DNA of 64,000 bases from NCBI RefSeq assembly GCF_014302995.1, contig NZ_CP060295.1:6935501-6999500 (forward strand). The letters are read 5' to 3'. This DNA comes from Variovorax sp. PAMC26660 (GTDB lineage: Bacteria > Pseudomonadota > Gammaproteobacteria > Burkholderiales > Burkholderiaceae_C). Each line of letters starts with the position of its first letter. Position 1 is the stretch's first letter. Under the pieces are notes generated by a model. That model had not been told where the DNA came from and made no database searches. It saw nothing but the letters and a program-made list of their open reading frames with translations. Shown here piece by piece: positions 1 through 64,000 of this stretch. The position numbers were made by a program, and so were the translations under genes.

Positions 1-1098
1 GGCTTCCGGGTGGCCCTGGAAGCAGAACGCGGGCTTGTCGGTGCGGGCCAAGCCCTGCAGCGTGTTGTCGAACAGGCTGATGTGGGTCGGGCGCAGGTTG
101 GCCGGCAGCGACTTCTCGTCGACCGCGAAGCCATGGTTCTGGCTGGTGATGCTCACGCGGCCGTTGTCCAGGTCCTTCACCGGATGATTCGCACCGTGGT
201 GGCCGAACTTCATCTTGAAGGTCTTCGCACCCGAGGCCAGCGCCATGATCTGGTGGCCCAGGCAGATGCCGAAAGTGGGAATGCCGGTCTCGATCAGTTC
301 CTTGACGGCGCTGATGGCGTAGTCGCAGGGCTCCGGGTCGCCGGGGCCGTTGGCCAGGAAGATGCCATCGGGCTTGAGCTTGAGCACGTCGGCTGCGGGC
401 GTTTGGGCCGGCACGACGGTGATACGTGCGCCGCGCTGCGCGATCATGCGCAGGATGTTCTTCTTGACGCCGTAGTCGAAGGCGACGACGTGGAACTTCG
501 GCGTGATCTGCACGCCGTAGCCCGCACCGAGCTTCCACTCGGTTTCGGTCCATTCGTAGGTTTGCGTGACCGACACCACCTTGGCAAGGTCGAGGCCGGA
601 CATGCTCGGCGCGGCCTTGGCGGCGGCGATGGCCTTGTCGATCAGCGCCTGCGTCACAGCTTCGCCTGCGGCCAGGCCCAGGATGCAGCCGTTCTGCGCG
701 CCATGGGTTCGCAGGTGGCGCGTGAGCTTGCGGGTGTCGATGTTCGCGATAGCCACCGTCTTGCCGGCCACGAGGTATTCGCTCAGCGTGGCGGTCTTGC
801 GAAAGTTGGAAGCGACGAGGGGCAGGTCCTTGATGATCAGGCCCGCGGCATGGATCTTGTCGGCTTCGATGTCTTCCCCGTTGACGCCGTAGTTGCCGAT
901 GTGCGGATACGTCAAGGTGACGATCTGCTGGCAGTAGCTCGGGTCGGTGAGGATTTCCTGGTAACCGGTCATGGCGGTGTTGAACACCACTTCACCGGTC
1001 GTGGAGCCGGCGGCTCCGATCGAATTGCCTTGAAAGACCGTGCCGTCTGCGAGCGCCAGGATGGCGGGCGGGAAGTTTCCCTTGAGAGACAAAAGCAC
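1..1098 (-). CDS. carA: Carbamoyl-phosphate synthase small chain, 3' end beyond window
   Basis: Glutaminase subunit that releases ammonia from glutamine for carbamoyl phosphate synthesis (arginine and pyrimidines), working in the cytoplasm with CarB. The first 366 codons are in the window. The N-terminal half has the CarA-specific domain ([11 protein letters not shown] near residue 10, [12 protein letters not shown] after it). The C-terminal half is a class I glutamine amidotransferase with nucleophile Cys279 in GICLGHQ, and the last visible codons encode HPEA, holding the catalytic His and Glu. I chose a GTG start at 1098 because similarity begins there and no in-frame ATG is near. Only the extreme C-terminus is missing. 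Confidence 0.96.
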
Positions 1099-1237
1099 TG
1101 GGTTCTCCGAATGGTTACGGTCGCCCGGAGCCCCAGGCGCGTTGCCTGCGGACTGCTGCTTAAGGGGATTTTGGCGTGAAAGGCGGCCGGGCGACGCTAT
1201 TGCGAGTAAGCCCCCGATTGTAGCCCGGACTGCGGCC
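1099..1237 (-). promoter_or_regulatory. Probable carA promoter and leader region
   Basis: This is the 139-bp gap between the methylase stop and carA. On the minus strand a TACAAT hexamer (1217-1222) could be a -10 box, placing the transcript start about 110 nt before the carA GTG. No good -35 is visible at 17 nt. No clear terminator separates carA from the upstream gene, so read-through is possible. Confidence 0.25.
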
Positions 1238-2023
1238 CTATCCGGCTTGAAGGGCCGCTCCGCTTGCGTGCAGGCAGATGGCGGCGGCTGCAGCCACGTT
1301 CAGCGACTCCTCGCCGCCGGGCTGGGCAATGCGGATGTGGTGCGTTGCGCGGGCCTCCAGGGCCGGCGAAACGCCCTGCCCTTCGTGGCCCATCAGCCAG
1401 GCGCAGGGGTGCGGCAAGTGGGCCTTGTGCAGCCACTCGCCGTGGTGCGAGCTGGTCGCCACGAGCGGCACCTTCAGCCCGTCGAGCAGGTCGGCCTCGA
1501 CGCCCTCGATCAGGCGCAAACCGAAATGAGCGCCCATGCCGGCGCGCAGTACCTTCGGCGCCCACAGTGCAGCCGTGCCCTTGAGCGCGATCACCTGGGT
1601 GAAGCCGAAAGCGGCTGCGCTGCGCAGGATGGAGCCGGCATTGCCGGCGTCCTGCAAGCGGTCGAGCACCACGCTTGGCGCGTCGGGAATCAGCTCCGGA
1701 CGTGTCGGCAGATCCAGCACGAAGCCCATGGGTGCGGGCGACTCCAGGCCGCTGACGCCGCGCAGCAGATCGTCGCTGATCACTACGATTTTGATAGCGC
1801 CATTCACCCATTCGGCGTGCGCTTTGGCCCAGAAAGACTCTGAAAACACAGCGATGGCCGGCTTCACGCCGCGCGCCAACGCTGCCCGGCACAGATGGTC
1901 CCCTTCAAGCCAGATGCGGCCCAGCTTGCGGTAGGCACCCGGGTCCTGAGCCAGCTTGCGCAAATCCTTGAGCAGAGGGTTGTCGCGCGAGCTGATGTGG
2001 CTGGCGCCGGCTTCGGATGTCAT
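1238..2023 (-). CDS. TrmH/SpoU-family RNA 2'-O-methyltransferase
   Basis: SAM-dependent RNA ribose methylase of the SPOUT superfamily, 261 aa. An N-terminal substrate-binding segment ([16 protein letters not shown], typical of rRNA methylases of this family) precedes the knotted catalytic domain. That domain shows [19 protein letters not shown] (motif 1, Asn and Arg), [10 protein letters not shown] (motif 2) and [14 protein letters not shown] (motif 3). The ATG at 2023 fits the family. The open frame runs further upstream into rnhB, but that part has no family similarity. It is the last gene of the long leftward run, 7 bp after rnhB. The exact nucleotide target cannot be read from the sequence. 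Confidence 0.9.
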
Positions 2024-2030
2024 TGGGGGT

Positions 2031-2759
2031 TCAAGATGCAGCGCGCAGATCGAGGCGCACAGGCTCGGAGGCTCCGATGACCATTGCGGCTGACGCGCCC
2101 CCCACCGGCACCACGACAACGCTCGTGGCCGCCGCAGCAGTGCGTGCCAGCGCCGCAGCCACCGGGCTGAACGACTTGCGGTGGTGCACGCAGGCCCCGT
2201 GGCGCTTCAGCGCTTCCAGGTGTTCGGGCGTGCCGTAGCCCTTGTGGCCGGCAAAGCCGTAGTGCGGGAATTCGGTATGCAGTTGCTCGCACAGCCGGTC
2301 ACGGTGCACCTTGGCCAGGATCGACGCGGCAGAGATCGCCTTGACCAGCGAGTCGCCCTTGACGATGGCTTCAGCCAGCACATCGAGCGTCGGCAGGCGG
2401 TTGCCGTCGACCAGCACCTTCGCCGGCTTCAGGCGCAGCCCTTCGACCGCGCGGCGCATCGCGAGCATCGTGGCCTGCAGGATGTTGTGGGTGTCGATTT
2501 CCTCGACCGTGGCGTGCGCGATCGAGCAGCACAGGGCCTTGGCCAGGATCTGGTCGTGCAGGCGCTCGCGCTGCAGGGCCGTGAGGGTCTTGGAGTCGGC
2601 GAGGCCACGGATCGGCCGCAGGTCGTCGAGGATCACGGCCGCAGCCACCACCGGGCCGGCCAGGGGGCCGCGCCCCGCCTCATCGACGCCCGCGAGCAGG
2701 CCTGGCGCGTCCCACACCAGCGGGGCCTGCTCAGCCTTCAAGAACTTTCTGGATCGCAT
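2031..2759 (-). CDS. rnhB: Ribonuclease HII
   Basis: Cleaves the RNA strand of RNA:DNA hybrids and single ribonucleotides in DNA. The type 2 RNase H motif [12 protein letters not shown] holds catalytic Asp26 and Glu27. The other metal ligands sit in [10 protein letters not shown] and [10 protein letters not shown]. The gene is 242 aa, with an Ala/Val-rich tail of about 30 residues beyond the usual end. It overlaps the lpxB end by 29 bp, which suggests coupled translation in the lpxD-fabZ-lpxA-lpxB-rnhB order common in proteobacteria. Confidence 0.96.
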
Positions 2760-3888
2760 CGGCGCAAAGTGTCGGCGTATCGCGCTGCAATTGCACGTGC
2801 AGCTCGGAAAATCTTTGTTGCAGCGCCTGCGTCTTTTCGGGCGCGTCCAGCCAGGCCAGCGTGGCTTGGGCCAGCGCCTCCGGCGTGGCGGCCTCCTGCA
2901 GCAGCTCGGGCACCACGAATTCGCGGCACAGGATGTTGGGCAGACCGACCCACGGCTGCAGTTGCTTGCGCTGCATCAGGCGCCACGAGAGCGCGTTCAT
3001 GTTGTACGCAATGACCATCGGCCGCTTGAACAGCGCGGCTTCGAGGGTCGCCGTGCCACTGGCGATCAGCGTGACGTCGCAAGCGGCCAGCGCGGCGTGC
3101 GACTGGCCATCGAGCAGCTTCACACGGCCGGTCATGCCGCTGGCCTGCAGCATCGCTTCAACCTCGGTGCGCAGCCCCGGCAGGATGGGCGCCACGAACT
3201 GGAGCGCGGGCCGCGCCTTCTGCATCAGCGCCGCGGCGGCGAAGAACCGCGCGGCCAGGTAGCGCACTTCCGAGCGGCGGCTGCCGGGCAGCAGCGCAAC
3301 GACCTGTGCGTCGGGCGCCAGGCCCAGCGCGGCGCGCGCGCCGGCACGGTCGGGGGTCATCGGAATCACGTTGGCCAGGGGATGGCCCACATAACTGGCA
3401 GCCACGCCATGCTCTTCCAGCAGCGCGGGCTCGAACGGAAAGATGCACAGCACGTGGTCGGCCGCGGCCCGGATCTTCTCGATGCGGTCCGCGCGCCAGG
3501 CCCAGATCGACGGGCAAACGAAATGCACGGTCTTCATGCCGCGGCTGCGCAGCCCGGCTTCGAGGTCGAGATTGAAATCGGGCGCGTCGACGCCGATGAA
3601 CAGTTCAGGCCATTCGCGCAGCAGCCGGGCCTTGAGCTGGCGGCGGATGCCCGCGATCTCGGCGTAGTGGCGCAGCACCTCGATATAGCCGCGAACCGCG
3701 AGCTTTTCCTGCGGCCACCAGCTCTGGAAACCATGGGCCAGCATGCGGGGACCGCCGATGCCGGCGGTCTGCAGTGCGGGCCATCGGGCATGGAGACCAT
3801 CGAGCAACAGACCGGCGAGCAGGTCGCCGGAGGCTTCTCCAGCGACCAGCGCGAAGCGTCGCTGTGCGTCCGTCTGCATCGCGGTCAC
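2731..3888 (-). CDS. lpxB: Lipid-A-disaccharide synthase
   Basis: Family GT19 glycosyltransferase at the inner membrane. It condenses UDP-2,3-diacylglucosamine with lipid X to make the lipid A disaccharide. The 385-aa protein has the N-terminal AGEASGD motif (residues 16-22), the CPSIWAWR stretch, and the UDP-binding C-terminal half with [10 protein letters not shown] and [11 protein letters not shown]. It begins 1 bp after the lpxA stop and runs into rnhB, consistent with one transcript. Confidence 0.97.
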
Positions 3889-3889
3889 G

Positions 3890-4678
3890 TCAACGCGCGA
3901 TGCCGCGCGTCGAGTTGGCGATGAAGGACTCCATCAACGCGACATCCTCGGCGGCTTCCGGCATTTCGGTGGCCAGCGCCGCGATGCCCGCGCGCGCCTC
4001 TTCGAGCGTCTTGCCCTGGCGATACAACAGGCGATGCATCTGCTTCACTGCCGCGAGCCGCTGCGCCGAGAATTCGCGCCGACGCAGGCCCACGACATTG
4101 AAGCCGCGGACCGCCAGTGGGTTGCCGTCGACCAGCATGAACGGCGGCACGTCTTGCGACACGGCACTGGCAAAGCCGATCATGGCGTGGGCGCCGATCG
4201 ACACAAATTGGTGAATGCCCGTCAGTCCGCCGATCGTGACCCAGTCGGCCAGATGCACGTGACCAGCGAGCGTCGTCTGGTTGGCCAGCGTGGTGTGGTT
4301 GTCGACACGGCAGTCGTGCGCGATGTGCGTGTACGCCATGATCCAGTTGTCGTTGCCCACGCGCGTGACGCCTCCTGCCCCCGGCACGCCGAGGTTGAAG
4401 GTGCAGAACTCGCGAATGACGTTGCGGTCGCCGATGACCAGTTCGGTCGGCTCGCCCGCGTACTTCTTGTCCTGCGGCACCGCGCCGAGCGACGAGAACT
4501 GAAAAATCCGGTTGTCGCACCCGATGGTGGTCCGCCCCTCGATCACGCAGTGCGCGCCGATGGTGGTGCCCGCACCGATCCGCACATGCGGACCGATCAC
4601 GGTGTACGGCCCGACCGACACCGAGGCGTCGAGTTCTGCCTTGGGGTCGACGAGTGCTGTCGAATGAACCTGGGTCAT
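3890..4678 (-). CDS. lpxA: UDP-N-acetylglucosamine O-acyltransferase
   Basis: First enzyme of lipid A synthesis; transfers a hydroxyacyl chain from ACP to UDP-GlcNAc. It is a left-handed beta-helix protein of 262 aa, the same length as the E. coli enzyme. Hexapeptide repeats span the first two thirds, the catalytic His lies in [10 protein letters not shown], and the C-terminal helical domain follows. I chose the ATG at 4678 ([10 protein letters not shown]); an in-frame TTG lies three codons upstream. Confidence 0.97.
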
Positions 4679-4702
4679 GCCTTGCAAATGACTGCGGCCG
4701 GA

Positions 4703-5152
4703 TCAGCTGATCTGGCGCATGGCGCACATCAGCGTGGCCTCGCAGGCGAGTTCGCTGCCGACCCGGGCGCGACCCTTGAACTTCGAGATGCCGGCCTTCA
4801 TGCGTTCGATCTCGACCTCGAGCGTGAGCTGGTCGCCCGGCTCCACCGGCCGCTTGAAGCGCGCGCCGTCGATGGCGGCAAAGTAGTAGACGGTGTTGTC
4901 GTCCGGCACGATGTCGAGCGAATGGAACGACAGCAGCGCCGCGGCCTGCGCCATGGCTTCGAGCATCAGCACGCCCGGCATCACCGGGCGGTGCGGGAAG
5001 TGGCCGTTGAAGAAGGGCTCGTTCATCGTCACGTTCTTCAGTGCCGTGATGCGCTTGCCTTTTTCCATGTCGAGCACCCGGTCCACCAGAAGGAACGGGT
5101 AGCGATGCGGCAGCAACTTGAGAATTTGGTGGATATCGAGCGTCGTCGTCAT
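4703..5152 (-). CDS. fabZ: 3-hydroxyacyl-[ACP] dehydratase FabZ
   Basis: Dehydrates 3-hydroxyacyl-ACP in fatty acid elongation and competes with LpxA for the same substrate. Hot-dog fold with the diagnostic active site [20 protein letters not shown] (catalytic His and Glu). The ATG at 5152 ([14 protein letters not shown]) gives 149 aa, close to the family length, with AGGA about 10 nt upstream. In-frame ATGs also lie at 5170 and at 5179; the last overlaps the lpxD stop as ATGA and could also be used. Confidence 0.95.
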
Positions 5153-5175
5153 GATGTTCTGTTCCTGCATCGTCG

Positions 5176-6153
5176 TCATTTTTTCGAGGGGGCTTTCTCC
5201 AGCGCCTTCAGTCGTTCGCGCAGGCTGTGCAACTGCTTGAGCGTTGCCGCATTCTTTTCCCAGCTCGCATTGTCATCGATGGGAAACATGCCGGTGTACT
5301 GGCCGGCCTTGTGAATCGAACGGGTTACCGTGGTGGCGGCGGACACGTGCACGTCGTCGGCCACCGTCAGATGCCCCAGCACGATGGCACCACCACCAAA
5401 GGTGCAGTTGGCGCCGATGGTGGCGCTGCCAGCCACACCGACACAGCCGGCCATGGCGGTGTTCTTGCCGACGCGCACGTTGTGGCCGATCTGGATCAGG
5501 TTGTCGAGCTTCACGCCGTCTTCGATCACGGTGTCGTCGAGTGCGCCACGGTCGATACAGGTGTTCGCGCCGATCTCGACATCGTTGCCGATACGCACCG
5601 CGCCCAGTTGCTCGATCTTGACCCACTGCCCTTCGTGCAACGCGAGACCGAAACCGTCGGCCCCGATGACCACACCCGGGTGCAGCAGGCAGCGCTCGCC
5701 GATGCTGCAGTCTTCACTGACCGTCACGCGCGACTTCAGCACCGTGCCCGCGCCAATGCGCGCCCCCCGCTCCACCACGCAAAGCGCGCCAATGCGCGCC
5801 GTGGCGTCGACTTGCGCTTCGGCATGGATCACCGCGCTGGGGTGAATGCGATCGGCGTCCGGACGCGCGTGATGCGCCTTCCAGAGTTGCGTCAGGCGCG
5901 CGAAGTAGAAATACGGATCAGGCGTCACGATGAATGCGCCACGTGCCTCGGCCGCCTCGCGCATGGCGGGCGACACGATCACGCAGGCAGCCTTCGAGGC
6001 CGCCAGCTCCTGCTGGTACTTGGGATGGCTCAGGAAGCTGAGCGCGTCGGGCTGTGCATTCTGGAGCGGTGAGAGCCGCTCGATGGACAGAGTGGCGTCC
6101 CCATGAAGCTCGCCCCCAAGGGCGTCAACGATGGCTCCGAGCTGCAGCGACAC
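5176..6153 (-). CDS. lpxD: UDP-3-O-(3-hydroxyacyl)glucosamine N-acyltransferase
   Basis: Third enzyme of lipid A synthesis; adds the second hydroxyacyl chain to UDP-3-O-acylglucosamine. The protein is 325 aa with a GTG start. An N-terminal uridine-binding domain ([11 protein letters not shown]) is followed by a hexapeptide-repeat beta-helix, with the catalytic His in [11 protein letters not shown]. The C-terminal helix ends in a Lys-rich tail. It lies 14 bp after skp, the classical bamA-skp-lpxD order. Confidence 0.97.
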
Positions 6154-6167
6154 GCCGGTTCGCGGCG

Positions 6168-6716
6168 TTACTTGCCGGCCGCAGGCGCAGAAGAGCCGAC
6201 CGCCGATGCGTTCAGCGCCTTGATCACCTTGTCGGTGATGTCGTGCTTCGGGTTGATGTAGATCGCTTCCTGCAAGATGGCGTCGTACTTTTCAGCTTCG
6301 GCCACCTGCTTCACCACACGGTTGGCGCGTTCGTAGACCTGCTGGAGTTCTTCGTTCTTGCGGGCATTGAGGTCCTCCTGGAATTCCCGGCGCTTGCGCT
6401 GGAAATCGCGGTCCTGGTCGACGAGCGCGCGTTGACGCGAAACCCGTTGACTTTCAGACAGCGTCGGCGCCTCGCGCTCGAACTTCTCCGAGGCCGCTTT
6501 CAGCGCGTCGCCCTGCCCGGTCAGATCCTTCTCGCGCTTGAGAAACTCGGCTTCGAGCTTCGCCTGGGCCGCCTTGGCAGGCTGCGCTTCGCGCAGCACG
6601 CGGTCCGGATTCACGAACCCGATGCGAAAGGTTTCCTGCGCCTGAGCAGGCACAGCAGCGAGCAGGAAAATGGGGACCAACAACGCGCCTGCTGCGGCGC
6701 GAATCAAATGCTTCAT
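6168..6716 (-). CDS. skp: Periplasmic chaperone Skp (OmpH family)
   Basis: Trimeric 'jellyfish' chaperone that holds unfolded outer-membrane proteins in the periplasm for the BAM complex. Signal peptide at residues 1-26 (hydrophobic core, cut after AQA). Then comes the short beta segment [13 protein letters not shown] and a long charged coiled-coil (about residues 50-145) forming the tentacles. The 182-aa length is usual. The ATG follows the bamA stop directly. Confidence 0.94.
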
Positions 6717-9188
6717 TTAGAAAGACGTTCCGATCTGGAATTGGAGGCGCTGAATTCTATCCTTCGGGATCACGACGAAGCCGGTGGCAGGGTCCAGCAC
6801 TTCCTTTTGGGACATGACGGGGAAGGCATAAGCCAGGCGCAGCGGGCCAAGCGGCGAAATCCAGCTGATGCCAAGACCGACCGAGGCGCGCAATTTCTTT
6901 TGCGCCTTCCATTGCGCATCCGTCAGGCCGGCAGCGCGCGAACCGAACACGTTGCCGATGTCGAAGAACGAGTACAGGCGCAGGGTGCGGTCGTTGCCGG
7001 CGCCCGGGAATGGCGTGCTGAACTCGGCGTTGAAGATGGCTTTCTTGGTACCGCCCAGTGCCGCACCTTCGGTTTGACCAAAGAGTGGCACATCGCGCGG
7101 GCCCAGCGAGTTTTGCTCAAAGCCGCGGATCGAACCCAGTCCACCGGCATAGAAGTTCTTGAAGATCGGATAAACCTTGCCTCCAAGCGCCTTGGCGTAA
7201 CCGACCTCGCCGTTGATCGCGAAGGTGTACTGCTTGTTGATCGCGAAGAACTGCTGGTACTGGTAGTTGGTCTTGACATACTTCATGTCACCGCCAATCC
7301 CCAATTCCAGATTGGCGCGCTGGAGAACCCCGGTGGTCGGAACCAGCGCGCTGTCACGGCTGTCACGCCCCCAACCCACAGTCAGCGGTACACCCCAGAC
7401 ACTGTCGGTCGAGCAACCCGTGACCGCCCAGCCAGCAGGCGTCGGGGGCAGGAAACCGTTGGACAAGGGGGTCTGATTCAGCTTGCAGCCGAAGTAATCG
7501 AGATAAGACCGCGGCGTTGTGAGCCCGGCGAACGCCGTTGACTTGTTCGGATCGAACGCGTAGCGCTCGAGCCCGACGCCGAAGAAGACCGTGTCGACCT
7601 CGCTGAACGGCACGCCAAAGCGGATGGATGCGCCCTGGTTGACCAGCTTGTAGTCGCCATCGATGTTGGTCGAGTACGGGCGGGTCGTCGTGTGATAAAC
7701 GCTGATCGTGCGCGAGATGCCGTCCTTGGTGAAGTAAGGATCGGTCGTGGTCAGCGACAGCGTACGGTTGTACTTGCTGGTGTTGACCTGCACGCCCAGG
7801 AAATTGCCTGAGCCGAACACGTTCTCCTGCGAGATACCGAAGGTCAGCGCCACCTTGTCCGAGCTCGAATAACCAGCACCGAGTTGAAGGCTGCCAGTCG
7901 GCTTTTCGGCCACATTGATGACCAGGTCCACCTGGTCGGGTGTGCCCGGCACTTCCTGTGTCTCGACGTTCACTTCGGTGAAGAAACCGAGGCGGTCCAC
8001 GCGATCGCGCGAGAGCTTGATCTTGTCGCCGTCATACCAGGAAGCTTCGAACTGGCGGAACTCGCGGCGAATCACTTCGTCGCGCGTCTTGTTGTTGCCG
8101 CCAACGGAAACGCGGCGCACATAGACGCGGCGCGAAGGCTCGGCCTGCAGCGTCAACGTGACGCGGTTATTGGCGCGATCGATCTCGGGCCGCGCCTGTA
8201 CCTTGGCAAACGCATAGCCGAAAGTGCCGAAATAGTCGTTGAAGGCCTTGGTGGTCTCGGTGACCTGCTCGCCGTTGTAGGGCTCGCCTGGCTTGATCGT
8301 GATCAGCGACTTGAATTCGTCATCGCGGCCGAGGTAGTTGCCATCGAGCTTGACGCCCGCCACCACGAACTTCTCGCCTTCGGTGATGTTGACCGTCACC
8401 GTCAGGTCCTTGCGGTCCGGCGAAATGGCAACCTGGGTCGATTCGATGCGGAACTCGAGGTAGCCGCGCGTGATGTAGTACGAGCGCAGCGTTTCCAGGT
8501 CGGCGGTGAGCTTGGCGCGCGAGTACTGGTTGGACTTGGTATACCAGCTCAGGTAACCGCCGCTGTCCTGGTCGAACAAGCTGAGCAGCGTCGATTCGCT
8601 GAAGGCCTTGTTACCGACCACGTGGACTTCACGGATGCGCGCCGAGTCGCCTTCGGTGACGGTGAACGTCAGGTTGACACGATTGCGCTCGATCGGCGTG
8701 ACGGTGGTCACGACCTGCGCGTTGTAGAGGCTGCGGCTCACGTACTGGCGCTTGAGCTCCTGCTCTGCGCGGTCCGCCAGGGCCTTGTCGTACGGGCGGC
8801 CATCGGTCAGCCCCACCTCGCGCAAGGCCTTTTGCAGCGCTGCCTTGTCGAATTCTTTAGCGCCGACGAAATCGACGTCTGCAATGGTGGGCCGCTCTTC
8901 AACGATCACCACCAGCACGTTGCCGTTCACGTCGATGCGCACATCCTTGAACAACCCCAGGTCGAACAGCGCGCGGATCGCGGCGGAACCGCGCTCGTCA
9001 CTGTAGGTATCGCCAACGCGCAAAGGCAGCGACGCGAAGATCGTACCGGCCTCGACACGTTGCAAGCCTTCGACGCGAATGTCGCGTACCGTGAAGGGCT
9101 CGACGGCCCAAGCTGCCGTGGCTGCCAGCGCGCTGGCAACCACCGCGGCAACGCTACGCAGGCGAAAGCGACTGAAGTTTTTGTTCAT
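6717..9188 (-). CDS. bamA: Outer-membrane protein assembly factor BamA
   Basis: Core of the BAM complex, inserting beta-barrel proteins into the outer membrane. The protein has 823 aa with a signal peptide ending near AWA (residues 26-28). Five POTRA domains follow; the first begins FTVRDIRVEGLQRV. The C-terminal 16-strand Omp85 barrel has the conserved lid-loop motif GSIRGFEQNS and ends in the terminal aromatic residue of outer-membrane proteins (QIGTSF). It sits between rseP and skp. Confidence 0.98.
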   Translation of the reverse strand: MNKNFSRFRLRSVAAVVASALAATAAWAVEPFTVRDIRVEGLQRVEAGTIFASLPLRVGDTYSDERGSAAIRALFDLGLFKDVRIDVNGNVLVVIVEERPTIADVDFVGAKEFDKAALQKALREVGLTDGRPYDKALADRAEQELKRQYVSRSLYNAQVVTTVTPIERNRVNLTFTVTEGDSARIREVHVVGNKAFSESTLLSLFDQDSGGYLSWYTKSNQYSRAKLTADLETLRSYYITRGYLEFRIESTQVAISPDRKDLTVTVNITEGEKFVVAGVKLDGNYLGRDDEFKSLITIKPGEPYNGEQVTETTKAFNDYFGTFGYAFAKVQARPEIDRANNRVTLTLQAEPSRRVYVRRVSVGGNNKTRDEVIRREFRQFEASWYDGDKIKLSRDRVDRLGFFTEVNVETQEVPGTPDQVDLVINVAEKPTGSLQLGAGYSSSDKVALTFGISQENVFGSGNFLGVQVNTSKYNRTLSLTTTDPYFTKDGISRTISVYHTTTRPYSTNIDGDYKLVNQGASIRFGVPFSEVDTVFFGVGLERYAFDPNKSTAFAGLTTPRSYLDYFGCKLNQTPLSNGFLPPTPAGWAVTGCSTDSVWGVPLTVGWGRDSRDSALVPTTGVLQRANLELGIGGDMKYVKTNYQYQQFFAINKQYTFAINGEVGYAKALGGKVYPIFKNFYAGGLGSIRGFEQNSLGPRDVPLFGQTEGAALGGTKKAIFNAEFSTPFPGAGNDRTLRLYSFFDIGNVFGSRAAGLTDAQWKAQKKLRASVGLGISWISPLGPLRLAYAFPVMSQKEVLDPATGFVVIPKDRIQRLQFQIGTSF

Positions 9189-9226
9189 CTGTGAATTGAG
9201 CCGGCACGGAAAGGGCCAGCAGAAAG

Positions 9227-10597
9227 TTAACCAAAGAGCCGCGTGACGTCGTTGAAGAGTGCGACCGACATCATGACCAGCAGCAAAGCGACACCGCCGC
9301 GCTGAAGCCGTTCCATCCAGGCGTCAGAGACGCTTTTGCCGGTCAGGCCCTCCCAAAGATAATACATCAGGTGTCCCCCATCGAGGACCGGCAGCGGCAT
9401 GAGATTGAGCACGCCCAGGCTCACGCTGATGAGCGCGAGGAAGACGAGGTACTGGGTGAAGCCAAGACTGGCGGATTTGCCCGCATAGTCTGCGATCGTG
9501 AGCGGGCCGCTCAGGTTCTTGAGCGAAGCCTCGCCAATCACCATCTTGCCCATCATGCGCACGGTGAGCGCAGACACCTCCCAGGTCCGTACCACACCGC
9601 GCCAGACACCGTCGACCGGGCCCAGCCGCACTGTCACCATTTCGGGCGGGGCGCCGACATAGGCGCCGACACGGCCGACCTTCGCGCCGTTCTCTTCCCG
9701 CACTTCAGGCGTCACTTCGAGCGTGAGCGGCTGGCTGCCGCGCTCGATCTGCCAGGCCTGGGCTCGCGGCTGGTCGCCGTCGACCGAAGCGCGGATCACC
9801 TCGCGCAACTGTTGCCCATCGATGATGGCGGTGCTACCAATGGCACGCACCAGGTCACCATTGCGAAGACCTGCACGCTCGGCCGCGCTGCCTGCCATGA
9901 CCTCCCCGATCTCGGGCCGGGTCAACGGGGCAAGCACGCCGATCTTTCGGAACATCTGCGGATCGGCATCCCGGGTCTCGATGCGGCTCAGCGGAAGCAC
10001 CAGTTGGCGCGCAGCACGACCGCCCTCGCCCGCCACTTCGAGCGTCAGGTCATGGCCGTCGAGCGCGCCCCGTGTCATGCGCCAGCGCAGATCCTCGAAG
10101 GACTGCACAGGCGACAGGTCGCCGTCGAAACCCGCCTGGGTGATCTGCTCGCCTCCGCGCAGGCCCGCTGCTTCGGCCAGCGAGGCCGCCACTGGCCGCG
10201 CCAGCTTGGCGACCGGCTCCTGCACGCCGATCCAGTTGACGGCCGTGTAAAGCACGACGGCAAGCAACAGATTGGCAATCGGGCCGGCAGCGACGATGGC
10301 TGCGCGCGAACGCAGCGGCTGCGTGTTGAAAGCCCTGTGGCGTTCTTCCGGTGCAACCGGCCCTTCACGCTCGTCGAGCATCTTGACGTAGCCGCCAAGA
10401 GGGAAGGCACCGATGACGAATTCGGTTGCCTGCCCCGGATGCTGGCGCTTGGGCTGCCAACGGAACAGTGTTTTGCCGAACCCGACCGAGAACCGCTCGA
10501 CCTTGACACCACAAGCCACCGCGACGCGGTAATGCCCATATTCGTGCACTGCAATCAGGACACCGAGCGCGACAACAAAGGCTACGACAGTAAGCAT
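9227..10597 (-). CDS. rseP: Inner-membrane site-2 protease RseP
   Basis: Intramembrane zinc metalloprotease that cuts anti-sigma factors of the RseA type during envelope stress. Zinc motif HEYGH at residues 18-22 in the first membrane helix. Two central PDZ-like regions (around GLRGGEQITQAG and GLRNGDLVRAIG). The third zinc ligand lies in LPVLDGGHL near the C-terminus. The protein is 456 aa and sits next to bamA. Confidence 0.96.
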   Translation of the reverse strand: MLTVVAFVVALGVLIAVHEYGHYRVAVACGVKVERFSVGFGKTLFRWQPKRQHPGQATEFVIGAFPLGGYVKMLDEREGPVAPEERHRAFNTQPLRSRAAIVAAGPIANLLLAVVLYTAVNWIGVQEPVAKLARPVAASLAEAAGLRGGEQITQAGFDGDLSPVQSFEDLRWRMTRGALDGHDLTLEVAGEGGRAARQLVLPLSRIETRDADPQMFRKIGVLAPLTRPEIGEVMAGSAAERAGLRNGDLVRAIGSTAIIDGQQLREVIRASVDGDQPRAQAWQIERGSQPLTLEVTPEVREENGAKVGRVGAYVGAPPEMVTVRLGPVDGVWRGVVRTWEVSALTVRMMGKMVIGEASLKNLSGPLTIADYAGKSASLGFTQYLVFLALISVSLGVLNLMPLPVLDGGHLMYYLWEGLTGKSVSDAWMERLQRGGVALLLVMMSVALFNDVTRLFG

Positions 10598-10625
10598 GCG
10601 GGACCTTTGAGTGCTACGGGTTCAG

Positions 10626-11813
10626 TCAGGCTGCGAAACGCAGTGCCGCAGCGTTGGCCGCTGCGCGGGCGCTGGCGTCGAGCGCCAGCAGATCCGCCAG
10701 CGATGCCGGCTTGGAGGGGGAGACCCTCTCCAAAGTTTCCATGTTGACCGCATGAATCCGATCAAAACGCAGGCGCCGGTCCAGGAAAGCCTCGACAGCC
10801 ACCTCGTTGGCAGCGTTCAACACCGCGGTGGTGCCCGGCGCAGCGCGCAGCGCGTGCCAGGCAAGGCTCAATCCCGGAAAGAGCGCGGCGTCCGGGGCTT
10901 CAAAGCTCAAGGATGCCATCTGGCGGAAATCGAGGCGCGCCGCACCACTTTCGATACGCTCGGGCCACGCCAAGCCGACCGCGATCGGCACCCGCATGTC
11001 GGGCGTGCCGAGCTGTGCCATGACAGAGGCGTCAGTGAACTGCACCATTGAATGCACCACGCTCTGCGGATGAATGACCACCTCGATCTGTTCGGGTGCG
11101 ATGCCGAACAGATGCCGCGCTTCGATCACCTCCAGCGCCTTGTTCATCATCGTGGCCGAATCGACCGAAATTTTGCGGCCCATGACCCAGTTCGGATGGG
11201 CGCAGGCTTGCTCCGGCGTCACCGTTCCCAGGGTTTCGGGGGCACGCGTGAGGAAAGGGCCACCCGAGGCGGTCAGGATGATCTTGTCGATGCGGCGCGA
11301 CCACGTGGACGGGTCTTCGGGCAGCGACTGGAAGATGGCCGAATGTTCGCTGTCGATGGGCAGCAGCGTGGCGCCGCCCTCGCGGACCGTGCGCATGAAG
11401 AGTTCGCCGCCGACGACCAGGGCTTCCTTGTTGGCCAGCAGCAAACGCTTGCCGGCACGCGCTGCGGCCAGGCACGGGCCAAGCCCTGCGGCGCCGACGA
11501 TGGCAGCCATGACGGCATCGACCTCTTCGTGAGAAGCTATTTTTTCAATAGCATCAATGTCAGTCAGGACGCGCGTCTTCAAGCCATTCCGCTTGATCTT
11601 TTCAGCCAGCAACACTGCATGCGGCGCGCTCGCCATGACCGCAAAGCGCGGCGAAAACTGCACGCACTGCGCAAGCAGTTCATCCACCTTGGTGGCAGCG
11701 GACAGCGCAAACACCTCGAAACGCTCGGGGTGCCGTGCAATGACATCGAGCGTGCTGACACCGACCGAACCGGTCGAGCCGAGCACCGTCACGCGTTGTT
11801 TGGGAGTATTCAC
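10626..11813 (-). CDS. dxr: 1-deoxy-D-xylulose 5-phosphate reductoisomerase
   Basis: Second step of the MEP isoprenoid pathway; NADPH-dependent rearrangement of DXP to MEP. The N-terminal Rossmann motif is VLGSTGSVGVSTLDV. The substrate and metal region includes LPIDSEHSAIFQ and ASGGPF. I chose a GTG start at 11813, which overlaps the cdsA stop as GTGA and gives 395 aa. The longer open frame upstream lies inside cdsA and has no similarity. The later MEP genes ispD and ispF are at 51.6-52.8 kb. Confidence 0.97.
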   Translation of the reverse strand: MNTPKQRVTVLGSTGSVGVSTLDVIARHPERFEVFALSAATKVDELLAQCVQFSPRFAVMASAPHAVLLAEKIKRNGLKTRVLTDIDAIEKIASHEEVDAVMAAIVGAAGLGPCLAAARAGKRLLLANKEALVVGGELFMRTVREGGATLLPIDSEHSAIFQSLPEDPSTWSRRIDKIILTASGGPFLTRAPETLGTVTPEQACAHPNWVMGRKISVDSATMMNKALEVIEARHLFGIAPEQIEVVIHPQSVVHSMVQFTDASVMAQLGTPDMRVPIAVGLAWPERIESGAARLDFRQMASLSFEAPDAALFPGLSLAWHALRAAPGTTAVLNAANEVAVEAFLDRRLRFDRIHAVNMETLERVSPSKPASLADLLALDASARAAANAAALRFAA

Positions 11814-12655
11814 AGGAAGGCCAGCATCATGGCAATGGGAAGCGCCGGCAAGAGAGCATCCACCCGGTCGAGCACACCGCCGTGGCCGGGCAGCAGCCGG
11901 CTGCTGTCCTTGGCGCCGGCACTGCGCTTGATCAGAGATTCGACGAGATCGCCCACGACACTCATCGCAGCGAGAAAAATAGCACCCAGCAGCAGCAGCC
12001 ACCAGCCGCGCTCATTCAGGCGGGTGTAGAGACTGGCCACGGTTGCGCCAGCGGCCTTGTCGGCCCAGACCCAGGCGAACGCCAGCACCACCACGCCGAT
12101 CATTCCGCCCCAGACACCTTCCCAGCTCTTGCCCGGACTGATGGCAGGTGCGAGCTTGTTGCGGGTGAACCTGAGGCCAAAGGCGCGGCCGGCGAAATAG
12201 GCGAACACGTCCGCCACCCACACCAGCACCAGGATCGACAACAGGAAGTTGATACCGACCATGCGCGCCTGCACCGCAGCCAGCCACGCAACCCACAGGG
12301 CCAGCAGGCCGCCGACCAATCGCAGCCCGCGGGGAATTCGCGGCCATCCAGGCACCGCCACGCGCAAAAGCGCCGCGCCGCCCAGCACCCAGGCCGCGCT
12401 GGCCAAGGTCCACATCAATACCAGCGGCTGTTCGAGCAAACCCAGCCACCACGAAAGCCCGCAAAGCAACACGGTCTCGACGCCCAGAAACAGCGACACC
12501 TTCTGGCCGTAGCCATTGAGGCGCCCCCACTCCCACGCCCCCGCGCCGATCAGCACGAGCATCACGCAGGCAAAGGGAATGTAGTTTCGGTAGAACAGCG
12601 CCGGCAGCAGGATCGCGAGCAGCACGATCGCCGTGAGGATGCGTTGTTTGAGCAT
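11810..12655 (-). CDS. cdsA: Phosphatidate cytidylyltransferase
   Basis: Makes CDP-diacylglycerol from CTP and phosphatidate in the inner membrane. The 281-aa polytopic protein starts at MLKQRILTAI with several hydrophobic helices. It carries the CdsA signature near the C-terminus (SLIKRSAGAKDSSRLLPGHG followed by GVLDRVD). It is translationally coupled to dxr by a GTGA overlap and lies 19 bp after uppS. Confidence 0.96.
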   Translation of the reverse strand: MLKQRILTAIVLLAILLPALFYRNYIPFACVMLVLIGAGAWEWGRLNGYGQKVSLFLGVETVLLCGLSWWLGLLEQPLVLMWTLASAAWVLGGAALLRVAVPGWPRIPRGLRLVGGLLALWVAWLAAVQARMVGINFLLSILVLVWVADVFAYFAGRAFGLRFTRNKLAPAISPGKSWEGVWGGMIGVVVLAFAWVWADKAAGATVASLYTRLNERGWWLLLLGAIFLAAMSVVGDLVESLIKRSAGAKDSSRLLPGHGGVLDRVDALLPALPIAMMLAFL

Positions 12656-12674
12656 GCGGGAAGTGTTGGGGTCT

Positions 12675-13394
12675 TCAGGCCGTGGCCGTCGAGACCTGTG
12701 CCGAGGTTTGGCCGAAGCGGCGCTCGCGGCTCTGGAACGCGGCGATGGCCTCGTCCAACGCGGCCTCGTCGAATTCGGGCCACAGCTTGTCGCTGAAGAA
12801 CAGCTCGGCGTAGGCGCTTTGCCAGAGCAGGAAATTGGACAACCGCTGCTCACCGCCGGTGCGGATGAACAGGTCGGGGTCTGGCACATGGGCCAGGGCC
12901 ATCGCGCGATCGAGGCTGAGTTCGGTGATCGCCTCGCCCCGCTCCGTCAACCTGGCGGCCGCCTGCGCAATGTCCCACCGACCGCCGTAGTTGAAGCAGA
13001 CGTTGAGCACCATGCGCGTGTTCTGTGCGGTGGCGGTCTCGGCATCGACCAGGCCCTTCACCATCTTGGGCGACAGGCCGGCGCGTTCGCCGACGAAATG
13101 CAGCCGCACGCCATCATTGCTGAGCCGGGGCACTTCACGACCAAGCGCGCCGACCATGAGCTCCATGAGCCCGGAAACCTCTTCGACAGGGCGATTCCAG
13201 TTCTCGGAGGAGAACGCGAACACCGTGAGCACGCCCACCCCGCGGTCGGCACAGGCCTTGACGCACCGGCGAAGCGATTCGACGCCCTGCTTGTGCCCCG
13301 CCACGCGAGGCAAGAACCGCCGCGTCGCCCAACGACCATTGCCGTCCATGACGATGGCAATGTGATGGGGAATACGCGGCGATGACGAGGCCAT
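12675..13394 (-). CDS. uppS: Undecaprenyl diphosphate synthase
   Basis: Cis-prenyltransferase that makes the C55 lipid carrier for peptidoglycan and O-antigen. The catalytic Asp is in IAIVMDGNGRWA. Other family motifs are FAFSSENWNRP and the C-terminal DLFIRTGGEQRLSNFLLWQ. The ATG at 13394 gives 239 aa; an in-frame TTG at 13406 would overlap the frr stop and is less likely. Confidence 0.97.
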   Translation of the reverse strand: MASSSPRIPHHIAIVMDGNGRWATRRFLPRVAGHKQGVESLRRCVKACADRGVGVLTVFAFSSENWNRPVEEVSGLMELMVGALGREVPRLSNDGVRLHFVGERAGLSPKMVKGLVDAETATAQNTRMVLNVCFNYGGRWDIAQAAARLTERGEAITELSLDRAMALAHVPDPDLFIRTGGEQRLSNFLLWQSAYAELFFSDKLWPEFDEAALDEAIAAFQSRERRFGQTSAQVSTATA

Positions 13395-13402
13395 GGCAGG
13401 CC

Positions 13403-13963
13403 TCAAACGGCCATGATCTCCGCTTCCTTGGCCGCGACCAGCCGGTCGATTTCCGCGATATGGCGGTCGGTGACCTTCTGGATCTCGGCTTCGGCGCGCT
13501 TCTGGTCGTCTTCGGAAGCAAGCTTGTCCTTGACCAGCTTCTTGACCGATTCGTTCGCATCGCGGCGCAGGTTGCGCGTCGCGATCTTGGCGGTTTCGCC
13601 TTCGTTGCGAACCAGCTTGGTCATTTCCCTGCGACGCTCTTCGCTCATGGCGGGCAGCGGCACGCGGATCAGGTCACCCATCGACGCGGGGTTCAGGCCC
13701 AGGTCGCTTTCGCGGATGGCCTTCTCGATCTTGGCGCCCATGCCCTTTTCCCAGGGCTGGACGCTGATGGTGCGCGAGTCGAGCACCGACACGTTCGCGA
13801 CCTGGCTCAGCGGCACTTGCGAGCCGTAGTAGTCGACGTGAATCGAGTCGAGCAGCGCCGAATTGGCACGACCCGTACGGATCTTGGTGAGGTTGTTCTG
13901 GAATGCGGCGAGCGACTGATTCATCTTCACGTCGGTCGCACTGCGGATGTCTGCAATGGTCAT
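13403..13963 (-). CDS. frr: Ribosome recycling factor
   Basis: Splits the post-termination ribosome together with EF-G. The 186-aa protein has the normal family length. The three-helix bundle starts at [17 protein letters not shown] and includes [13 protein letters not shown], and the beta domain has [14 protein letters not shown]. The ATG at 13963 has an AGGAGT Shine-Dalgarno. It lies 11 bp after pyrH in the conserved tsf-pyrH-frr order. Confidence 0.98.
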
Positions 13964-13974
13964 CTCAAATACTC

Positions 13975-14697
13975 CTAGGCATGCACCAGCGTGCCTTCGT
14001 CCTCGCCCATCACGACGCGCTTGAATGCGCCGTTCTTGAGAATCGAGAACACCTTGATCGGCAGCTTCTGGTCGCGGCACAGCGCGAAGGCCGTGGCGTC
14101 CATGATGCCGAGATTTTGCGCGATCGCCTCGTCGAAAGTCAGCGAGACGTAGCGCGTTGCATTGGGATTGGTCTTGGGGTCGGCGGAATAGACGCCGTCG
14201 ACTTTGGTCGCCTTGAGCACCAGTTCGGCGCCGATTTCGGCACCGCGCAGCGCAGCGGCCGTGTCGGTGGTGAAGAACGGGTTGCCGGTGCCGGCAGCGA
14301 ACACCACGACCTTGCCCTCTTCGAGGTACTGCAAGGCCTTGGGGCGCACGTAGGGCTCGACCACCTGCTCGATGGCAATGGCGGACATCACGCGGGCGAT
14401 CAGCCCCTGCTTGTCCATTGCGTCGGCGAGCGCCAGCGCGTTCATCACCGTGGCCAACATGCCCATGTAGTCGGCCGTGGCGCGGTCCATGCCGACCGAG
14501 CCGCCTGCGACGCCGCGAAAGATGTTGCCGCCGCCGATGACCACGGCCACCTCGACGCCCATGTTCACCACCTCCGCGATTTCCTCGACCATGCGGACGA
14601 TGGTGGCGCGGTTGATGCCGAAGGCGTCATCGCCCATCAGTGCCTCTCCCGACAGCTTCAACAAGATTCGCTTGTGGGCTGGGCGGGCATCAGACAT
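13975..14697 (-). CDS. pyrH: UMP kinase
   Basis: Phosphorylates UMP to UDP; amino-acid-kinase fold, hexameric and usually regulated by GTP and UTP. Visible motifs are [12 protein letters not shown] (phosphate binding), [11 protein letters not shown] and [17 protein letters not shown]. Of the ATGs at 14703 and 14697, the second has AAGGAA at proper spacing, so I chose it (240 aa). Confidence 0.97.
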
Positions 14698-14744
14698 GGG
14701 CATTTTCCTTGAGTTGGCGGGGGCGAGTGTAAAACGTAGCGGTG

Positions 14745-14781
14745 AAAAAGCGGCGGCACGCGTTCGCGCACCGCCGCTTTT
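14745..14781. terminator. Intrinsic terminator after tsf, bidirectional in form
   Basis: A 10-bp GC-rich stem (14747-14756 pairing with 14771-14780) is followed on the minus strand by five U and on the plus strand by four U. It lies directly downstream of tsf and before pyrH, so at least part of the rpsB-tsf transcript should end here, and pyrH may need its own promoter in 14698-14744. Confidence 0.8.
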
Positions 14782-14793
14782 GTGGCTGCTGGC

Positions 14794-15717
14794 TCAGGCA
14801 GCAGCCTTGGCAGCAGCAACTTGCGCAGCCACTTCGGCAGCGAAGTCGTCGACCTTCTTTTCGATGCCTTCGCCGACCACGTACAGGGTGAAACCCTTGA
14901 TCGAGGTGTCGGCGGCCTTGAGCATCTGCTCGACGGTCTGCTTGTCGTTCTTCACGAACGGCTGGTTGTGCAGCGAGACTTCCTTGAGGTACTTCTGCAC
15001 GCCGCCTTCGATGCGCTTGACAACGATGTCGTCGGGCTGGGGCTTCTTGCCTTCGGCCTCGGCGACCTTGCGGTCTTCGGCAGCCTTGCCGGCAGCCACG
15101 GCGCGCTCTTTTTCGATCAGCTCGACAGGCACGTCCGACGCCTGGATGGCGACCGGCTTCATGGCGGCGATGTGCATCGCCACGTCCTTGGCCGACGTGT
15201 CGTCGCCTTCGAACTCGACCATCACACCGATGCGCGTGCCGTGCAGGTACGAAGCCAGCTTGCCGTTGCCCGTGAAGTGCTTGAAGCGGCGGAAGCTCAT
15301 GTTCTCGCCGATCTTGCCGATCAGACCCTTGCGCACGTCTTCGAGCGTGGGGCCAAAGCCGTCCTGCGCGTAAGCCAGCGCACCCAGCGCAGCGATGTCA
15401 GCGGGGTTGTGCTTGGCGACCAGCATGGCGGCAGCGTTGGCCAGGGCCAGGAAGCTGTCGTTCTTGGTGACGAAGTCGGTTTCGCAGTTGATCTCGATCA
15501 TGCCGCCGACAGCGCCGTCGACATAAGCCGTGACCACGCCTTCGGCGGTGATGCGGCCCGATGCCTTGCCAGCCTTGTTGCCGAGCTTGATGCGCAGCAG
15601 CTCTTCGGCCTTTTCCATGTTGCCGTCGGCCTCGGTCAAGGCCTTCTTGCACTCCATCATCGGCGCGTCGGTCTTTGCGCGCAGTTCGCCGACCATGCTT
15701 GCGGTGATTGCAGCCAT
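14794..15717 (-). CDS. tsf: Elongation factor Ts
   Basis: Nucleotide exchange factor for EF-Tu. The N-terminal UBA-like domain has the signature [15 protein letters not shown]. The core then shows [11 protein letters not shown], which contains the TDF residues that contact EF-Tu. The protein is 307 aa with a GGAG Shine-Dalgarno before ATG. It is separated from rpsB by a hairpin with a U-run. Confidence 0.98.
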
Positions 15718-15749
15718 TGTTGTATCTCCGTAAATCCAAAAATCAGGTT

Positions 15750-15775
15750 AAAAAAAAGGGGCACCAAAGCCCCTT
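15750..15775 (-). terminator. Hairpin with U-run between rpsB and tsf (attenuator or partial terminator)
   Basis: On the minus strand, a stem of seven pairs (GGGGC/GCCCC plus two A-U pairs, 15756-15775) with a six-base loop is followed by eight U. It lies 23 nt after the rpsB stop and 32 nt before the tsf start. It can lower tsf expression relative to rpsB. Confidence 0.82.
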
Positions 15776-15798
15776 CTTCAGGCTCGCGAGCGCGCCAA

Positions 15799-16554
15799 TC
15801 AGGCCGAAGCGCTTTCTTCGACTTCGACGAATTCGTCGCTGCTGCCTTCGGCGACAGCCTTGACCACATCACCACCGGCGCTGTTGCGGCCTTCGATGAT
15901 CGCGTCGGCGATGCCGCGTGCGTACAGCATCACAGCCTTCGACGAGTCGTCGTTGCCAGGGATCACGTAGTCGATGCCTTCGGGCGAGTGGTTGGAGTCA
16001 ACCACGCCGATCAGCGGAATGCCGAGCTTCTTGGCTTCAGCCACGGCAATCTTGTGGAAGCCCACGTCGATCACGAAGATGGCGTCCGGCAGCGCAGCCA
16101 TGTCCTGGATGCCGCCGATGTCTTTTTCGAGCTTGGCGATTTCGCGCGAGAACGTCAGCTGCTCTTTCTTGCTCAGGCTGTCGAGGCCGGCTTCTTGCTG
16201 GGCCTTCATGTCCTTCAGACGCTTGATCGAGGTCTTGACGGTCTTGAAGTTGGTCAGCATGCCGCCGAGCCAGCGGGTGTCGACAAAAGGCACGCCGGCG
16301 CGACGGGCTTCAGCCGCCACGATTTCACGGGCCTGACGCTTCGTGCCGACCATCAGGATCGTGCCGCGGTTGGCGGTGAGCTGCTTGGCGTACTTCATCG
16401 CGTCCTGGAACATCGGGAGCGACTTTTCCAGGTTGATGATGTGGATCTTGTTGCGGTGACCGAAGATGAACGGAGCCATCTTGGGGTTCCAGAAGCGGGT
16501 TTGGTGACCGAAATGGACACCGGCTTCCAGCATTTCGCGCATGGTGGTAGACAT
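15799..16554 (-). CDS. rpsB: 30S ribosomal protein S2
   Basis: Small-subunit ribosomal protein, 251 aa, normal length. Family signatures are the N-terminal [20 protein letters not shown] and the central [20 protein letters not shown]. The C-terminal tail is acidic. The ATG at 16554 starts family similarity; the open frame continues far upstream across the divergent amidase, but only by chance. Confidence 0.98.
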
Positions 16555-16698
16555 TGAAATTACTCCAAAGGTTGGGTCTAAAATCCAGCCCGTTTTGCGC
16601 TCCTTCTGAATGGAGTCACAACACCTTGATTGGGCCGGTTTGCGGATGTGTTTGACTGGATGCAACGGGAGCCGTCGCTCAACCAGCGAAACCCAAAG

Positions 16699-16707
16699 AG
16701 TATAGCA
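16699..16707 (-). promoter_or_regulatory. Probable rpsB promoter (extended -10)
   Basis: The minus strand has TGC directly before TATACT, an extended -10 element. The predicted start near 16692 leaves a leader of about 138 nt before rpsB, long enough for S2 feedback control as known in other bacteria. The -35 region is weak. The divergent amidase start is 60 bp away. Confidence 0.5.
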
Positions 16708-16764
16708 CGGCCGACACCCCTCTTTTCTGAACCCGAGCCGTCCACGCGGCAGCAGCAGCCACCC

Positions 16765-18090
16765 ATGAACGACCTTCACGCCACCCGTCTCACCCTTCTG
16801 GCAGGCGGCTCCGATGCACGCACCGAAATGGAGCGTGCCATCGACATCTCCGGGTCTCCGGCTTGTGCCCACGTTTTCACCCGGGCCATGTTCGACGAGG
16901 CCCGCCAGGCTACCGCCGGGTCGCATCCGGAAAGCAGGCTCGCCGGGCTGGCCTTCACGTCGAAGGACCTGTTCGACGTGGCAGGGCAGCCCACGCCCTC
17001 CGGCTCGATGGTCCTGTCCCACGCCCCGGCCGCCAAAGCCGATGCCCTCGCAGTCGCCCGGCTGCGCGCAGCGGGCGGCGTGCTGACCGGCCGCACCAAC
17101 ATGAGCGAGTTCGCGTTTTCCGGCGTTGGCGTCAACCCGCACTATGGCACCCCAGCCAATGTGAGCGATCTCGCCACGCCGCGCATCCCGGGCGGCTCGT
17201 CGTCCGGCGCGGCGATTTCGGTCGCCAGCGGAGCCGCCTTCATCGGCCTGGGCTCCGACACCGGGGGCTCGATCCGCATTCCGGCGGCGCTGAACGGCAT
17301 CGTCGGCTTCAAGAACACAGCCCGGCTGACCCCTGCCGACGGCGCGCTGCCGCTGTCGACCACGCTCGACACGGTCTGTGCCATGACGCGCTCGGTGCGC
17401 GACGCCATCACCGCGCACGAAATTCTGGCCGCACGGCGCGTGACCGCCGGCTCGGCCTCGCTGGGCGCCTACCGGCTGGCCGTCGTGAAGAACGTGTTCT
17501 TCGACGGCATCGAGCCCACCGTGGCCAACGCCTTCGAGCGCTCGCTGAAAGCACTGCGTGCCGCAGGCGCCCGCATCGAAGAGATCGAGCTGCCCGAGCT
17601 GGCCGACCTGCCGGCCATCAACGCCACCGGCGGCTTCTCTGCGGCCGAATCCCACGCCTGGCACCGGTTGTTGCTGGAGCGCAGTGGCGCCGGCTACGAC
17701 CCGCGGGTGGCCCACCGCATCCTGCGTGGCGCCAGCATGAAGGCGCACGAATACATCGACCTGATCCACGCCCGTCGCGACTGGATTGCCCGCGTCGAAA
17801 AAGCGTTGTCGCCTTTCGACGCCGTGCTGTCGCCCACGGTGCCAATCACCGCCCCCTCCATCGCAAGCGTGGCCCCGGGCGCCGAGCGCGATGAAGAATT
17901 TTTCCGCGTCAACGCGCTGCTGTTGCGCAATCCGTCGATCATCAACATGCTCGACGGCTGCGCCATCTCGCTGCCCTGCCACGCCACCGGCGAGTTGCCG
18001 GTCGGCCTGATGCTGTGGCACGCCGCGCTGCACGACGACGCCGTGCTCGCAATGGCACTGCAAGTCGAGCGCACGCTGCAAAATCAATAG
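16765..18090 (+). CDS. Amidase-signature family hydrolase
   Basis: Hydrolyses a carboxamide or related bond by the Ser-cisSer-Lys mechanism. The catalytic Lys is in FTSKDLFDV, the cis-Ser in PGGSSSGAA and the nucleophile in [14 protein letters not shown]. The protein is 441 aa without a signal peptide. No gatB or gatC is nearby, so it is not a GatA subunit in context; the substrate is unknown. I chose the ATG at 16765 because similarity starts there. The DadA-like oxidoreductase gene follows after 53 bp in the same direction, hinting at shared nitrogen-compound catabolism. Confidence 0.9.
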
Positions 18091-18143
18091 CTGCATTCGC
18101 CCACCCCACGGGCGACAGCTGCCTCTTTTATCTAGAACACTCA

Positions 18144-19397
18144 ATGAAAATCGCGATCGTGGGCGCCGGCATCATCGGCGTCACCACCGCCTGGGAACTG
18201 GTTTCCGACGGCCATGAAGTGACCGTTTTCGAGCGCCGCGGCGCCGCCGCCGAGGAAGCCAGCTTCGCCAATGCCGGCGTGGTCGCACCCGGATACGTCA
18301 CACCATGGGCCGCGCCCGGCATGCGCGGCAAGGTGCTGCGCTCGCTACTCTCCTCGCATGGTGCGATCAAGCTGCGCTGGCCGCTGAATTCGCGCGACAT
18401 CGGCTGGATGTCGCGCTGGCAAAAAGCCTGCAAGCTCGAAACCTATTTGGCCAACCGCGCCCGCATGCAACGCCTTGCCTTCTACAGCCGCACCCGGCTG
18501 CACGAGGTGACCGAGGCGCGCGAACTCAGCTACGAGCGCAGCGACGGCTACCTGGTGCTGCTGCGCTCCAAGCGCGAGAAAAAACTGATCCAGCCCGGGC
18601 TCGATGTGCTGCGCGCGGCCGGCAGCGTGTTCAAGGAAGTCGATGCCGACGAGGCCCGGCTGATCGAGCCCGCCCTCAACGCCGACACGCCGTTGGCCGG
18701 CGCCATCCACCTGCCGGAAGACGAAGTCGCGAACTGCCGCCAGTTCGCGCTGCTTCTGAAATGGGAGGCCGAGGCGCTCGGTGCACAGTTTCATTTCAAC
18801 TGCGACATTGCGCCGCTGAGCCGTGCGGCGCCCACCTCGCTGGCACTGGCGAGCGGCTCGGACGCCCTTCGCTTCGACGCCATCGTGGTGTGCGCCGGCC
18901 TCGCTTCGGCCACGCTGCTGCGCCCGCTGGGCCTGCGCATCCCGATGGCACCGATCTACGGCCATTCCGTCAGCGCCCCCATTCGCGAACCGCTCAATGC
19001 GCCGCGCAGCGCAGTGATGGACGAGCGCTACAAGGTCGCGATTTCACGCCTGGGTCAACGCGTTCGCGTGGCCGGCAGCGCCGAAATCGGTGGCTCGCTC
19101 GACACCATGAATCCCGCCGCCGTGCAGACGCTCTACAAGGTGCTGCACGATTGGTTTCCGGGTGCGGCCACGCTGCAATCGGGCGTACAGCAATGGAAAG
19201 GCGCACGGCCCATGCTGCCCGACGGCCCGCCAGTGCTGGGCGCCAGCGGCATTCCGGGCGTGTGGCTCAACCTCGGCCACGGTTCGAGCGGCTGGGCCCT
19301 GTCGTGCGGCAGCGCGCGCGTGCTGGGCGATCTGATCGCCGGACAGGACCCGGGCGTCGATCTCGAAGGCCTGGGCGTCGAACGGCTCAGTCTTTAG
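18144..19397 (+). CDS. D-amino acid dehydrogenase (DadA-like FAD oxidoreductase)
   Basis: FAD-dependent oxidoreductase of the DAO family, 417 aa. The Rossmann motif [15 protein letters not shown] sits at residues 4-18, followed by [19 protein letters not shown] as in DadA small subunits. The C-terminal FAD and substrate region contains [14 protein letters not shown] and [16 protein letters not shown]. Likely oxidises D-amino acids and feeds electrons to the respiratory chain. The ATG is at 18144. No alanine racemase is adjacent, so the exact substrate is open. Confidence 0.88.
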
Positions 19398-19815
19398 GGT
19401 CCCACCGGCGCAGCATTTCCGGGCTGGCCGGTGCCTCGACCGGCGGCTCGGGTTCCGCTGGCGGCCTGAATCTTTGGGCAAACAGCCCCAGCAGTGCGGG
19501 CGCGATCAGCGCAAAGAATGCGAGGCACAGCGCGTAGCCGCCCAGCACCAGCCAGCGCATCAGGCCGGGAGCGTCCTCGACTGGCACCTCGAGCCAGCGA
19601 ACAACGCTGAAGCCGTAGCCGACGCCTGCGGCCCAGGCCAGATCCCGCAACGGCACCCATCGCTTCACGTCGGCCAGCAGGAAAGTGCCCCACACGACAC
19701 CCAGCACGCCAAGGGCCCACCCGATGCTGATCGTCCACGCCAGCGTCGCGACCACGAAGAAGACAAACCACGCAAGCAGCAGGAGCAGCAGCCAGCCAAG
19801 GCTCTTGAATTTCAT
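19387..19815 (-). CDS. Small membrane protein of unknown function
   Basis: 142 aa with about four hydrophobic helices (two in residues 7-45 and two in the middle and C-terminal part) and a Pro/Glu-rich cytoplasmic tail. I do not recognise the family. The start MKFKSLGWLL fits an inner-membrane protein. It converges on the dadA-like gene with an 11-bp overlap of the 3' ends. Confidence 0.72.
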   Translation of the reverse strand: MKFKSLGWLLLLLLAWFVFFVVATLAWTISIGWALGVLGVVWGTFLLADVKRWVPLRDLAWAAGVGYGFSVVRWLEVPVEDAPGLMRWLVLGGYALCLAFFALIAPALLGLFAQRFRPPAEPEPPVEAPASPEMLRRWDPKD

Positions 19816-19847
19816 CGGGCGATGATAGGTGGCGCGACAATGGATCG

Positions 19848-21317
19848 ATGCAACGCATCACGTCCGCCACCGTCGCCGATCTGTTCGACATTGCAGCCAC
19901 GCGGCGCATCGAACAGACCGCGGCAGCCGCCCTTCCCGCCCACACGCTGATGCAGCGCGCGGGCCTCGCGGTGGCGCGGCTCGCCATGGCCATCGCGCCG
20001 CATGCGCGCACGATCTGGGTGGCTTGCGGGCCGGGCAACAACGGCGGCGACGGCTTCGAGGCGGCTGCACAGTTGCGGCATCGGGGCTTTTTTCCGGTCG
20101 TGACTTTCGCGGGCGTCGAGGCTCGACTGCCACCGGACGCCAAGGCTTCGCTGCAGCGTGCGCGCGATGCCGGTGTGCTTTTTGCGCCGAACCCGCCCGA
20201 TGCGTACGAACTGGCCATCGATGCGTTGCTCGGCATCGGCGCCTCCCGAGCGCCCGAAGGCACGCTCGCCGAGTGGCTGCGACAGATGCACGCGACCGCG
20301 CAACCGGTGCTGAGCGTCGATGTGCCGTCCGGATTGAACGCAGACACCGGCGCTCTTTCACTGAACGTCGATCCCTCGCCTTCGGACACGGCGCCGCTCC
20401 GGGCCTGCCTCACCTTCCTCACCCTGAAGCCGGGCCTCTTCACCGCCCAAGGACGCGATGCGGCGGGCACCGTCTGGTTCGACGACCTGGGGCGCGGGGC
20501 CCTCACCGACCGGCCCATCGCGCGCCTTGCCGGCTCGCCCAAGGCGCAATCACGCACGCATGCGTCGCACAAAGGCAGCTATGGCGACGTTGCCGTGATC
20601 GGAGGCGCGCCCGGCATGGCCGGCGCTGCATTGCTGGCCGGCTCTGCGGCGCTGCACGCCGGGGCAGGCCGCGTGTTCGTGGGGCTGCTGGACCCGAGCG
20701 CCGCGGCGGTCGACACGTCTCAACCCGAATTGATGCTGCGCGAGGCCCATGCGCTGGACCTGTCGGGCATGACGGCGGTCTGCGGCTGTGGTGGCGGAAC
20801 GGCGGTGCGCGAACTGCTGCCGCGCGTGCTGGCGACGGCCGCTGCCCTGGTGATCGATGCCGACGCCCTCAATGCCATCGCCACCGACAGCGCCTTGCAA
20901 ACGCAACTGGCATCGAGAGGAAAGCGCGGGCGGCCTACCGTGATCACGCCGCATCCGCTGGAGGCGGCACGCCTGTTGGGCTGCACGGCCGGCGAAGTCC
21001 AGGCCGACAGGCTGGCCGCAGCCCGCGCGCTCGCCTCGCGCTTCAGCGTTGTGGTGGTCCTGAAGGGCTCCGGCACCGTGATTGCAGGCACGGGCGATGC
21101 GCCCGCCGTCATCAATCTGACCGGCAATGCCCGGCTCGCAACCGCCGGCACCGGCGACGTGCTGGCGGGCATGATCGGCGCCGCACTGGCAGCCCATCGG
21201 CCGGCCTTCGAAGCCGCGCAAGAGGCCGTCTGGCAACACGGCCAGATAGCAGACACCTGGCCCGCCGATGCAGCCCCGCTGACGGCAGGCACGCTGGCCC
21301 GCCGCGCGCCCGCCTGA
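19848..21317 (+). CDS. nnr: Bifunctional NAD(P)H-hydrate epimerase and ADP-dependent dehydratase
   Basis: Metabolite-repair enzyme that restores damaged NAD(P)HX. The N-terminal epimerase domain (about residues 1-205) has GPGNNGGDGFEAA and SVDVPSGLNAD. The C-terminal ribokinase-like dehydratase domain has GAPGMAGAALLAG, ITPHPLEAARLLG and the catalytic ATAGTGDVLAGMIGA. The protein is 489 aa, matching the fused form found in E. coli YjeF. The ATG at 19848 is only 32 bp from the divergent membrane-protein gene. Confidence 0.95.
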   Translation: MQRITSATVADLFDIAATRRIEQTAAAALPAHTLMQRAGLAVARLAMAIAPHARTIWVACGPGNNGGDGFEAAAQLRHRGFFPVVTFAGVEARLPPDAKASLQRARDAGVLFAPNPPDAYELAIDALLGIGASRAPEGTLAEWLRQMHATAQPVLSVDVPSGLNADTGALSLNVDPSPSDTAPLRACLTFLTLKPGLFTAQGRDAAGTVWFDDLGRGALTDRPIARLAGSPKAQSRTHASHKGSYGDVAVIGGAPGMAGAALLAGSAALHAGAGRVFVGLLDPSAAAVDTSQPELMLREAHALDLSGMTAVCGCGGGTAVRELLPRVLATAAALVIDADALNAIATDSALQTQLASRGKRGRPTVITPHPLEAARLLGCTAGEVQADRLAAARALASRFSVVVVLKGSGTVIAGTGDAPAVINLTGNARLATAGTGDVLAGMIGAALAAHRPAFEAAQEAVWQHGQIADTWPADAAPLTAGTLARRAPA

Positions 21318-21324
21318 GCCTTCT

Positions 21325-22089
21325 TTAGCCGCGTCCGACGAAGGGCATCTTCGTCGCCATGATGGTGTGGAACAGCACGTTGGCTTCCAGCGGCAGGTTC
21401 GCCATGTAGAGCACGGACTGGCCGACGATCTTGACATCGATCAGCGGCTCGATCCCGAGTTCGCCATTGGCTTGCGGCACGCCCTTGGCCATGCGCGAAG
21501 CCAGCTCGGTCATGGCATTGCCCACATCGACCTGCCCCACGGCGATGTCGTACTTGCGACCGTCGAGCGATGCCGTCTTGGTCAGTCCCTCAACGGCATG
21601 CTTGGTCGACGTGTAGGCCGCCGAATTCGGCCGTGGCGTGGTCGCCGAGATGGAGCCGTTGTTGATGATGCGGCCGCCCATCGGCGTTTGCGCCTTCATC
21701 GTGCGGAACGCCTGCTGGATGCAGAAGAACATGCCGCTCAGGTTGATGTCGACCACGCCCTTCCACTGCTCGGGCGTCCAGTCCTCGAACGGACCCGGCG
21801 GGTTGCCCACGCCGGCGTTGTTGAACAGCAGGTCGACACGACCGAAGCGCTCCACGGCAGCCGCGAACAAGGCCTGCACCGACTCGGCATTCGCCACGTC
21901 GGTAGGCACAGCGAAGGCGCGCGCACCAGCGCCCGACTCCTCGGCCACCTGCTCCAGCGGCTCCAGGCGGCGGCCGGCCAGGGCCACGCTCCAGCCGTCG
22001 CCCAGCAACGCCAATGCCGCCGCCCGGCCGATGCCCGAACCCGCGCCCGTGACGATCGCGATGCGGCCCTTGTTGTTCTCAACGCTCAT
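21325..22089 (-). CDS. Short-chain dehydrogenase/reductase
   Basis: Classical SDR oxidoreductase with NAD(P) motif [13 protein letters not shown], the NNAG motif, a Ser in [11 protein letters not shown] and catalytic YTSTK. The protein is 254 aa; the ATG at 22089 ([10 protein letters not shown]) is preferred over an in-frame TTG two codons upstream. The substrate is unknown. It lies 51 bp downstream of rnr in the same direction and could be co-transcribed with it. Confidence 0.88.
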
Positions 22090-22140
22090 GCTCAATGTCT
22101 CCTTCTGGCTTGTCTGTCGTTTGTGAGGTGATGCCTGCTG

Positions 22141-24462
22141 TCATCCGCGACGGGGCTTGCGCCCCTTCATCTTGTTGGCAGCCTTCTTGACTGCCGACTT
22201 GAAGGCCTGCATGGCCGACTGCGGCCCTGCGGCAACAGCGACCGCACCGCGGTCCGCCCGCTGCTCGCTGCTCGCTTCGGCCTTGTGGCGTGAACTGCGC
22301 TTGGCCGATGCCTTGACCGGCACACCGCCTGACGTCGTACCCTTGTCCTTCATGGCACGCGCCGTCAGGTCTTCGCCTTCGCGCACGAGGCGGAAGTCGA
22401 TCTTGCGACCGTCCAGGTCGACGCGGCCCACCTGCACCCGTACACGCGTGCCGATGGCATAGCGGATACCGGTGCGTTCGCCGCGCAGTTCCTGGCGCAT
22501 CTCGTCGAATTTGAAGTACTCGCCACCGAGTTCGGTGATGTGCACCAGGCCTTCGACGTACATCGCGTCGAGCGTGACGAAGATGCCGAAGGTCGTGGCC
22601 GCGGTGACCACGCCGCCGTATTCCTCGCCCAGGTGCTCGCGCATGTACTTGCACTTGAGCCAGGCCTCGACGTCGCGGCTGGCTTCGTCGGCACGGCGCT
22701 CGTTGGCGCTGCAATGCAGGCCTGCGGCTTCCCACGCCAGCACTTCCTTGGTCGGCGCGATCGTCGCCTTTTGCGGCTTGGTCGTTGGCGCCTTCACGCG
22801 CGAAGCCAGGCGCTTGGCCAGCTTGGCATGCGCCTCGCCTGGCGTCGGCAGCATCGGCAACTGATAGCGCGTCTTGTGGAGGATCGCCTTGATCACACGG
22901 TGCACCAGCAGGTCGGGGTAGCGCCGGATCGGGCTGGTGAAATGCGTGTAGGCCTCGTAGGCCAGGCCGAAGTGGCCGCTGTTGAACGGCGTGTAGATCG
23001 CCTGCTGCATCGAGCGCAGCAGCATGGTGTGGATCTGCTGCGAGTCGGGGCGTTCCTTGGTGGCCTCGGCAATCGCCTGGAACTCACCGGGCTTGGGATC
23101 GTCGGTGATGCTCAAGCCCACGCCCATGGCCTTGAGGTAACCACGCAGGATTTCTTTTTTCTCGGGCGTCGGACCTTCGTGCACTCGGAACAGGCCCGGG
23201 TGCTTGCTCTCGGCGATGAAATCGGCACTGCAGACGTTGGCTGCGAGCATCGCTTCTTCGATGAGTCGGTGCGCCTCGTTGCGCGTGCGCGGCACGATCT
23301 TCTCGATGCGGCCAGCGTCGTCGCAGATGATCTGCGTTTCGGTGGTCTCGAAGTCGACCGCCCCACGCTTTCCGCGCTGCTTGAGCAGCGCCTTGTAGAC
23401 ATCGGCGAGGTTCAGCAGGTCCTTCACGCGGTCCTTGCGCTTGGCAGCTTCAGGCCCCCGCGTGTTGCCGAGAATCGCGGCCACTTCGGTGTACGTGAAG
23501 CGCGCGTGGCTGAACATCACGGCCGGATAGAACTGGTAGGCGTAGACCTCGCCGTCGGCCGCCACCAGCATGTCGCACACCATGCACAGGCGCTCGACCT
23601 CGGGGTTGAGCGAGCACAGGCCGTTCGACAGCTTCTCGGGCAGCATCGGAATGACGCGGCGCGGAAAGTAGACGCTGGTGGCGCGGTCGTAGGCATCGAT
23701 GTCGATGCCGGAGCCGGTCTGCACGTAGGCGCTGACGTCGGCGATCGCAACCAGCAGGCGCCAGCCCTTGCCACGGCCCACCTTCGCGGGCTCGCAGTAC
23801 ACGGCGTCGTCGAAGTCGCGTGCGTCTTCGCCGTCGATGGTGACGAGTGGGATATCGGTCAGGTCGACACGGCCCTTCTTGTCGGCGGGACGGACCTTCT
23901 CGGGGAGTGCCTTGGCTTCGGCCAGGCACTCTGCGGAAAACTCGTGCGGCACACCGTACTTGCGCACGGCGATCTCGATTTCCATGCCGGGGTCGTCGAT
24001 CTCGCCCAGCACTTCCTTCACGCGGCCCACGGGTTGGCCAAACAGGGCCGGTGGCTCGGTGAGTTGCACCACGACGACCTGCCCCACCTTCGCGGGACCG
24101 GTCGCACCCTTGGGAATCAGGACGTCCTGGCCGTAGCGCTTGTCCTCGGGTGCGACGAGCCAGATGCCGCCTTCGTGCAACAGGCGGCCGATGATCGGCT
24201 GCTCGGGACGCTCGACGATCTCGACCACGCGCCCCTCGGGACGACCGCGCCGGTCCTGTCGCACGACACGCGCCTTGACGCGGTCCTTGTGAAGCACTGC
24301 GCGCATCTCGTTCGGGGGCAGATAGATGTCTGCCTCGCCGTCGTCGCGTTGCACGAAGCCGTGCCCATCGCGATGCCCTTGAACAGTGCCTTCGAATTCA
24401 TCCAGCAAGCCGCTGGAAGTGACATTATTTTTGATATGATCTCCTTCTTTCCTGAAATTCAA
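22141..24462 (-). CDS. rnr: Ribonuclease R
   Basis: Processive 3'-5' exoribonuclease that degrades structured RNA. Order of domains: cold-shock domains (FEGTVQGHRDGHGFV and RRGRPEGRVVEIVERP), RNB catalytic domain with the acidic cluster IDGEDARDFDDAVY, S1 domain (EYGGVVTAATTFGIFVTLD), then a Lys/Arg-rich tail. About 770 aa. The start is unusual. The frame opens with TTG at 24462 behind a poor Shine-Dalgarno, while a strong AAGAAGGAG lies inside it (24441-24449), five bases before an ATC codon at 24435. No ATG or GTG is suitably placed. The true start could be TTG or the rare AUC. Confidence 0.95.
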   Translation of the reverse strand: MNFRKEGDHIKNNVTSSGLLDEFEGTVQGHRDGHGFVQRDDGEADIYLPPNEMRAVLHKDRVKARVVRQDRRGRPEGRVVEIVERPEQPIIGRLLHEGGIWLVAPEDKRYGQDVLIPKGATGPAKVGQVVVVQLTEPPALFGQPVGRVKEVLGEIDDPGMEIEIAVRKYGVPHEFSAECLAEAKALPEKVRPADKKGRVDLTDIPLVTIDGEDARDFDDAVYCEPAKVGRGKGWRLLVAIADVSAYVQTGSGIDIDAYDRATSVYFPRRVIPMLPEKLSNGLCSLNPEVERLCMVCDMLVAADGEVYAYQFYPAVMFSHARFTYTEVAAILGNTRGPEAAKRKDRVKDLLNLADVYKALLKQRGKRGAVDFETTETQIICDDAGRIEKIVPRTRNEAHRLIEEAMLAANVCSADFIAESKHPGLFRVHEGPTPEKKEILRGYLKAMGVGLSITDDPKPGEFQAIAEATKERPDSQQIHTMLLRSMQQAIYTPFNSGHFGLAYEAYTHFTSPIRRYPDLLVHRVIKAILHKTRYQLPMLPTPGEAHAKLAKRLASRVKAPTTKPQKATIAPTKEVLAWEAAGLHCSANERRADEASRDVEAWLKCKYMREHLGEEYGGVVTAATTFGIFVTLDAMYVEGLVHITELGGEYFKFDEMRQELRGERTGIRYAIGTRVRVQVGRVDLDGRKIDFRLVREGEDLTARAMKDKGTTSGGVPVKASAKRSSRHKAEASSEQRADRGAVAVAAGPQSAMQAFKSAVKKAANKMKGRKPRRG

Positions 24463-24489
24463 AACATACCTGCTTCTGCAGTTATGTGG

Positions 24490-24574
<85 letters not shown>

Positions 24575-24610
24575 AGTTTAAACAGACCTTTACCAGGTCA
24601 TTCGATTCAA

Positions 24611-24635
24611 GCCACCGGTCTCCGGTGGCTTTTTT
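24611..24635 (+). terminator. Intrinsic terminator of tRNA-Leu copy 1
   Basis: Perfect 8-bp stem GCCACCGG/CCGGTGGC with a TCT loop followed by six T. It lies 36 nt after the tRNA. The same terminator with one loop change follows copy 2. Confidence 0.93.
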
Positions 24636-24655
24636 CATGGCCGTTTGAATCCGCA

Positions 24656-24740
24656 TCAAACGACCGACGCGATCAGGCCGCGCCCTTCGGCACGACACAT
24701 GCGCGCACGAGCAAACTCACCGAATTTCGGCGCATTGCCA
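24656..24740 (-). pseudogene. Duplicated remnant of the rimO 3' end
   Basis: Read leftward, this segment encodes KFGEFARARMCRAEGRG followed by LIASVV and a stop. It aligns with the C-terminus of RimO 300 bp away ([17 protein letters not shown], then LIALPV and stop), and the bases are similar beyond the coding match. It has no start and is decayed. It sits after tRNA-Leu copy 1 exactly as intact rimO sits after copy 2, which shows a tandem duplication. Confidence 0.85.
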
Positions 24741-24761
24741 AAACGACAGCACCAAAATATG

Positions 24762-24767
24762 TATAAT
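24762..24767 (+). promoter_or_regulatory. Probable -10 box for tRNA-Leu copy 2
   Basis: A consensus TATAAT preceded by an A/T-rich stretch lies 27 bp before the mature 5' end of copy 2. A TTGCCA at 24735-24740 is too far (21 bp) for a standard -35. Confidence 0.5.
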
Positions 24768-24794
24768 CGAAGACTTTGCTGAAAAGCAAAAATA

Positions 24795-24879
<85 letters not shown>

Positions 24880-24915
24880 GATTCAAACAGACCCTTACCA
24901 GGTCATTCGATTCAA

Positions 24916-24940
24916 GCCACCGGCCTCCGGTGGCTTTTTT
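24916..24940 (+). terminator. Intrinsic terminator of tRNA-Leu copy 2
   Basis: 8-bp stem GCCACCGG/CCGGTGGC with a CCT loop and six T on the plus strand. It lies 24 bp beyond the convergent rimO stop and may also limit rimO read-through, although its U-run on that strand is weak. Confidence 0.92.
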
Positions 24941-24963
24941 CTTGTCCGCTTGAATCAGAAACA

Positions 24964-26373
24964 TCAAACGGGCAGCGCGATCAGATCATGACCCTCGGCG
25001 CCAACGATGCGCGCGCGAGTGAACTCACCGACCTTCAGCGTCTTGCTGATCTTCTCGGGCGGCAGCAGGCGAACCGTGCCGTCGATCTCCGGCGCATCGG
25101 CGTATGTGCGCCCCACTCCACCCTTGCGACCCATGCCGGGCGCTGAATCGACCAGCACCTGCATCGTCGAGCCGACTCGCTTTCGCAGCTTGGCAATCGA
25201 TACAGCTTCGGCGACTTCCATGAAGCGGGCTCGGCGCGCTTCGCGCTCGGCTTCGGGCAGCATGCCCGGAATGTCGTTGGCGGTCGCGCCTTCGACGGGA
25301 CTGTAGGCAAAGCAACCCGCACGATCGATCTGCGCTTCGCGGATGAAATCAAGCAGATGCTCGAACTCCTGCTCCGTCTCGCCAGGGAAGCCGGCAATGA
25401 AGGTGCTGCGAATCACAAGCTCTGGGCACACCTCGCGCCAACGCGCCAGACGCTCCAGGTTTTTCTCGCCGCTGGCCGGACGCTTCATGCGCTTGAGCAC
25501 ATCGGGATGGCTGTGCTGCAGCGGCACGTCGAGGTACGGAAGCACCTGGCCGCTCGCCATCAACGGAATGATTTCGTCGACGCTCGGGTACGGGTACACA
25601 TAGTGCAAACGAACCCAAGCGCCGTAGGGCTCGGCGATTTCACCAAGCGTACGCACCAACTCGAGCATGCGGGTCTTGACCGGCTTGCCATCCCAGAACC
25701 CGGTGCGGTACTTCACATCGACACCATAGGCCGAGGTGTCCTGGCTGATCACCAACAGCTCTTTCACGCCGCCTTCGAACAGGGCCTTGGCTTCGCCGAG
25801 CACATCGCCGACCGGCCGCGACACGAGGTCACCACGCATCGAGGGAATGATGCAGAAGGTGCAGCGGTGGTTGCAGCCTTCGCTGATCTTCAAATACGCA
25901 TAGTGGCGCGGCGTCAGCTTGAGGCCGGCGATGCCAAAAGCGTTCGGCACCAGATCGATGAACGGGTCGTGCGGCTTGGGCAGGTTCGCGTGCACTGCAT
26001 CCATGACCTCCTGCGTCGCATGCGGGCCGGTGACGGCCAGCACACTCGGGTGCATCTGGCGCACCAGATTGCCACCCTGGTCACCGGTCTTGGCACCCAG
26101 GCAACCAGTGACGATCACACGGCCGTTCTCGGCCAGCGCTTCGCCGATGGTGTCCAGACTTTCCTTCACCGCATCATCGATGAAGCCACAGGTGTTGACG
26201 ATCACCAGATCGGCACCCTCGAAGGTCTTGGAGGTCTCGTAACCCTCGGCGCTCAGCCGGGTCAGGATCAGTTCGGAATCGGTCAGGGCCTTGGGGCACC
26301 CTAGCGATACCATTCCTATACTCGGACGACGGGTCTTCGGGCGCTCTTCTACGGTACTCATGGGGGAACTCAT
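24964..26373 (-). CDS. rimO: Ribosomal protein S12 methylthiotransferase, phage/host chimera
   Basis: Radical-SAM enzyme that adds a methylthio group to an aspartate of ribosomal protein S12. The UPF0004 domain has three cluster cysteines (SLGC, VNTCGF, TGCLGAK). The radical-SAM motif is CNHRCTFC and a C-terminal TRAM domain follows. The first codons, up to the glycine before the first cysteine, come from the prophage left end, not from the host gene. The native start is stranded at 41130-41219. The new start [19 protein letters not shown] (ATG 26361, or ATG 26373 with four more residues) replaces the native MSEVASPERTIK segment. The rest is intact. The native promoter, probably that of phaR, no longer reaches it, so transcription must start inside or beyond the integrase gene. 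Confidence 0.96.
26282..26313. other. attL, left prophage junction inside rimO
   Basis: Crossover assigned to the CA dinucleotide at 26297-26298, the middle of the TGC cysteine codon on the minus strand. Bases to the left are host rimO (GCCTTGGGG arm); bases to the right are phage (CCCTAGCGATAC arm). The phage arm mirrors the arm at attR, supporting the placement. Confidence 0.82.
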
Positions 26374-27993
26374 TTGTCAGGTCTTGTTTATAGCTACAGC
26401 CGATTTTCCGACCCGCGTCAGGCAAAGGGGTCCAGTCTAGAGCGTCAAGCGGCTTATGCGGCGCGCTGGGCTGCAGAACATGGATTAAAACTTGACGAGT
26501 CGTTGACCTTGCGGGACGAAGGTCTCTCGGCGTATCACCAGAACCACGTCAAGTCGGGGGCTCTGGGGGTGTTTCTGGCAGCGATCGAAAGTGGGAAAGT
26601 CCCACCCGGATCCGTCCTGGTCGTCGAGGGCCTGGACCGCCTTTCGCGGGCTGAGCCGATTCAGGCACAGGGCCAGCTGGCACAGATTGTAAATGCAGGC
26701 ATCACTGTCGTGACGGCGAGCGATGGAAAGGCCTACAGCCGCGAACGCCTGAAGGCCAACCCGATGGACCTGGTCTATTCGCTGCTCGTGATGATCCGCG
26801 CTCACGAAGAATCCGACACGAAGAGCAAGCGCGTGAAGGCGAGCATCGTACGGCTGTGCCAGAACTGGATCGCCGGCACCTACGAGGGCCTGATCCGCAA
26901 TGGCAAGGACCCGGTTTGGCTTCGCCTGGTCGACGACAAGTGGACGCTGATTCCCGAGCGCGTTGAAGCGGCCCGCGTTGCCCTCGACCTCTATCGGCGC
27001 GGATACAGCGCCACACGCATCCTCGACGTGATGGTCGAACGCAAGCTCTCCCTCACTGAGGGCGGGCCCCAGACGCTGCAGATCTACCGACTGATCAAGC
27101 AGCGCGCGCTGCTGGGCGAGAAAGAGATCGTGGTCGACGGGGAGAACTACCGTCTGCCAGGCTACTACCCCGCCCTGTTGACCGTTTCCGAGTGGGATGA
27201 CCTGCAGACATTGACGTCCAGCCGCGGCCGTCGTGCCGCCAAGCACGGGGACGTGCCCGGCATCATCACCGGTATGCGGATAGCGCGCTGCGGCTACTGC
27301 GGCCGCGCCCTTGTGGGCCAGAACATCGGCACACGGAATCGGCGGGCAGATGGCGGCATTCAAGATGGCCACCGACGGCTTCATTGCACGAGCTACAGCA
27401 ACGGCGGTTGCCCAGTGCCAGGCTCAAGCTCGGTGGCCCCCATCGAGCGCGCGCTGATGGCCTACTGCTCGGACATGCTCAACCTGCAAGCGCTCTATGT
27501 CGGCGATCGCGCCGCGAGTCCGCGTGCCAGGCTGGCCAGCGCGCGCGCGAAGCATGCTGACCTCACGGCCAAGCTCGAGCGTCTGACCGACGCGATGCTC
27601 GAGGCGGCCGAAGACGGGGGAACCCCGGCCACCTTTGCCAAGCGCGCACGCGCGCTCGAGGTCGAGCAGAACGATGCGGCCGCGGAAGTCGCTGCCGCCG
27701 AGCGAGAGCTAGCTTCAGTAGCGCGGACGGATCTGCAAGGCGCCGACGAGATCTGGACCAAATTAGCCGCCGGCGTCGAATCACAGGATCTAGACGCACG
27801 CCTCCAAGCCCGCCAGCTCGTGGCCGACACCTTCGAGGAGATCGTGGTCTTCCAGCGCGGCATCGACCCCTCGACGACGCCCCGCGGCATTGTCGATCTG
27901 ATGCTGCGCGCCAAGGGTGGCGGCACGGCGCGCGTGCTTCGCATCGACCGCAAGGGCGGCTGGGTGGCAGCCGAAAGCGTCGCAGACGACTAA
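26374..27993 (+). CDS. Large serine recombinase (phage integrase)
   Basis: Catalyses integration and excision at attB and attP. The 539-aa protein has an N-terminal resolvase domain with YSRFS (catalytic Ser12 expected) and EGLDRLSR. The recombinase domain covers about residues 170-300. A zinc ribbon follows with RCGYCGRA and a later Cys pair ([10 protein letters not shown]), then a long coiled-coil (about 375-460). TTG start at 26374 with GGGGGA seven bases upstream. The start abuts the possible rimO ATG at 26373, so the promoter must lie in the phage-derived rimO segment. TATACT at 26317-26322 is a candidate -10, and its -35 region would span the crossover site. Confidence 0.95.
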
Positions 27994-28199
27994 ACGCCCT
28001 GCTTGGCGTCGTCAGAAGGCAGGACCGGCTCCTGCCAAGTCAGCGCCGCCGAGATCGGGTGCATCGCACGCAGGCGCGCATCGCGGGCCAAGTCGGCTGC
28101 CAGCTCCTCGAGCTGGTCCGGGTCGACCGTGCGCCAGTGGCATTTGAGCTGCTTGGCACATGAGGCAACCCATTGTTCCAGGGGCATCAAGTCTTCCAT
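27990..28199 (-). CDS. Small protein with LexA-box promoter, unknown function
   Basis: 69 aa (MEDLMPLEQWVASCAKQLK at the start), acidic and helical in appearance; family not recognised. Its 3' end meets the integrase 3' end with a 4-bp overlap. Upstream on the minus strand, CTGACA, 16 bp, then TATCAT (28207-28212) make a plausible promoter, and the LexA box fills the spacer. The predicted transcript begins at or next to the ATG, so it may be leaderless. An excision or SOS-linked role is possible but not shown. Confidence 0.6.
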   Translation of the reverse strand: MEDLMPLEQWVASCAKQLKCHWRTVDPDQLEELAADLARDARLRAMHPISAALTWQEPVLPSDDAKQGV

Positions 28200-28212
28200 T
28201 TTGGCGATGATA

Positions 28213-28228
28213 CTGTATATTTAAACAG
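28213..28228. promoter_or_regulatory. LexA (SOS) operator
   Basis: CTGT, eight A/T bases, ACAG: an exact match to the proteobacterial LexA consensus CTGT-N8-ACAG. It lies between divergent starts (28199 leftward, 28228 rightward) and inside the leftward promoter. The rightward operon includes an SOS-associated SRAP gene, which supports the call. Confidence 0.85.
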
Positions 28229-28755
28229 TGTCAGCGCTAATCGTCCACGAGGTATTCCGAACCCGCTTCGAAGGTGGGAAGCTCCAATCGGTGGAGGTGG
28301 TCAAGCACACCCGTAGGGTTGGCGAGCTCACGTACATGGAGCGCATCTACGACCCACGGCCAGGGCGCAGCATCTTCCTCGCGACGCTGCTGCAGCCGGA
28401 TGGCGAAACGTATGTGATCCCGCCCCTTGATCGGGCACGCCTGCGAAGGATCAAGGGCGGCATCCTGATCTCCGGCGTGGAGGTGATCGCGCGCGGCATG
28501 GGCTCGAAAAACATCAAGTCCGACAACTACCCACAGACCTGGTTCTGCCGGCCAGTGGTCATCCCTCGTGGCGGGTTTGACGATGACGAGGACCACCAAA
28601 CCAGTCCGGCCGAATCGCGCCGCCAGGCACGCGAACGCGAGCAGGAAGAGTCGCACGGGGCGCGACAGATCGGCGAGACATTGACGAGAAGGTCGACGCG
28701 CCGGATGCCCTATGACCCTGCGACCGCCTCAGGCAACTCACCGGGATATTTTTGA
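28228..28755 (+). CDS. Uncharacterised protein upstream of SRAP, probably SOS-controlled
   Basis: 175 aa with GTG start overlapping the last base of the LexA box. The N-terminal part looks like a compact mixed fold (FEGGKLQSVEVVKHTRRVGE, then YVIPPLDRARLRRIKGG and FCRPVVIPRGG). The C-terminal 60 residues are charged and probably disordered. No Shine-Dalgarno is visible, so it may be leaderless or start later. It is followed by the SRAP gene after 6 bp. Function not recognised; a partner of SRAP in damage tolerance is an inference from context. Confidence 0.62.
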   Translation: MSALIVHEVFRTRFEGGKLQSVEVVKHTRRVGELTYMERIYDPRPGRSIFLATLLQPDGETYVIPPLDRARLRRIKGGILISGVEVIARGMGSKNIKSDNYPQTWFCRPVVIPRGGFDDDEDHQTSPAESRRQAREREQEESHGARQIGETLTRRSTRRMPYDPATASGNSPGYF

Positions 28756-28761
28756 CCCACC

Positions 28762-29502
28762 ATGTGCAGCAACTACGAAACCGTCTCCCGCGCGGACCGT
28801 CTGCTGTCATTTTTCGGGGTCATTCGAGAAGACGATGAACGGCCTGTGCTCACCTGGCCGACCGGCATGGCTCCTTTTGTCCGGCTGGCCGAGGACGGCT
28901 CGGGAAACCGCCGCGTCGACGATGGCGCCTTCGGCCTGCTGCCCGGCTGGGCGAAAGAGCTCGTGTACGGGAAGAAGACGCACAACGCCAAGGCGGAGAC
29001 CATCGCCACGTTACCCAGCTACCGCACCGCGTGGCGCATGGGCCAGCGCTGCGTGGTCCCGGCCGAAGCGATCTTCGAGCCCTACTACGAGACCGCCGAA
29101 GGCCAATCCGTGCGCTACCGCATCCAGCAGCCCGGCGAGGTGCCCATGGGCCTCGCCGGCATTTGGGACAAGTGGCACAACCCGGAAACCGGCGAAGACC
29201 TGTTCAGTTTCGCGATGATCACGATCAATGCGGACGGCCATCCCGTGATGTCCCGCTTTCACAAGCCAGGGGACGAGAAGCGCATGGTGGTGATCCTCGA
29301 TCCCGAAGACTACGACGACTGGCTAACCTGCCCTGTGCACCTGGCACCTAAGTTCCTTCAGCAGTGGATGGGCCAGCTCGACACCTACCCAGCTCCGCTG
29401 GCTCCACGGGCGAAAAAGGAGAGGCCCGTCGGCGAGCGGGAGCCCAAGCGCGCAGCCAAAGGCACGCCGAAGCCACCGCCACCCCAGCTCGACCTCTTTT
29501 AA
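28762..29502 (+). CDS. SOS-response-associated peptidase (SRAP, YedK/HMCES family)
   Basis: Forms a covalent crosslink with abasic sites in single-stranded DNA through Cys2. After Met the protein begins CSNYETV. Other family sites are the Asn in HNAKAETI, the Glu in VVPAEAIFEPYY and the His in MSRFHKPGD. The protein is 246 aa. The Pro/Lys-rich tail ends in PPPPQLDLF, and QLDLF fits the QL(S/D)LF motif that binds the bacterial sliding clamp. The upstream LexA box fits SOS control. The spacing to the preceding gene suggests co-transcription. Confidence 0.93.
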   Translation: MCSNYETVSRADRLLSFFGVIREDDERPVLTWPTGMAPFVRLAEDGSGNRRVDDGAFGLLPGWAKELVYGKKTHNAKAETIATLPSYRTAWRMGQRCVVPAEAIFEPYYETAEGQSVRYRIQQPGEVPMGLAGIWDKWHNPETGEDLFSFAMITINADGHPVMSRFHKPGDEKRMVVILDPEDYDDWLTCPVHLAPKFLQQWMGQLDTYPAPLAPRAKKERPVGEREPKRAAKGTPKPPPPQLDLF

Positions 29503-29529
29503 GCCCACGCGGGCCGCTACGATCCAAGC

Positions 29530-29778
29530 ATGGCAACCCTGTACCTCTCGATGACCGAAAAGCTTTCTGCGCACTGGAAAGCCAACAACAACGCATACCC
29601 ACAGAAGTTCGTGCTGACGCCAGCGCAGCGGCACGAGTACGACGAGTCCTGCCGGATGTGTGGGGCAGACCCGAAGACCATTGGCGATCCCCAGCACATG
29701 GGCGTGCTGATCGAGATCGCCGAGAACACCCCGGGCGTGATGGTGGCCGCCGACGGCACCGAGGTCACGCCGCAGTGA
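29530..29778 (+). CDS. Small phage protein, unknown function
   Basis: 82 aa (MATLYLSMTEKLSAHW at the start) with one CxxC pair (SCRMCGAD), perhaps a half zinc site. Family not recognised. It overlaps the next gene by GTGA, which argues that both are translated. Confidence 0.6.
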   Translation: MATLYLSMTEKLSAHWKANNNAYPQKFVLTPAQRHEYDESCRMCGADPKTIGDPQHMGVLIEIAENTPGVMVAADGTEVTPQ

Positions 29779-30320
29779 ACGGGTTCCGCTCGCTCCTGCT
29801 GGCCGGCCTGCTCGCCCTGCCCCTGCTCGCCGCGGCCGAGCCGCGCGACTGCCTGGTGGTCGGCGTCAGCGACGGCGACACCATTACCGCGCGCTGTGGC
29901 GAGCCTGGTGCGTATGAGCAAGTCAAGGTACGCATCAACGGCATCGACGCGCCCGAGAAAAAGCAGCCGTTCGGCGAACGTGCCAAGCAGGCTATGTCCG
30001 ATCTGGTCTACATGAAGGACATCGAACTCGACTGCTTTAAGACCGACCGCTACCGGCGCAGCGTGTGCAAGGTGATGGTGGCCCCAGCTTCAAATCCAGA
30101 TGGACCGCAGACTCTGGACGCCGGCCTCGCGATGATCACCGTTGGCATGGCGTGGTGGTACCGCGCCTACTCGCGCGAACAGACGCGGCAGGAGCGCGGG
30201 CAGTACGAGTTCGCGGAGACCGAGGCGAAGGCCAAGCGCGTGGGCCTGTGGCACGACGCCGATCCAGTAGCGCCCTGGGACTGGCGCAAGACTCAACGTC
30301 AGGGCCCCACGTCTTACTGA
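29775..30320 (+). CDS. Secreted thermonuclease-like (SNase) endonuclease
   Basis: Staphylococcal-nuclease-fold enzyme, 181 aa, with an N-terminal signal peptide (LLLAGLLALPLLAAA, residues 6-20). Active-site residues are present: the metal Asp in GVSDGDTI, Arg and Glu in VRINGIDAPEK, and the second Arg in DRYRRSVC. GTG start at 29775, coupled to the preceding gene. The 3' end overlaps the convergent Rz1 gene by 7 bp. Export suggests it acts in the periplasm or outside the cell. Confidence 0.87.
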   Translation: MNGFRSLLLAGLLALPLLAAAEPRDCLVVGVSDGDTITARCGEPGAYEQVKVRINGIDAPEKKQPFGERAKQAMSDLVYMKDIELDCFKTDRYRRSVCKVMVAPASNPDGPQTLDAGLAMITVGMAWWYRAYSREQTRQERGQYEFAETEAKAKRVGLWHDADPVAPWDWRKTQRQGPTSY

Positions 30321-30598
30321 GCCATCGGTGCAGGCGTCTGCACAGCCTCGGTGGCTCTGATCTGTCGGTTCTGGCAGATCCGGTATTCCTTCACTGTCGC
30401 CAACGCCCACCGAAGCAGCGTCTTCCCCGTGCTATCGGGCACCGGCTCCAGGTCCGGGCAGGGTTGTCGCAGGCTCGCCTGCAGGGGCACGTCCTGCGAT
30501 CGCGTCGTTGAGGACGCGCAGGCCGTCATCATCAAAGCAAGCATCGCGATACACAGGACGTTCCACGATCCGATCGACTTGCTGCGTGCGGTAGACAT
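30314..30598 (-). CDS. Rz1-like outer-membrane lipoprotein spanin
   Basis: o-spanin subunit that helps fuse inner and outer membranes at the end of phage lysis. 94 aa with an N-terminal signal and lipobox (MMTACAS, Cys near residue 27). The first half is embedded in another frame of the Rz gene, the classic Rz/Rz1 arrangement. It is longer than lambda Rz1 and carries extra Cys residues. ATG at 30598. Confidence 0.75.
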   Translation of the reverse strand: MSTARSKSIGSWNVLCIAMLALMMTACASSTTRSQDVPLQASLRQPCPDLEPVPDSTGKTLLRWALATVKEYRICQNRQIRATEAVQTPAPMAQ

Positions 30599-30797
30599 AG
30601 CGAACTTGCTCCTCGGCCTTGAAAGCCTCATGGTTTGCGGCGGCAACATCGCCGCGCTCGATCTTCTTGAACTGGTCCCGGGCTTCGACGCGCGCGCGCT
30701 CGAGCTCGGCGGCGTCGAAGCGCCAGGCTTGCGTCTTCCATCCGCCCGCGAAACCGATGAGCAGCGCGGCAATGGCTGTTGCGACATACGCGTACAT
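30432..30797 (-). CDS. Rz-like inner-membrane spanin
   Basis: i-spanin, 121 aa. One N-terminal membrane anchor (YVATAIAALLIGFAGGW) and then a charged, helical periplasmic part (residues 30-80). The ATG at 30797 overlaps the endolysin stop by one base and has GGGAGG upstream. Rz1 lies nested in its 3' half. Confidence 0.8.
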   Translation of the reverse strand: MYAYVATAIAALLIGFAGGWKTQAWRFDAAELERARVEARDQFKKIERGDVAAANHEAFKAEEQVRYVYRTQQVDRIVERPVYRDACFDDDGLRVLNDAIAGRAPAGEPATTLPGPGAGAR

Positions 30798-31456
30798 CAA
30801 CGTCCTCCCAGTGCACGGCGAACCGTAGAGGTCAGCGCCTTGACTTCGGCCAGGCCGAGGTCGCCACCGTTCACCCGCTTTCGAATGGCGGTCGTCTCGC
30901 CCAGCATGCTGTCGGGGATCTTGTCCTCCCACCAGGCGATGCAGATCTCCAGCGAGTACCGCGGTTGGGCCGCCAGATCCGGAATCCCCACCAGGTTCTG
31001 GCCCACGAGGTCACCGACCCTTTCGTAGTTGCCACGCCCAGTCAGGCCGATCGGCGTACGCCCCCGAAAGGTCCAACCGTCATCCGGCAAGACATTGCCG
31101 AGATTCTTTCGGCCCCAGTCACCGCCGTAGACGATGTTCGCGATCGCGCGCTGGTCGGCCGCCTGCTTGCCTGGGATGCGCCCAACTCGCTGCGCCTGCG
31201 CCGGCGTGATGCGGTGCGCGCCGAACGTGGGCACAAGCGCGGCCGCGCTGTAGTTCAGGTTCTCCTCGAGCTGCTGCAACAGCGTCGACTCGTGCAGGAT
31301 GTTCGGCAGGAAGTCGGCCAGGTCAGCGTCGCCCTGGCTGAAGGTGCTCTCGTTGACTTCTTCGCTGAAGACCTGCCCCCACAGGCTGGCCGTCGCGGCC
31401 GCCACGCCGCACGAGGTGAGGATGCGAGCCCATTCGGATGCGGTGCGCCTGGTCAT
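30797..31456 (-). CDS. Endolysin, GH19 chitinase-like lysozyme
   Basis: Peptidoglycan hydrolase for host lysis, 219 aa. The family GH19-type catalytic Glu is expected in NILHESTLLQQLEENLNYSA. Further conserved stretches are GRGPIGLTGRGNYE-like (seen as GRTPIGLTGRGNYERVG) and SLEICIAWWE. No clear signal peptide, so it needs a holin. It overlaps the upstream membrane-protein gene by 4 bp and the Rz start by 1 bp. Confidence 0.88.
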   Translation of the reverse strand: MTRRTASEWARILTSCGVAAATASLWGQVFSEEVNESTFSQGDADLADFLPNILHESTLLQQLEENLNYSAAALVPTFGAHRITPAQAQRVGRIPGKQAADQRAIANIVYGGDWGRKNLGNVLPDDGWTFRGRTPIGLTGRGNYERVGDLVGQNLVGIPDLAAQPRYSLEICIAWWEDKIPDSMLGETTAIRKRVNGGDLGLAEVKALTSTVRRALGGR

Positions 31457-31758
31457 AATGGCCCTAGCGGCGCGCGATCGGATCGAGTCTCAGGGGGCGG
31501 CCCGTGGCGCCATTGGCGCCGCGTCACCTCGAGGTAGAGCAGCACACCGCCAACGCCGGCGAACTCGTACCAATCGACCCGCCGAGCCATGAGCAGATCG
31601 AGCAACACGCCAGCGGAGTACGTGGCATGGAGCGCGTAGATCAACCACCAGACGAACCGGTTGCGCTTGCGCTGCATGAGCCCGATCCGGCAAATGCAGC
31701 CGGCGAGAACGAGTGCGCAGGCAAGGATGCCGGCATATCGAAGGATCGACTCCATCAC
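31453..31758 (-). CDS. Small membrane protein in the lysis cassette
   Basis: 101 aa with about three hydrophobic stretches (ILACALVLAGC, WWLIYALHATYSAGVLLDLL and a weaker third) and a charged Pro-rich tail. It is similar in size to phage holins or antiholins. It sits between the putative holin and the endolysin with 4-bp overlaps at both ends. The exact role is not known. Confidence 0.65.
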   Translation of the reverse strand: MMESILRYAGILACALVLAGCICRIGLMQRKRNRFVWWLIYALHATYSAGVLLDLLMARRVDWYEFAGVGGVLLYLEVTRRQWRHGPPPETRSDRAPLGPL

Positions 31759-32099
31759 TGGCCTCCCAGCTTTTCAATGCGCTTGATGCCCGCGTTCAGA
31801 AGCGCTGTCACGACGATCTGAGCGCCATAGCCTGCGACGAGGCTGGCCAGGATCAGCAAAGGGCGCGATTCGCTGCTGATCGCAGCCAGCGCGCCCGTAC
31901 CGCACGCGGCACCGATCAGCGTCGACAGCAGGATGAAGATCACTGTTCGAACCTTGCCCATGGGATTGGCCTGGTAGAGCGCGAGCAGCGCCCCCACAAG
32001 CGCCCAGAGCAGCGAGTAATAGTCGACGCCGAGCAATGCAAGCGTGGCCATGGAGATGGCGCCAACGATCACGCCAGCGGTGGTGGTGGGCTCAGGCAT
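31755..32099 (-). CDS. Putative holin
   Basis: 114 aa with three or four predicted membrane helices (GVIVGAISMATLALLG, LLWALVGALLALY, VIFILLSTLIGAACG, LLILASLVAGYGAQIVV) and a short charged C-terminus. Size, topology and place at the head of the lysis cassette suggest a holin that permits endolysin release. No family signature was recognised. Confidence 0.65.
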   Translation of the reverse strand: MPEPTTTAGVIVGAISMATLALLGVDYYSLLWALVGALLALYQANPMGKVRTVIFILLSTLIGAACGTGALAAISSESRPLLILASLVAGYGAQIVVTALLNAGIKRIEKLGGQ

Positions 32100-32133
32100 G
32101 AAGTCCTTTCAGGCAATGAAAATCGTCATCCGC

Positions 32134-32658
32134 TCACGCCGGCATCACCAGCTCGGGCAGCATTGCGATCAGCTCTGCGCTTGTGGGCTCCTGGATGGCT
32201 CCCGCATTCCACTCGTCCAGCACGTCGTAGCACTTGGCCCACACCAGCGAGCGCCACGCGCGCAGTGCACGCCCTTCGTTCTGGAACCTGGGCACTGCCG
32301 GCTCTTCGGCATAGGTCACGGCGTTGCGCATGTCGTCGTAGCCCATCGCTACGGCGGCGGCGTCGAGGTGGCGTTGCACGTCGATGCGCAAGTTCGCGAT
32401 CCGCTGGGCTTCGGTGAGCGGCGGGACAGGCGGATCGACCGGAACGACCGGGATCTGCTCGAGCAGCCATGCGCCGGCTGCCTCGATCGCGCGCATGCCT
32501 TCGGGCACGGCCGGCGGCTCGCTCTCCAGACAGTTGCCGGGAATGAGAAACACGCCCTCTTCCACTGGCGACAGGTCCGAGGCGTCGAGGATCACCGGCC
32601 CCACATAGATGCGCGTCGCAGGGTCGAACGCGAAGACGGTTTTGGTTTTCTGGTCCAT
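32134..32658 (-). CDS. Phage tail-fibre-associated protein, unknown role
   Basis: 174 aa (MDQKTKTVFAFDPATRIYVG at the start). The N-terminal half resembles short tail-fibre assembly or DUF4376-like proteins that follow a fibre gene; the C-terminal half is helical. It lies 8 bp after the collar-domain gene. The assignment rests mainly on context. Confidence 0.55.
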   Translation of the reverse strand: MDQKTKTVFAFDPATRIYVGPVILDASDLSPVEEGVFLIPGNCLESEPPAVPEGMRAIEAAGAWLLEQIPVVPVDPPVPPLTEAQRIANLRIDVQRHLDAAAVAMGYDDMRNAVTYAEEPAVPRFQNEGRALRAWRSLVWAKCYDVLDEWNAGAIQEPTSAELIAMLPELVMPA

Positions 32659-32666
32659 GGTGTTCC

Positions 32667-33302
32667 TCAGTACTTGATGATCGGCAGGTAGGCGACGTTG
32701 CGCGGTCGGGTTTCAGCGCCGCCAACGACCTCCGAGGTGTGGGGCGTGCGCCCCGGGCCGGGGTAGTACGAGAAAGTGCCGGCTGTGCCGAACACGTTGT
32801 CGCCGCTAATGCCGTGGTTGTGAGCCCGGAAGGCATCGCCTTGAGCCGAGCCAAAAACCCGCCCCACATCCACGCCACGCGCATCGTCCCAGCCGCGATC
32901 GAACTCGCCGCGACCGTCAGGCAGAACGATGTACTGACCCGCAATGCTGCGGTTCGTCGATGGCGCCGACGTGCTGGTGGTGCGGTAGCCAAACAGCGCC
33001 GTCGGGTTGTTGGTGTCACCGCAGTAGATGGCGGCCGCCAGCCCGGGATAGGCAGCGACTGAAACTGCCGCGCCGTTTCGCTTCAGCCATCCAGCGGGCG
33101 GCGTCGACGCGGCGGTATAGGAAACGATGCCGGGCTCCAGCTGCGCGCCCAGTGCCGCACGGGCTTCGGCGGGAGTTCCGCCGTTGACGCCGAGCAGCCC
33201 AGTCAGCCAGTCCCACAACTTGCCCATGCCTGCACGGGCCTGGCCGCTGGATGGGGCGGGGTAAGGGGCAGAGAGCTCGGCTCTTGCGGGTGGTGCGGGC
33301 AT
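32667..33302 (-). CDS. Tail collar-domain fibre protein
   Basis: 211 aa. A Pro/Ala-rich start is followed by a phage tail collar-like domain (GIVSYTAASTPPAGWLKRNG near residue 57, VLPDGRGEFDRGWDDARG, then GDAFRAHNHGIS). The C-terminus RPRNVAYLPIIKY is typical of such fibre tips. Probably receptor-binding or decorative. It begins 1 bp after the large tail protein. Confidence 0.8.
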   Translation of the reverse strand: MPAPPARAELSAPYPAPSSGQARAGMGKLWDWLTGLLGVNGGTPAEARAALGAQLEPGIVSYTAASTPPAGWLKRNGAAVSVAAYPGLAAAIYCGDTNNPTALFGYRTTSTSAPSTNRSIAGQYIVLPDGRGEFDRGWDDARGVDVGRVFGSAQGDAFRAHNHGISGDNVFGTAGTFSYYPGPGRTPHTSEVVGGAETRPRNVAYLPIIKY

Positions 33303-33303
33303 A

Positions 33304-36300
33304 TCAATATCCTTTCAAAGTGATGTCGGCGGTGGCGCCGGAAACTGCGACGTGCGCCGCGTTGAACAACCTGACGACAGGGGCCAGCGGCACGGACTTG
33401 TTGACTTCGGCGGTCGTCGCGCCGCTGCCGTTGGCCTGCAACGTGACCTGCACGGTCTTGATGGAAGTGAACGGCTTGGTGAAGGGAGGAATAGTCCCTG
33501 CTGCAGCGATCGGGAGATCTGCGATCTCTTCCTCGATGTCGGGCGCGTCGACGATCACGGTCAGCTGCTCAAGCACCCCCTGCACGGCACCTGCACCAAG
33601 GCGGATGCGAAACTGGTAGACGTCGTTTGACACCACCAACTGGCCGGGCCAAGGCTGCCATTCGCCGGGCGGCAGATAGAACGGTGCTTCGTCGTCATCA
33701 CCGTAGAACGACGAGGCGTCAGGCCCATAGAACGAACCCTGCCCCGAAAGCCGATAGTCGATCTTCAGATCGATGCCCTGCGTCTCGACAACGACCGTCA
33801 TCACCGAACCCGCAAGCGCTGCGTTCAGCGAGACCTCCGGGCTTACATAGATGAGCTGGGCATAGGAACTGGCCTTGTAGAACGGGTCGTTGTCCTGGCC
33901 GTAGAAGCTCTGGTCATCGGTCCCGTAGAACGAATCGAGGTCATCCGCTGTGGGCTTCTCTCCGACAAGCGTCCAGCCCGATTGCTCGCCTGGCGCGAAC
34001 GGCCAGCCCAGGGCGGCGAAGTCCCATTGCTCAACGATGTTCGCAATGGGAGGGTCGCCCAGATTCATCACGATGTTGGCGGTGGCCAGCGACTCGTTGC
34101 CACTCGTGTCCCGAGCCTTGCCCATGATCGTGACAACGCCACCAGGGCGCCTCACGAGGTCGTAGGGGGAAGTGGTGACCACGCCCTCGTCGTGCAGACG
34201 TGTGGCGCTGCCCCAATCGAGATTGCTGCCATAGTGGAAGCGGAAAACAAAGCCGGCCAGGTCAGGCGGACGTCGCGGCATCGTCCAGGTGAGCACGCTC
34301 CCGGAGATGTTCAGGTTCTCCATGTTGGGCGGCGGCTCGGTCTTGCCGATGACCTGGTGAAGCACTTGCGCGCTCCAGACGCTGACCGCAAGAGAATTCC
34401 GCGTCCGTGCGAGGATGAGCACCATCGCCAAGTCTTCAACGCCTGTGAACTTCGCTTCGGTCGCATTGCCCGGCACGACGACGCTGCGCCACGGTCCATC
34501 CGGCAGCACGAAGTACTGCACCTCAACGTTGCCATTCGAGACAATCGAGGCGTCCTGAATCGGCAACCAGGTCACGCGCACACCGTTGACGATGGTCCCG
34601 TCGTTCTGAACGATCAGTTCGTCCTCCCCGCTGAAGACCGAAACGATCGATGGCGGATGGATGTCCCACGGGCGCGGCAGCCCGCTGTTCGGCGCATAGC
34701 CTTGCGGCAGGAACGCCAGCCCAGGCACAAAGATGTGCGCAGTCGTCTCCTTGAGCGTCAGCATCAGGCCCTCGGGTGAGAACGTGCGAGACAGGATCCG
34801 GAATTCCTTGTCCGTCCAACCGTAGCGAGGGACAGTGAGGGTGATGCCGTCAAACAGCTCGAGGGGATAGGCCCGCAGCTTGAACGGCAGCGTGACCGTC
34901 AGCGGATCTCGCCCATCCCGCAACATGATCCCGGCGATGTGGAACGCCTGCCCTGCATAGAAGACGGCCGGCATCGTCACTTCCTGCGCCAGCTCAGCAC
35001 CGTCGGCGGCCACCAGCGCATCGGCCCGATAGGGCGTGATCGGGGTTTCGACGTAGTTCGCGGCCTGGTCCCAGATCCGCGCCGAAACGATGTTGATCTT
35101 CTCGTTGCGTGGCTTGTGGGGGCTGAGCGTGATCGAGCTCTGCGAGACCGACTCATTGTTGCGCTGCACGACTGCCAGGTCTGCATCGGTCAGGTTCATG
35201 ACCGGCGCCTGGTAGACGCCTGCACGTACAAAGAACTCGCCGGCCGCAAAGGCCCACTCTCCGCCCATCGCCTGCGCCAAGTCGTCCAGCACATCACGCG
35301 CCGGAGCTCCGAACTGGGCCACCAGCGCGGCGCGGAACATCGGAACGTATTCCGCGCCCGTGTAGTTCCACAGCAGGTCACAAGCATTGGCCGCGGCGCT
35401 GATCCGGGCCTCTTCCGCATCCGTCAAGCTGGTGCGCTTGCCGAACTGGGGATGCGTCAGCACATTGCGCATCATCAGCGCGGGGTTTTCGGACCAGCCG
35501 AAAGTGTTGGTTCGCGGGTCGTACATGCGCGCGCCGCGAATCAGCGCAGTCACGTTCGGCAGGCCGTTCGGGAAGGCGGACTCTTCGTAGACGAACTCGC
35601 ACTGCAGATAGGCCACGCCGGCGGCGCGGTGCGCGGCGGTCCAGGTCCCTGGCAGGAAGGCCTGCAGCCGAGCGTCAGCGGGTTGGCCAGGTGAGCCCAG
35701 GTGTACGTAGACACGCGCGACTGACAGGAAATTCGACCACTGATAACTGATGTAGTAGGTCGCCCCCTGAACGGGGGGGTTCGTCAAGGTCACAACATTG
35801 CCGTTCAGCGAAAACGGGACCGGGCTTCGCTGGTGTTGAGCGTCCTCGCCATTACCTTGGGAGATCCACTCGACGACCTGAACAGATGCGGCAATCGGCG
35901 TGCGATCCAGAAGCGTGACCGCCGAGATCGAGGTCTGCATCACGCTCTCGATAGTTGTCTTCCCCCACGGCGCCGTCGTCACATTGCCGGCGCCGTCCAG
36001 GTCGATCGGCGTGTCGTTGAAGAAGATCCGCTCCACACCATCGATCTCATGCGCGGCGAGCGCGATGGTGGTCACGAACGTGGAGTTGTAAGGGGCAACT
36101 GCCGACTGGAAGAAGACGTTGCCGCCCTTGCGCGTGCGGCCCATCACCAGCTCGCGCGGCCCGACCGTGGTCTGCGTGTTGACCAGGCGGTCGACCACCG
36201 AAGCATCGTAGGCCGCCCGCTGCGAACGCTCAGCCTTGCGCTTTTGCATACTGGAAAACCCAAGGCCACCAACCAGCGTGATGGCCCACGAGATGGCCGT

Positions 36301-36366
36301 CACGGCCATGGTGGTGGCGCCGAGTCCTGTGGCCCACGCAACAACTGGAGCAATGAGCGTGGGCAT
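33304..36366 (-). CDS. Tail-tip (host-specificity, J-like) protein
   Basis: 1020-aa central tail-tip protein of a siphovirus-type tail. The start has hydrophobic helices (VAWATGLGATTMAVTAISWA), followed by the conserved tail-hub core (RELVMGRTRKGGNVFF, then YDPRTNTFGWSENPALMMRN). Fibronectin-like segments lie past residue 600. Near the C-terminus are repeated SFYG motifs separated by acidic residues (genome positions 33683-33741 and 33895-33945). The ATG shares one base with the stop of a broken upstream gene. It looks intact, but its partner tail genes are missing. Confidence 0.88.
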   Translation of the reverse strand: MPTLIAPVVAWATGLGATTMAVTAISWAITLVGGLGFSSMQKRKAERSQRAAYDASVVDRLVNTQTTVGPRELVMGRTRKGGNVFFQSAVAPYNSTFVTTIALAAHEIDGVERIFFNDTPIDLDGAGNVTTAPWGKTTIESVMQTSISAVTLLDRTPIAASVQVVEWISQGNGEDAQHQRSPVPFSLNGNVVTLTNPPVQGATYYISYQWSNFLSVARVYVHLGSPGQPADARLQAFLPGTWTAAHRAAGVAYLQCEFVYEESAFPNGLPNVTALIRGARMYDPRTNTFGWSENPALMMRNVLTHPQFGKRTSLTDAEEARISAAANACDLLWNYTGAEYVPMFRAALVAQFGAPARDVLDDLAQAMGGEWAFAAGEFFVRAGVYQAPVMNLTDADLAVVQRNNESVSQSSITLSPHKPRNEKINIVSARIWDQAANYVETPITPYRADALVAADGAELAQEVTMPAVFYAGQAFHIAGIMLRDGRDPLTVTLPFKLRAYPLELFDGITLTVPRYGWTDKEFRILSRTFSPEGLMLTLKETTAHIFVPGLAFLPQGYAPNSGLPRPWDIHPPSIVSVFSGEDELIVQNDGTIVNGVRVTWLPIQDASIVSNGNVEVQYFVLPDGPWRSVVVPGNATEAKFTGVEDLAMVLILARTRNSLAVSVWSAQVLHQVIGKTEPPPNMENLNISGSVLTWTMPRRPPDLAGFVFRFHYGSNLDWGSATRLHDEGVVTTSPYDLVRRPGGVVTIMGKARDTSGNESLATANIVMNLGDPPIANIVEQWDFAALGWPFAPGEQSGWTLVGEKPTADDLDSFYGTDDQSFYGQDNDPFYKASSYAQLIYVSPEVSLNAALAGSVMTVVVETQGIDLKIDYRLSGQGSFYGPDASSFYGDDDEAPFYLPPGEWQPWPGQLVVSNDVYQFRIRLGAGAVQGVLEQLTVIVDAPDIEEEIADLPIAAAGTIPPFTKPFTSIKTVQVTLQANGSGATTAEVNKSVPLAPVVRLFNAAHVAVSGATADITLKGY

Positions 36367-36557
36367 CAGATTTTCCAGGCGACGATGGCCGCCGACATTT
36401 GGAGCGCAAGCCTGCCGTTCTCCCCCGGGCCAATGGCGATCGCCCCGTTGCAGACACCCAGCAGCTCACGACCTTCGTTGAGCAACAACACCACGTCGCC
36501 GACTGCGGCCATACGTGGCGAGACAGGCTCACCCAGCAAAGAGGTCGCCAGTTGCCC
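36366..36557 (-). pseudogene. 3' fragment of a DUF6950-like tail-tip gene
   Basis: About 63 codons, GQLATSLLGEPVSPRMAAVG to the end NGRLALQMSAAIVAWKI. They read in a frame different from the tape-measure fragment upstream. The content resembles the C-terminus of the small protein that precedes the J-like gene in many phages (family name from memory). The 5' part is lost at a deletion join near 36550. Its stop overlaps the next ATG by one base, as in an intact phage. Confidence 0.68.
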
Positions 36558-36901
36558 GTCATGATGAACGAGGTCAGGGAGTCCTCTGCGCTCTTGAACG
36601 CATTGGTGAACGCTTCCTCGGTGCCCTTTGCCACGTTCTTGACGTCATCGAGGTAGTTCTGCAGCGCGGTACTTGCGCCGTTTGTCCAGTCGGTGCGCTT
36701 CGCATCGAGCTGGTTGTAGTAGTCGTCGTTGAGCTTGAGCGCCTCACTCAACGACTGCTGAATCCTCGCGACTTCGCCCTGGTACTTGTCTGATTCCAGT
36801 GTGTTGTTCTTTGCCGCGCTGACGGCCAGTCCGGCCTGCAGGTTCTGGAATTCCTTGCGTATCGCCTTTGTGCTTTGAAGCCGTTCGGCCGCTTGGCTGC
36901 C
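36551..36901 (-). pseudogene. Internal fragment of a tail tape-measure gene
   Basis: About 117 codons from SQAAERLQSTKAIRKEF to AEDSLTSFIMTGN. They have the Gln/Lys-rich helical character and the DSLTSFIMTG motif that precedes the C-terminal part of lambda-like tape-measure proteins. Both ends are cut: a join near 36901 to a kinase gene on the other strand, and a join near 36550 into the DUF6950-like frame. A full tape-measure gene would be several times longer. Confidence 0.72.
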
Positions 36902-37416
36902 ACCCAATGAGCGCATTGGCCATGCGCAAGGCACCGATCGGGTTCCTGGCTGCAGTCGCCATGGCCCCAGGTACGGCACCGCGCGACAGTGAGGGCCGTA
37001 TCTCTGCGGAGTGGCTGGACCAGCCGCGTTCGCCACGCCAGATCCTGCAGTGGTGGGGCACCGAATACCGCCGCCGGGAACATGAGCATTACTGGTCGCG
37101 CCAACTCTTGCAACGCGCGACTGACCTCATGCGCGATGGAGTGAGCCGTATCGTCATTACGGACTGCCGCTTCCAAAATGAAGCCGACACGGTACGCCGC
37201 CTGGACGGGAAGATCTGGCAGATCAAGCGCCCGGGGATCAACGACGCAACGACCTCCGAAGGGTCTCACGTCAGCGCGACCGATGGCAGCGAGTTTTCGC
37301 CGGACCTCATCCTCACCAACAGCCACGACATCAGACACCTGCAGCAGCTGGTGCTGGGCGAGTTTCTCTCGCTCGAGAGCGGCATCGTTGGCACAACCGT
37401 GACGGTGCCAGCATGA
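36901..37416 (+). pseudogene. 3' part of a deoxynucleoside monophosphate kinase gene
   Basis: The frame encodes HPMSALAMRKAPIGFL, then PRSPRQILQWWGTEYRR, HYWSRQLLQRATDLM and VITDCRFQNEADTVRR. These match the middle and end of phage dNMP kinases. The N-terminal P-loop part is missing, removed at the same join that cuts the tape-measure fragment. The stop overlaps the next gene as ATGA, the order expected from the intact ancestor. A catalytic product is unlikely. Confidence 0.75.
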
Positions 37417-37889
37417 GGATCTGGATCGACACCGAGTTCAACGGGCATGAGGGAGAACTGATCTCGCTGGCTCTCGTCGACGAGGATGGGGCCAGTTTCT
37501 ATCGCTACGTGCACTGTGCAGAGCCCGAGCCTTGGGTTGCCGCAAATGTGTTGCCTGTTCTGGGCCTCTACAGTCTCGCCCCCGAGCGCAAAGCGCCCGC
37601 TTCACGCCAGCCCAGCAATGTCTGGACGCTTGCGTACCTTCAGCGTGCGCTTGCCCAGTGGCTTGAGGTCTACGAGAGCATCCACCTCGTCGCGGACTGG
37701 CCTGAAGACATCGCCCACTTCTGTCGACTGCTGATTACCGGGCCCGGCACACGCCTCGACACCCCTCCGCTGACCATGGAGATCCGTCGCGATCTCGATG
37801 CTGAATCACTGGTGCCACACAACGCGCTGGAGGACGCGCGCGCGATGCGTGCCGTACACCTTGCATACGAGAAGGCGGGGTGCCTGTGA
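37413..37889 (+). CDS. DEDD-family 3'-5' exonuclease
   Basis: 158 aa with RNase H-like exonuclease motifs: IDTEFNG (ExoI Asp and Glu), an Asp in VADWPED, and HNALEDARAM (ExoIII, DEDDh type). Likely degrades or trims DNA or RNA during phage replication. Translation is coupled at both ends (ATGA with the kinase fragment, GTGA with the next gene). Confidence 0.8.
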   Translation: MRIWIDTEFNGHEGELISLALVDEDGASFYRYVHCAEPEPWVAANVLPVLGLYSLAPERKAPASRQPSNVWTLAYLQRALAQWLEVYESIHLVADWPEDIAHFCRLLITGPGTRLDTPPLTMEIRRDLDAESLVPHNALEDARAMRAVHLAYEKAGCL

Positions 37890-38926
37890 CGTCGCCACTT
37901 CAAACAGCGCACGACCACGCCGTGGGCGCCGAACCGGCAGATGAACTCATTGTGTGCACCGTCGCAGCACCACGCCAGATGGCGATGGCCGGCGTATACA
38001 CCGGCGCCGAGTTGCTCACGCGTTCGAGCCGACCTGGTGCTTATGACGCCATGGCTATTCCCAGCCTGTTCAATGGGCGCAAGCGACTGCCGGGCGATCA
38101 CGAGGCGGCAACGGTATACGTGCCACGCGAGATCGCCCCGCAGCCGCTCAAGGTCAGCCCACGCAACAGCATCGATGAGCCGCGCACGCTGACGCGCGAG
38201 TTCCCAACGGTCTACCAACCGCGCGGCGAGTACCGACCGCATGCAGGCAGCACGCCGGCGAAGGTGCTGGCTCATCTGCGAGCCTTGGGCGGGTTCATCT
38301 CCCATGCCGAGATCTGCGAGCGCTTCGACATCAAGCGCAGCGCGATCACCGCCGCCTTCAAGCCAATCCTGAAGCATGGCGTGCTGGTGCGCCAGGTCGT
38401 TGACGGCTACACGGGCTTTTCACTTCCCGGCTGGTCCGCTCCGCTTCCGCGCGTTCCGTCAGAACCATTTCAAACCGCATGGCGTGCAGAGGTCGACGAG
38501 CTCCACGCCGTTCAAGCTGCTGGAAAAGAAATGCCAACGACGGGCGAGAAACTGAACATCGTCTTTGCGACCGGCGCCCGCGACTTTCTGTCTCCGGGCA
38601 ATGAAAACCGCCGCTTCTGGCCCATCCAACCAGCCACGGTCACCGCGCTGACCAAAGACGAGTCCTCGGAAGTCTCAGCGTTCCTTCGCGCGCTTCCGGA
38701 AGAGCTGCACTACCGCCCAGTTGGTCAAGGGCAGCAGGGCGACGCCAGTAAGTTCACCCCCGACCAACTGAGCGCGCTCTACGCACTCAGCCTGCGCGAG
38801 GCCGAGCTCGGTTTGCTGCTCGGCTATCTCGCCGTCCTGCAGCTGCGCCAGCATTTCGCGGATGGCGATCGCATCTACCCGTTCCCCCCACTCACCGAGC
38901 CGCCTCGGCTCACCGATGCGGCCTGA
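37886..38926 (+). CDS. Phage protein with central winged-helix-like segment, unknown function
   Basis: 346 aa from the GTG at 37886, coupled to the exonuclease. A region near the middle (STPAKVLAHLRALGGFISHA through KHGVLVRQVVDGYTGFSL) looks like a winged helix. A later stretch, ARDFLSPGNENRRFWPI, recalls the NRRFWP motif of VapE-type phage helicases/primases but without the ATPase core, so it may be a leftover of a fusion. Function not assigned. Confidence 0.6.
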   Translation: MTSPLQTAHDHAVGAEPADELIVCTVAAPRQMAMAGVYTGAELLTRSSRPGAYDAMAIPSLFNGRKRLPGDHEAATVYVPREIAPQPLKVSPRNSIDEPRTLTREFPTVYQPRGEYRPHAGSTPAKVLAHLRALGGFISHAEICERFDIKRSAITAAFKPILKHGVLVRQVVDGYTGFSLPGWSAPLPRVPSEPFQTAWRAEVDELHAVQAAGKEMPTTGEKLNIVFATGARDFLSPGNENRRFWPIQPATVTALTKDESSEVSAFLRALPEELHYRPVGQGQQGDASKFTPDQLSALYALSLREAELGLLLGYLAVLQLRQHFADGDRIYPFPPLTEPPRLTDAA

Positions 38927-38941
38927 GCCGCTGGAGATCTC

Positions 38942-39964
38942 ATGTCCCTTAAAGAATTCGATGCGGCCGATGGCCACGCGCAAACAGAGACCACAGCCGC
39001 AGTCGACCAGTTCGCAGTCGTTGACCTCAACCTGATTGCGACGAGCCGCACCAACCCGCGCAAGACCTTCAACGAGGCCAAGATGCAGGACTTGGCCGAG
39101 AGCATCCGCGCCAGCGGCGTGCACCAGCCCATCCTGCTGCGTCCGCTGCCAAGCAATCGCCTCGAGGACACGTTCCGCAACCGCGGCGATGGCAACCCGC
39201 TGCCCACCTATGAACTCGTGTCCGGCGAACGTCGGTACCGGGCCAGCAAGATCGCGGGACAGCCCACCATCCCCGCGATGATCCGCCAGCTCAGCGATGC
39301 GGCCGTGTTGGAGATCCAGATCGTCGAAAACCTGCAGCGTGACGACTTGTCCGAGCTCGAGGAGGCCGAGGGCTACCAGCTGCTGTGCGACGAGACCGGC
39401 ATCGCCAAGGACAAGGTTGGCGAGCGCATTGGCAAGAGCCGCAGCTACGTCTATGGCCGCATGAAGCTGCTCGAGCTCACAAGTGCTCCGCGTGAGGCGC
39501 TGCGGACCGGCGACATCGACGGCAGCAAGGCCCTACTCATCGCTCGCATCCCCGACGAGAAGCTGCAAATCAAGGCGCTAGAGGCCGCGACCGAGAAGGA
39601 CCACCAGGGCTCGCCGCGGTTGAGCTACGCGAGACTGCGGAGGGCCTTGAAAAGCTCTGTGCCAAATGCGACGAATGGTGGCCGGCCGACCGCGAGTTCT
39701 TCTTCAGCGAACCGGAAGGCGTACACAAGCTTTTCTACTGCTGCAAGGCCTGCTACCGCGAGCACCTCGACCCGAGGCGACTCGATAAACCGAACGGCCT
39801 CAGTCAGGACCGCTCCCGTGTTCTCCCTTCACTCTTTGGAGCGTCCACATGATCGGAACGCAAGCTACTGGCGCCATCCAAGGCGTCGTAATCAGCGCGG
39901 TTTCGCACGAAGGACTGACGGTCACGGTCGACGGTCGCCCTGCCCGCCTTGCAGTCGTAACTGA
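38942..39964 (+). CDS. ParB-like nuclease-domain protein, 3' end replaced by deletion
   Basis: The first ~230 codons encode a ParB/RepB-family protein: LIATSRTNPRKTFNEAK (start of the ParB domain), VSGERRYRASKIAG, IVENLQRDDLSELEEAEGY, then a helix-turn-helix with GKSRSYVYGRMKLL. After about 39620 the frame becomes Ser/Thr/Arg-rich and lacks similarity, because it runs out of frame through a zinc-ribbon gene. The native C-terminus is therefore lost. DNA binding may survive. Start ATG with GGAG nearby. Confidence 0.78.
   Translation: MSLKEFDAADGHAQTETTAAVDQFAVVDLNLIATSRTNPRKTFNEAKMQDLAESIRASGVHQPILLRPLPSNRLEDTFRNRGDGNPLPTYELVSGERRYRASKIAGQPTIPAMIRQLSDAAVLEIQIVENLQRDDLSELEEAEGYQLLCDETGIAKDKVGERIGKSRSYVYGRMKLLELTSAPREALRTGDIDGSKALLIARIPDEKLQIKALEAATEKDHQGSPRLSYARLRRALKSSVPNATNGGRPTASSSSANRKAYTSFSTAARPATASTSTRGDSINRTASVRTAPVFSLHSLERPHDRNASYWRHPRRRNQRGFARRTDGHGRRSPCPPCSRN
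39622..39852 (+). pseudogene. 3' fragment of a zinc-ribbon phage gene
   Basis: In the frame offset from ParB the DNA encodes EKLCAKCDEWWPADREFFFS, then HKLFYCCKACYREHLDPRR, ending FGAST. The paired Cys motifs (CAKC and CKAC) and EWWPADREFF are typical of small phage zinc proteins. There is no start; the 5' end was lost at the join with parB near 39620. The stop overlaps the next ATG (ATGA). Confidence 0.7.
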
Positions 39965-40106
39965 GGATGGCGAGGTCATCGCCGCCGGCGTCGATGTCGC
40001 CCGCGAGGCGCGTGCCGTGGCCGTCAACAGCTACCGAGGCTTTCTCAAGGGAAAGGGATTTCTGCGCGTGCTAAGCAAGCCCATCGCGAAGAACGAGGTG
40101 CGCTGA
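39849..40106 (+). CDS. Small phage protein, unknown function
   Basis: 85 aa, MIGTQATGAIQGVVISAVS at the start. Predicted small beta-rich domain (VVISAVSHEGLTVTVDG, RLAVVTEDGEVIAAG) and a basic C-terminus. ATG coupled to the zinc-ribbon stop. Not recognised. Confidence 0.6.
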   Translation: MIGTQATGAIQGVVISAVSHEGLTVTVDGRPARLAVVTEDGEVIAAGVDVAREARAVAVNSYRGFLKGKGFLRVLSKPIAKNEVR

Positions 40107-40135
40107 GGGATACCGCAGCGAGCGGGCTCCCTCAG
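40103..40135. terminator. Hairpin between convergent phage genes
   Basis: CTGAGGG (40103-40109) pairs with CCCTCAG (40129-40135) around a 19-base loop, between the ends of two convergent genes. There is no U-run on either strand, so termination is uncertain. Confidence 0.3.
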
Positions 40136-40593
40136 CCCGAATCTGGAGTGTTCCGATTGAACACACCGCTGAGCACGCCCAGACCGGGTACAGGCGGCAG
40201 TGCCGGAAGGTTAGTTAAGAGGGCGTCAATCCGGGCCAAGATCGGCACCATGTTAGGGGCATGAAACATGGTTTGAGTGCGCGACCAATGCAGCATCACA
40301 AGTTTGTGAGTCCCATTGCTGCCATCGTTCAGCGGAAGATCCAACGACCTTGGCTCGCCCGCGGCCGTGTAAACGAAGATCCAGTCGTTCGGTTCGAGCA
40401 ACCCGTTGCCGAACCAGAACATTGCGTCGCGGATCGGGACTGCACCACCTCCACCATTCGCCAACCCTTGCATCAAAACATAGCTGGCCATGTCGACGTG
40501 TTCATTCACGCGGATCACGATCCGTTCAGCATTTGGTATGCCACGGTCAAACACGCCTGTCAGGCTCAGTTCGCCTAACGTTCCTTGCATCAT
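40132..40593 (-). CDS. Accessory protein B of the attR-side pair, unknown
   Basis: 153 aa, apparently soluble and beta-rich (ERIVIRVNEHVDMASYVLM, then WFGNGLLEPNDWIFVYTAAG and HKLVMLHWSRTQTMFHA), with a Pro-rich tail. No family recognised. It is translated after the coiled-coil membrane protein with a 4-bp overlap. The place at the prophage edge, oriented against the early genes, is typical for lysogenic-conversion genes. Confidence 0.6.
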   Translation of the reverse strand: MMQGTLGELSLTGVFDRGIPNAERIVIRVNEHVDMASYVLMQGLANGGGGAVPIRDAMFWFGNGLLEPNDWIFVYTAAGEPRSLDLPLNDGSNGTHKLVMLHWSRTQTMFHAPNMVPILARIDALLTNLPALPPVPGLGVLSGVFNRNTPDSG

Positions 40594-41120
40594 TTTGCTT
40601 TTCTCTCAGGTACGCCGAAAACACTGAATACCACCAGGACGGCTCCCACGGCTGCGACAACCACGGCAATCGGAAACTGCGCCTTATAGAGATCTATCGC
40701 GACACCTAGGAGCGCCGCACCGCCAACGCCAAAAAGACCACGGAGAGATTCGATCTTCGATTTGGTGCCAAGGCGCTCACGCAGAACCTCGTTCGCGGTT
40801 TTCAGCTCCCCCACTTCGTCTTTCAGGCTGTCATTCGCTTTCGACAGCGAGCGCAAATCTGCTTTTTGCTGGGCGATCGTATCTTCCATTTGCTGCATGC
40901 TCGCCGCGACGATTTGAGCTGCAAGATCATGGCCAAGAGATCGCGGGTTTGCCGCAGCCACGCCAGTCACAAGCCTCGTGACATGCGCCATCGCCAGGGG
41001 AACTACCGCAGAGACGACCTCATCACCTCGGGCCGCTCGTTGCGTTCCAGCAGTAGCCTCAGGCGGCGATGCCGGAGCGTCTTGGTCCACTATTGGGTGC
41101 GATAGAGGCAGCGTCGCCAT
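40590..41120 (-). CDS. Accessory protein A of the attR-side pair, coiled-coil membrane protein
   Basis: 176 aa. A polar N-terminus leads to a predicted coiled-coil (about residues 75-125: QQKADLRSLSKANDSLKD and following heptads). Two close membrane helices follow near the C-terminus (FGVGGAALLGVAIDLY, FPIAVVVAAVGAVLVVFSVF). ATG 26 bp inside attR. No good own promoter is visible; transcripts from phaR would read through the rimO stub into it. Family not recognised. Confidence 0.62.
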   Translation of the reverse strand: MATLPLSHPIVDQDAPASPPEATAGTQRAARGDEVVSAVVPLAMAHVTRLVTGVAAANPRSLGHDLAAQIVAASMQQMEDTIAQQKADLRSLSKANDSLKDEVGELKTANEVLRERLGTKSKIESLRGLFGVGGAALLGVAIDLYKAQFPIAVVVAAVGAVLVVFSVFGVPERKAK

Positions 41121-41129
41121 GGGTATATT

Positions 41130-41219
41130 TCAAGTATCGTTCGCGCAGCCCAGGCTCACAAAGCCGACCTTGGGGGCGGTCGACTTGATCGTACGTTCGG
41201 GGGAGGCAACTTCGCTCAT
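41130..41219 (-). pseudogene. Native 5' end of rimO, cut off by the prophage
   Basis: Begins ATG at 41219, 39 bp after the phaR stop. It encodes MSEVASPERTIKSTAP and then KVGFVSLGC, the exact N-terminal pattern of RimO, followed by four phage-encoded residues (ANDT) and a stop. It is a 29-codon stub that probably is still transcribed with phaR. Confidence 0.92.
41131..41162. other. attR, right prophage junction inside rimO
   Basis: Crossover assigned to CA at 41146-41147. Left arm (phage) AAGTATCGTTCGCG; right arm (host) GCCCAGGCTCAC. Joining the host arms of attL and attR rebuilds a continuous rimO reading frame through [10 protein letters not shown]. Confidence 0.82.
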
Positions 41220-41258
41220 ATGCCTCTATTGTCCCAGCTATCGGTGACGGCGGGGCAT

Positions 41259-41819
41259 TCAGGGACGCTTGATGCCAAAGGCCCCCAATACCTGCTCGGT
41301 GTTTTTCTGCATCTGCTCCTGCATCTGCAGGAAGACATTCTTCGATTGCTCGACGTAGTTGCCCATCAGCCCCTGCAGCATTGGCGACTGCATGGTCATG
41401 AATTTCGACCACATCTCCGGCGTCAGGCCCTCGGCCTTGTCGGCAAGCTGGGCCTGCACCTCGGTCATCGCCTGGATGTTTTTCTCAAGGTAGGGCCCCA
41501 TGTAGCCCTGCATCGCCTGCCCATAGAAACGGATGATGTGGGCCAGCACCGGCTCGGTAAACATCGGCGCGCCACCCGCCTCTTCTTCGAGAATGATCTG
41601 CAGCAGGATGGTGCGCGTAAGGTCGTCGCCGGTCTTGGCATCACGCACCACGAATTGCGCGTTCTGGATCACCAACTGCTTGACCTCGGTCAACGTGATG
41701 TACGTGGATGTCTCGGTGTCGTAGAGCCTTCGGTTGGGGTACTTCTTGATCACACGTTGTACGGGCTTGACCCCGGACTTCTTGCTCTGCACTGCGGACT
41801 CCTTCACATGGACGCCCAT
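41259..41819 (-). CDS. phaR: Polyhydroxyalkanoate synthesis repressor PhaR
   Basis: DNA- and PHB-binding regulator of phasin and PHA genes. 186 aa from the ATG at 41819. The N-terminal PHB accumulation domain shows VIKKYPNRRLYDTETSTYIT, and the middle domain has LLQIILEEEAGGAPMFTEPVL. The C-terminus is Gln/Met-rich. Before the prophage arrived it was immediately followed by rimO, which suggests an original phaR-rimO operon. Confidence 0.94.
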   Translation of the reverse strand: MGVHVKESAVQSKKSGVKPVQRVIKKYPNRRLYDTETSTYITLTEVKQLVIQNAQFVVRDAKTGDDLTRTILLQIILEEEAGGAPMFTEPVLAHIIRFYGQAMQGYMGPYLEKNIQAMTEVQAQLADKAEGLTPEMWSKFMTMQSPMLQGLMGNYVEQSKNVFLQMQEQMQKNTEQVLGAFGIKRP

Positions 41820-41894
41820 GTCATCGGATGATTCTAGGGAGCGGTTTTGCTGCACCGCGACAAGGTTTACCCTGACCGCGCCCCGCACTTTTGC

Positions 41895-42263
41895 TCAGTC
41901 CGGCGATGTTGCGTACTCGGCACCGCATGCGTGGCAAACCGCCGACTCGGGGCGCTCTTCAACTGCATCGCGAAAACGCAAGGGACTTTTCTGTCCATAG
42001 ACCACCCAGCAGCGCGGGCAGTGCTCCTGACCCAAGGTCGGAAGGTAGGCGCGGGCACGCTGCTCGGCGCGCTCCTCGGTCAGCGGCATGCCTTGTCGTT
42101 CGGCGCGCGCCACCTCGCGCGCAGCCATGGTGTCAGTTCGGCCACTTGCATGGTCGTTGATGCCATAAACGGCGCGCGCGAACTCGATGGGAGCCTGCCT
42201 GAGCAGTGCCGCCACGCGCTTGTCGGCATGCGCTCGATCAACCAGCGTCGATCGCGTATTCAT
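41895..42263 (-). CDS. Zinc-ribbon-like protein of unknown function
   Basis: 122 aa from ATG 42263 (MNTRSTLVDRAHADKR). Two CxxC pairs in the C-terminal half (HCPRCWV and VCHACGAEY) suggest a zinc ribbon; the N-terminal half is helical and charged. It lies upstream of phaR in the same direction. Not recognised further. Confidence 0.7.
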   Translation of the reverse strand: MNTRSTLVDRAHADKRVAALLRQAPIEFARAVYGINDHASGRTDTMAAREVARAERQGMPLTEERAEQRARAYLPTLGQEHCPRCWVVYGQKSPLRFRDAVEERPESAVCHACGAEYATSPD

Positions 42264-42432
42264 CGAATCGCTTATCAAGAAAATTGGAGAGGATTTGCAG
42301 AACGACCAAGGTAGCACAACAACATGGCTAAGGTCTTTTGCTGCGTCATCACAAGGGACGATTTGAACACCGGGGAACCCGGTGAAAGCTCTGTTCAACT
42401 GGTCCGGTGGTTGGCCGGGGTTGAACAGAAAT

Positions 42433-42509
42433 TGGTAGGCGCGATTGGACTCGAACCAACGACCCCCACCATGTCAAGGTGGTGCTCTAACCAGCTGAGC
42501 TACGCGCCT
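42433..42509 (-). tRNA. tRNA-Val (anticodon GAC)
   Basis: 77 nt with encoded CCA on the minus strand. Acceptor AGGCGCG/CGCGCCT, D-arm TAGCTCAGCTGGTTAGAGC, anticodon loop TTGACAT between CCACC and GGTGG, T-arm GTTGGTTCGAGTCCAAT. Confidence 0.97.
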
Positions 42510-42557
42510 AAGGATGTGTCCGAGAAGCAGTTATTGTAGCAGGAGAAAACGCGCTTT

Positions 42558-44798
42558 TTAGCGGCGGCGTGCAGATCGCACACCAATCACTGCTGTGACC
42601 ACGCCAAGCACCTGTGTGAGCCGTGCTGCATCGGCGATTTCCACGGTGAACGTCATCCATGCCGTGCCCTTGATCGATTGCGTCTGCACACCGATCACAT
42701 TCATCTTTTCTCGTGCGAACACGTCGGAGATATCTCGCAGCAGGCCCTGGCGGTCTGCAGCTTCCACAGACACATCCACCGCATAGACCGGCACTTCAGC
42801 GCCCTTCTTTGCGGCGCCCCATTCAACATCGATCACACGCTCGCCATCTCGCGTGGCCATCGTGCGGAAGTTGCTGCAATCGGCGCGGTGAACGCTGACG
42901 CCGTGGCCTCTGGTGACGAAGCCGCGAATGGCATCGGGCGGCGCGGGCTTGCAGCACTTGGCGAGTTGCGTCATCAATGAAGACACGCCCACCACCAGCA
43001 CGCCGCCCTTGCCAGACTTCTCGCTGCCGCGCGCCTTCTTGATCAGCACACCATCGTCGGGCCCTGGCGCGGGTTCCGGCGGACGCAACAGCGTCTCGAT
43101 GTTGCGCAGCGAAAACTCGTCCTTGCCGACGACCTCGAACAGATGATCCGCAGACTTGAAGCCAAGCTGCGAGGCCAGGTCTTCGAGCCGCATGGCCGTC
43201 TTGCCTTCGCGCTGCAGCAACTTCTCGACCGCCTCGCGTCCACGCGCCACGGTCTCATGCGTGATCTGCGCGTTGAACCATGCACGCACCTTGGCGCGTG
43301 CACGATGGCTGGCCAGATAGCCCAGCTCCGCATTGAGCCAGTCGCGCGACGGTCCGCCCTCCTTGGCAGCGATGATCTCGACCGTCTGCCCATTCGACAG
43401 CGGCGTATTGAGCGGCACCATCGCGCCGTCAACGCGCGCACCACGGCAGCGATGGCCCAGCGTGGTGTGCACGGTGTAGGCAAAGTCGACCGGCGTCGCG
43501 CCCTGCGGCAACTCGACGATCGCCGCATCGGGCGTCAGCACATAGATGCGGTCGTCGAACAACCCCTGCCCCTGCAGGCCACCCGACAGATCGCGCTCCC
43601 ATGCCAGCAGTTGGCGCAGCACCGCGATCTTGGCGTCGTACTCGCCGCTCGCCCAGACGCCCGCATAGCCTTTGTGCCCTGCTTCCTTGTAGGCCCAGTG
43701 CGCGGCCACGCCATGCTCGGCGTGGTCGTGCATTTCCTCCGTGCGGATCTGGATCTCGATGGGCTTGCCCGGCTTGCCGTCGACCAGTTCCCGCACCACC
43801 GTGTGCAGCGACTGATAGCCGTTCGGCTTGGGCCGGGCGATGTAGTCGTCGAACTCTTCGTCGATGGGCTCGAAATGCGAATGCACCCAGGCCAGCGCCG
43901 CATAGCAATCCTTGACGTCGGACACCACCACGCGCAGCGCGAGGATGTCGAACACCTGCGCGAAGTCGAGCGACTTGCCGCGCATTTTCTTGACGATGCT
44001 GTAGATGTTCTTCGGGCGCCCCTGCACCGCGGCATGCACACCCTCGGCCTGCAGTTCTTCCTCGAGTTGGGAGCGCAGTTGCTCGATATGGCCCTCGCGC
44101 TCGATCCGCTTCTCGTCGAGCAGCCGCGCAATCAGCTTGTAGGTTTCGGGTTCGAGAAAGCGGAAGGAAAGATCCTCGACCTCCCACTTCACCTGCCAGA
44201 TGCCCAGCCGATTGGCGAGCGGCGCAAACACCTGCAGCGACTCGCGCGCCACGCTCTCGGGCGCCGGCTGCTTGCTGGCCGCCGCATGGCGCAAGGTCTG
44301 CAGGCGTGAAGCCAGCCGCAGCATCACCACGCGCAGATCGCGCGAGAACGCGAGCAACATCTTGCGCACGTTCTCTGTCTGCGCGCCGGCGCCTTCAAGG
44401 TGATTGCCCTGCGAGGCCGAACGCGCCTGCTCCTGCACGCGAACCAGCTTGGTGGTCTCGACCGCGAGCGCCGCGAAGTTGTCGCCGAACACCTTGGCGA
44501 TCACCTCCTGCGGGCGATTCAGGTGCTGGCAGGAATAGACCAGGTAGCTCGCCGCCTGCATGGCTTCGGAGCCGCCCATCTTCGCGACGATGGTGGCTAC
44601 TGCATCCGCATGCGCGAGCGTGTTCTCACCGGTGTCCAGCTTCTCATCTGCGATCAGCGGCTCGGCAAATGCACGAGCGCGGGCGAGCATGTTCTCGATC
44701 ACGGGCGTGCGGTCGGCCGTTGCGGCGGACAACGGATAGTCGACCATGGCCGTGTCGGACATGGGTGCCGTCTGGAGGCTCGAAGACTCGCGCTTCAC
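42558..44798 (-). CDS. relA: GTP pyrophosphokinase RelA
   Basis: Stringent-response (p)ppGpp synthetase activated by uncharged tRNA on the ribosome. About 746 aa. The N-terminal hydrolase-like domain lacks the HD pair (LAHADAVATIVAKMGG), so hydrolase activity is not expected. The synthetase domain has RPKNIYSIVKKM and EEFDDYIARPKPNGYQSLHT; EFDD is the acidic ExDD loop of RelA rather than the basic loop of SpoT/Rel. TGS (YVLTPDAAIVELPQGATPVD), zinc-finger (AKCCKPAPPD) and ACT domains follow. GTG at 44798 is taken as start; an ATG at 44762 is also possible. Confidence 0.95.
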   Translation of the reverse strand: MKRESSSLQTAPMSDTAMVDYPLSAATADRTPVIENMLARARAFAEPLIADEKLDTGENTLAHADAVATIVAKMGGSEAMQAASYLVYSCQHLNRPQEVIAKVFGDNFAALAVETTKLVRVQEQARSASQGNHLEGAGAQTENVRKMLLAFSRDLRVVMLRLASRLQTLRHAAASKQPAPESVARESLQVFAPLANRLGIWQVKWEVEDLSFRFLEPETYKLIARLLDEKRIEREGHIEQLRSQLEEELQAEGVHAAVQGRPKNIYSIVKKMRGKSLDFAQVFDILALRVVVSDVKDCYAALAWVHSHFEPIDEEFDDYIARPKPNGYQSLHTVVRELVDGKPGKPIEIQIRTEEMHDHAEHGVAAHWAYKEAGHKGYAGVWASGEYDAKIAVLRQLLAWERDLSGGLQGQGLFDDRIYVLTPDAAIVELPQGATPVDFAYTVHTTLGHRCRGARVDGAMVPLNTPLSNGQTVEIIAAKEGGPSRDWLNAELGYLASHRARAKVRAWFNAQITHETVARGREAVEKLLQREGKTAMRLEDLASQLGFKSADHLFEVVGKDEFSLRNIETLLRPPEPAPGPDDGVLIKKARGSEKSGKGGVLVVGVSSLMTQLAKCCKPAPPDAIRGFVTRGHGVSVHRADCSNFRTMATRDGERVIDVEWGAAKKGAEVPVYAVDVSVEAADRQGLLRDISDVFAREKMNVIGVQTQSIKGTAWMTFTVEIADAARLTQVLGVVTAVIGVRSARRR

Positions 44799-44805
44799 GC
44801 TTCAC

Positions 44806-45759
44806 TCAATCGAACAGGAAATCGGTGACGACAGCGATCTGTGCAGGATCGACCAGGGTCGGCGCATGGCCAACACCATCGAACTCGACCAGCTTTGCAT
44901 GCGGGCCGCGCTGCGTCATGGCCAAAGCCGTTTCACGCGACAGCAGATCCGAGACGGCGCCACGCAACAGCAGCGTGCGCGCATCGATGGCGTCGTACAG
45001 GCCCCACATGATCGCGCCGCCCTGTACTGCGGCTTCGGGGGTGATGGCACGCAGTGCAATCCCAATGGCCGGGTCGTAGTGAAGCACCCATGAGTCCGCA
45101 GCATCGTCGGCGCCCGCATCGACCTTGGCCGCGCCATCCGCCGTGCGTTGCGAGGCGGGCACCACCATGTGCTGCGACAGCGACAACCATTGGGCAGGCG
45201 TGTGCGGGCCGAACGTGGTCGACAGCGCCCACATCGCATCCGCAGCCGCCTGCACGCTGGCGAAGCTGCCGCTCTGCCCCACATAGGCACCGATGCGCTG
45301 CACCGCAGCGGGCTCGATCGTCGGGCCGACATCGTTCGCGATGAAGCGCCGGATCGGCCGCGCCAACGGCAGCTCTTTGTGGCCCGCAAGCACGAAGCCG
45401 ATCAGTCCGCCCATGCTGGTGCCGAGGTAGTCGAGCGTGTCGATCGCCTGTTCACGCTGCAGTTGCGCAATCAGCGCGACCATGTCGGCGGCATACACCG
45501 GCACTTGATAGAAGGCCGGATCGCGCAGCCAGTCGCTGCGGCCGCGCCCCACCACGTCGGGGCAGACCACGCGCACATTGCCACCGGCGCGCGCCACGAT
45601 GGCCTGGGCCAGCGCGTCGAAATCGCGCCCCTGGCGCGTCAACCCGTGCACGCAGATCACGACACGCGCACTGCGTGCGTCGCCCCATTGCCAATAGGCC
45701 ATGCGATGGCCGCCCTGGGCGTCGTCGCACGCCACGTAATGAAGCGTCGGTTCAGTCAT
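44806..45759 (-). CDS. Alpha/beta-hydrolase
   Basis: 317-aa hydrolase with the nucleophile elbow GTSMGGLIG, oxyanion region CVHGLTRQGRDFD and catalytic His in DGVGHAPTL; the acid is probably the Asp of AVSDLL. Substrate unknown. I chose the ATG at 45759 (MTEPTLHYVACDD). It lies 7 bp before relA and may be co-transcribed. Confidence 0.87.
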   Translation of the reverse strand: MTEPTLHYVACDDAQGGHRMAYWQWGDARSARVVICVHGLTRQGRDFDALAQAIVARAGGNVRVVCPDVVGRGRSDWLRDPAFYQVPVYAADMVALIAQLQREQAIDTLDYLGTSMGGLIGFVLAGHKELPLARPIRRFIANDVGPTIEPAAVQRIGAYVGQSGSFASVQAAADAMWALSTTFGPHTPAQWLSLSQHMVVPASQRTADGAAKVDAGADDAADSWVLHYDPAIGIALRAITPEAAVQGGAIMWGLYDAIDARTLLLRGAVSDLLSRETALAMTQRGPHAKLVEFDGVGHAPTLVDPAQIAVVTDFLFD

Positions 45760-45825
45760 GAAAACAGTGGGGTCCTGGTGCGGATAATGGGTTCGTCGCA
45801 TCCTACTTCAACCGGACTTTCGTCC

Positions 45826-46449
45826 TCACAGCGACCGCCCAGAAACCCCAGCTCCACAATCGACCAGCGGGCCAAGCACCGGCATCCGCTCACGCTTGCT
45901 AACCCTTCGGACGTTGACATAGTCAAAAACGGTAGAGCGCCCAAGTCCAAATAGCTCCGCCAGCTCCATGATGGTGAAACCATCAGCCCGCAGCCTCCTC
46001 AACTCCGCGACCTGGCTGTCGTCCAACTTACGGGCACTCCCACCCCACCGAACCCCGCGCTGATATGCAGACACCTGCCCTGCGAGAACGCGCTGACGTA
46101 TGAGCGACCGCTCCAACTGCGCCACGGCCCCAAGAATCTGAAGCATGAAGACGCCCAACGGGTTTGTCGTGTCGATAGGCTCGGTCAATGACTTGAAACC
46201 GCAGCCGCTCAACTTCAACTGATCCAGCAGATCCAAAAGATCCTTCAGTCCACGAGAGAGCCGATCCAGCTTCCAAACGACCAGGACGTCACCGTGGGAC
46301 AAGCTGGACAGAGCCCGCCGAAGCTCAGGCCGAGGGCCGACCGAGCTTCCCTTTTCGGAAAAGACCCGCTCGACGCCAGCAACGCGCAACGCATCCATTT
46401 GCAGATGTGTTTCTTGCTCACTGGTGGAGACCCGCGCATATCCGTGTGA
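45826..46449 (-). pseudogene. Resolvase/invertase-type serine recombinase without a start codon
   Basis: The frame encodes SHGYARVSTSEQETHLQMDA (catalytic Ser in YARVS), then VVWKLDRLSRGLKDL, LGAVAQLERSLIRQR and a C-terminal helix-turn-helix (TIMELAELFGLGRSTVFDYV). Where the initiator should stand the codon is TGT (46450-46452), and no ATG, GTG or TTG lies upstream in frame. The first ATG (46398) would remove the catalytic serine. Probably inactive, unless an unusual start is used. Confidence 0.75.
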
Positions 46450-46483
46450 ACAGGGGGCCGACCAGCGGCGGCGCGGACGATGG

Positions 46484-46831
46484 TCATGCGGCCACCTGCA
46501 CGCGATGAATCGACTCGACGAAATAATCCGTAAAACGATTCACATGCTGGGGCCGCAACATCACGCGGCCAACAACCGGACCGTCACAACCGTGAATGAC
46601 GTACACCCATCGGCCCCACGACGACAACCGCCCGTCGAGCATGCGAGCCGTCACCGCAGCGCAGCAACGCTGACGGCGAATCTCGCGCAGGGAGCGCACC
46701 CCATGCCCCACCACGACCGGAGCCGGCAAGCTTTCAGCCGTGGCGTAGTCAGGCAGGGATGCGCAATCGAGGAAATCAGCGACGCGCTCTGCTTGCTGTT
46801 TCGCGAAGACGGGGAACGAAATCTGATGCAT
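46484..46831 (-). CDS. Hypothetical protein of the resolvase island
   Basis: 115 aa, MHQISFPVFAKQQAERVAD at the start; predicted mixed fold with basic patches (SLREIRRQRCCAAVTARML) and two aromatic stretches near the C-terminus. Family not recognised. It is divergent from the HTH gene and upstream of the recombinase frame. Confidence 0.5.
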   Translation of the reverse strand: MHQISFPVFAKQQAERVADFLDCASLPDYATAESLPAPVVVGHGVRSLREIRRQRCCAAVTARMLDGRLSSWGRWVYVIHGCDGPVVGRVMLRPQHVNRFTDYFVESIHRVQVAA

Positions 46832-46858
46832 GCCGGCTCCAGTTAAAGTAGGATCACT

Positions 46859-46950
46859 TTTGTGAAATCCACCAATTTGTGGATTTCACAAATTTTATCG
46901 GGATTTGTGAAATCCCCAAATACTGAGTTCTTATTTGGGAATTCCCCAAA
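46859..46950. promoter_or_regulatory. Three dyad operators before the HTH gene
   Basis: First dyad: a perfect 14-bp inverted repeat, 46859-46872 with 46879-46892 (arm TTTGTGAAATCCAC). Second: GGGATTT/AAATCCC around GTG (46900-46916). Third: TTTGGGAATTCCCCAAA (46934-46950). The first two share TTGTGAAATCC. They fill the gap between divergent genes, as expected for autoregulation by the HTH protein. Confidence 0.75.
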
Positions 46951-46966
46951 CACGAAGGAGCGTCAT

Positions 46967-47224
46967 ATGGAACTGATCGACCTCATCAACACAGCAAGAG
47001 AAAAGCGCGGAAGCTACGGAGCGATGGCGCAAGACCTAGGCAAAGACCAAAGCCTGATCTCGCGCTGGAAGAAAGGCACCGAGAAGCCGGACGCAAGCGA
47101 GATCGCCTACATGGCCGATACCGCAGGCCTCCCCATCATGGAAACCGTCGCAGAGATGGAAGCGAAGCTACGCCCGCAATTCGCAACTCTATGGCGAAAG
47201 GCCATGCAGTCGGCTCACTCCTAA
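46967..47224 (+). CDS. HTH regulator of the resolvase island
   Basis: 85 aa from ATG 46967 with an AAGGAG Shine-Dalgarno. A helix-turn-helix is visible (YGAMAQDLGKDQSLISRWKK), followed by helices (ASEIAYMADTAGLPIMETV). It resembles Cro/C1-like regulators of small phages. A longer open frame upstream covers the operators and is not likely translated. It ends 21 bp before bdhA, so bdhA may now share its promoter. Confidence 0.75.
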   Translation: MELIDLINTAREKRGSYGAMAQDLGKDQSLISRWKKGTEKPDASEIAYMADTAGLPIMETVAEMEAKLRPQFATLWRKAMQSAHS

Positions 47225-47245
47225 TTCATCCGGAGATTGATCTTC

Positions 47246-48016
47246 ATGCTCAAAGGCAAAACCGCGCTTGTCACGGGGTCCACCAGTGGCATTGGCCTGG
47301 CCATCGCAAAGTCCCTCGCCCAGCAAGGCGCGAACATCGTGCTCAATGGTTTCGGCGATGCCGAAGCACCCAAGGCCCAGATCGAAGCGCTCGGCGTTCG
47401 CGTCGAATACCACGGCGCAGACATGAGCAAGCCCGAGCAGATCGAAGACATGATGAAGTTCGCTGCTTCGAAGTTCGGCCGTGTGGATGTCCTCGTGAAC
47501 AACGCCGGCATCCAGCATGTCGCCAAGGTCGAGGACTTTCCCGCCGAACGTTGGGACGCAATCATCGCAATCAACCTCACGAGCGCATTTCATACGACGC
47601 GGCTGGCAATTCCCGCGATGCGCGAAGCCAACTGGGGCCGCGTCATCAACATCGCATCGGCACACGGCCTCGTGGCCTCGGCGCAGAAGTCGGCCTACGT
47701 GGCGGCCAAGCACGGCATCGTCGGCTTCACCAAGTCGGTGGCACTCGAAACCGCAACGACGGGCGTCACGGTCAACGCGATCTGCCCTGGCTGGGTGCTG
47801 ACGCAACTGGTGCAAAAGCAGATCGACGACCGCGCGACACGCGAAGGCATCACGGCCGCGCAGGCGCAGAACGAACTGCTGGGAGAAAAGCAGCCTTCGC
47901 TGCAGTTCACGACCGTCGAGCAACTGGGCGGCCTTGCCGTCTTCCTGTGCTCGCCGGCGGCCGACCAGGTCCGAGGCGTCGCCTGGGCCATGGACGGCGG
48001 CTGGACTGCCCAATAG
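47246..48016 (+). CDS. bdhA: 3-hydroxybutyrate dehydrogenase
   Basis: NAD-dependent SDR that oxidises 3-hydroxybutyrate to acetoacetate in PHB breakdown. 256 aa. Cofactor motif VTGSTSGIGLAIA, NNAGIQH, catalytic Ser in NIASAHGLVAS and YVAAKHG. The C-terminal VRGVAWAMDGGWTAQ is typical of this family. GGAG lies 10 bp before the ATG at 47246. Confidence 0.93.
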   Translation: MLKGKTALVTGSTSGIGLAIAKSLAQQGANIVLNGFGDAEAPKAQIEALGVRVEYHGADMSKPEQIEDMMKFAASKFGRVDVLVNNAGIQHVAKVEDFPAERWDAIIAINLTSAFHTTRLAIPAMREANWGRVINIASAHGLVASAQKSAYVAAKHGIVGFTKSVALETATTGVTVNAICPGWVLTQLVQKQIDDRATREGITAAQAQNELLGEKQPSLQFTTVEQLGGLAVFLCSPAADQVRGVAWAMDGGWTAQ

Positions 48017-48043
48017 TGGGTAGCCCAGCGCTGCACGCCCTGT

Positions 48044-48751
48044 TTACTTGAGCTGGACCGAGCCCGACACGCTCACGACCACGCTGGTCTTGCCGGCTTC
48101 GACCGGCACAGCCGAATCGGCCGAGAACGACTTGGCCTGCATTGCCATCATGCGTGGATGGATCGGGCCGCTGTCGTTCGCATTCACCGACACCTCGCGC
48201 AGCGTGTAGCCGCCGAAGCCGAAGCCCTTGGCCAGCTCTGCAGCCTTCTGCTTGAAGTTCTCAATGGCGATGTTCTGCGCTTCGGTTTCGGTCTTGGTGC
48301 GCTGCTCGCGGCTCAGGCCGAAGCCCACGTTGCCGACGCCGAGCGTGGTGATACGGCCTGCGGCCTGGGTGATGCGCGGGAAATCGCGCCCTTCCAGCAC
48401 CAGCTCGGTCGAGCCCTGCCAGCCGTTGATCTTGCCGTCCTTCGAGTAGCGCGGCGACAGACTGAAGTTGCCGGTGCGCACATCGAGCTGGCCCGGCTGC
48501 GCATTCTTCTTGGCTTCGGTGAGCGCGGCATCGAGCGCGGCCTTCAGCTGCGTCTGCACGGTGGCCGCATCGGCCGCGTCGCGCGTGGTCACGAGCGTCA
48601 TGCTCAGCATGTCCTGCTGGACTTCGACCGTGCCGGAGGCGGTGAGCTGAAGCACGTTCTGCGGCGCTGGCGTGATGACGTTCTGGGCCAGCGCGGTGCC
48701 GGCCACGGCCAGAGCGGCGCAGGCCGCGAGCAATTTGATTGTGTTCTTCAA
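48044..48751 (-). CDS. SIMPL-domain (DUF541) periplasmic protein
   Basis: 235 aa with signal peptide (LLAACAALAVAGTALAQ, residues 7-23) and one SIMPL domain (LTASGTVEVQQDMLSMTLVT through the end). Family members are periplasmic and linked to oxidative stress in some bacteria, but function is poorly known. TTG start with AGGGAG upstream. Converges with bdhA. Confidence 0.87.
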   Translation of the reverse strand: MKNTIKLLAACAALAVAGTALAQNVITPAPQNVLQLTASGTVEVQQDMLSMTLVTTRDAADAATVQTQLKAALDAALTEAKKNAQPGQLDVRTGNFSLSPRYSKDGKINGWQGSTELVLEGRDFPRITQAAGRITTLGVGNVGFGLSREQRTKTETEAQNIAIENFKQKAAELAKGFGFGGYTLREVSVNANDSGPIHPRMMAMQAKSFSADSAVPVEAGKTSVVVSVSGSVQLK

Positions 48752-48802
48752 GACGAAGTACTCCCTGGGTTGGAATGAAAGACAAGCCCCGCGCCGACGC
48801 CC

Positions 48803-49159
48803 TCAGGGGCGTTGGCTGCGCGGTGCGGTCAGCGGACGGGCCGCGGTCGGCGGTGCCGGTGCGATCCGCTCGGCTGGCTGCGATTCTGCCGAATTCAGTG
48901 AAACCCCCACGGCTGGCGGCGTCCACTGGCCCCGGACCTGCTGCCGCAGCTCGAAGAGTTCGGCCGCCGTGAGCCGACGCCCGGCAACGGCCTCCTCGCG
49001 ACGGATCTCCTCTCGCTGCGCCGCCCGGTGCGCAGCCACCGCATCGCGGACCTCGCTGCGGCGCACCTCGCCGACCCTCAAGAAATCACCGGAAGCCGCC
49101 AACGCCGAACCGCAGGCGCAAGCAAGGATGAACGGCAAGGCAGAAAAAGGTAGTCTCAT
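48803..49159 (-). CDS. Small exported protein, unknown function
   Basis: 118 aa from ATG 49159. Signal peptide (MRLPFSALPFILACACGSAL), then a charged helical segment (VRRSEVRDAVAAHRAAQREE) and a Pro/Ala-rich tail. Not recognised. The 170 bp upstream to ompR should hold divergent promoters; I see no certain boxes. Confidence 0.65.
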   Translation of the reverse strand: MRLPFSALPFILACACGSALAASGDFLRVGEVRRSEVRDAVAAHRAAQREEIRREEAVAGRRLTAAELFELRQQVRGQWTPPAVGVSLNSAESQPAERIAPAPPTAARPLTAPRSQRP

Positions 49160-49332
49160 TGAGCAAAAGTCATTGGGTACCAAGGACTTTGCCACCTCTG
49201 GGCGAACGTCGGATGACCAGACCGCGAGCGTCCGCAAGTTTTGTAACTTAGTGTCAAACCATAAGTAAATCTGGCTCAACGGGACCTTAACGCCTTCAGA
49301 ATCGGCCCTGTTACAAATTCATCGTTGTAGAA

Positions 49333-50064
49333 ATGACTCAAGTTCCCGCTCGCACCGACAAGATCGTGATCGTCGACGACGACGCCCGCATCCGCGACCT
49401 CCTGCGCCGCTACCTGACGCAGGAAGGTTTTGAAGTGATCGTGGCCGAAGACGGCAAGGCGCTCAACCGCATCCTGTTGCGCGACACGGTCGATTTGATC
49501 GTGCTCGATCTGATGATGCCCGGCGAAGACGGCCTGTCCGTCTGCCGCCGCCTGCGCGCCGCCAACGACCGCACGCCAATCATCATGCTCACCGCCAAGG
49601 GCGAAGACGTGGACCGCATCGTCGGTCTCGAAGTCGGCGCCGACGACTACCTTGGCAAACCGTTCAACCCGCGCGAACTGCTGGCCCGTGTGCACGCCGT
49701 GCTGCGCCGCCGTCCGCCGCTCGAAGCGCCGGGCGCACCCTCCACGGAGAACGAGACCGTCACTTTCGGCCCGTTCGCCTTCGACCTCGGCTCGCGCACC
49801 CTGAAGAAGGATGGCGAAGAACTCTCGCTGACCACCGGCGAGTTCGCGATGCTGAAGGCGCTGGTGCGCCATCCGCGTCAACCGCTGTCGCGCGAAAAGC
49901 TGGCCCAGCTGGCGCGCGGGCGCGAGTTCGAGCCCTTCGACCGCAGCCTGGACGTGCAGATCTCGCGCCTGCGCAAGCTGGTCGAGTCCGACGCCGCCGC
50001 GCCGCGCTACATCCAGACCGTCTGGGGCGTGGGCTACGTGTTCGTGCCGGACGGCACGGCCTGA
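49333..50064 (+). CDS. ompR: OmpR-family response regulator
   Basis: Receiver domain (residues 10-125) with acidic pocket VDDDARIRDLL, phospho-acceptor Asp in IVLDLMMPGEDG and conserved Lys in DYLGKPFNPREL. The C-terminal winged helix has LTTGEFAMLKALVRHP and VWGVGYVFVPDG. 243 aa. It pairs with the histidine kinase 14 bp downstream; likely controls outer-membrane proteins in response to osmolarity, by homology. Confidence 0.93.
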   Translation: MTQVPARTDKIVIVDDDARIRDLLRRYLTQEGFEVIVAEDGKALNRILLRDTVDLIVLDLMMPGEDGLSVCRRLRAANDRTPIIMLTAKGEDVDRIVGLEVGADDYLGKPFNPRELLARVHAVLRRRPPLEAPGAPSTENETVTFGPFAFDLGSRTLKKDGEELSLTTGEFAMLKALVRHPRQPLSREKLAQLARGREFEPFDRSLDVQISRLRKLVESDAAAPRYIQTVWGVGYVFVPDGTA

Positions 50065-50078
50065 CGCGCTGTTGAGAG

Positions 50079-51563
50079 GTGGCCATCGGCCAATCCGCCA
50101 GACCCGGCCACGCACAGGACGACGGTGCACAGGTCACGATGCCGAGCCCTCTGGAGGGCAGCGGCGCGCGTGACCGTCGCCCCGGCCTGAAGGTCGGCTT
50201 CAGTCTTTTCTGGCGCACTTTCTTCCTGCTCGCGCTGCTGCTGATCGGCTGTACGGTCGCCTGGCTGCAGACATTCCGCTCGCTCGAATACGAGCCGCGT
50301 GCCATTCAAACCGCGCACCAGATCGCATCGCTCGTGAACCTCACGCGCGCGGCGCTGGTGTATTCGGACGCCATCACCCGGGTGTCGCTGATCAAGACGC
50401 TGGCTGACCAGGAAGGCGTTCGCATCCTGCCGCGCGAGCCCAACGACCGTTTCCAGCCCTACACCAGCGGCGCGCTCGACCTGCGTGTGACCGAGGAGCT
50501 GATCGACCAGCTCGGCGAAGGCACCACAGTGGCCAGCCGCGTGAACGACGAAGCCGGCCTGTGGATCGGCTTCACCATCGAGAGCGACACCTACTGGCTG
50601 CTGCTCGACCCCACGCGCTTCAGCCGCGTGGGCGGACGCACCTGGCTGGTGTGGCTGAGCACGGCCATGGCCCTGTCGCTGGCCGGCGCGGCGCTGATCA
50701 CGCGGCTCATCAATCTGCCGCTCAAGCAGCTCTCGCGCGCGACGATGCAAGTGCGCGAAGGCGAGTACGAGGCGCACCGGCTCGACGAGCGCGCCCGCAC
50801 CAACGAGATCCGCGCGGTCAACATCGGCTTCAACCGCATGGCCGATCAGCTCGCAAAAATCGAACAAGACCGCGCCATCATGCTGGCCGGCATCTCGCAC
50901 GACCTGCGCACGCCGCTCGCACGGCTGCGGCTCGAAACCGAGATGAGCGTGGCCGACGAAGACGCACGCGACCACATGGCCGCCGACATCGCGCAGCTCG
51001 ACGCGATCATCGACAAGTTCCTCGATTACGCCCGCCCCGACCATGTCGACCCGCGCCCTGTGCTGCTGCGCGATGTGGTCGATGCCTGTACCTACGCGGT
51101 GCAGGACTACGAAGAGATGAACATCACCGTCGATGTGCCCGCCGACCTGCGGGTGCTGGGCGACGAGGTCGAGCTCACGCGCGTGATCTCCAACCTGGTC
51201 GAGAACGCGCGGCGCTATGGCAAGACGCCATCCACGGGCGTGGCCGACGTCACGATCCAGGCGCAGGCCAACAACGACGCGGTGCTGATCAAGGTGCGCG
51301 ACCACGGCGCGGGCGTCGAGCCCGCCCTGCTCTCGCAGCTGACCAAGCCCTTCTTCCGCGGCGATGCGGCGCGAACCTCGGCGGCTGGCGCCGGCCTGGG
51401 CCTGTCGATCGTGGCGAAGAACATCGAACGCATGGGCGGCACCTTCGCGCTGACCAGCACCCCGGGGCGCGGCCTTGCCGCGCACATCCGCATGCCGCGC
51501 GCCATGCCCGAAGGCAAACCGACACCCAAGCCGGCCGAATTGCCGCCGGGCAAGAAGATCTGA
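50079..51563 (+). CDS. envZ: EnvZ-like sensor histidine kinase
   Basis: Inner-membrane sensor, 494 aa from GTG 50079 (an ATG at 50139 is also possible). Two membrane helices flank a periplasmic domain (about residues 45-65 and 190-210). Then come HAMP, the H-box AGISHDLRTPLARLRLE and the ATPase boxes NLVENARRYG, DHGAGVEP and AGLGLSIVAKN. Order and motifs match EnvZ. Confidence 0.92.
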   Translation: MAIGQSARPGHAQDDGAQVTMPSPLEGSGARDRRPGLKVGFSLFWRTFFLLALLLIGCTVAWLQTFRSLEYEPRAIQTAHQIASLVNLTRAALVYSDAITRVSLIKTLADQEGVRILPREPNDRFQPYTSGALDLRVTEELIDQLGEGTTVASRVNDEAGLWIGFTIESDTYWLLLDPTRFSRVGGRTWLVWLSTAMALSLAGAALITRLINLPLKQLSRATMQVREGEYEAHRLDERARTNEIRAVNIGFNRMADQLAKIEQDRAIMLAGISHDLRTPLARLRLETEMSVADEDARDHMAADIAQLDAIIDKFLDYARPDHVDPRPVLLRDVVDACTYAVQDYEEMNITVDVPADLRVLGDEVELTRVISNLVENARRYGKTPSTGVADVTIQAQANNDAVLIKVRDHGAGVEPALLSQLTKPFFRGDAARTSAAGAGLGLSIVAKNIERMGGTFALTSTPGRGLAAHIRMPRAMPEGKPTPKPAELPPGKKI

Positions 51564-51594
51564 AACTGATGCCGCCCCGTCGCCGGGGCTGGCT

Positions 51595-52086
51595 TCAGCG
51601 GTGCAGCAGAACGGCCGCGCGTGCTTCCATCGCGCGGCCTTCGCCCACCGGGCCGAGCTTTTCGGCGGTCTTGGCCTTCACATTCACCTGATCGACCGCA
51701 AGCCCCAGCGTGTCGGCAATGCGCTGGCACATGGCCGGAATGTGCGGTGCAAGCTTGGGCGCTTGCGCGATCACGGTGCTGTCGACGTTGCCGATCTCCC
51801 AGCCGGCCGCCCGCACGCGGCGCGCCGCCTCGGCCAGCAGCACCGCCGAATCGGCACCGCGAAACTGCGGATCGGTGTCGGGAAAGTGCCGGCCGATGTC
51901 ACCCAGACCGGCACCGCCAAGCAGCGCGTCAGTGATCGCGTGCAGTAGCACGTCGGCATCCGAATGCCCGAGCAGGCCCGTGATGTGCGGCACTTCGACG
52001 CCACCCAGGATCAGCTTGCGCCCTTCGGCGAGCTGGTGAACGTCCCAGCCTTCGCCGACGCGGATGTTGAACGGCTTCGTCGTCAT
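51595..52086 (-). CDS. ispF: 2-C-methyl-D-erythritol 2,4-cyclodiphosphate synthase
   Basis: MEP-pathway enzyme, zinc-dependent trimer, 163 aa. Metal ligands are in GWDVHQL and [13 protein letters not shown]; other family motifs are [19 protein letters not shown] and [14 protein letters not shown] 52086 overlaps the ispD stop (ATGA). Confidence 0.97.
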
Positions 52087-52805
52087 GCCATGGCCTTCTT
52101 GCGACCGAGCAGAACCGCCTCGGCCAGTGCAAAGTCTTCGGGAAAGGTGACCTTGAAGTTCTGCGCGCTGCCCGGCACCAGCAGCGGCGACAGCCCGATG
52201 GCCTCGATCGCGCTGGCTTCGTCGGTCACGGCGTCGCCCACGCGCTCCAGCGCGTCGAGCAGCATGCCCAGGCGAAACATCTGCGGCGTCTGCGCCAGCC
52301 ATTTGTCGGCGCGAGGCAGGGTGTGGGCCACACGGCTTTCGGTGGTGGATGCCTTCAGCGTGTCCGCCAGCCGGTGCGCCAGCAGGCCGCCGACGGCATC
52401 GTGCTCGCAGGCCGCGATCAGCGCCTCGATCTGGCTCGACGTGACGAGGCAGCGCGCCGCATCGTGCACCAGCACCCAGTCGTGCGCGCCGGCGCCCTTC
52501 TGCCGCAGCGCCAGCAGGCCGTTGCGCACCGTGGCCGCGCGGGTCAGGCCGCCGACGCGCAGCAAGTGCTCGTCCTGCGCCGGAAAGCGCGGCAGCGCTG
52601 CGTCCACATCGCGATCGTCCGGCGACACCACCAGCGCCAATCCGGCAAACCGGCCCGCCAGCGCACGAAAAGCCTCCAGCGTGTGCGCCACCATCGGCTG
52701 GCCGGCCAGGCGCCGGTACTGCTTGGGCGGCGTGGACTGGGCATGCCCCGCGCGGTGGCCGGAGCCGGCACAGGGAATCAGCACGAAAAGTCGGGAAGAA
52801 GACAT
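52083..52805 (-). CDS. ispD: 2-C-methyl-D-erythritol 4-phosphate cytidylyltransferase
   Basis: MEP-pathway enzyme that makes CDP-ME from MEP and CTP. 240 aa from ATG 52805. Nucleotide-binding motif [13 protein letters not shown] with the Lys of [12 protein letters not shown], then [11 protein letters not shown] and [16 protein letters not shown] (seen as [11 protein letters not shown]). The very long open frame continuing upstream lies antisense to mfd and is a coincidence. Confidence 0.95.
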
Positions 52806-52922
52806 GAGGTCCTGTACGGGGCGATGGCCGACAAGCGGATAAAGGGCCGCCATTCTAGAATTGCCCTTCGCACACCCCTCGCCAGCCGGCGCGGGGTGTT
52901 GTGCATTTCCAGTAAGCGTTCC

Positions 52923-55900
52923 ATGGACCTCCCCCTCCTCACGGCGGGCAAGCGTTTCACGCTGCCGCGTCCCCCGTTGTCGGCCGACGCCTTGCTGCTC
53001 GCGCAGCTGGGCATGCGCGAGAAGGCCGCCGGCCGCGCCACCGCGATGTTCACGGCCGACGCCAACGACGCGCAGCGGCTGATCGACGAAATCGCCTTCT
53101 TCGCGCCCGATCTGCGCTGTGCCCTGTTCCCCGACTGGGAAACGCTGCCCTACGACAGCTTCTCGCCGCACCAGGACCTGATCAGCGAACGCCTGGCCAC
53201 GCTCTGGCGCATCAGCCAGAAAGAGGCCGACGTGGTGCTGGTGCCCGCCACCACCGCGCTCTACCGGCTCGCGCCGCCGGCTTTCCTGGCCGGCTACACC
53301 TTCCATTTCAGGGCCAAGCAGAAGCTGGAAGAGTCCAAGCTCAAGGCCCAGCTCACGCTGGCCGGCTACAGCCATGTGACGCAGGTGGTAAGCCCCGGTG
53401 AATACGCGGTGCGCGGCGGCCTGATCGACCTGTTCCCCATGGGCTCGCTGGTGCCGTTTCGCGTCGACCTGTTCGACGACGAGATCGACACCATCCGCAC
53501 CTTCGACCCCGACACCCAGCGCAGCCTGTACCCGGTGCCCGAAGTGCGCCTGCTGCCGGGCCGCGAATTCCCGATGGACGACGACGCCCGCGGGCGCTTT
53601 CGCAGCCGCTGGCGCGAACTGCTCGAGGGCGATCCGACCAAGAGCCGCATCTACAAGGACATGGGCAACGGCGTGGCCACCGCCGGTATCGAGTACTACC
53701 TGCCGCTGTTCTTCGACGAGACGGCCACGGTGTTCGACTACCTCGGCCCTGACGCCACCATCGTGCTGCACGGCGACCTGGAGCCCGCGTTCCAGCATTT
53801 CTGGCAGGACACGAACGAGCGTTACCGGCTGGTGCAAGGCGACCCCGAGCGCCCGGCGTTGCCGCCCGAGGCGCTCTTCCTCAACGCCGAGCAGTTCTAC
53901 CAGCGCGCCAAGCCCCATGCACAGCTCGCCATTCGCGGCGACGTGCCCACCGAAACGCCCTACGCCGAATTCGACAAGCTGCCGCCTTTCGCGGTGGTGC
54001 GCGGCGCCGAAGACCCGCTGGTCGGCCTGAAGGCCCACATCAAGGCCACGCCGCACCGCGTGCTGCTGATCGCCGAAAGCGACGGCCGCCGCGAGAGCCT
54101 GCTCGACTTCCTGCGCGCCAGCGGCGTGAGCCCGCCGGCCTTCGACTCGCTGGCCGAGTTCGAGGCCTCGCCCGACGAAAAGATCGGCATCGCCACCGCC
54201 GCGCTGGCCTCTGGCTTTGCATGGCGCGAGCAGAGCATCGACCTCGTCACCGAGACCGAGCTGTTCGCCACCGCGCCCACCACGCGCAGGCGCAACAAGA
54301 AGCAGGAACAGGTCAGCGACGTCGAAGCGCTCATCAAGGACCTGTCGGAGCTGAATGTCGGCGACCCGGTGGTCCACACCGCGCACGGCATCGGCCGCTA
54401 CCGGGGCCTGATCCACATGGACCTGGGCCAGGGCATCGATGCCGAAGGCAAGCCCCTGCTGCAGGAAATGCTGCACCTGGAGTACGCCGACAAGGCCACG
54501 CTCTACGTGCCGGTGTCGCAGTTGCACCAGATCAGCCGCTACACCGGCGTCAGCGCCGATGAAGCACCGCTGCACCGGCTGGGCTCCGGCCAATGGGAAA
54601 AAGCCAAGCGCAAGGCGGCCGAGCAGGTACGCGACTCGGCCGCCGAACTGCTCCACATCTACGCCCGCCGCGCTGCGCGCGAGGGCCACGCCTTCCGCTA
54701 TTCGGCCGCCGACTACGAGGTGTTCGCCAACGACTTCGGCTTCCAGGAAACCGCCGACCAGAAGGCTGCAATCCACGCCGTGGTGCAGGACATGATCTCG
54801 CCGCAGCCGATGGACCGCCTGGTCTGCGGCGACGTGGGTTTCGGCAAGACCGAAGTGGCGCTGCGCGCCGCCTTCATCGCCGTCACCGGCGGCAAGCAGG
54901 TGGCGTTCCTCGCGCCCACCACGCTGCTGGCCGAGCAGCACTACCAGACGCTGGTCGACCGCTTTGCCAAGTGGCCCGTGCGGGTGGCCGAGATGAGCCG
55001 CTTTCGCTCGGCCAAGGAAATCTCGGCCGCCGCCAAGGGGCTGGCCGAGGGCACGGTCGACATCGTGATCGGCACGCACAAGCTGCTGTCGCCGTCGATC
55101 AAGTTCAAGAACCTGGGCCTGCTCATCATCGACGAGGAGCACCGCTTCGGCGTGCGCCACAAGGAGGCGATGAAGGCCATGCGCGCCGAGGTCGACGTGC
55201 TCACGCTCACCGCCACGCCGATTCCGCGCACGCTGGGCATGGCGCTCGAAGGCCTGCGCGACCTGAGCGTGATCGCCACCGCGCCGCAGCGCCGGCTGGC
55301 CATCAAGACCTTCGTGCGCAACGAAGGCACCGGCGTGATCCGCGAAGCCGTGCTGCGCGAGCTGAAGCGCGGCGGGCAGGTCTACTTCCTGCACAACGAG
55401 GTCGAGACCATCCAGAACCGGCGCCAGAAGCTCGAAGAGATATTGCCCGAGGCCCGTATCGCGGTAGCCCACGGCCAGATGCCCGAGCGCGAGCTGGAAC
55501 GCGTCATGCGCGACTTCGTGGCGCAGCGCTACAACCTCTTGCTGTGCTCGACCATCATCGAGACCGGCATCGACGTACCCACCGCCAACACCATCGTGAT
55601 GAGCCGTGCCGACAAGTTCGGCCTGGCGCAGTTGCACCAGTTGCGCGGCCGCGTCGGGCGCTCCCACCACCAGGCCTATGCCTACCTGATGGTCCCCGAC
55701 ATCGAGGGCCTGACCAAGCAGGCCGCGCAGCGCCTGGACGCCATCCAGCAGATGGAAGAGCTGGGCTCGGGCTTCTACCTTGCGATGCACGACCTGGAAA
55801 TTCGCGGCACGGGCGAAGTGCTCGGCGAGAACCAGAGCGGCAACATGATGGAAATCGGCTTCCAGCTCTACAACGAGATGCTGAGCGAAGCCGTGCGCGC

Positions 55901-56405
55901 GCTCAAGGCCGGGCAGGAGCCCGACCTGCTGTCGCCGCTGTCGGTCACCACCGAGATCAACCTGCACGCCCCCGCCCTGCTGCCCGACGACTATTGCGGC
56001 GACGTGCACCTGCGCCTGTCGTTCTACAAGAAACTCGCGACCGCCAAGACCTCCGACCAGATCGACACGCTGCTCGAAGAAATCGTCGACCGCTTCGGCA
56101 AGCTGCCGCCGCAGGCGCAGACGCTGATCGACACGCACCGGCTGCGCGTGCTGGCGCGGCCGTATGGCGTGGTCAAGGTGGATGCCGCGCCGGGCATCAT
56201 CCACATCACCTTCAAGAAGGATCCGCCGGTCGATTCGATGGCCATCATCCAGCTGATCCAGAAGAACAAGCACATCAAGCTCGCCGGCAACGAAAAGCTG
56301 CGCATCGAGCGCGAACTGAAAGAGCCGAAGGAGCGTGCGCAGATGGTGCGCGATGTGCTGCGCAGCCTCGGACAACCCCTCGTCAAGGAACCCGCCCCCG
56401 CATGA
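52923..56405 (+). CDS. mfd: Transcription-repair coupling factor
   Basis: SF2 translocase that removes stalled RNA polymerase and recruits UvrA. 1160 aa. The N-terminal UvrB-like module has DWETLPYDSFSPHQD. The RNAP-interaction domain covers about residues 480-550 (VVHTAHGIGRYRGL). The helicase core has CGDVGFGKTEVALRAAF (Walker A), IIDEEHRFGV (DEEH box) and QLRGRVGRSHHQAYAY. ATG 52923 is 117 bp from the divergent ispD; the gene overlaps serB by ATGA. Confidence 0.97.
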   Translation: MDLPLLTAGKRFTLPRPPLSADALLLAQLGMREKAAGRATAMFTADANDAQRLIDEIAFFAPDLRCALFPDWETLPYDSFSPHQDLISERLATLWRISQKEADVVLVPATTALYRLAPPAFLAGYTFHFRAKQKLEESKLKAQLTLAGYSHVTQVVSPGEYAVRGGLIDLFPMGSLVPFRVDLFDDEIDTIRTFDPDTQRSLYPVPEVRLLPGREFPMDDDARGRFRSRWRELLEGDPTKSRIYKDMGNGVATAGIEYYLPLFFDETATVFDYLGPDATIVLHGDLEPAFQHFWQDTNERYRLVQGDPERPALPPEALFLNAEQFYQRAKPHAQLAIRGDVPTETPYAEFDKLPPFAVVRGAEDPLVGLKAHIKATPHRVLLIAESDGRRESLLDFLRASGVSPPAFDSLAEFEASPDEKIGIATAALASGFAWREQSIDLVTETELFATAPTTRRRNKKQEQVSDVEALIKDLSELNVGDPVVHTAHGIGRYRGLIHMDLGQGIDAEGKPLLQEMLHLEYADKATLYVPVSQLHQISRYTGVSADEAPLHRLGSGQWEKAKRKAAEQVRDSAAELLHIYARRAAREGHAFRYSAADYEVFANDFGFQETADQKAAIHAVVQDMISPQPMDRLVCGDVGFGKTEVALRAAFIAVTGGKQVAFLAPTTLLAEQHYQTLVDRFAKWPVRVAEMSRFRSAKEISAAAKGLAEGTVDIVIGTHKLLSPSIKFKNLGLLIIDEEHRFGVRHKEAMKAMRAEVDVLTLTATPIPRTLGMALEGLRDLSVIATAPQRRLAIKTFVRNEGTGVIREAVLRELKRGGQVYFLHNEVETIQNRRQKLEEILPEARIAVAHGQMPERELERVMRDFVAQRYNLLLCSTIIETGIDVPTANTIVMSRADKFGLAQLHQLRGRVGRSHHQAYAYLMVPDIEGLTKQAAQRLDAIQQMEELGSGFYLAMHDLEIRGTGEVLGENQSGNMMEIGFQLYNEMLSEAVRALKAGQEPDLLSPLSVTTEINLHAPALLPDDYCGDVHLRLSFYKKLATAKTSDQIDTLLEEIVDRFGKLPPQAQTLIDTHRLRVLARPYGVVKVDAAPGIIHITFKKDPPVDSMAIIQLIQKNKHIKLAGNEKLRIERELKEPKERAQMVRDVLRSLGQPLVKEPAPA

Positions 56406-57112
56406 GCGCTACAGAAATCTCCCCCGGCCTCGTCATCCAGCGCGTGAAGCCGCCGCTGGCACTGGCCGACTTCAAGCTGATCGCGTTCGACATGGACTCG
56501 ACGCTGATCAACATCGAATGCATCGACGAGATCGCCGATGCCGTTGGCAAGAAGGCCGAGGTAGCCGCAATCACCGAAGCCACGATGCGCGGCGAGATCA
56601 AGGACTTCAAGGAAAGCCTGCGCCGCCGCGTGGCGCTGCTGCAGGGCGTGCCGGTCGCGGCGCTGCAGCAGGTGTACGACGAGCGGCTGGAGCTCAACCC
56701 GGGCGCCGACCGACTCGTGGCGGCCTGCAAGGCAGCGGGCCTCAAGGTGCTGCTGGTCTCTGGCGGATTCACCTTCTTCGCGAACCGTGTGAAGGAGCGG
56801 CTGGGCATCGACTTCGCGCGCTCCAACCTGCTCGACGAAGCCAACGGCCACCTCACCGGCCAGGTCGTCACGCAAAGCTGGGGCGACATCTGCGACGGCG
56901 CCGAGAAGCGACGCACGCTGCTCGAAATTGCCTCGCTCATGGGCATCTCTGCGCAGGAAACCATCGCCGTGGGCGACGGTGCGAACGACCTGCCGATGAT
57001 GGGCGAAGCCGGCCTTTCAGTGGCCTACCACGCCAAGCCGAAGGTGCGCGAGCAGGCCATGGTGGCCATCAATGAAGGTGGGCTTGACCGCCTGCTGGAT
57101 ATTCTGAGATGA
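56402..57112 (+). CDS. serB: Phosphoserine phosphatase
   Basis: Last step of serine synthesis; HAD-superfamily phosphatase of 236 aa. Motif 1 is FDMDSTLINIECIDEIA (nucleophile first Asp), motif 2 LLVSGGFTFFA, motif 3 VGDGANDLPMM. Start coupled to mfd by ATGA. Confidence 0.96.
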   Translation: MSATEISPGLVIQRVKPPLALADFKLIAFDMDSTLINIECIDEIADAVGKKAEVAAITEATMRGEIKDFKESLRRRVALLQGVPVAALQQVYDERLELNPGADRLVAACKAAGLKVLLVSGGFTFFANRVKERLGIDFARSNLLDEANGHLTGQVVTQSWGDICDGAEKRRTLLEIASLMGISAQETIAVGDGANDLPMMGEAGLSVAYHAKPKVREQAMVAINEGGLDRLLDILR

Positions 57113-57160
57113 CTTCCCGTTTTTCTGTCTGATGCGTTTTGGGGCACTGTTCAGGGGGTC

Positions 57161-57250
57161 GCTCACGCCGACACGGTGCTCTTTTTCGCGAATGTCCCCC
57201 GCTTCGCTCCTCCTTTATTTCGCGAAAAAGAGCCCCGTATCGACGTGAGC
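57161..57250. repeat. Hairpin repeat, copy 1
   Basis: Arms 57161-57191 and 57220-57250 pair over 31 bp with three mismatches (inner part GCTCTTTTTCGCGA is perfect). The loop and inner arm hold a core that occurs again in inverted orientation in copy 2. It lies in the 342-bp gap between serB and the Ldh-type gene. Confidence 0.85.
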
Positions 57251-57297
57251 GTTGGACAGAGCGGCTGTTGATCGGCGATACACAAGCAGCGTGCCCA

Positions 57298-57391
57298 GGT
57301 GCGAATGACGTCAGGTGCTCCCCGCAGCGAAATAAAGGAGGAGCGAAGCGGGGGACATTCGCGGAGGGGAGCACCCGGTGTCATTCGCACC
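57298..57391. repeat. Hairpin repeat, copy 2 (inverted core)
   Basis: Arms 57298-57323 and 57366-57391 pair (outer 12 bp and inner 10 bp exact, about four mismatches between). The stem sequence is unrelated to copy 1. The interior (about 57327-57362) is the exact reverse complement of about 57187-57222 in copy 1, 36 bp. Function unknown. Confidence 0.85.
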
Positions 57392-57454
57392 CGCCCTGAA
57401 AAACAGCTGCCCCGAACAAGAGCCCGGCACACAAGCCAAAAAGGAGACCACAAC

Positions 57455-58525
57455 ATGACCACAGCAACCGCCCCGCTCTACCGCGCCGACGCGCTCCGGG
57501 ACTACGCCAGCGCCCTGCTGCAAAAGGCAGGACTCGCCGCATCGATGGCCGACAGCGTCGCGCGCACGCTGGTCGAAGGCGACCTGCTGGGCCACGACAC
57601 GCACGGCCTGGCACTGCTGGCCGGCTACGTGAAGGAGATCGAATCGGGCGGCATGACCCGCGACGGCGCCCCCGAGATGCTGTCGGACCGCCCCGCCGCC
57701 GTGCTGTGGGACGGCAAGCGCCTGCCCGGCCCCTGGCTCATGGACCAGGGCATGGACCTGCTGATTCCGCGTGCGCGCGAACTCGGCACCGCCTCGCTGG
57801 TCATCCGCCGCAGCCACCACATCGCCTGCCTCGCGGTCTACATGCTGCGCGCGCTGCAGGAAGACATGCTGATGCTGCTGGCCTGCTCCGACCCCAACAC
57901 CGCCAGCGTCGCGCCCTTCGGCGGCACGCAGGCGGTGTTCACGCCGAATCCGCTGGCCATGGGCTTTCCGCTGTCGCAGGGGGGCGTGATGGTCGATATT
58001 TCGGCCTCGATCACCACCAACGGCATGAGCAACCGCAAGCGCGCAGCCGGCGAGACCTTTGCCGAGGAATGGCTGATCGATGCGGCCGGCAAGCCGTCGA
58101 ACAACCCGCAGGTGCTGTTCGACCAGCCACCCGGCACGCTGCTGCCGGTCGGCGGACTGAGCCACGGGCACAAGGGCTACGGGATGGCGCTGCTGGTGGA
58201 AACATTGACCGGTGGCCTGGCCGGCTTTGGCCGTGCGGACCCGCCAGAAGGCTGGGGAGCCACCGTGCACATCACGCTGCACGACCTGCATGCCTTCGGC
58301 GGCAAGGAAGCCTTCCTGCGCCAGATGGACCATGTGGCGGCCCAGTGCCGGGACAACACACCCGTCGACCCTGCAAAGCCGGTGCGGCTGCCGGGCGAAG
58401 GCGGTTTGAAGCGTCGGGAGGGGCAGTCGAAGAACGGGGTGCGGCTGCACCCGTCGATTGCGCGTTCGCTGCAGGAGGCGGAACAGCGCCACGGGCTGGC
58501 GCTGGCCCGCGCGCTGGTGATCTGA
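57455..58525 (+). CDS. Ldh-family (malate/L-lactate/ureidoglycolate type) dehydrogenase
   Basis: NAD(P)-dependent oxidoreductase of the Ldh_2 family, distinct from classical lactate dehydrogenases. 356 aa. Motifs: EGDLLGHDTHGLALL (catalytic His expected), SHHIACLAVYMLRAL, FTPNPLAMGFP, and LSHGHKGYGMALLVE. ATG with AAGGAGA nearby. The substrate cannot be told. Confidence 0.9.
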   Translation: MTTATAPLYRADALRDYASALLQKAGLAASMADSVARTLVEGDLLGHDTHGLALLAGYVKEIESGGMTRDGAPEMLSDRPAAVLWDGKRLPGPWLMDQGMDLLIPRARELGTASLVIRRSHHIACLAVYMLRALQEDMLMLLACSDPNTASVAPFGGTQAVFTPNPLAMGFPLSQGGVMVDISASITTNGMSNRKRAAGETFAEEWLIDAAGKPSNNPQVLFDQPPGTLLPVGGLSHGHKGYGMALLVETLTGGLAGFGRADPPEGWGATVHITLHDLHAFGGKEAFLRQMDHVAAQCRDNTPVDPAKPVRLPGEGGLKRREGQSKNGVRLHPSIARSLQEAEQRHGLALARALVI

Positions 58526-58537
58526 TCTGAAGGCTGG

Positions 58538-58861
58538 TCAGTCTTCTTCGGGCGGCTCTTCCGCCCGTTCTCCGGGCTGGCGCGGCGCGCGCTTGCCGGG
58601 CTTGGCCACGACCTCTACGTAGAACTGCTTGCCGGCTTCCTTGACCACACCGTCGATCAGGCCGGTGATGGCGGAAAGGTGAACGACTTCGGCGGATTCT
58701 TCGGCCGCGCCGAACTTGCAATCGAAGTCCCAGAAGTCGGAACCTTCGGGCAGAACGCGCCGGCGCTCGCGCTTGATGTACTTGCGGATCTCGTGTTTGA
58801 TGGCTTCAAGAAGCCGGTCGGGGTGCTTGCCCTCGACCTGGAGCTGAAAGGTTTTTCTCAT
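58538..58861 (-). CDS. DUF6172-like small protein
   Basis: 107 aa. MRKTFQLQVEGKHPDRLLEA at the start, a basic helix (HEIRKYIKRERRRVLPEG), then WDFDCKFG and an acidic Pro-rich tail. Similar to small conserved proteobacterial proteins (family name from memory). Function unknown. Confidence 0.72.
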   Translation of the reverse strand: MRKTFQLQVEGKHPDRLLEAIKHEIRKYIKRERRRVLPEGSDFWDFDCKFGAAEESAEVVHLSAITGLIDGVVKEAGKQFYVEVVAKPGKRAPRQPGERAEEPPEED

Positions 58862-58922
58862 GGGTGATCGTAACGCGCCGCGCTGTGTACAGTCGGCGGT
58901 TCAATTGAAAGCAGGTGAAGAC

Positions 58923-59150
58923 ATGGCGCGCGCAAACGACTGGGCAAGCAAGGTGATGGCATTGGTCAACGGGGGCAACGCCTCTGCAGCCATCGCGCAA
59001 ATCAAGGTGGCGCCCTCGGTCAAGGACCTGAAGGCGCTGCAGACCATCATGACGCTGTCCAAGATGAAAGGCCGCTATCCGAACGTGGATGCGGCCGTTG
59101 CGGACAACCTCGACCTGCTGGCGGCGCCCCGCCTGCACCGCTCGCCCTGA
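58923..59150 (+). CDS. Small conserved protein, unknown function
   Basis: 75 aa from ATG 58923 (MARANDWASKVMALVNGGN). Helical, mildly basic, no membrane segment. A GTG at 58860 would add 21 residues but overlaps the divergent gene; AGGTGA precedes 58923. Not recognised. Confidence 0.62.
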   Translation: MARANDWASKVMALVNGGNASAAIAQIKVAPSVKDLKALQTIMTLSKMKGRYPNVDAAVADNLDLLAAPRLHRSP

Positions 59151-59154
59151 CGCT

Positions 59155-60342
59155 TTACAGCGCCTGACCGAGGCGCTTCACGCCTTCTTCGATCTTGGCC
59201 ACGTCGGCCGTTGCAAAGCTCAGGCGCAGGGTCGACAGATCGGGGTTCTCCGCGAAGAACGGCGCGCCCGGCACGAAGGCCACCAGCTTCTCGATGGCGC
59301 GCTTGGCCAGTTCGTTGGCGTCGGCCAGCTTGCCGTTGGCACCCGTCAGGCGTGCCCAGAAGAACAAACCGCCGTTGGGCTGCGTGAAGCTCACCGCATC
59401 GCCCAGCTCGCGCTTGAGCGCCGCGCCCATGGCCTGTGCGCGCTGGCCGTACACCTCGCGCACATGCGCCAGCGTGGCGGGCATGCGGCCGCTCTTGAGG
59501 TACTGCGCGGCCGTGGCCTGCGAAAAGGTGCTCGTGTGCGCGTCGCTGAACTGCTTGCACATGGTGGCCTTGGCGAGCAGTTCGGCCGGCGCGATCATCC
59601 AGCCGATGCGCAGGCCGGGGCTGAGCACCTTGCTCAGGCTGCCGCAGTGCGCCAGCAGTTCGCGGCTGCCGGGCACGTCTTTGGCCAAAGCCATGATCGA
59701 TGGCGGCGGGGCTTCGCCGAAGTAGAGATCGCCGTACGGGTCGTCTTCGACGATCAGCGTCTGGTACTTGACCGCCAGCTCCAGCACCTTCTTGCGGCGC
59801 TCCAGGCTCAGCGTGGCGCCGCTCGGGTTGCCGAAGGTCGGGATCAGGTAGACGAACTTGGGCTTGTGCTCGGCGATGAGCTTTTCGAGCTCGTCGGTCT
59901 TTACGCCATTGGCGTCGATGGGCGCGCTGATGAGCTGCGCGCCATACAGGCGAAAGCACTGAATGGTGGCCAGGAAGGTCGGGCCTTCGACGATCACCTT
60001 GTCGCCGGGCGAGATCATGGTCTTGCCCAGCAGGTCGAGCGCCTGCTGGCTGCCGGTGGTGACGATCAGGCCGCTCGGGTCGACATCGACGCCCTTGGTC
60101 TTCATGAAAGAACTGAGCTGCGTGCGCAGCGGCTCGTAGCCCTCGGTGGCGCCGTACTGCAGGGCGGCGCCGGGCTCTTCGGTCAGCGCCTTCTGGCTCG
60201 CTTCCCTGAGGCCCTCGACGTCGAACATGGCGCTGTCCGGGAAACCGCCCGCGAAACTGATGATGCCGGGCTTGCCCAGCAGCTTGAAGAGTTCGCGGAT
60301 GGCGGAGGTTTCGACGTTGTCGAGGCGGGAGGCGAATTGCAT
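59155..60342 (-). CDS. PLP-dependent aminotransferase (class I, MocR/LysN-like)
   Basis: Fold-type I aminotransferase of 395 aa, similar to 2-aminoadipate or aromatic aminotransferases. IISFAGGFPDSAMF near the N-terminus, LIPTFGNPSGAT, DDPYGDLYF, and the PLP lysine in GSLSKVLSPGLRIGW. ATG 60342 matches family length; a longer frame upstream is not supported. Divergent from nth. Substrate uncertain. Confidence 0.88.
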   Translation of the reverse strand: MQFASRLDNVETSAIRELFKLLGKPGIISFAGGFPDSAMFDVEGLREASQKALTEEPGAALQYGATEGYEPLRTQLSSFMKTKGVDVDPSGLIVTTGSQQALDLLGKTMISPGDKVIVEGPTFLATIQCFRLYGAQLISAPIDANGVKTDELEKLIAEHKPKFVYLIPTFGNPSGATLSLERRKKVLELAVKYQTLIVEDDPYGDLYFGEAPPPSIMALAKDVPGSRELLAHCGSLSKVLSPGLRIGWMIAPAELLAKATMCKQFSDAHTSTFSQATAAQYLKSGRMPATLAHVREVYGQRAQAMGAALKRELGDAVSFTQPNGGLFFWARLTGANGKLADANELAKRAIEKLVAFVPGAPFFAENPDLSTLRLSFATADVAKIEEGVKRLGQAL

Positions 60343-60484
60343 GGTCAGTCTCACTTTCTGGGCGTCATTGTCGCGAAAGCAGCGGGCAATAAAGCTGCGT
60401 AAGGCCATCGGCTTTCAACGATATATTGCGCTACGGCCATCCTCCTGCGCGCAGCAGGCGGGCGTCGCGCCCCACAGAGCCCTC

Positions 60485-61132
60485 ATGAAAAAAGACAACA
60501 TTCCCCCTTTCTTCGCCATCCTGCAGGCGGCCAACCCCACGCCCGAGACCGAACTCGAATACAGCACGCCCTTCGAGCTGCTGGCCGCCGTGCTGCTCTC
60601 GGCCCAGGCCACCGACGTGGGCGTGAACAAGGCCACGCGCAAGCTTTACCCGGTAGCCAACACGCCGCAGGCCATCTACGACCTGGGCGTGGAAGGGCTG
60701 GAGGAGTACATCAAGACCATCGGCCTGTACCGCAGCAAGGCCAGGCACCTGATCGAGACCTGCCGCATGCTGATCGAGCTGCACGGCGGCGAAGTGCCGA
60801 GAACGCGCGCCGAACTCGAGGCGCTGCCCGGTGTCGGCCGAAAGACCGCCAACGTGGTGCTCAACGTGGCCTTCGGCGAAGCCACCATCGCGGTCGACAC
60901 GCACATCTTTCGCATCGGCAACCGCACCGGGCTCGCACCGGGCAAGACGCCGCTGGAGGTGGAACTGAAGCTCGAGAAGCGCGTCCCACCCGAGTACCGG
61001 CTGCACGCGCACCACTGGCTGATCCTCCACGGGCGCTACATCTGCGTAGCGCGCAAGCCGCGCTGCTGGGAATGCGCGGTCGCCGCCTTCTGCGACTACA
61101 AGCCCAAGACGCCCGCGCCGAAAACGGCCTGA
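60485..61132 (+). CDS. nth: Endonuclease III
   Basis: DNA glycosylase/AP lyase for oxidised pyrimidines. 215 aa. The helix-hairpin-helix region ALPGVGRKTANVVLNV holds the catalytic Lys, and VDTHIFRIGNRTG holds the Asp. The C-terminal [4Fe-4S] cluster motif is C-x6-C-x2-C-x5-C (ICVARKPRCWECAVAAFC). ATG 60485. Confidence 0.97.
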   Translation: MKKDNIPPFFAILQAANPTPETELEYSTPFELLAAVLLSAQATDVGVNKATRKLYPVANTPQAIYDLGVEGLEEYIKTIGLYRSKARHLIETCRMLIELHGGEVPRTRAELEALPGVGRKTANVVLNVAFGEATIAVDTHIFRIGNRTGLAPGKTPLEVELKLEKRVPPEYRLHAHHWLILHGRYICVARKPRCWECAVAAFCDYKPKTPAPKTA

Positions 61133-61165
61133 AGAACACCTCCGACACGCACACACAGACACCGA

Positions 61166-62023
61166 ATGACAACGAAGAAGACCTCGTCCCGCGGCACCAC
61201 GTTCCTCGCCGCGGCCCTGCTTGGCCTTGCGGCCTGCATGCCGGCCGTGTCGTGGTCGCAGGCCGCCTCGCCGGGCCTGCCGGCCGATGCCATGGCGCAG
61301 TACGGCGGCCGCTGGTCGACCGCCTGCGCCGATGCCGGCGCGCCCACGCTGCAGGTGCGCCAGGACATGCTGATCGCCGAAAGCGGCAAGCGCCGCGTCG
61401 TCGGCAACGCACCGCTGACGGCGCACAGCTTTTTCGGCAACCGCCCGCCGCCGGCGAATTTCGACCTGGCGTTGATAAGCAGCGTAGGCAAGGCCGGCGC
61501 AATGACCTTCCTCGTCTACCGCGACGTGCGCGGCCAGTTGATCATGCTGGACGCCGACAAGCCGGTTGCCGGCCAGCTCGGCCCTGAGTTGATGAAACAG
61601 CGCTACTGGCATTGCGACGGTGCCGCCCACGCCGCGACGCCGCCCACCGAGCCCCCGGCCGCCAAGCTGCCGCCGCCGCCCACCGGCAGCCCCGCCGCGC
61701 TGGCACAAGGCCCCGCCATGCAGAAAGCCTGGAGCACTGCGCTGGGCACGCGCGAAACCGACCGCTGGCTGGTGCGCCGCGAAGGCCCTTCGCCCGAGCC
61801 GCAATGGGTGACGGTCGATGGCACGCGCTACCTGCTGCATGCGTTCTGCAAGCCGCACGACTGCTACGACAACAACGCGATCGCCCTGTACGACCAGGGT
61901 TCGGGCCGCATCTACGGCCTGGTGCAGCGCAGCGGCAAGAACCGGCTGGTGGGCACGCCGCCCGCCGCGCTCGCACCCCAGCTCGACAAGCTCTGGCGCG
62001 AGCAGTGGCGTCAGAAGAACTGA
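61166..62023 (+). CDS. Exported protein with C-terminal Ivy (lysozyme inhibitor) domain
   Basis: 285 aa. Signal sequence at residues 1-32 (LAAALLGLAACMPAVSWSQA; a Cys is present, but cleavage as a lipoprotein is not certain). The N-terminal ~120 residues form an unrecognised domain. A Pro-rich linker (about 155-175) leads to an Ivy domain with the inhibitory loop motif CKPHDCYDNN near residue 230. Ivy proteins block C-type lysozyme in the periplasm. A two-domain arrangement is less usual. Confidence 0.83.
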   Translation: MTTKKTSSRGTTFLAAALLGLAACMPAVSWSQAASPGLPADAMAQYGGRWSTACADAGAPTLQVRQDMLIAESGKRRVVGNAPLTAHSFFGNRPPPANFDLALISSVGKAGAMTFLVYRDVRGQLIMLDADKPVAGQLGPELMKQRYWHCDGAAHAATPPTEPPAAKLPPPPTGSPAALAQGPAMQKAWSTALGTRETDRWLVRREGPSPEPQWVTVDGTRYLLHAFCKPHDCYDNNAIALYDQGSGRIYGLVQRSGKNRLVGTPPAALAPQLDKLWREQWRQKN

Positions 62024-62050
62024 GCAGCCGCCGCTTCGGGCCTGCCCTGG

Positions 62051-63613
62051 TCAGGCCAGCTTGAACATGCGCACCGCATGCACCAGCCCCGCCGCCTGAT
62101 CGTTCATCGACTGCGCGGCGGCTGAGGCCTGCTCCACCAGCGCCGCGTTCTGCTGCGTGGTGCGGTCCATCTGCTTGATGGCGTCGTTGACCTGTTCGAT
62201 GCCGGCCGACTGCTCCTGGCTGGCCGCGGTGATCTCGGCCATGATGTCCGTCACCCGGCGCACGCTGCCCATGATCTCTTCCATGGTCTTGCCGGCCTCG
62301 TTGACCAGCGTGCTGCCCGCGTCAACCTCGACCACCGAGTCGCCGATCAGCGTCTTGATTTCTTTCGCGGCCGCCGCCGAGCGCTGCGCCAGGTTGCGCA
62401 CCTCCGACGCGACCACCGCGAAGCCCCGCCCCTGCTCGCCCGCGCGGGCCGCCTCCACCGCCGCGTTCAGCGCGAGGATGTTGGTCTGGAACGAAATGCC
62501 GTCGATCACGCCGATGATCTCCACCACCTTGCGCGACGACGCGTTGATGGACGCCATCTTCTCCACCACCTGGTCGACCACCGCGCCGCCGCGCGAGGCC
62601 ACCTGCGAAGCCGAGTCGGCCAGCTGGTTGGCCAGCCGCGCGTTGTCGGCGTTCTGCTTGACGGTGGAGGTCAGCTCCTGCATCGACGCCGCCGTCTGCT
62701 CCAGCGAACTGGCCTGCGCCTCGGTGCGCGACGACAGGTCGCGGTTGCCCGACGCGATCTGGCTCGACGCGCTGGCAATCGAATCCGTGCCCTCGCGCAC
62801 CTGGCCCACCACCTTGGCCAGCTCGTCGTTCATGGCGCGCAGCGCCCGCATCAGCATGCCCGACTCCGAGGTGTCGGCCACTTCGATGCGCGCCGTCAGG
62901 TCGCCCGACGCCACCTGCTGCGCCACCGTCACCGCCTGCCCGAGCGGGCGGGTGATGGAGCGCGTCATGCGAAACGCCAGCAGCAGTCCGCCGAGCAGCG
63001 ATGCACAACTGATCGACAGGATGAGCCACTTGGCACGCTGGTAGGCCGCCTGGGCCGACGCCGAGCTTTCGTCGGCACTTTTCTTCAGCAGCGCCTGGAA
63101 GGCCGACACGTGCGCCAGCACCTGGTTCAGCAGCGGCATGCATTCCTGCGTCAGCGCCTTCACGGCCGCCTCGGTCTGATGCGACGTGGCGAGCGCCACG
63201 ACGTTCCCGGCGATGGGCAGGTACTGCGCCTCGAGCGCGCGCAGCTTCTCCAGCATCCTGCGCTCTTCGGCGCTCGCGGAGACCGGGTCGGCCATGACTG
63301 TCGCGAGGCTCTGCAGCCCGCTGTCGATCTCGCGCTGCGAGGTCCCGACGAGTTCGACGTCGCCCTTCTGCGCGGCCGGGTCTTCCACCAGCGCCAGGTT
63401 GCGCGCCGCAATGGCGCGCTTGCCGATGGCCGACTGCACGTTGTTCAACTGGTCCAGCTTGCGCGCGCCCACCTCGGTCGCAAAGGCGATGCGGTCCGAA
63501 AGGTTCGCCATCTCGTGCAGGCCGATGCCCGTGATGACGAGCTGAAGCAGCAGCAACAACGCAAACCCCAGTCCCAGACGGGCTCCGATTTTGAGATTCG
63601 AAAGATCGAACAT
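62051..63613 (-). CDS. Methyl-accepting chemotaxis protein
   Basis: 520 aa from ATG 63613. N-terminal membrane helix ([19 protein letters not shown]), periplasmic four-helix-bundle sensor (about 30-185), second helix ([19 protein letters not shown]), HAMP, then a signalling domain with the hairpin tip [20 protein letters not shown] and [20 protein letters not shown]. The C-terminus ends FKLA, without a CheR-binding pentapeptide. Ligand unknown. Confidence 0.94.
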
Positions 63614-63754
63614 GCGGGGGACTCCAAAGTGTGGCGGGATCTTTTCGGTCATCGGCAGCGTTGCTGCGCGCCACCCCACCCGAGAAGGGTGGGATGGGCA
63701 AACCCTCGAACATGGGATGCGATTGGCGCGCGGGATGAATGAGAATTCGGGCAG

Positions 63755-64000
63755 ATGCAACCTGCCTCTTCCCACGGAACACCGGCGCTGCGCACCCGAA
63801 GCCGCCGCCTGCTCGCGCGCCGGGGTTTGCTCGATCGGCTCACCGGCCCGAACGATCGCCGTTGCGTGGTTCTGCAGGCGCCTGCCGGCTTCGGCAAGAG
63901 CGCCCTTCTGCTCAGTTGGCAGCGCGAACTGGTCTCGGCAGACACCGACATCGCCTGGGTGCGGCTCGCGGACCTGGCCGAGGGCGACCTGCACTTCATG
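63755..64000 (+). CDS. MalT-like (LuxR-family, STAND ATPase) regulator, 5' part
   Basis: 82 codons to the window edge. [17 protein letters not shown] followed by a Walker A ([20 protein letters not shown]) matches the start of large ATP-dependent LuxR regulators. The DNA-binding domain lies beyond the edge. Divergent from the chemoreceptor gene with a 141-bp gap. Confidence 0.83.

Follow-up and report, generated by a model that had tools for sequence, protein, structure and literature searches.

Results

A prophage remnant divides rimO

The window, a 64,000-nucleotide stretch of the Variovorax sp. PAMC26660 genome, carries on its minus strand a rimO open reading frame of 469 residues (24964..26373) in which a phage start is joined to the host body of the gene. 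A domain search of this hybrid returned the Radical_SAM, UPF0004 and TRAM_2 domains, and the sequence scored 515.9 bits against TIGR01125 (cut-off 356.95). The first 26 residues, from the ATG to a cysteine codon, make up a phage-borne cap (26296..26373, minus strand), with the ATG at 26371-26373 or an inner ATG at 26359-26361 as candidate starts and the cysteine codon at 26296-26298. The attL crossover is placed at the TG of this codon (26297..26298, minus strand), the putative centre of an inverted repeat. The attL phage arm (26306..26321), a predicted binding site of the integrase, has GATAC at 26306-26310 and TATAC at 26317-26321 on the plus strand, read as GTATA...GTATC on the coding strand. 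Beside rimO also lie two tRNA-Leu (CAG) genes close to each other (24490-24574 and 24795-24879).

Divergent from rimO is the gene of a 539-residue large serine integrase (26374..27993, plus strand), with a putative TTG start at 26374. The protein matched the phrog_95 integrase family of PHROGs and contains a Resolvase domain (PF00239, 49.4 bits, cut-off 23.3), a Recombinase domain practically at its cut-off (PF07508, 21.2 bits against 21.1) and a Zn_ribbon_recom match just below it (PF13408, 24.1 bits against 25.3). The prophage remnant spans 14,849 bp (26298..41146). Ten of its open reading frames were compared with PHROGs. Two had no match, one fell in a family of unknown function and the others matched integrase, spanin, endolysin, holin, tail, RNase H and ParB-like families; no head or packaging family appeared in this subset of its open reading frames. 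The prophage is short and may be defective. The open reading frame at 28762-29502 matched phrog_1599, a phage family of unknown function; its product may be an SRAP/HMCES-type protein.

At the far end, the attR phage arm (41123..41138) is the non-coding mirror of the attL arm, with GTATA at 41123-41127 and GTATC at 41134-41138 on the plus strand. The attR crossover is likewise placed at the TG of a second, stranded cysteine codon (41146..41147, minus strand). This codon belongs to the native rimO start (41145..41219, minus strand), which encodes MSEVASPERTIKSTAPKVGFVSLGC and then runs through ANDT to a stop in phage DNA. Upstream of this start is the host gene phaR (41259..41888, minus strand), whose tested residues (41259-41831) matched PHB_acc_N and PHB_acc. 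The initial annotation had proposed that a phage inserted at the first cluster cysteine stranded the native start and that its left end supplied another start in frame with the rest of the gene; the junction sequences agree with the former and the hybrid open reading frame with the latter. It is thus confirmed that a phage remnant splits rimO at the first cluster-cysteine codon and that its left end brings an in-frame start.

Assignment of the native and phage-borne starts

Joining the host flanks by script gave an uninterrupted rimO. The genome (one contig, 7.39 Mb) holds a single RimO, a second match being 28% identical. Among 36 searched relatives of the same genus, loci were read from 29; six with a match were left out and the draft genome G022 gave a distant match only. 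All 29 loci read have the native arrangement, which makes 41219 the native start and 26373 the one brought by the phage. The initial annotation had named strains with an empty site and the attL start as evidence against its reading; the 29 loci carry the native start instead. The roles could in principle be reversed, the left start being native and the stranded one having arrived with the phage, but native-type MSEV... starts in 29 of 29 same-genus loci, the adjoining position of phaR and the carriage of the other cap by free phages leave that reading next to no probability. Across 12 pairs of a cap and its stranded native start, the latter meets a stop within 15 codons past the cysteine in every case, and in six the stop is the second codon past it (41131-41144 in the window, the right arms in the relatives).

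Recurrence of phage-borne rimO starts

The initial annotation had suggested looking for other serine-integrase prophages at rimO and comparing their left ends. Relatives of the integrase were taken from viral contigs, genomes and phage records, giving 160 loci that include duplicates and distant relatives. A RimO-body search found the start of the RimO body in 48 of the 160, and in all 48, which take in integrase relatives or their remnants, the frame is open through the junction without a stop. These loci span the genus, family, order and class of the window, plus Pseudomonas chengduensis. Compared over 54 nucleotides, the 48 comprise 40 unique junctions. In 39/40 of these an ATG occurs in frame ahead of any stop, against 5/40 and 1/40 in the other two frames; with GTG and TTG allowed the counts become 40/40 against 35/40 and 8/40, so only the ATG count discriminates between frames. 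The predicted in-frame starts at rimO junctions are therefore not a product of chance. In one of the 48, L093, the start is of the native type (KVGFVSLGC) and lies next to a C-terminal piece of an integrase.

In the free phages JC1 (MSKKYSIGIVSLGCPRDIGSIPL-stop) and Rb1 the cap is present but is not followed by RimO, and the same is true of ten viral contigs, two of which (L164 and L165) are identical. The related phages Bcep176 and LPPA36 showed no cap within about 300 nucleotides of the integrase. Seven of the integrase relatives (L184, L186, L196, L199, L212, L215 and L224) also lie at rimO, with other DNA between the integrase and a RimO body that begins 247-1340 nucleotides from the integrase start. 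A classification of these seven as non-rimO, made with a view of about 220-300 nucleotides upstream, was dropped once the RimO body was found farther out.

The window and JC1 integrases are 56.7% identical over 99% of the query. In a midpoint-rooted integrase tree, from which L080 and L047 were left out, both group with rimO-type rows, and the rimO-type label requires six changes. L047 (G000:C1:2720802-2722100) and L101 are serine recombinases of more remote kinship (33% and 31%). Directly beyond the start of each lies coding sequence that is similar in the two and presumably Walker-A-like, and they possibly share another target gene.

Probable coding and integrase constraints on the attP arm

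With the two phage halves set side by side, attP shows as an inverted repeat, imperfect and centered on the TG of the cysteine codon, each half laid out, with variation, as 8 nucleotides, GATAC, a 6-nucleotide spacer and TATAC. The right half has a similar motif and does not encode RimO; the left half, AGTATA GGN ATG GTATC..., spells S-I-G-M-V-S. The initial annotation had listed five synonymous codon pairs that differ between the phage and native starts. All five differences are correct, the cysteine codon TGC being common to both. The accompanying argument that the match exceeds crossover homology agrees with an overlap that would comprise only the TG of that codon. The further conclusion, that the codon differences show selection for RimO, needs qualification. 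The odd phage codons (ATA and GTA) conform to the integrase-arm motif, which is also present in the non-coding right arm, and the five-codon argument is therefore insufficient by itself. What sustains the conclusion is the codon-position pattern across the family together with a decayed copy described below. In the 12 pairs, the cap and the stranded native start use different codons at 49 of 61 sites encoding the same residue, against 188 of 330 between native starts, an excess that the arm motif could have caused.

The mirror arm offers a control, as it serves the same enzyme and carries no code. Summed column entropies at codon positions 1/2/3 were 4.75/0.96/11.64 bits in the coding arm (34 unique sequences, no residue filter) and 9.56/7.94/9.72 bits in the mirror arm (25 unique). 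In a filtered set, in which caps had been chosen by their residues, column shuffling reached the observed value in 0 of 100,000 trials (44 arms); the entropies above were computed again for the coding arm without that choice. Exclusion of five caps beside broken integrases gave 0.0003 (39 arms), and the mirror arm gave 0.25. Counted pairwise, codon differences in the coding arm (33 unique sequences of the filtered set, the same five caps excluded) were 1468 synonymous and 862 non-synonymous, against 262 and 1836 in the mirror arm; since the arm sequences are related, neither these differences nor the entropies are independent counts. At the S/R, I and M codons alone, the values were 2.94/0.38/2.84 bits for the coding arm and 3.27/2.95/4.20 for the mirror arm, so that in the coding arm position 1 is as variable there as position 3 and the constraint resides in position 2. 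The coding spacer keeps GGN and also, with few exceptions, a hydrophobic codon, whereas five of the six columns in the mirror spacer vary widely; where the third codon base falls, conservation is higher in the mirror arm.

It is conceivable that the arm resembles rimO as a by-product, with an integrase that needs similar DNA in attP and attB and no selection on the protein. The arm motifs common to both arms and the conserved positions next to the centre in both would fit such an origin. However, the mirror arm has no codon-position pattern, its spacer takes nearly any base at sites where that of the coding arm retains G plus a hydrophobic codon, the start codons are in frame, and in the decayed copy of G211 the residues stay while the motif is gone. 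We therefore judge a pure by-product improbable. The sequence patterns suggest that the coding arm is kept as an integrase docking site and as protein code at once.

rimO starts beside decayed integrases

In genome G211 (L070/L112/L241), a decayed integrase (E 5e-21) lies antisense ahead of rimO. The arm now reads CGCATTGGGATGGTGTCC; GTATA and GTATC have both been lost and the residues RIGMVSLGC are kept. No native-type start was found by motif in the 3.5-kb locus around phaR or by pattern in the whole genome. In G299 (L075) the start SVGFISLGC, less surely of phage origin, stands beside a weaker integrase remnant (E 4e-11), and the rimO starts of L092 and L102 have integrase fragments nearby. 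To judge from their sequences and neighbors, the starts of G211, G299, L092 and L102 look phage-derived.

RimO starts of the IGMVSLGC type occur in 13 of 399 genomes of the family, and 9 of these 13 also hold a rimO-type integrase or a remnant of one. In G508 (L234), G188 (L237), G446 (L239) and G312 (L242), no integrase remnant was found up to 1.4 kb upstream, and their starts of this type may be native variants or older captures.

Expression of the hybrid gene

A consensus scan of 26300-26700 recognized no promoter for the hybrid rimO. Neither codon choice nor promoter match scores in the integrase 5' end separated the rimO-type rows (mean 7.4, 41 rows) from the others (mean 7.5, 14 rows, seven of them rimO-type themselves). 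A hybrid frame that is intact and hardly expressed would make lysogens in effect rimO-low, with the loss of RimO being cheap. Along with the lack of a recognized promoter, this would agree with the JC1 lysogen, which in the available part of its report shows no change in streptomycin response, a result cited there for rimO knockouts as well (PMC9144972). Long-term constraint in the family and the G211 copy are nevertheless hard to explain without expression, and we hold a barely expressed hybrid to be a minor prospect.

Alternatively, the new 5' end could place S12 modification under phage regulation, with that control as the selected function. Integration does sever rimO from phaR and sets it back to back with the integrase gene; against this, no conserved regulatory element was found between integrase and cap, and the leaders differ in length and sequence. 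Regulation by the phage, though compatible with an attachment site that does two jobs, seems an unlikely reason for the arrangement.

A related integrase clade at TPP-like elements

Within the integrase tree, eight rows fall in a nine-row clade with full support (100/100), the ninth, L230, being unclassed. On the midpoint root, the clade is nested in a larger supported group with 30 rimO-type rows; two of its rows, L043 and L193, are identical. Its loci include L132/L135 (G075), L136/L134 (G001), L137/L133 (G403), L203, L216 and L247. Each of the eight rows has a TPP-like stretch ahead of the integrase (24.3-46.8 bits), and in G075, G001 and G403 a second such stretch lies 24-47 kb away on the same strand. 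At the gathering threshold Rfam gave no match in 13 loci, the TPP-like matches having come with relaxed thresholds. The six hybrids of the three genomes scored 34.2-46.8 bits against RF00059, below its gathering cut-off of 54.3.

The second copy in G075 precedes a CytX-like gene, for which Transp_cyt_pur of Pfam was over its cut-off and the first 150 residues scored 67.8 bits against TIGR02358, whose cut-off of 309.85 is for the full length; in G403, the second copy precedes a TonB receptor gene. The genome of the window has an unsplit copy (L130) before a like gene; it scores 53.8 bits against RF00059, also just below 54.3, and places the crossover in GAGGTAA of the P4/P5 region. An alternative crossover at GGGGTGC was dropped, as comparison with this copy favored GAGGTAA.

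In minimum-energy folds, the three hybrids on the host-gene side form both helical arms plus one or two additional hairpins, in which the phage arm lies. On the integrase side, both arms form only in G075, the other two of three lacking them, and the empty site of G403, when reconstructed, takes a fold other than the TPP shape. L203 seems to be a free phage. Its order is a stretch that by eye resembles the window open reading frame at 39849-40106, a terminator-like hairpin, a part that resembles the 5' side of the aptamer but contains insertions, and the integrase. The TPP match of L203 is weak (24.3 bits, E 0.61). In this clade, the phage would carry the 5' part of the aptamer, with additional hairpins that contain the integrase arm, and the modeled folds suggest that integration could rebuild a foldable riboswitch for the host gene, a CytX-like transporter or a TonB receptor.

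Taken with rimO, these loci point to a serine-integrase family that habitually restores 5' ends, attP being the 5' module of the split element (the rimO start or the TPP aptamer) and at least one host keeping the rimO cap after decay. We consider such a habit reasonably probable and go no further, because two of three integrase-side folds and one empty-site fold lack the TPP shape, and the fossil in G299 is less convincing.

Discussion

The anatomy, frame, recurrence, codon-position constraint and persistence after integrase decay described above are read from the sequence. We infer further that the arms are bound by the integrase, that the crossover lies exactly where placed above, that the phage start is used, that the hybrid RimO is active and that the lysogen gains from it. 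Together these suggest an attachment site with two jobs, in which integration gives rimO a different 5' end and does not destroy it, and we regard this explanation as very likely. The large serine integrase would recombine attP and the stretch of rimO codons on either side of the first cluster cysteine, crossing over at the TG of TGC. The left half of attP would provide a start codon, then a short leader that varies, then the first strand [S/R]-[I/V]-G-x-[V/I]-S-L-G-C, and would stand after integration in frame with the host rimO body, while the native start would end within a few codons in phage DNA. The hybrid mRNA would then begin in phage DNA and the hybrid protein would work, the gain being a lysogen that keeps S12 methylthiolation. 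A short cap should suffice, because in the solved structure 4jc0 the RimO chain starts practically at this first strand, matching from its residue 3.

The initial annotation held replacement of a gene's 5' end, start codon included, to be much less usual than 3' restoration; it is less rare than this suggests, as such replacement has been reported at rimO for JC1, at dusA and at prfC. Burkholderia phage JC1 integrated in the laboratory at the 5' end of rimO, where its ATG keeps the frame, and its authors predict, in the portion of the 2022 report available, that RimO stays functional (PMC9144972). The window element shares the serine integrase, the target end and the in-frame phage ATG with JC1, although the cap sequences differ; that account, as far as available, concerns one phage, whereas the double coding of the arm, the recurrence of the cap and the caps kept after decay come from the present analysis. 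A serine-type prophage of Variovorax boronicumulans J1, J1_pp_2, is listed at RimO with a 16-bp att sequence unlike the window junction, and the accessible text makes no mention that we found of a replaced rimO start (PMC9658991).

At dusA, islands and prophages replace the 5' end of the gene, including a substitute beta strand, and putative promoters have been noted in the associated elements; in the sections available, these differ from the present case in their target and in an integrase family described as novel, and contain no mirror-arm or codon test (PMC4482086). Elements of the SXT/R391 type, in the parts of the reports available, restore prfC (PMC2791158, PMC5122569, PMC12210918, PMC4344509); they use a tyrosine recombinase and nearly identical attP and attB, unlike the window element (PMC2791158). 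Mobile elements at rimO are also described in Acidithiobacillus ferrooxidans (PMC10322971) and Polaromonas naphthalenivorans CJ2 (PMC4482086); they have the target in common with the window and are given as an island or ICE, with no mention of the gene start in the available excerpts. The rimO case is therefore a further instance of what was reported for JC1, and 5' replacement was already known at dusA and prfC. As far as we searched the open-licence literature, the mirror-arm evidence for double coding, the captured start and the riboswitch clade were not found there. No report of a TPP riboswitch as a prophage attB or phage integration site was found in it either, and its papers on riboswitches and serine integrase integration sites are, by title, reviews or engineering tools.

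In this family, one short stretch of DNA is apparently under constraint in two roles, recombinase site and coding sequence, and the mirror arm serves as a built-in control. The arrangement gives phages a route to land in a conserved gene without breaking it and means that a host gene can acquire a phage-derived start, and the TPP clade suggests that an RNA element is dealt with in the same way. The sites also constitute natural attP/attB pairs for this family of serine integrases.
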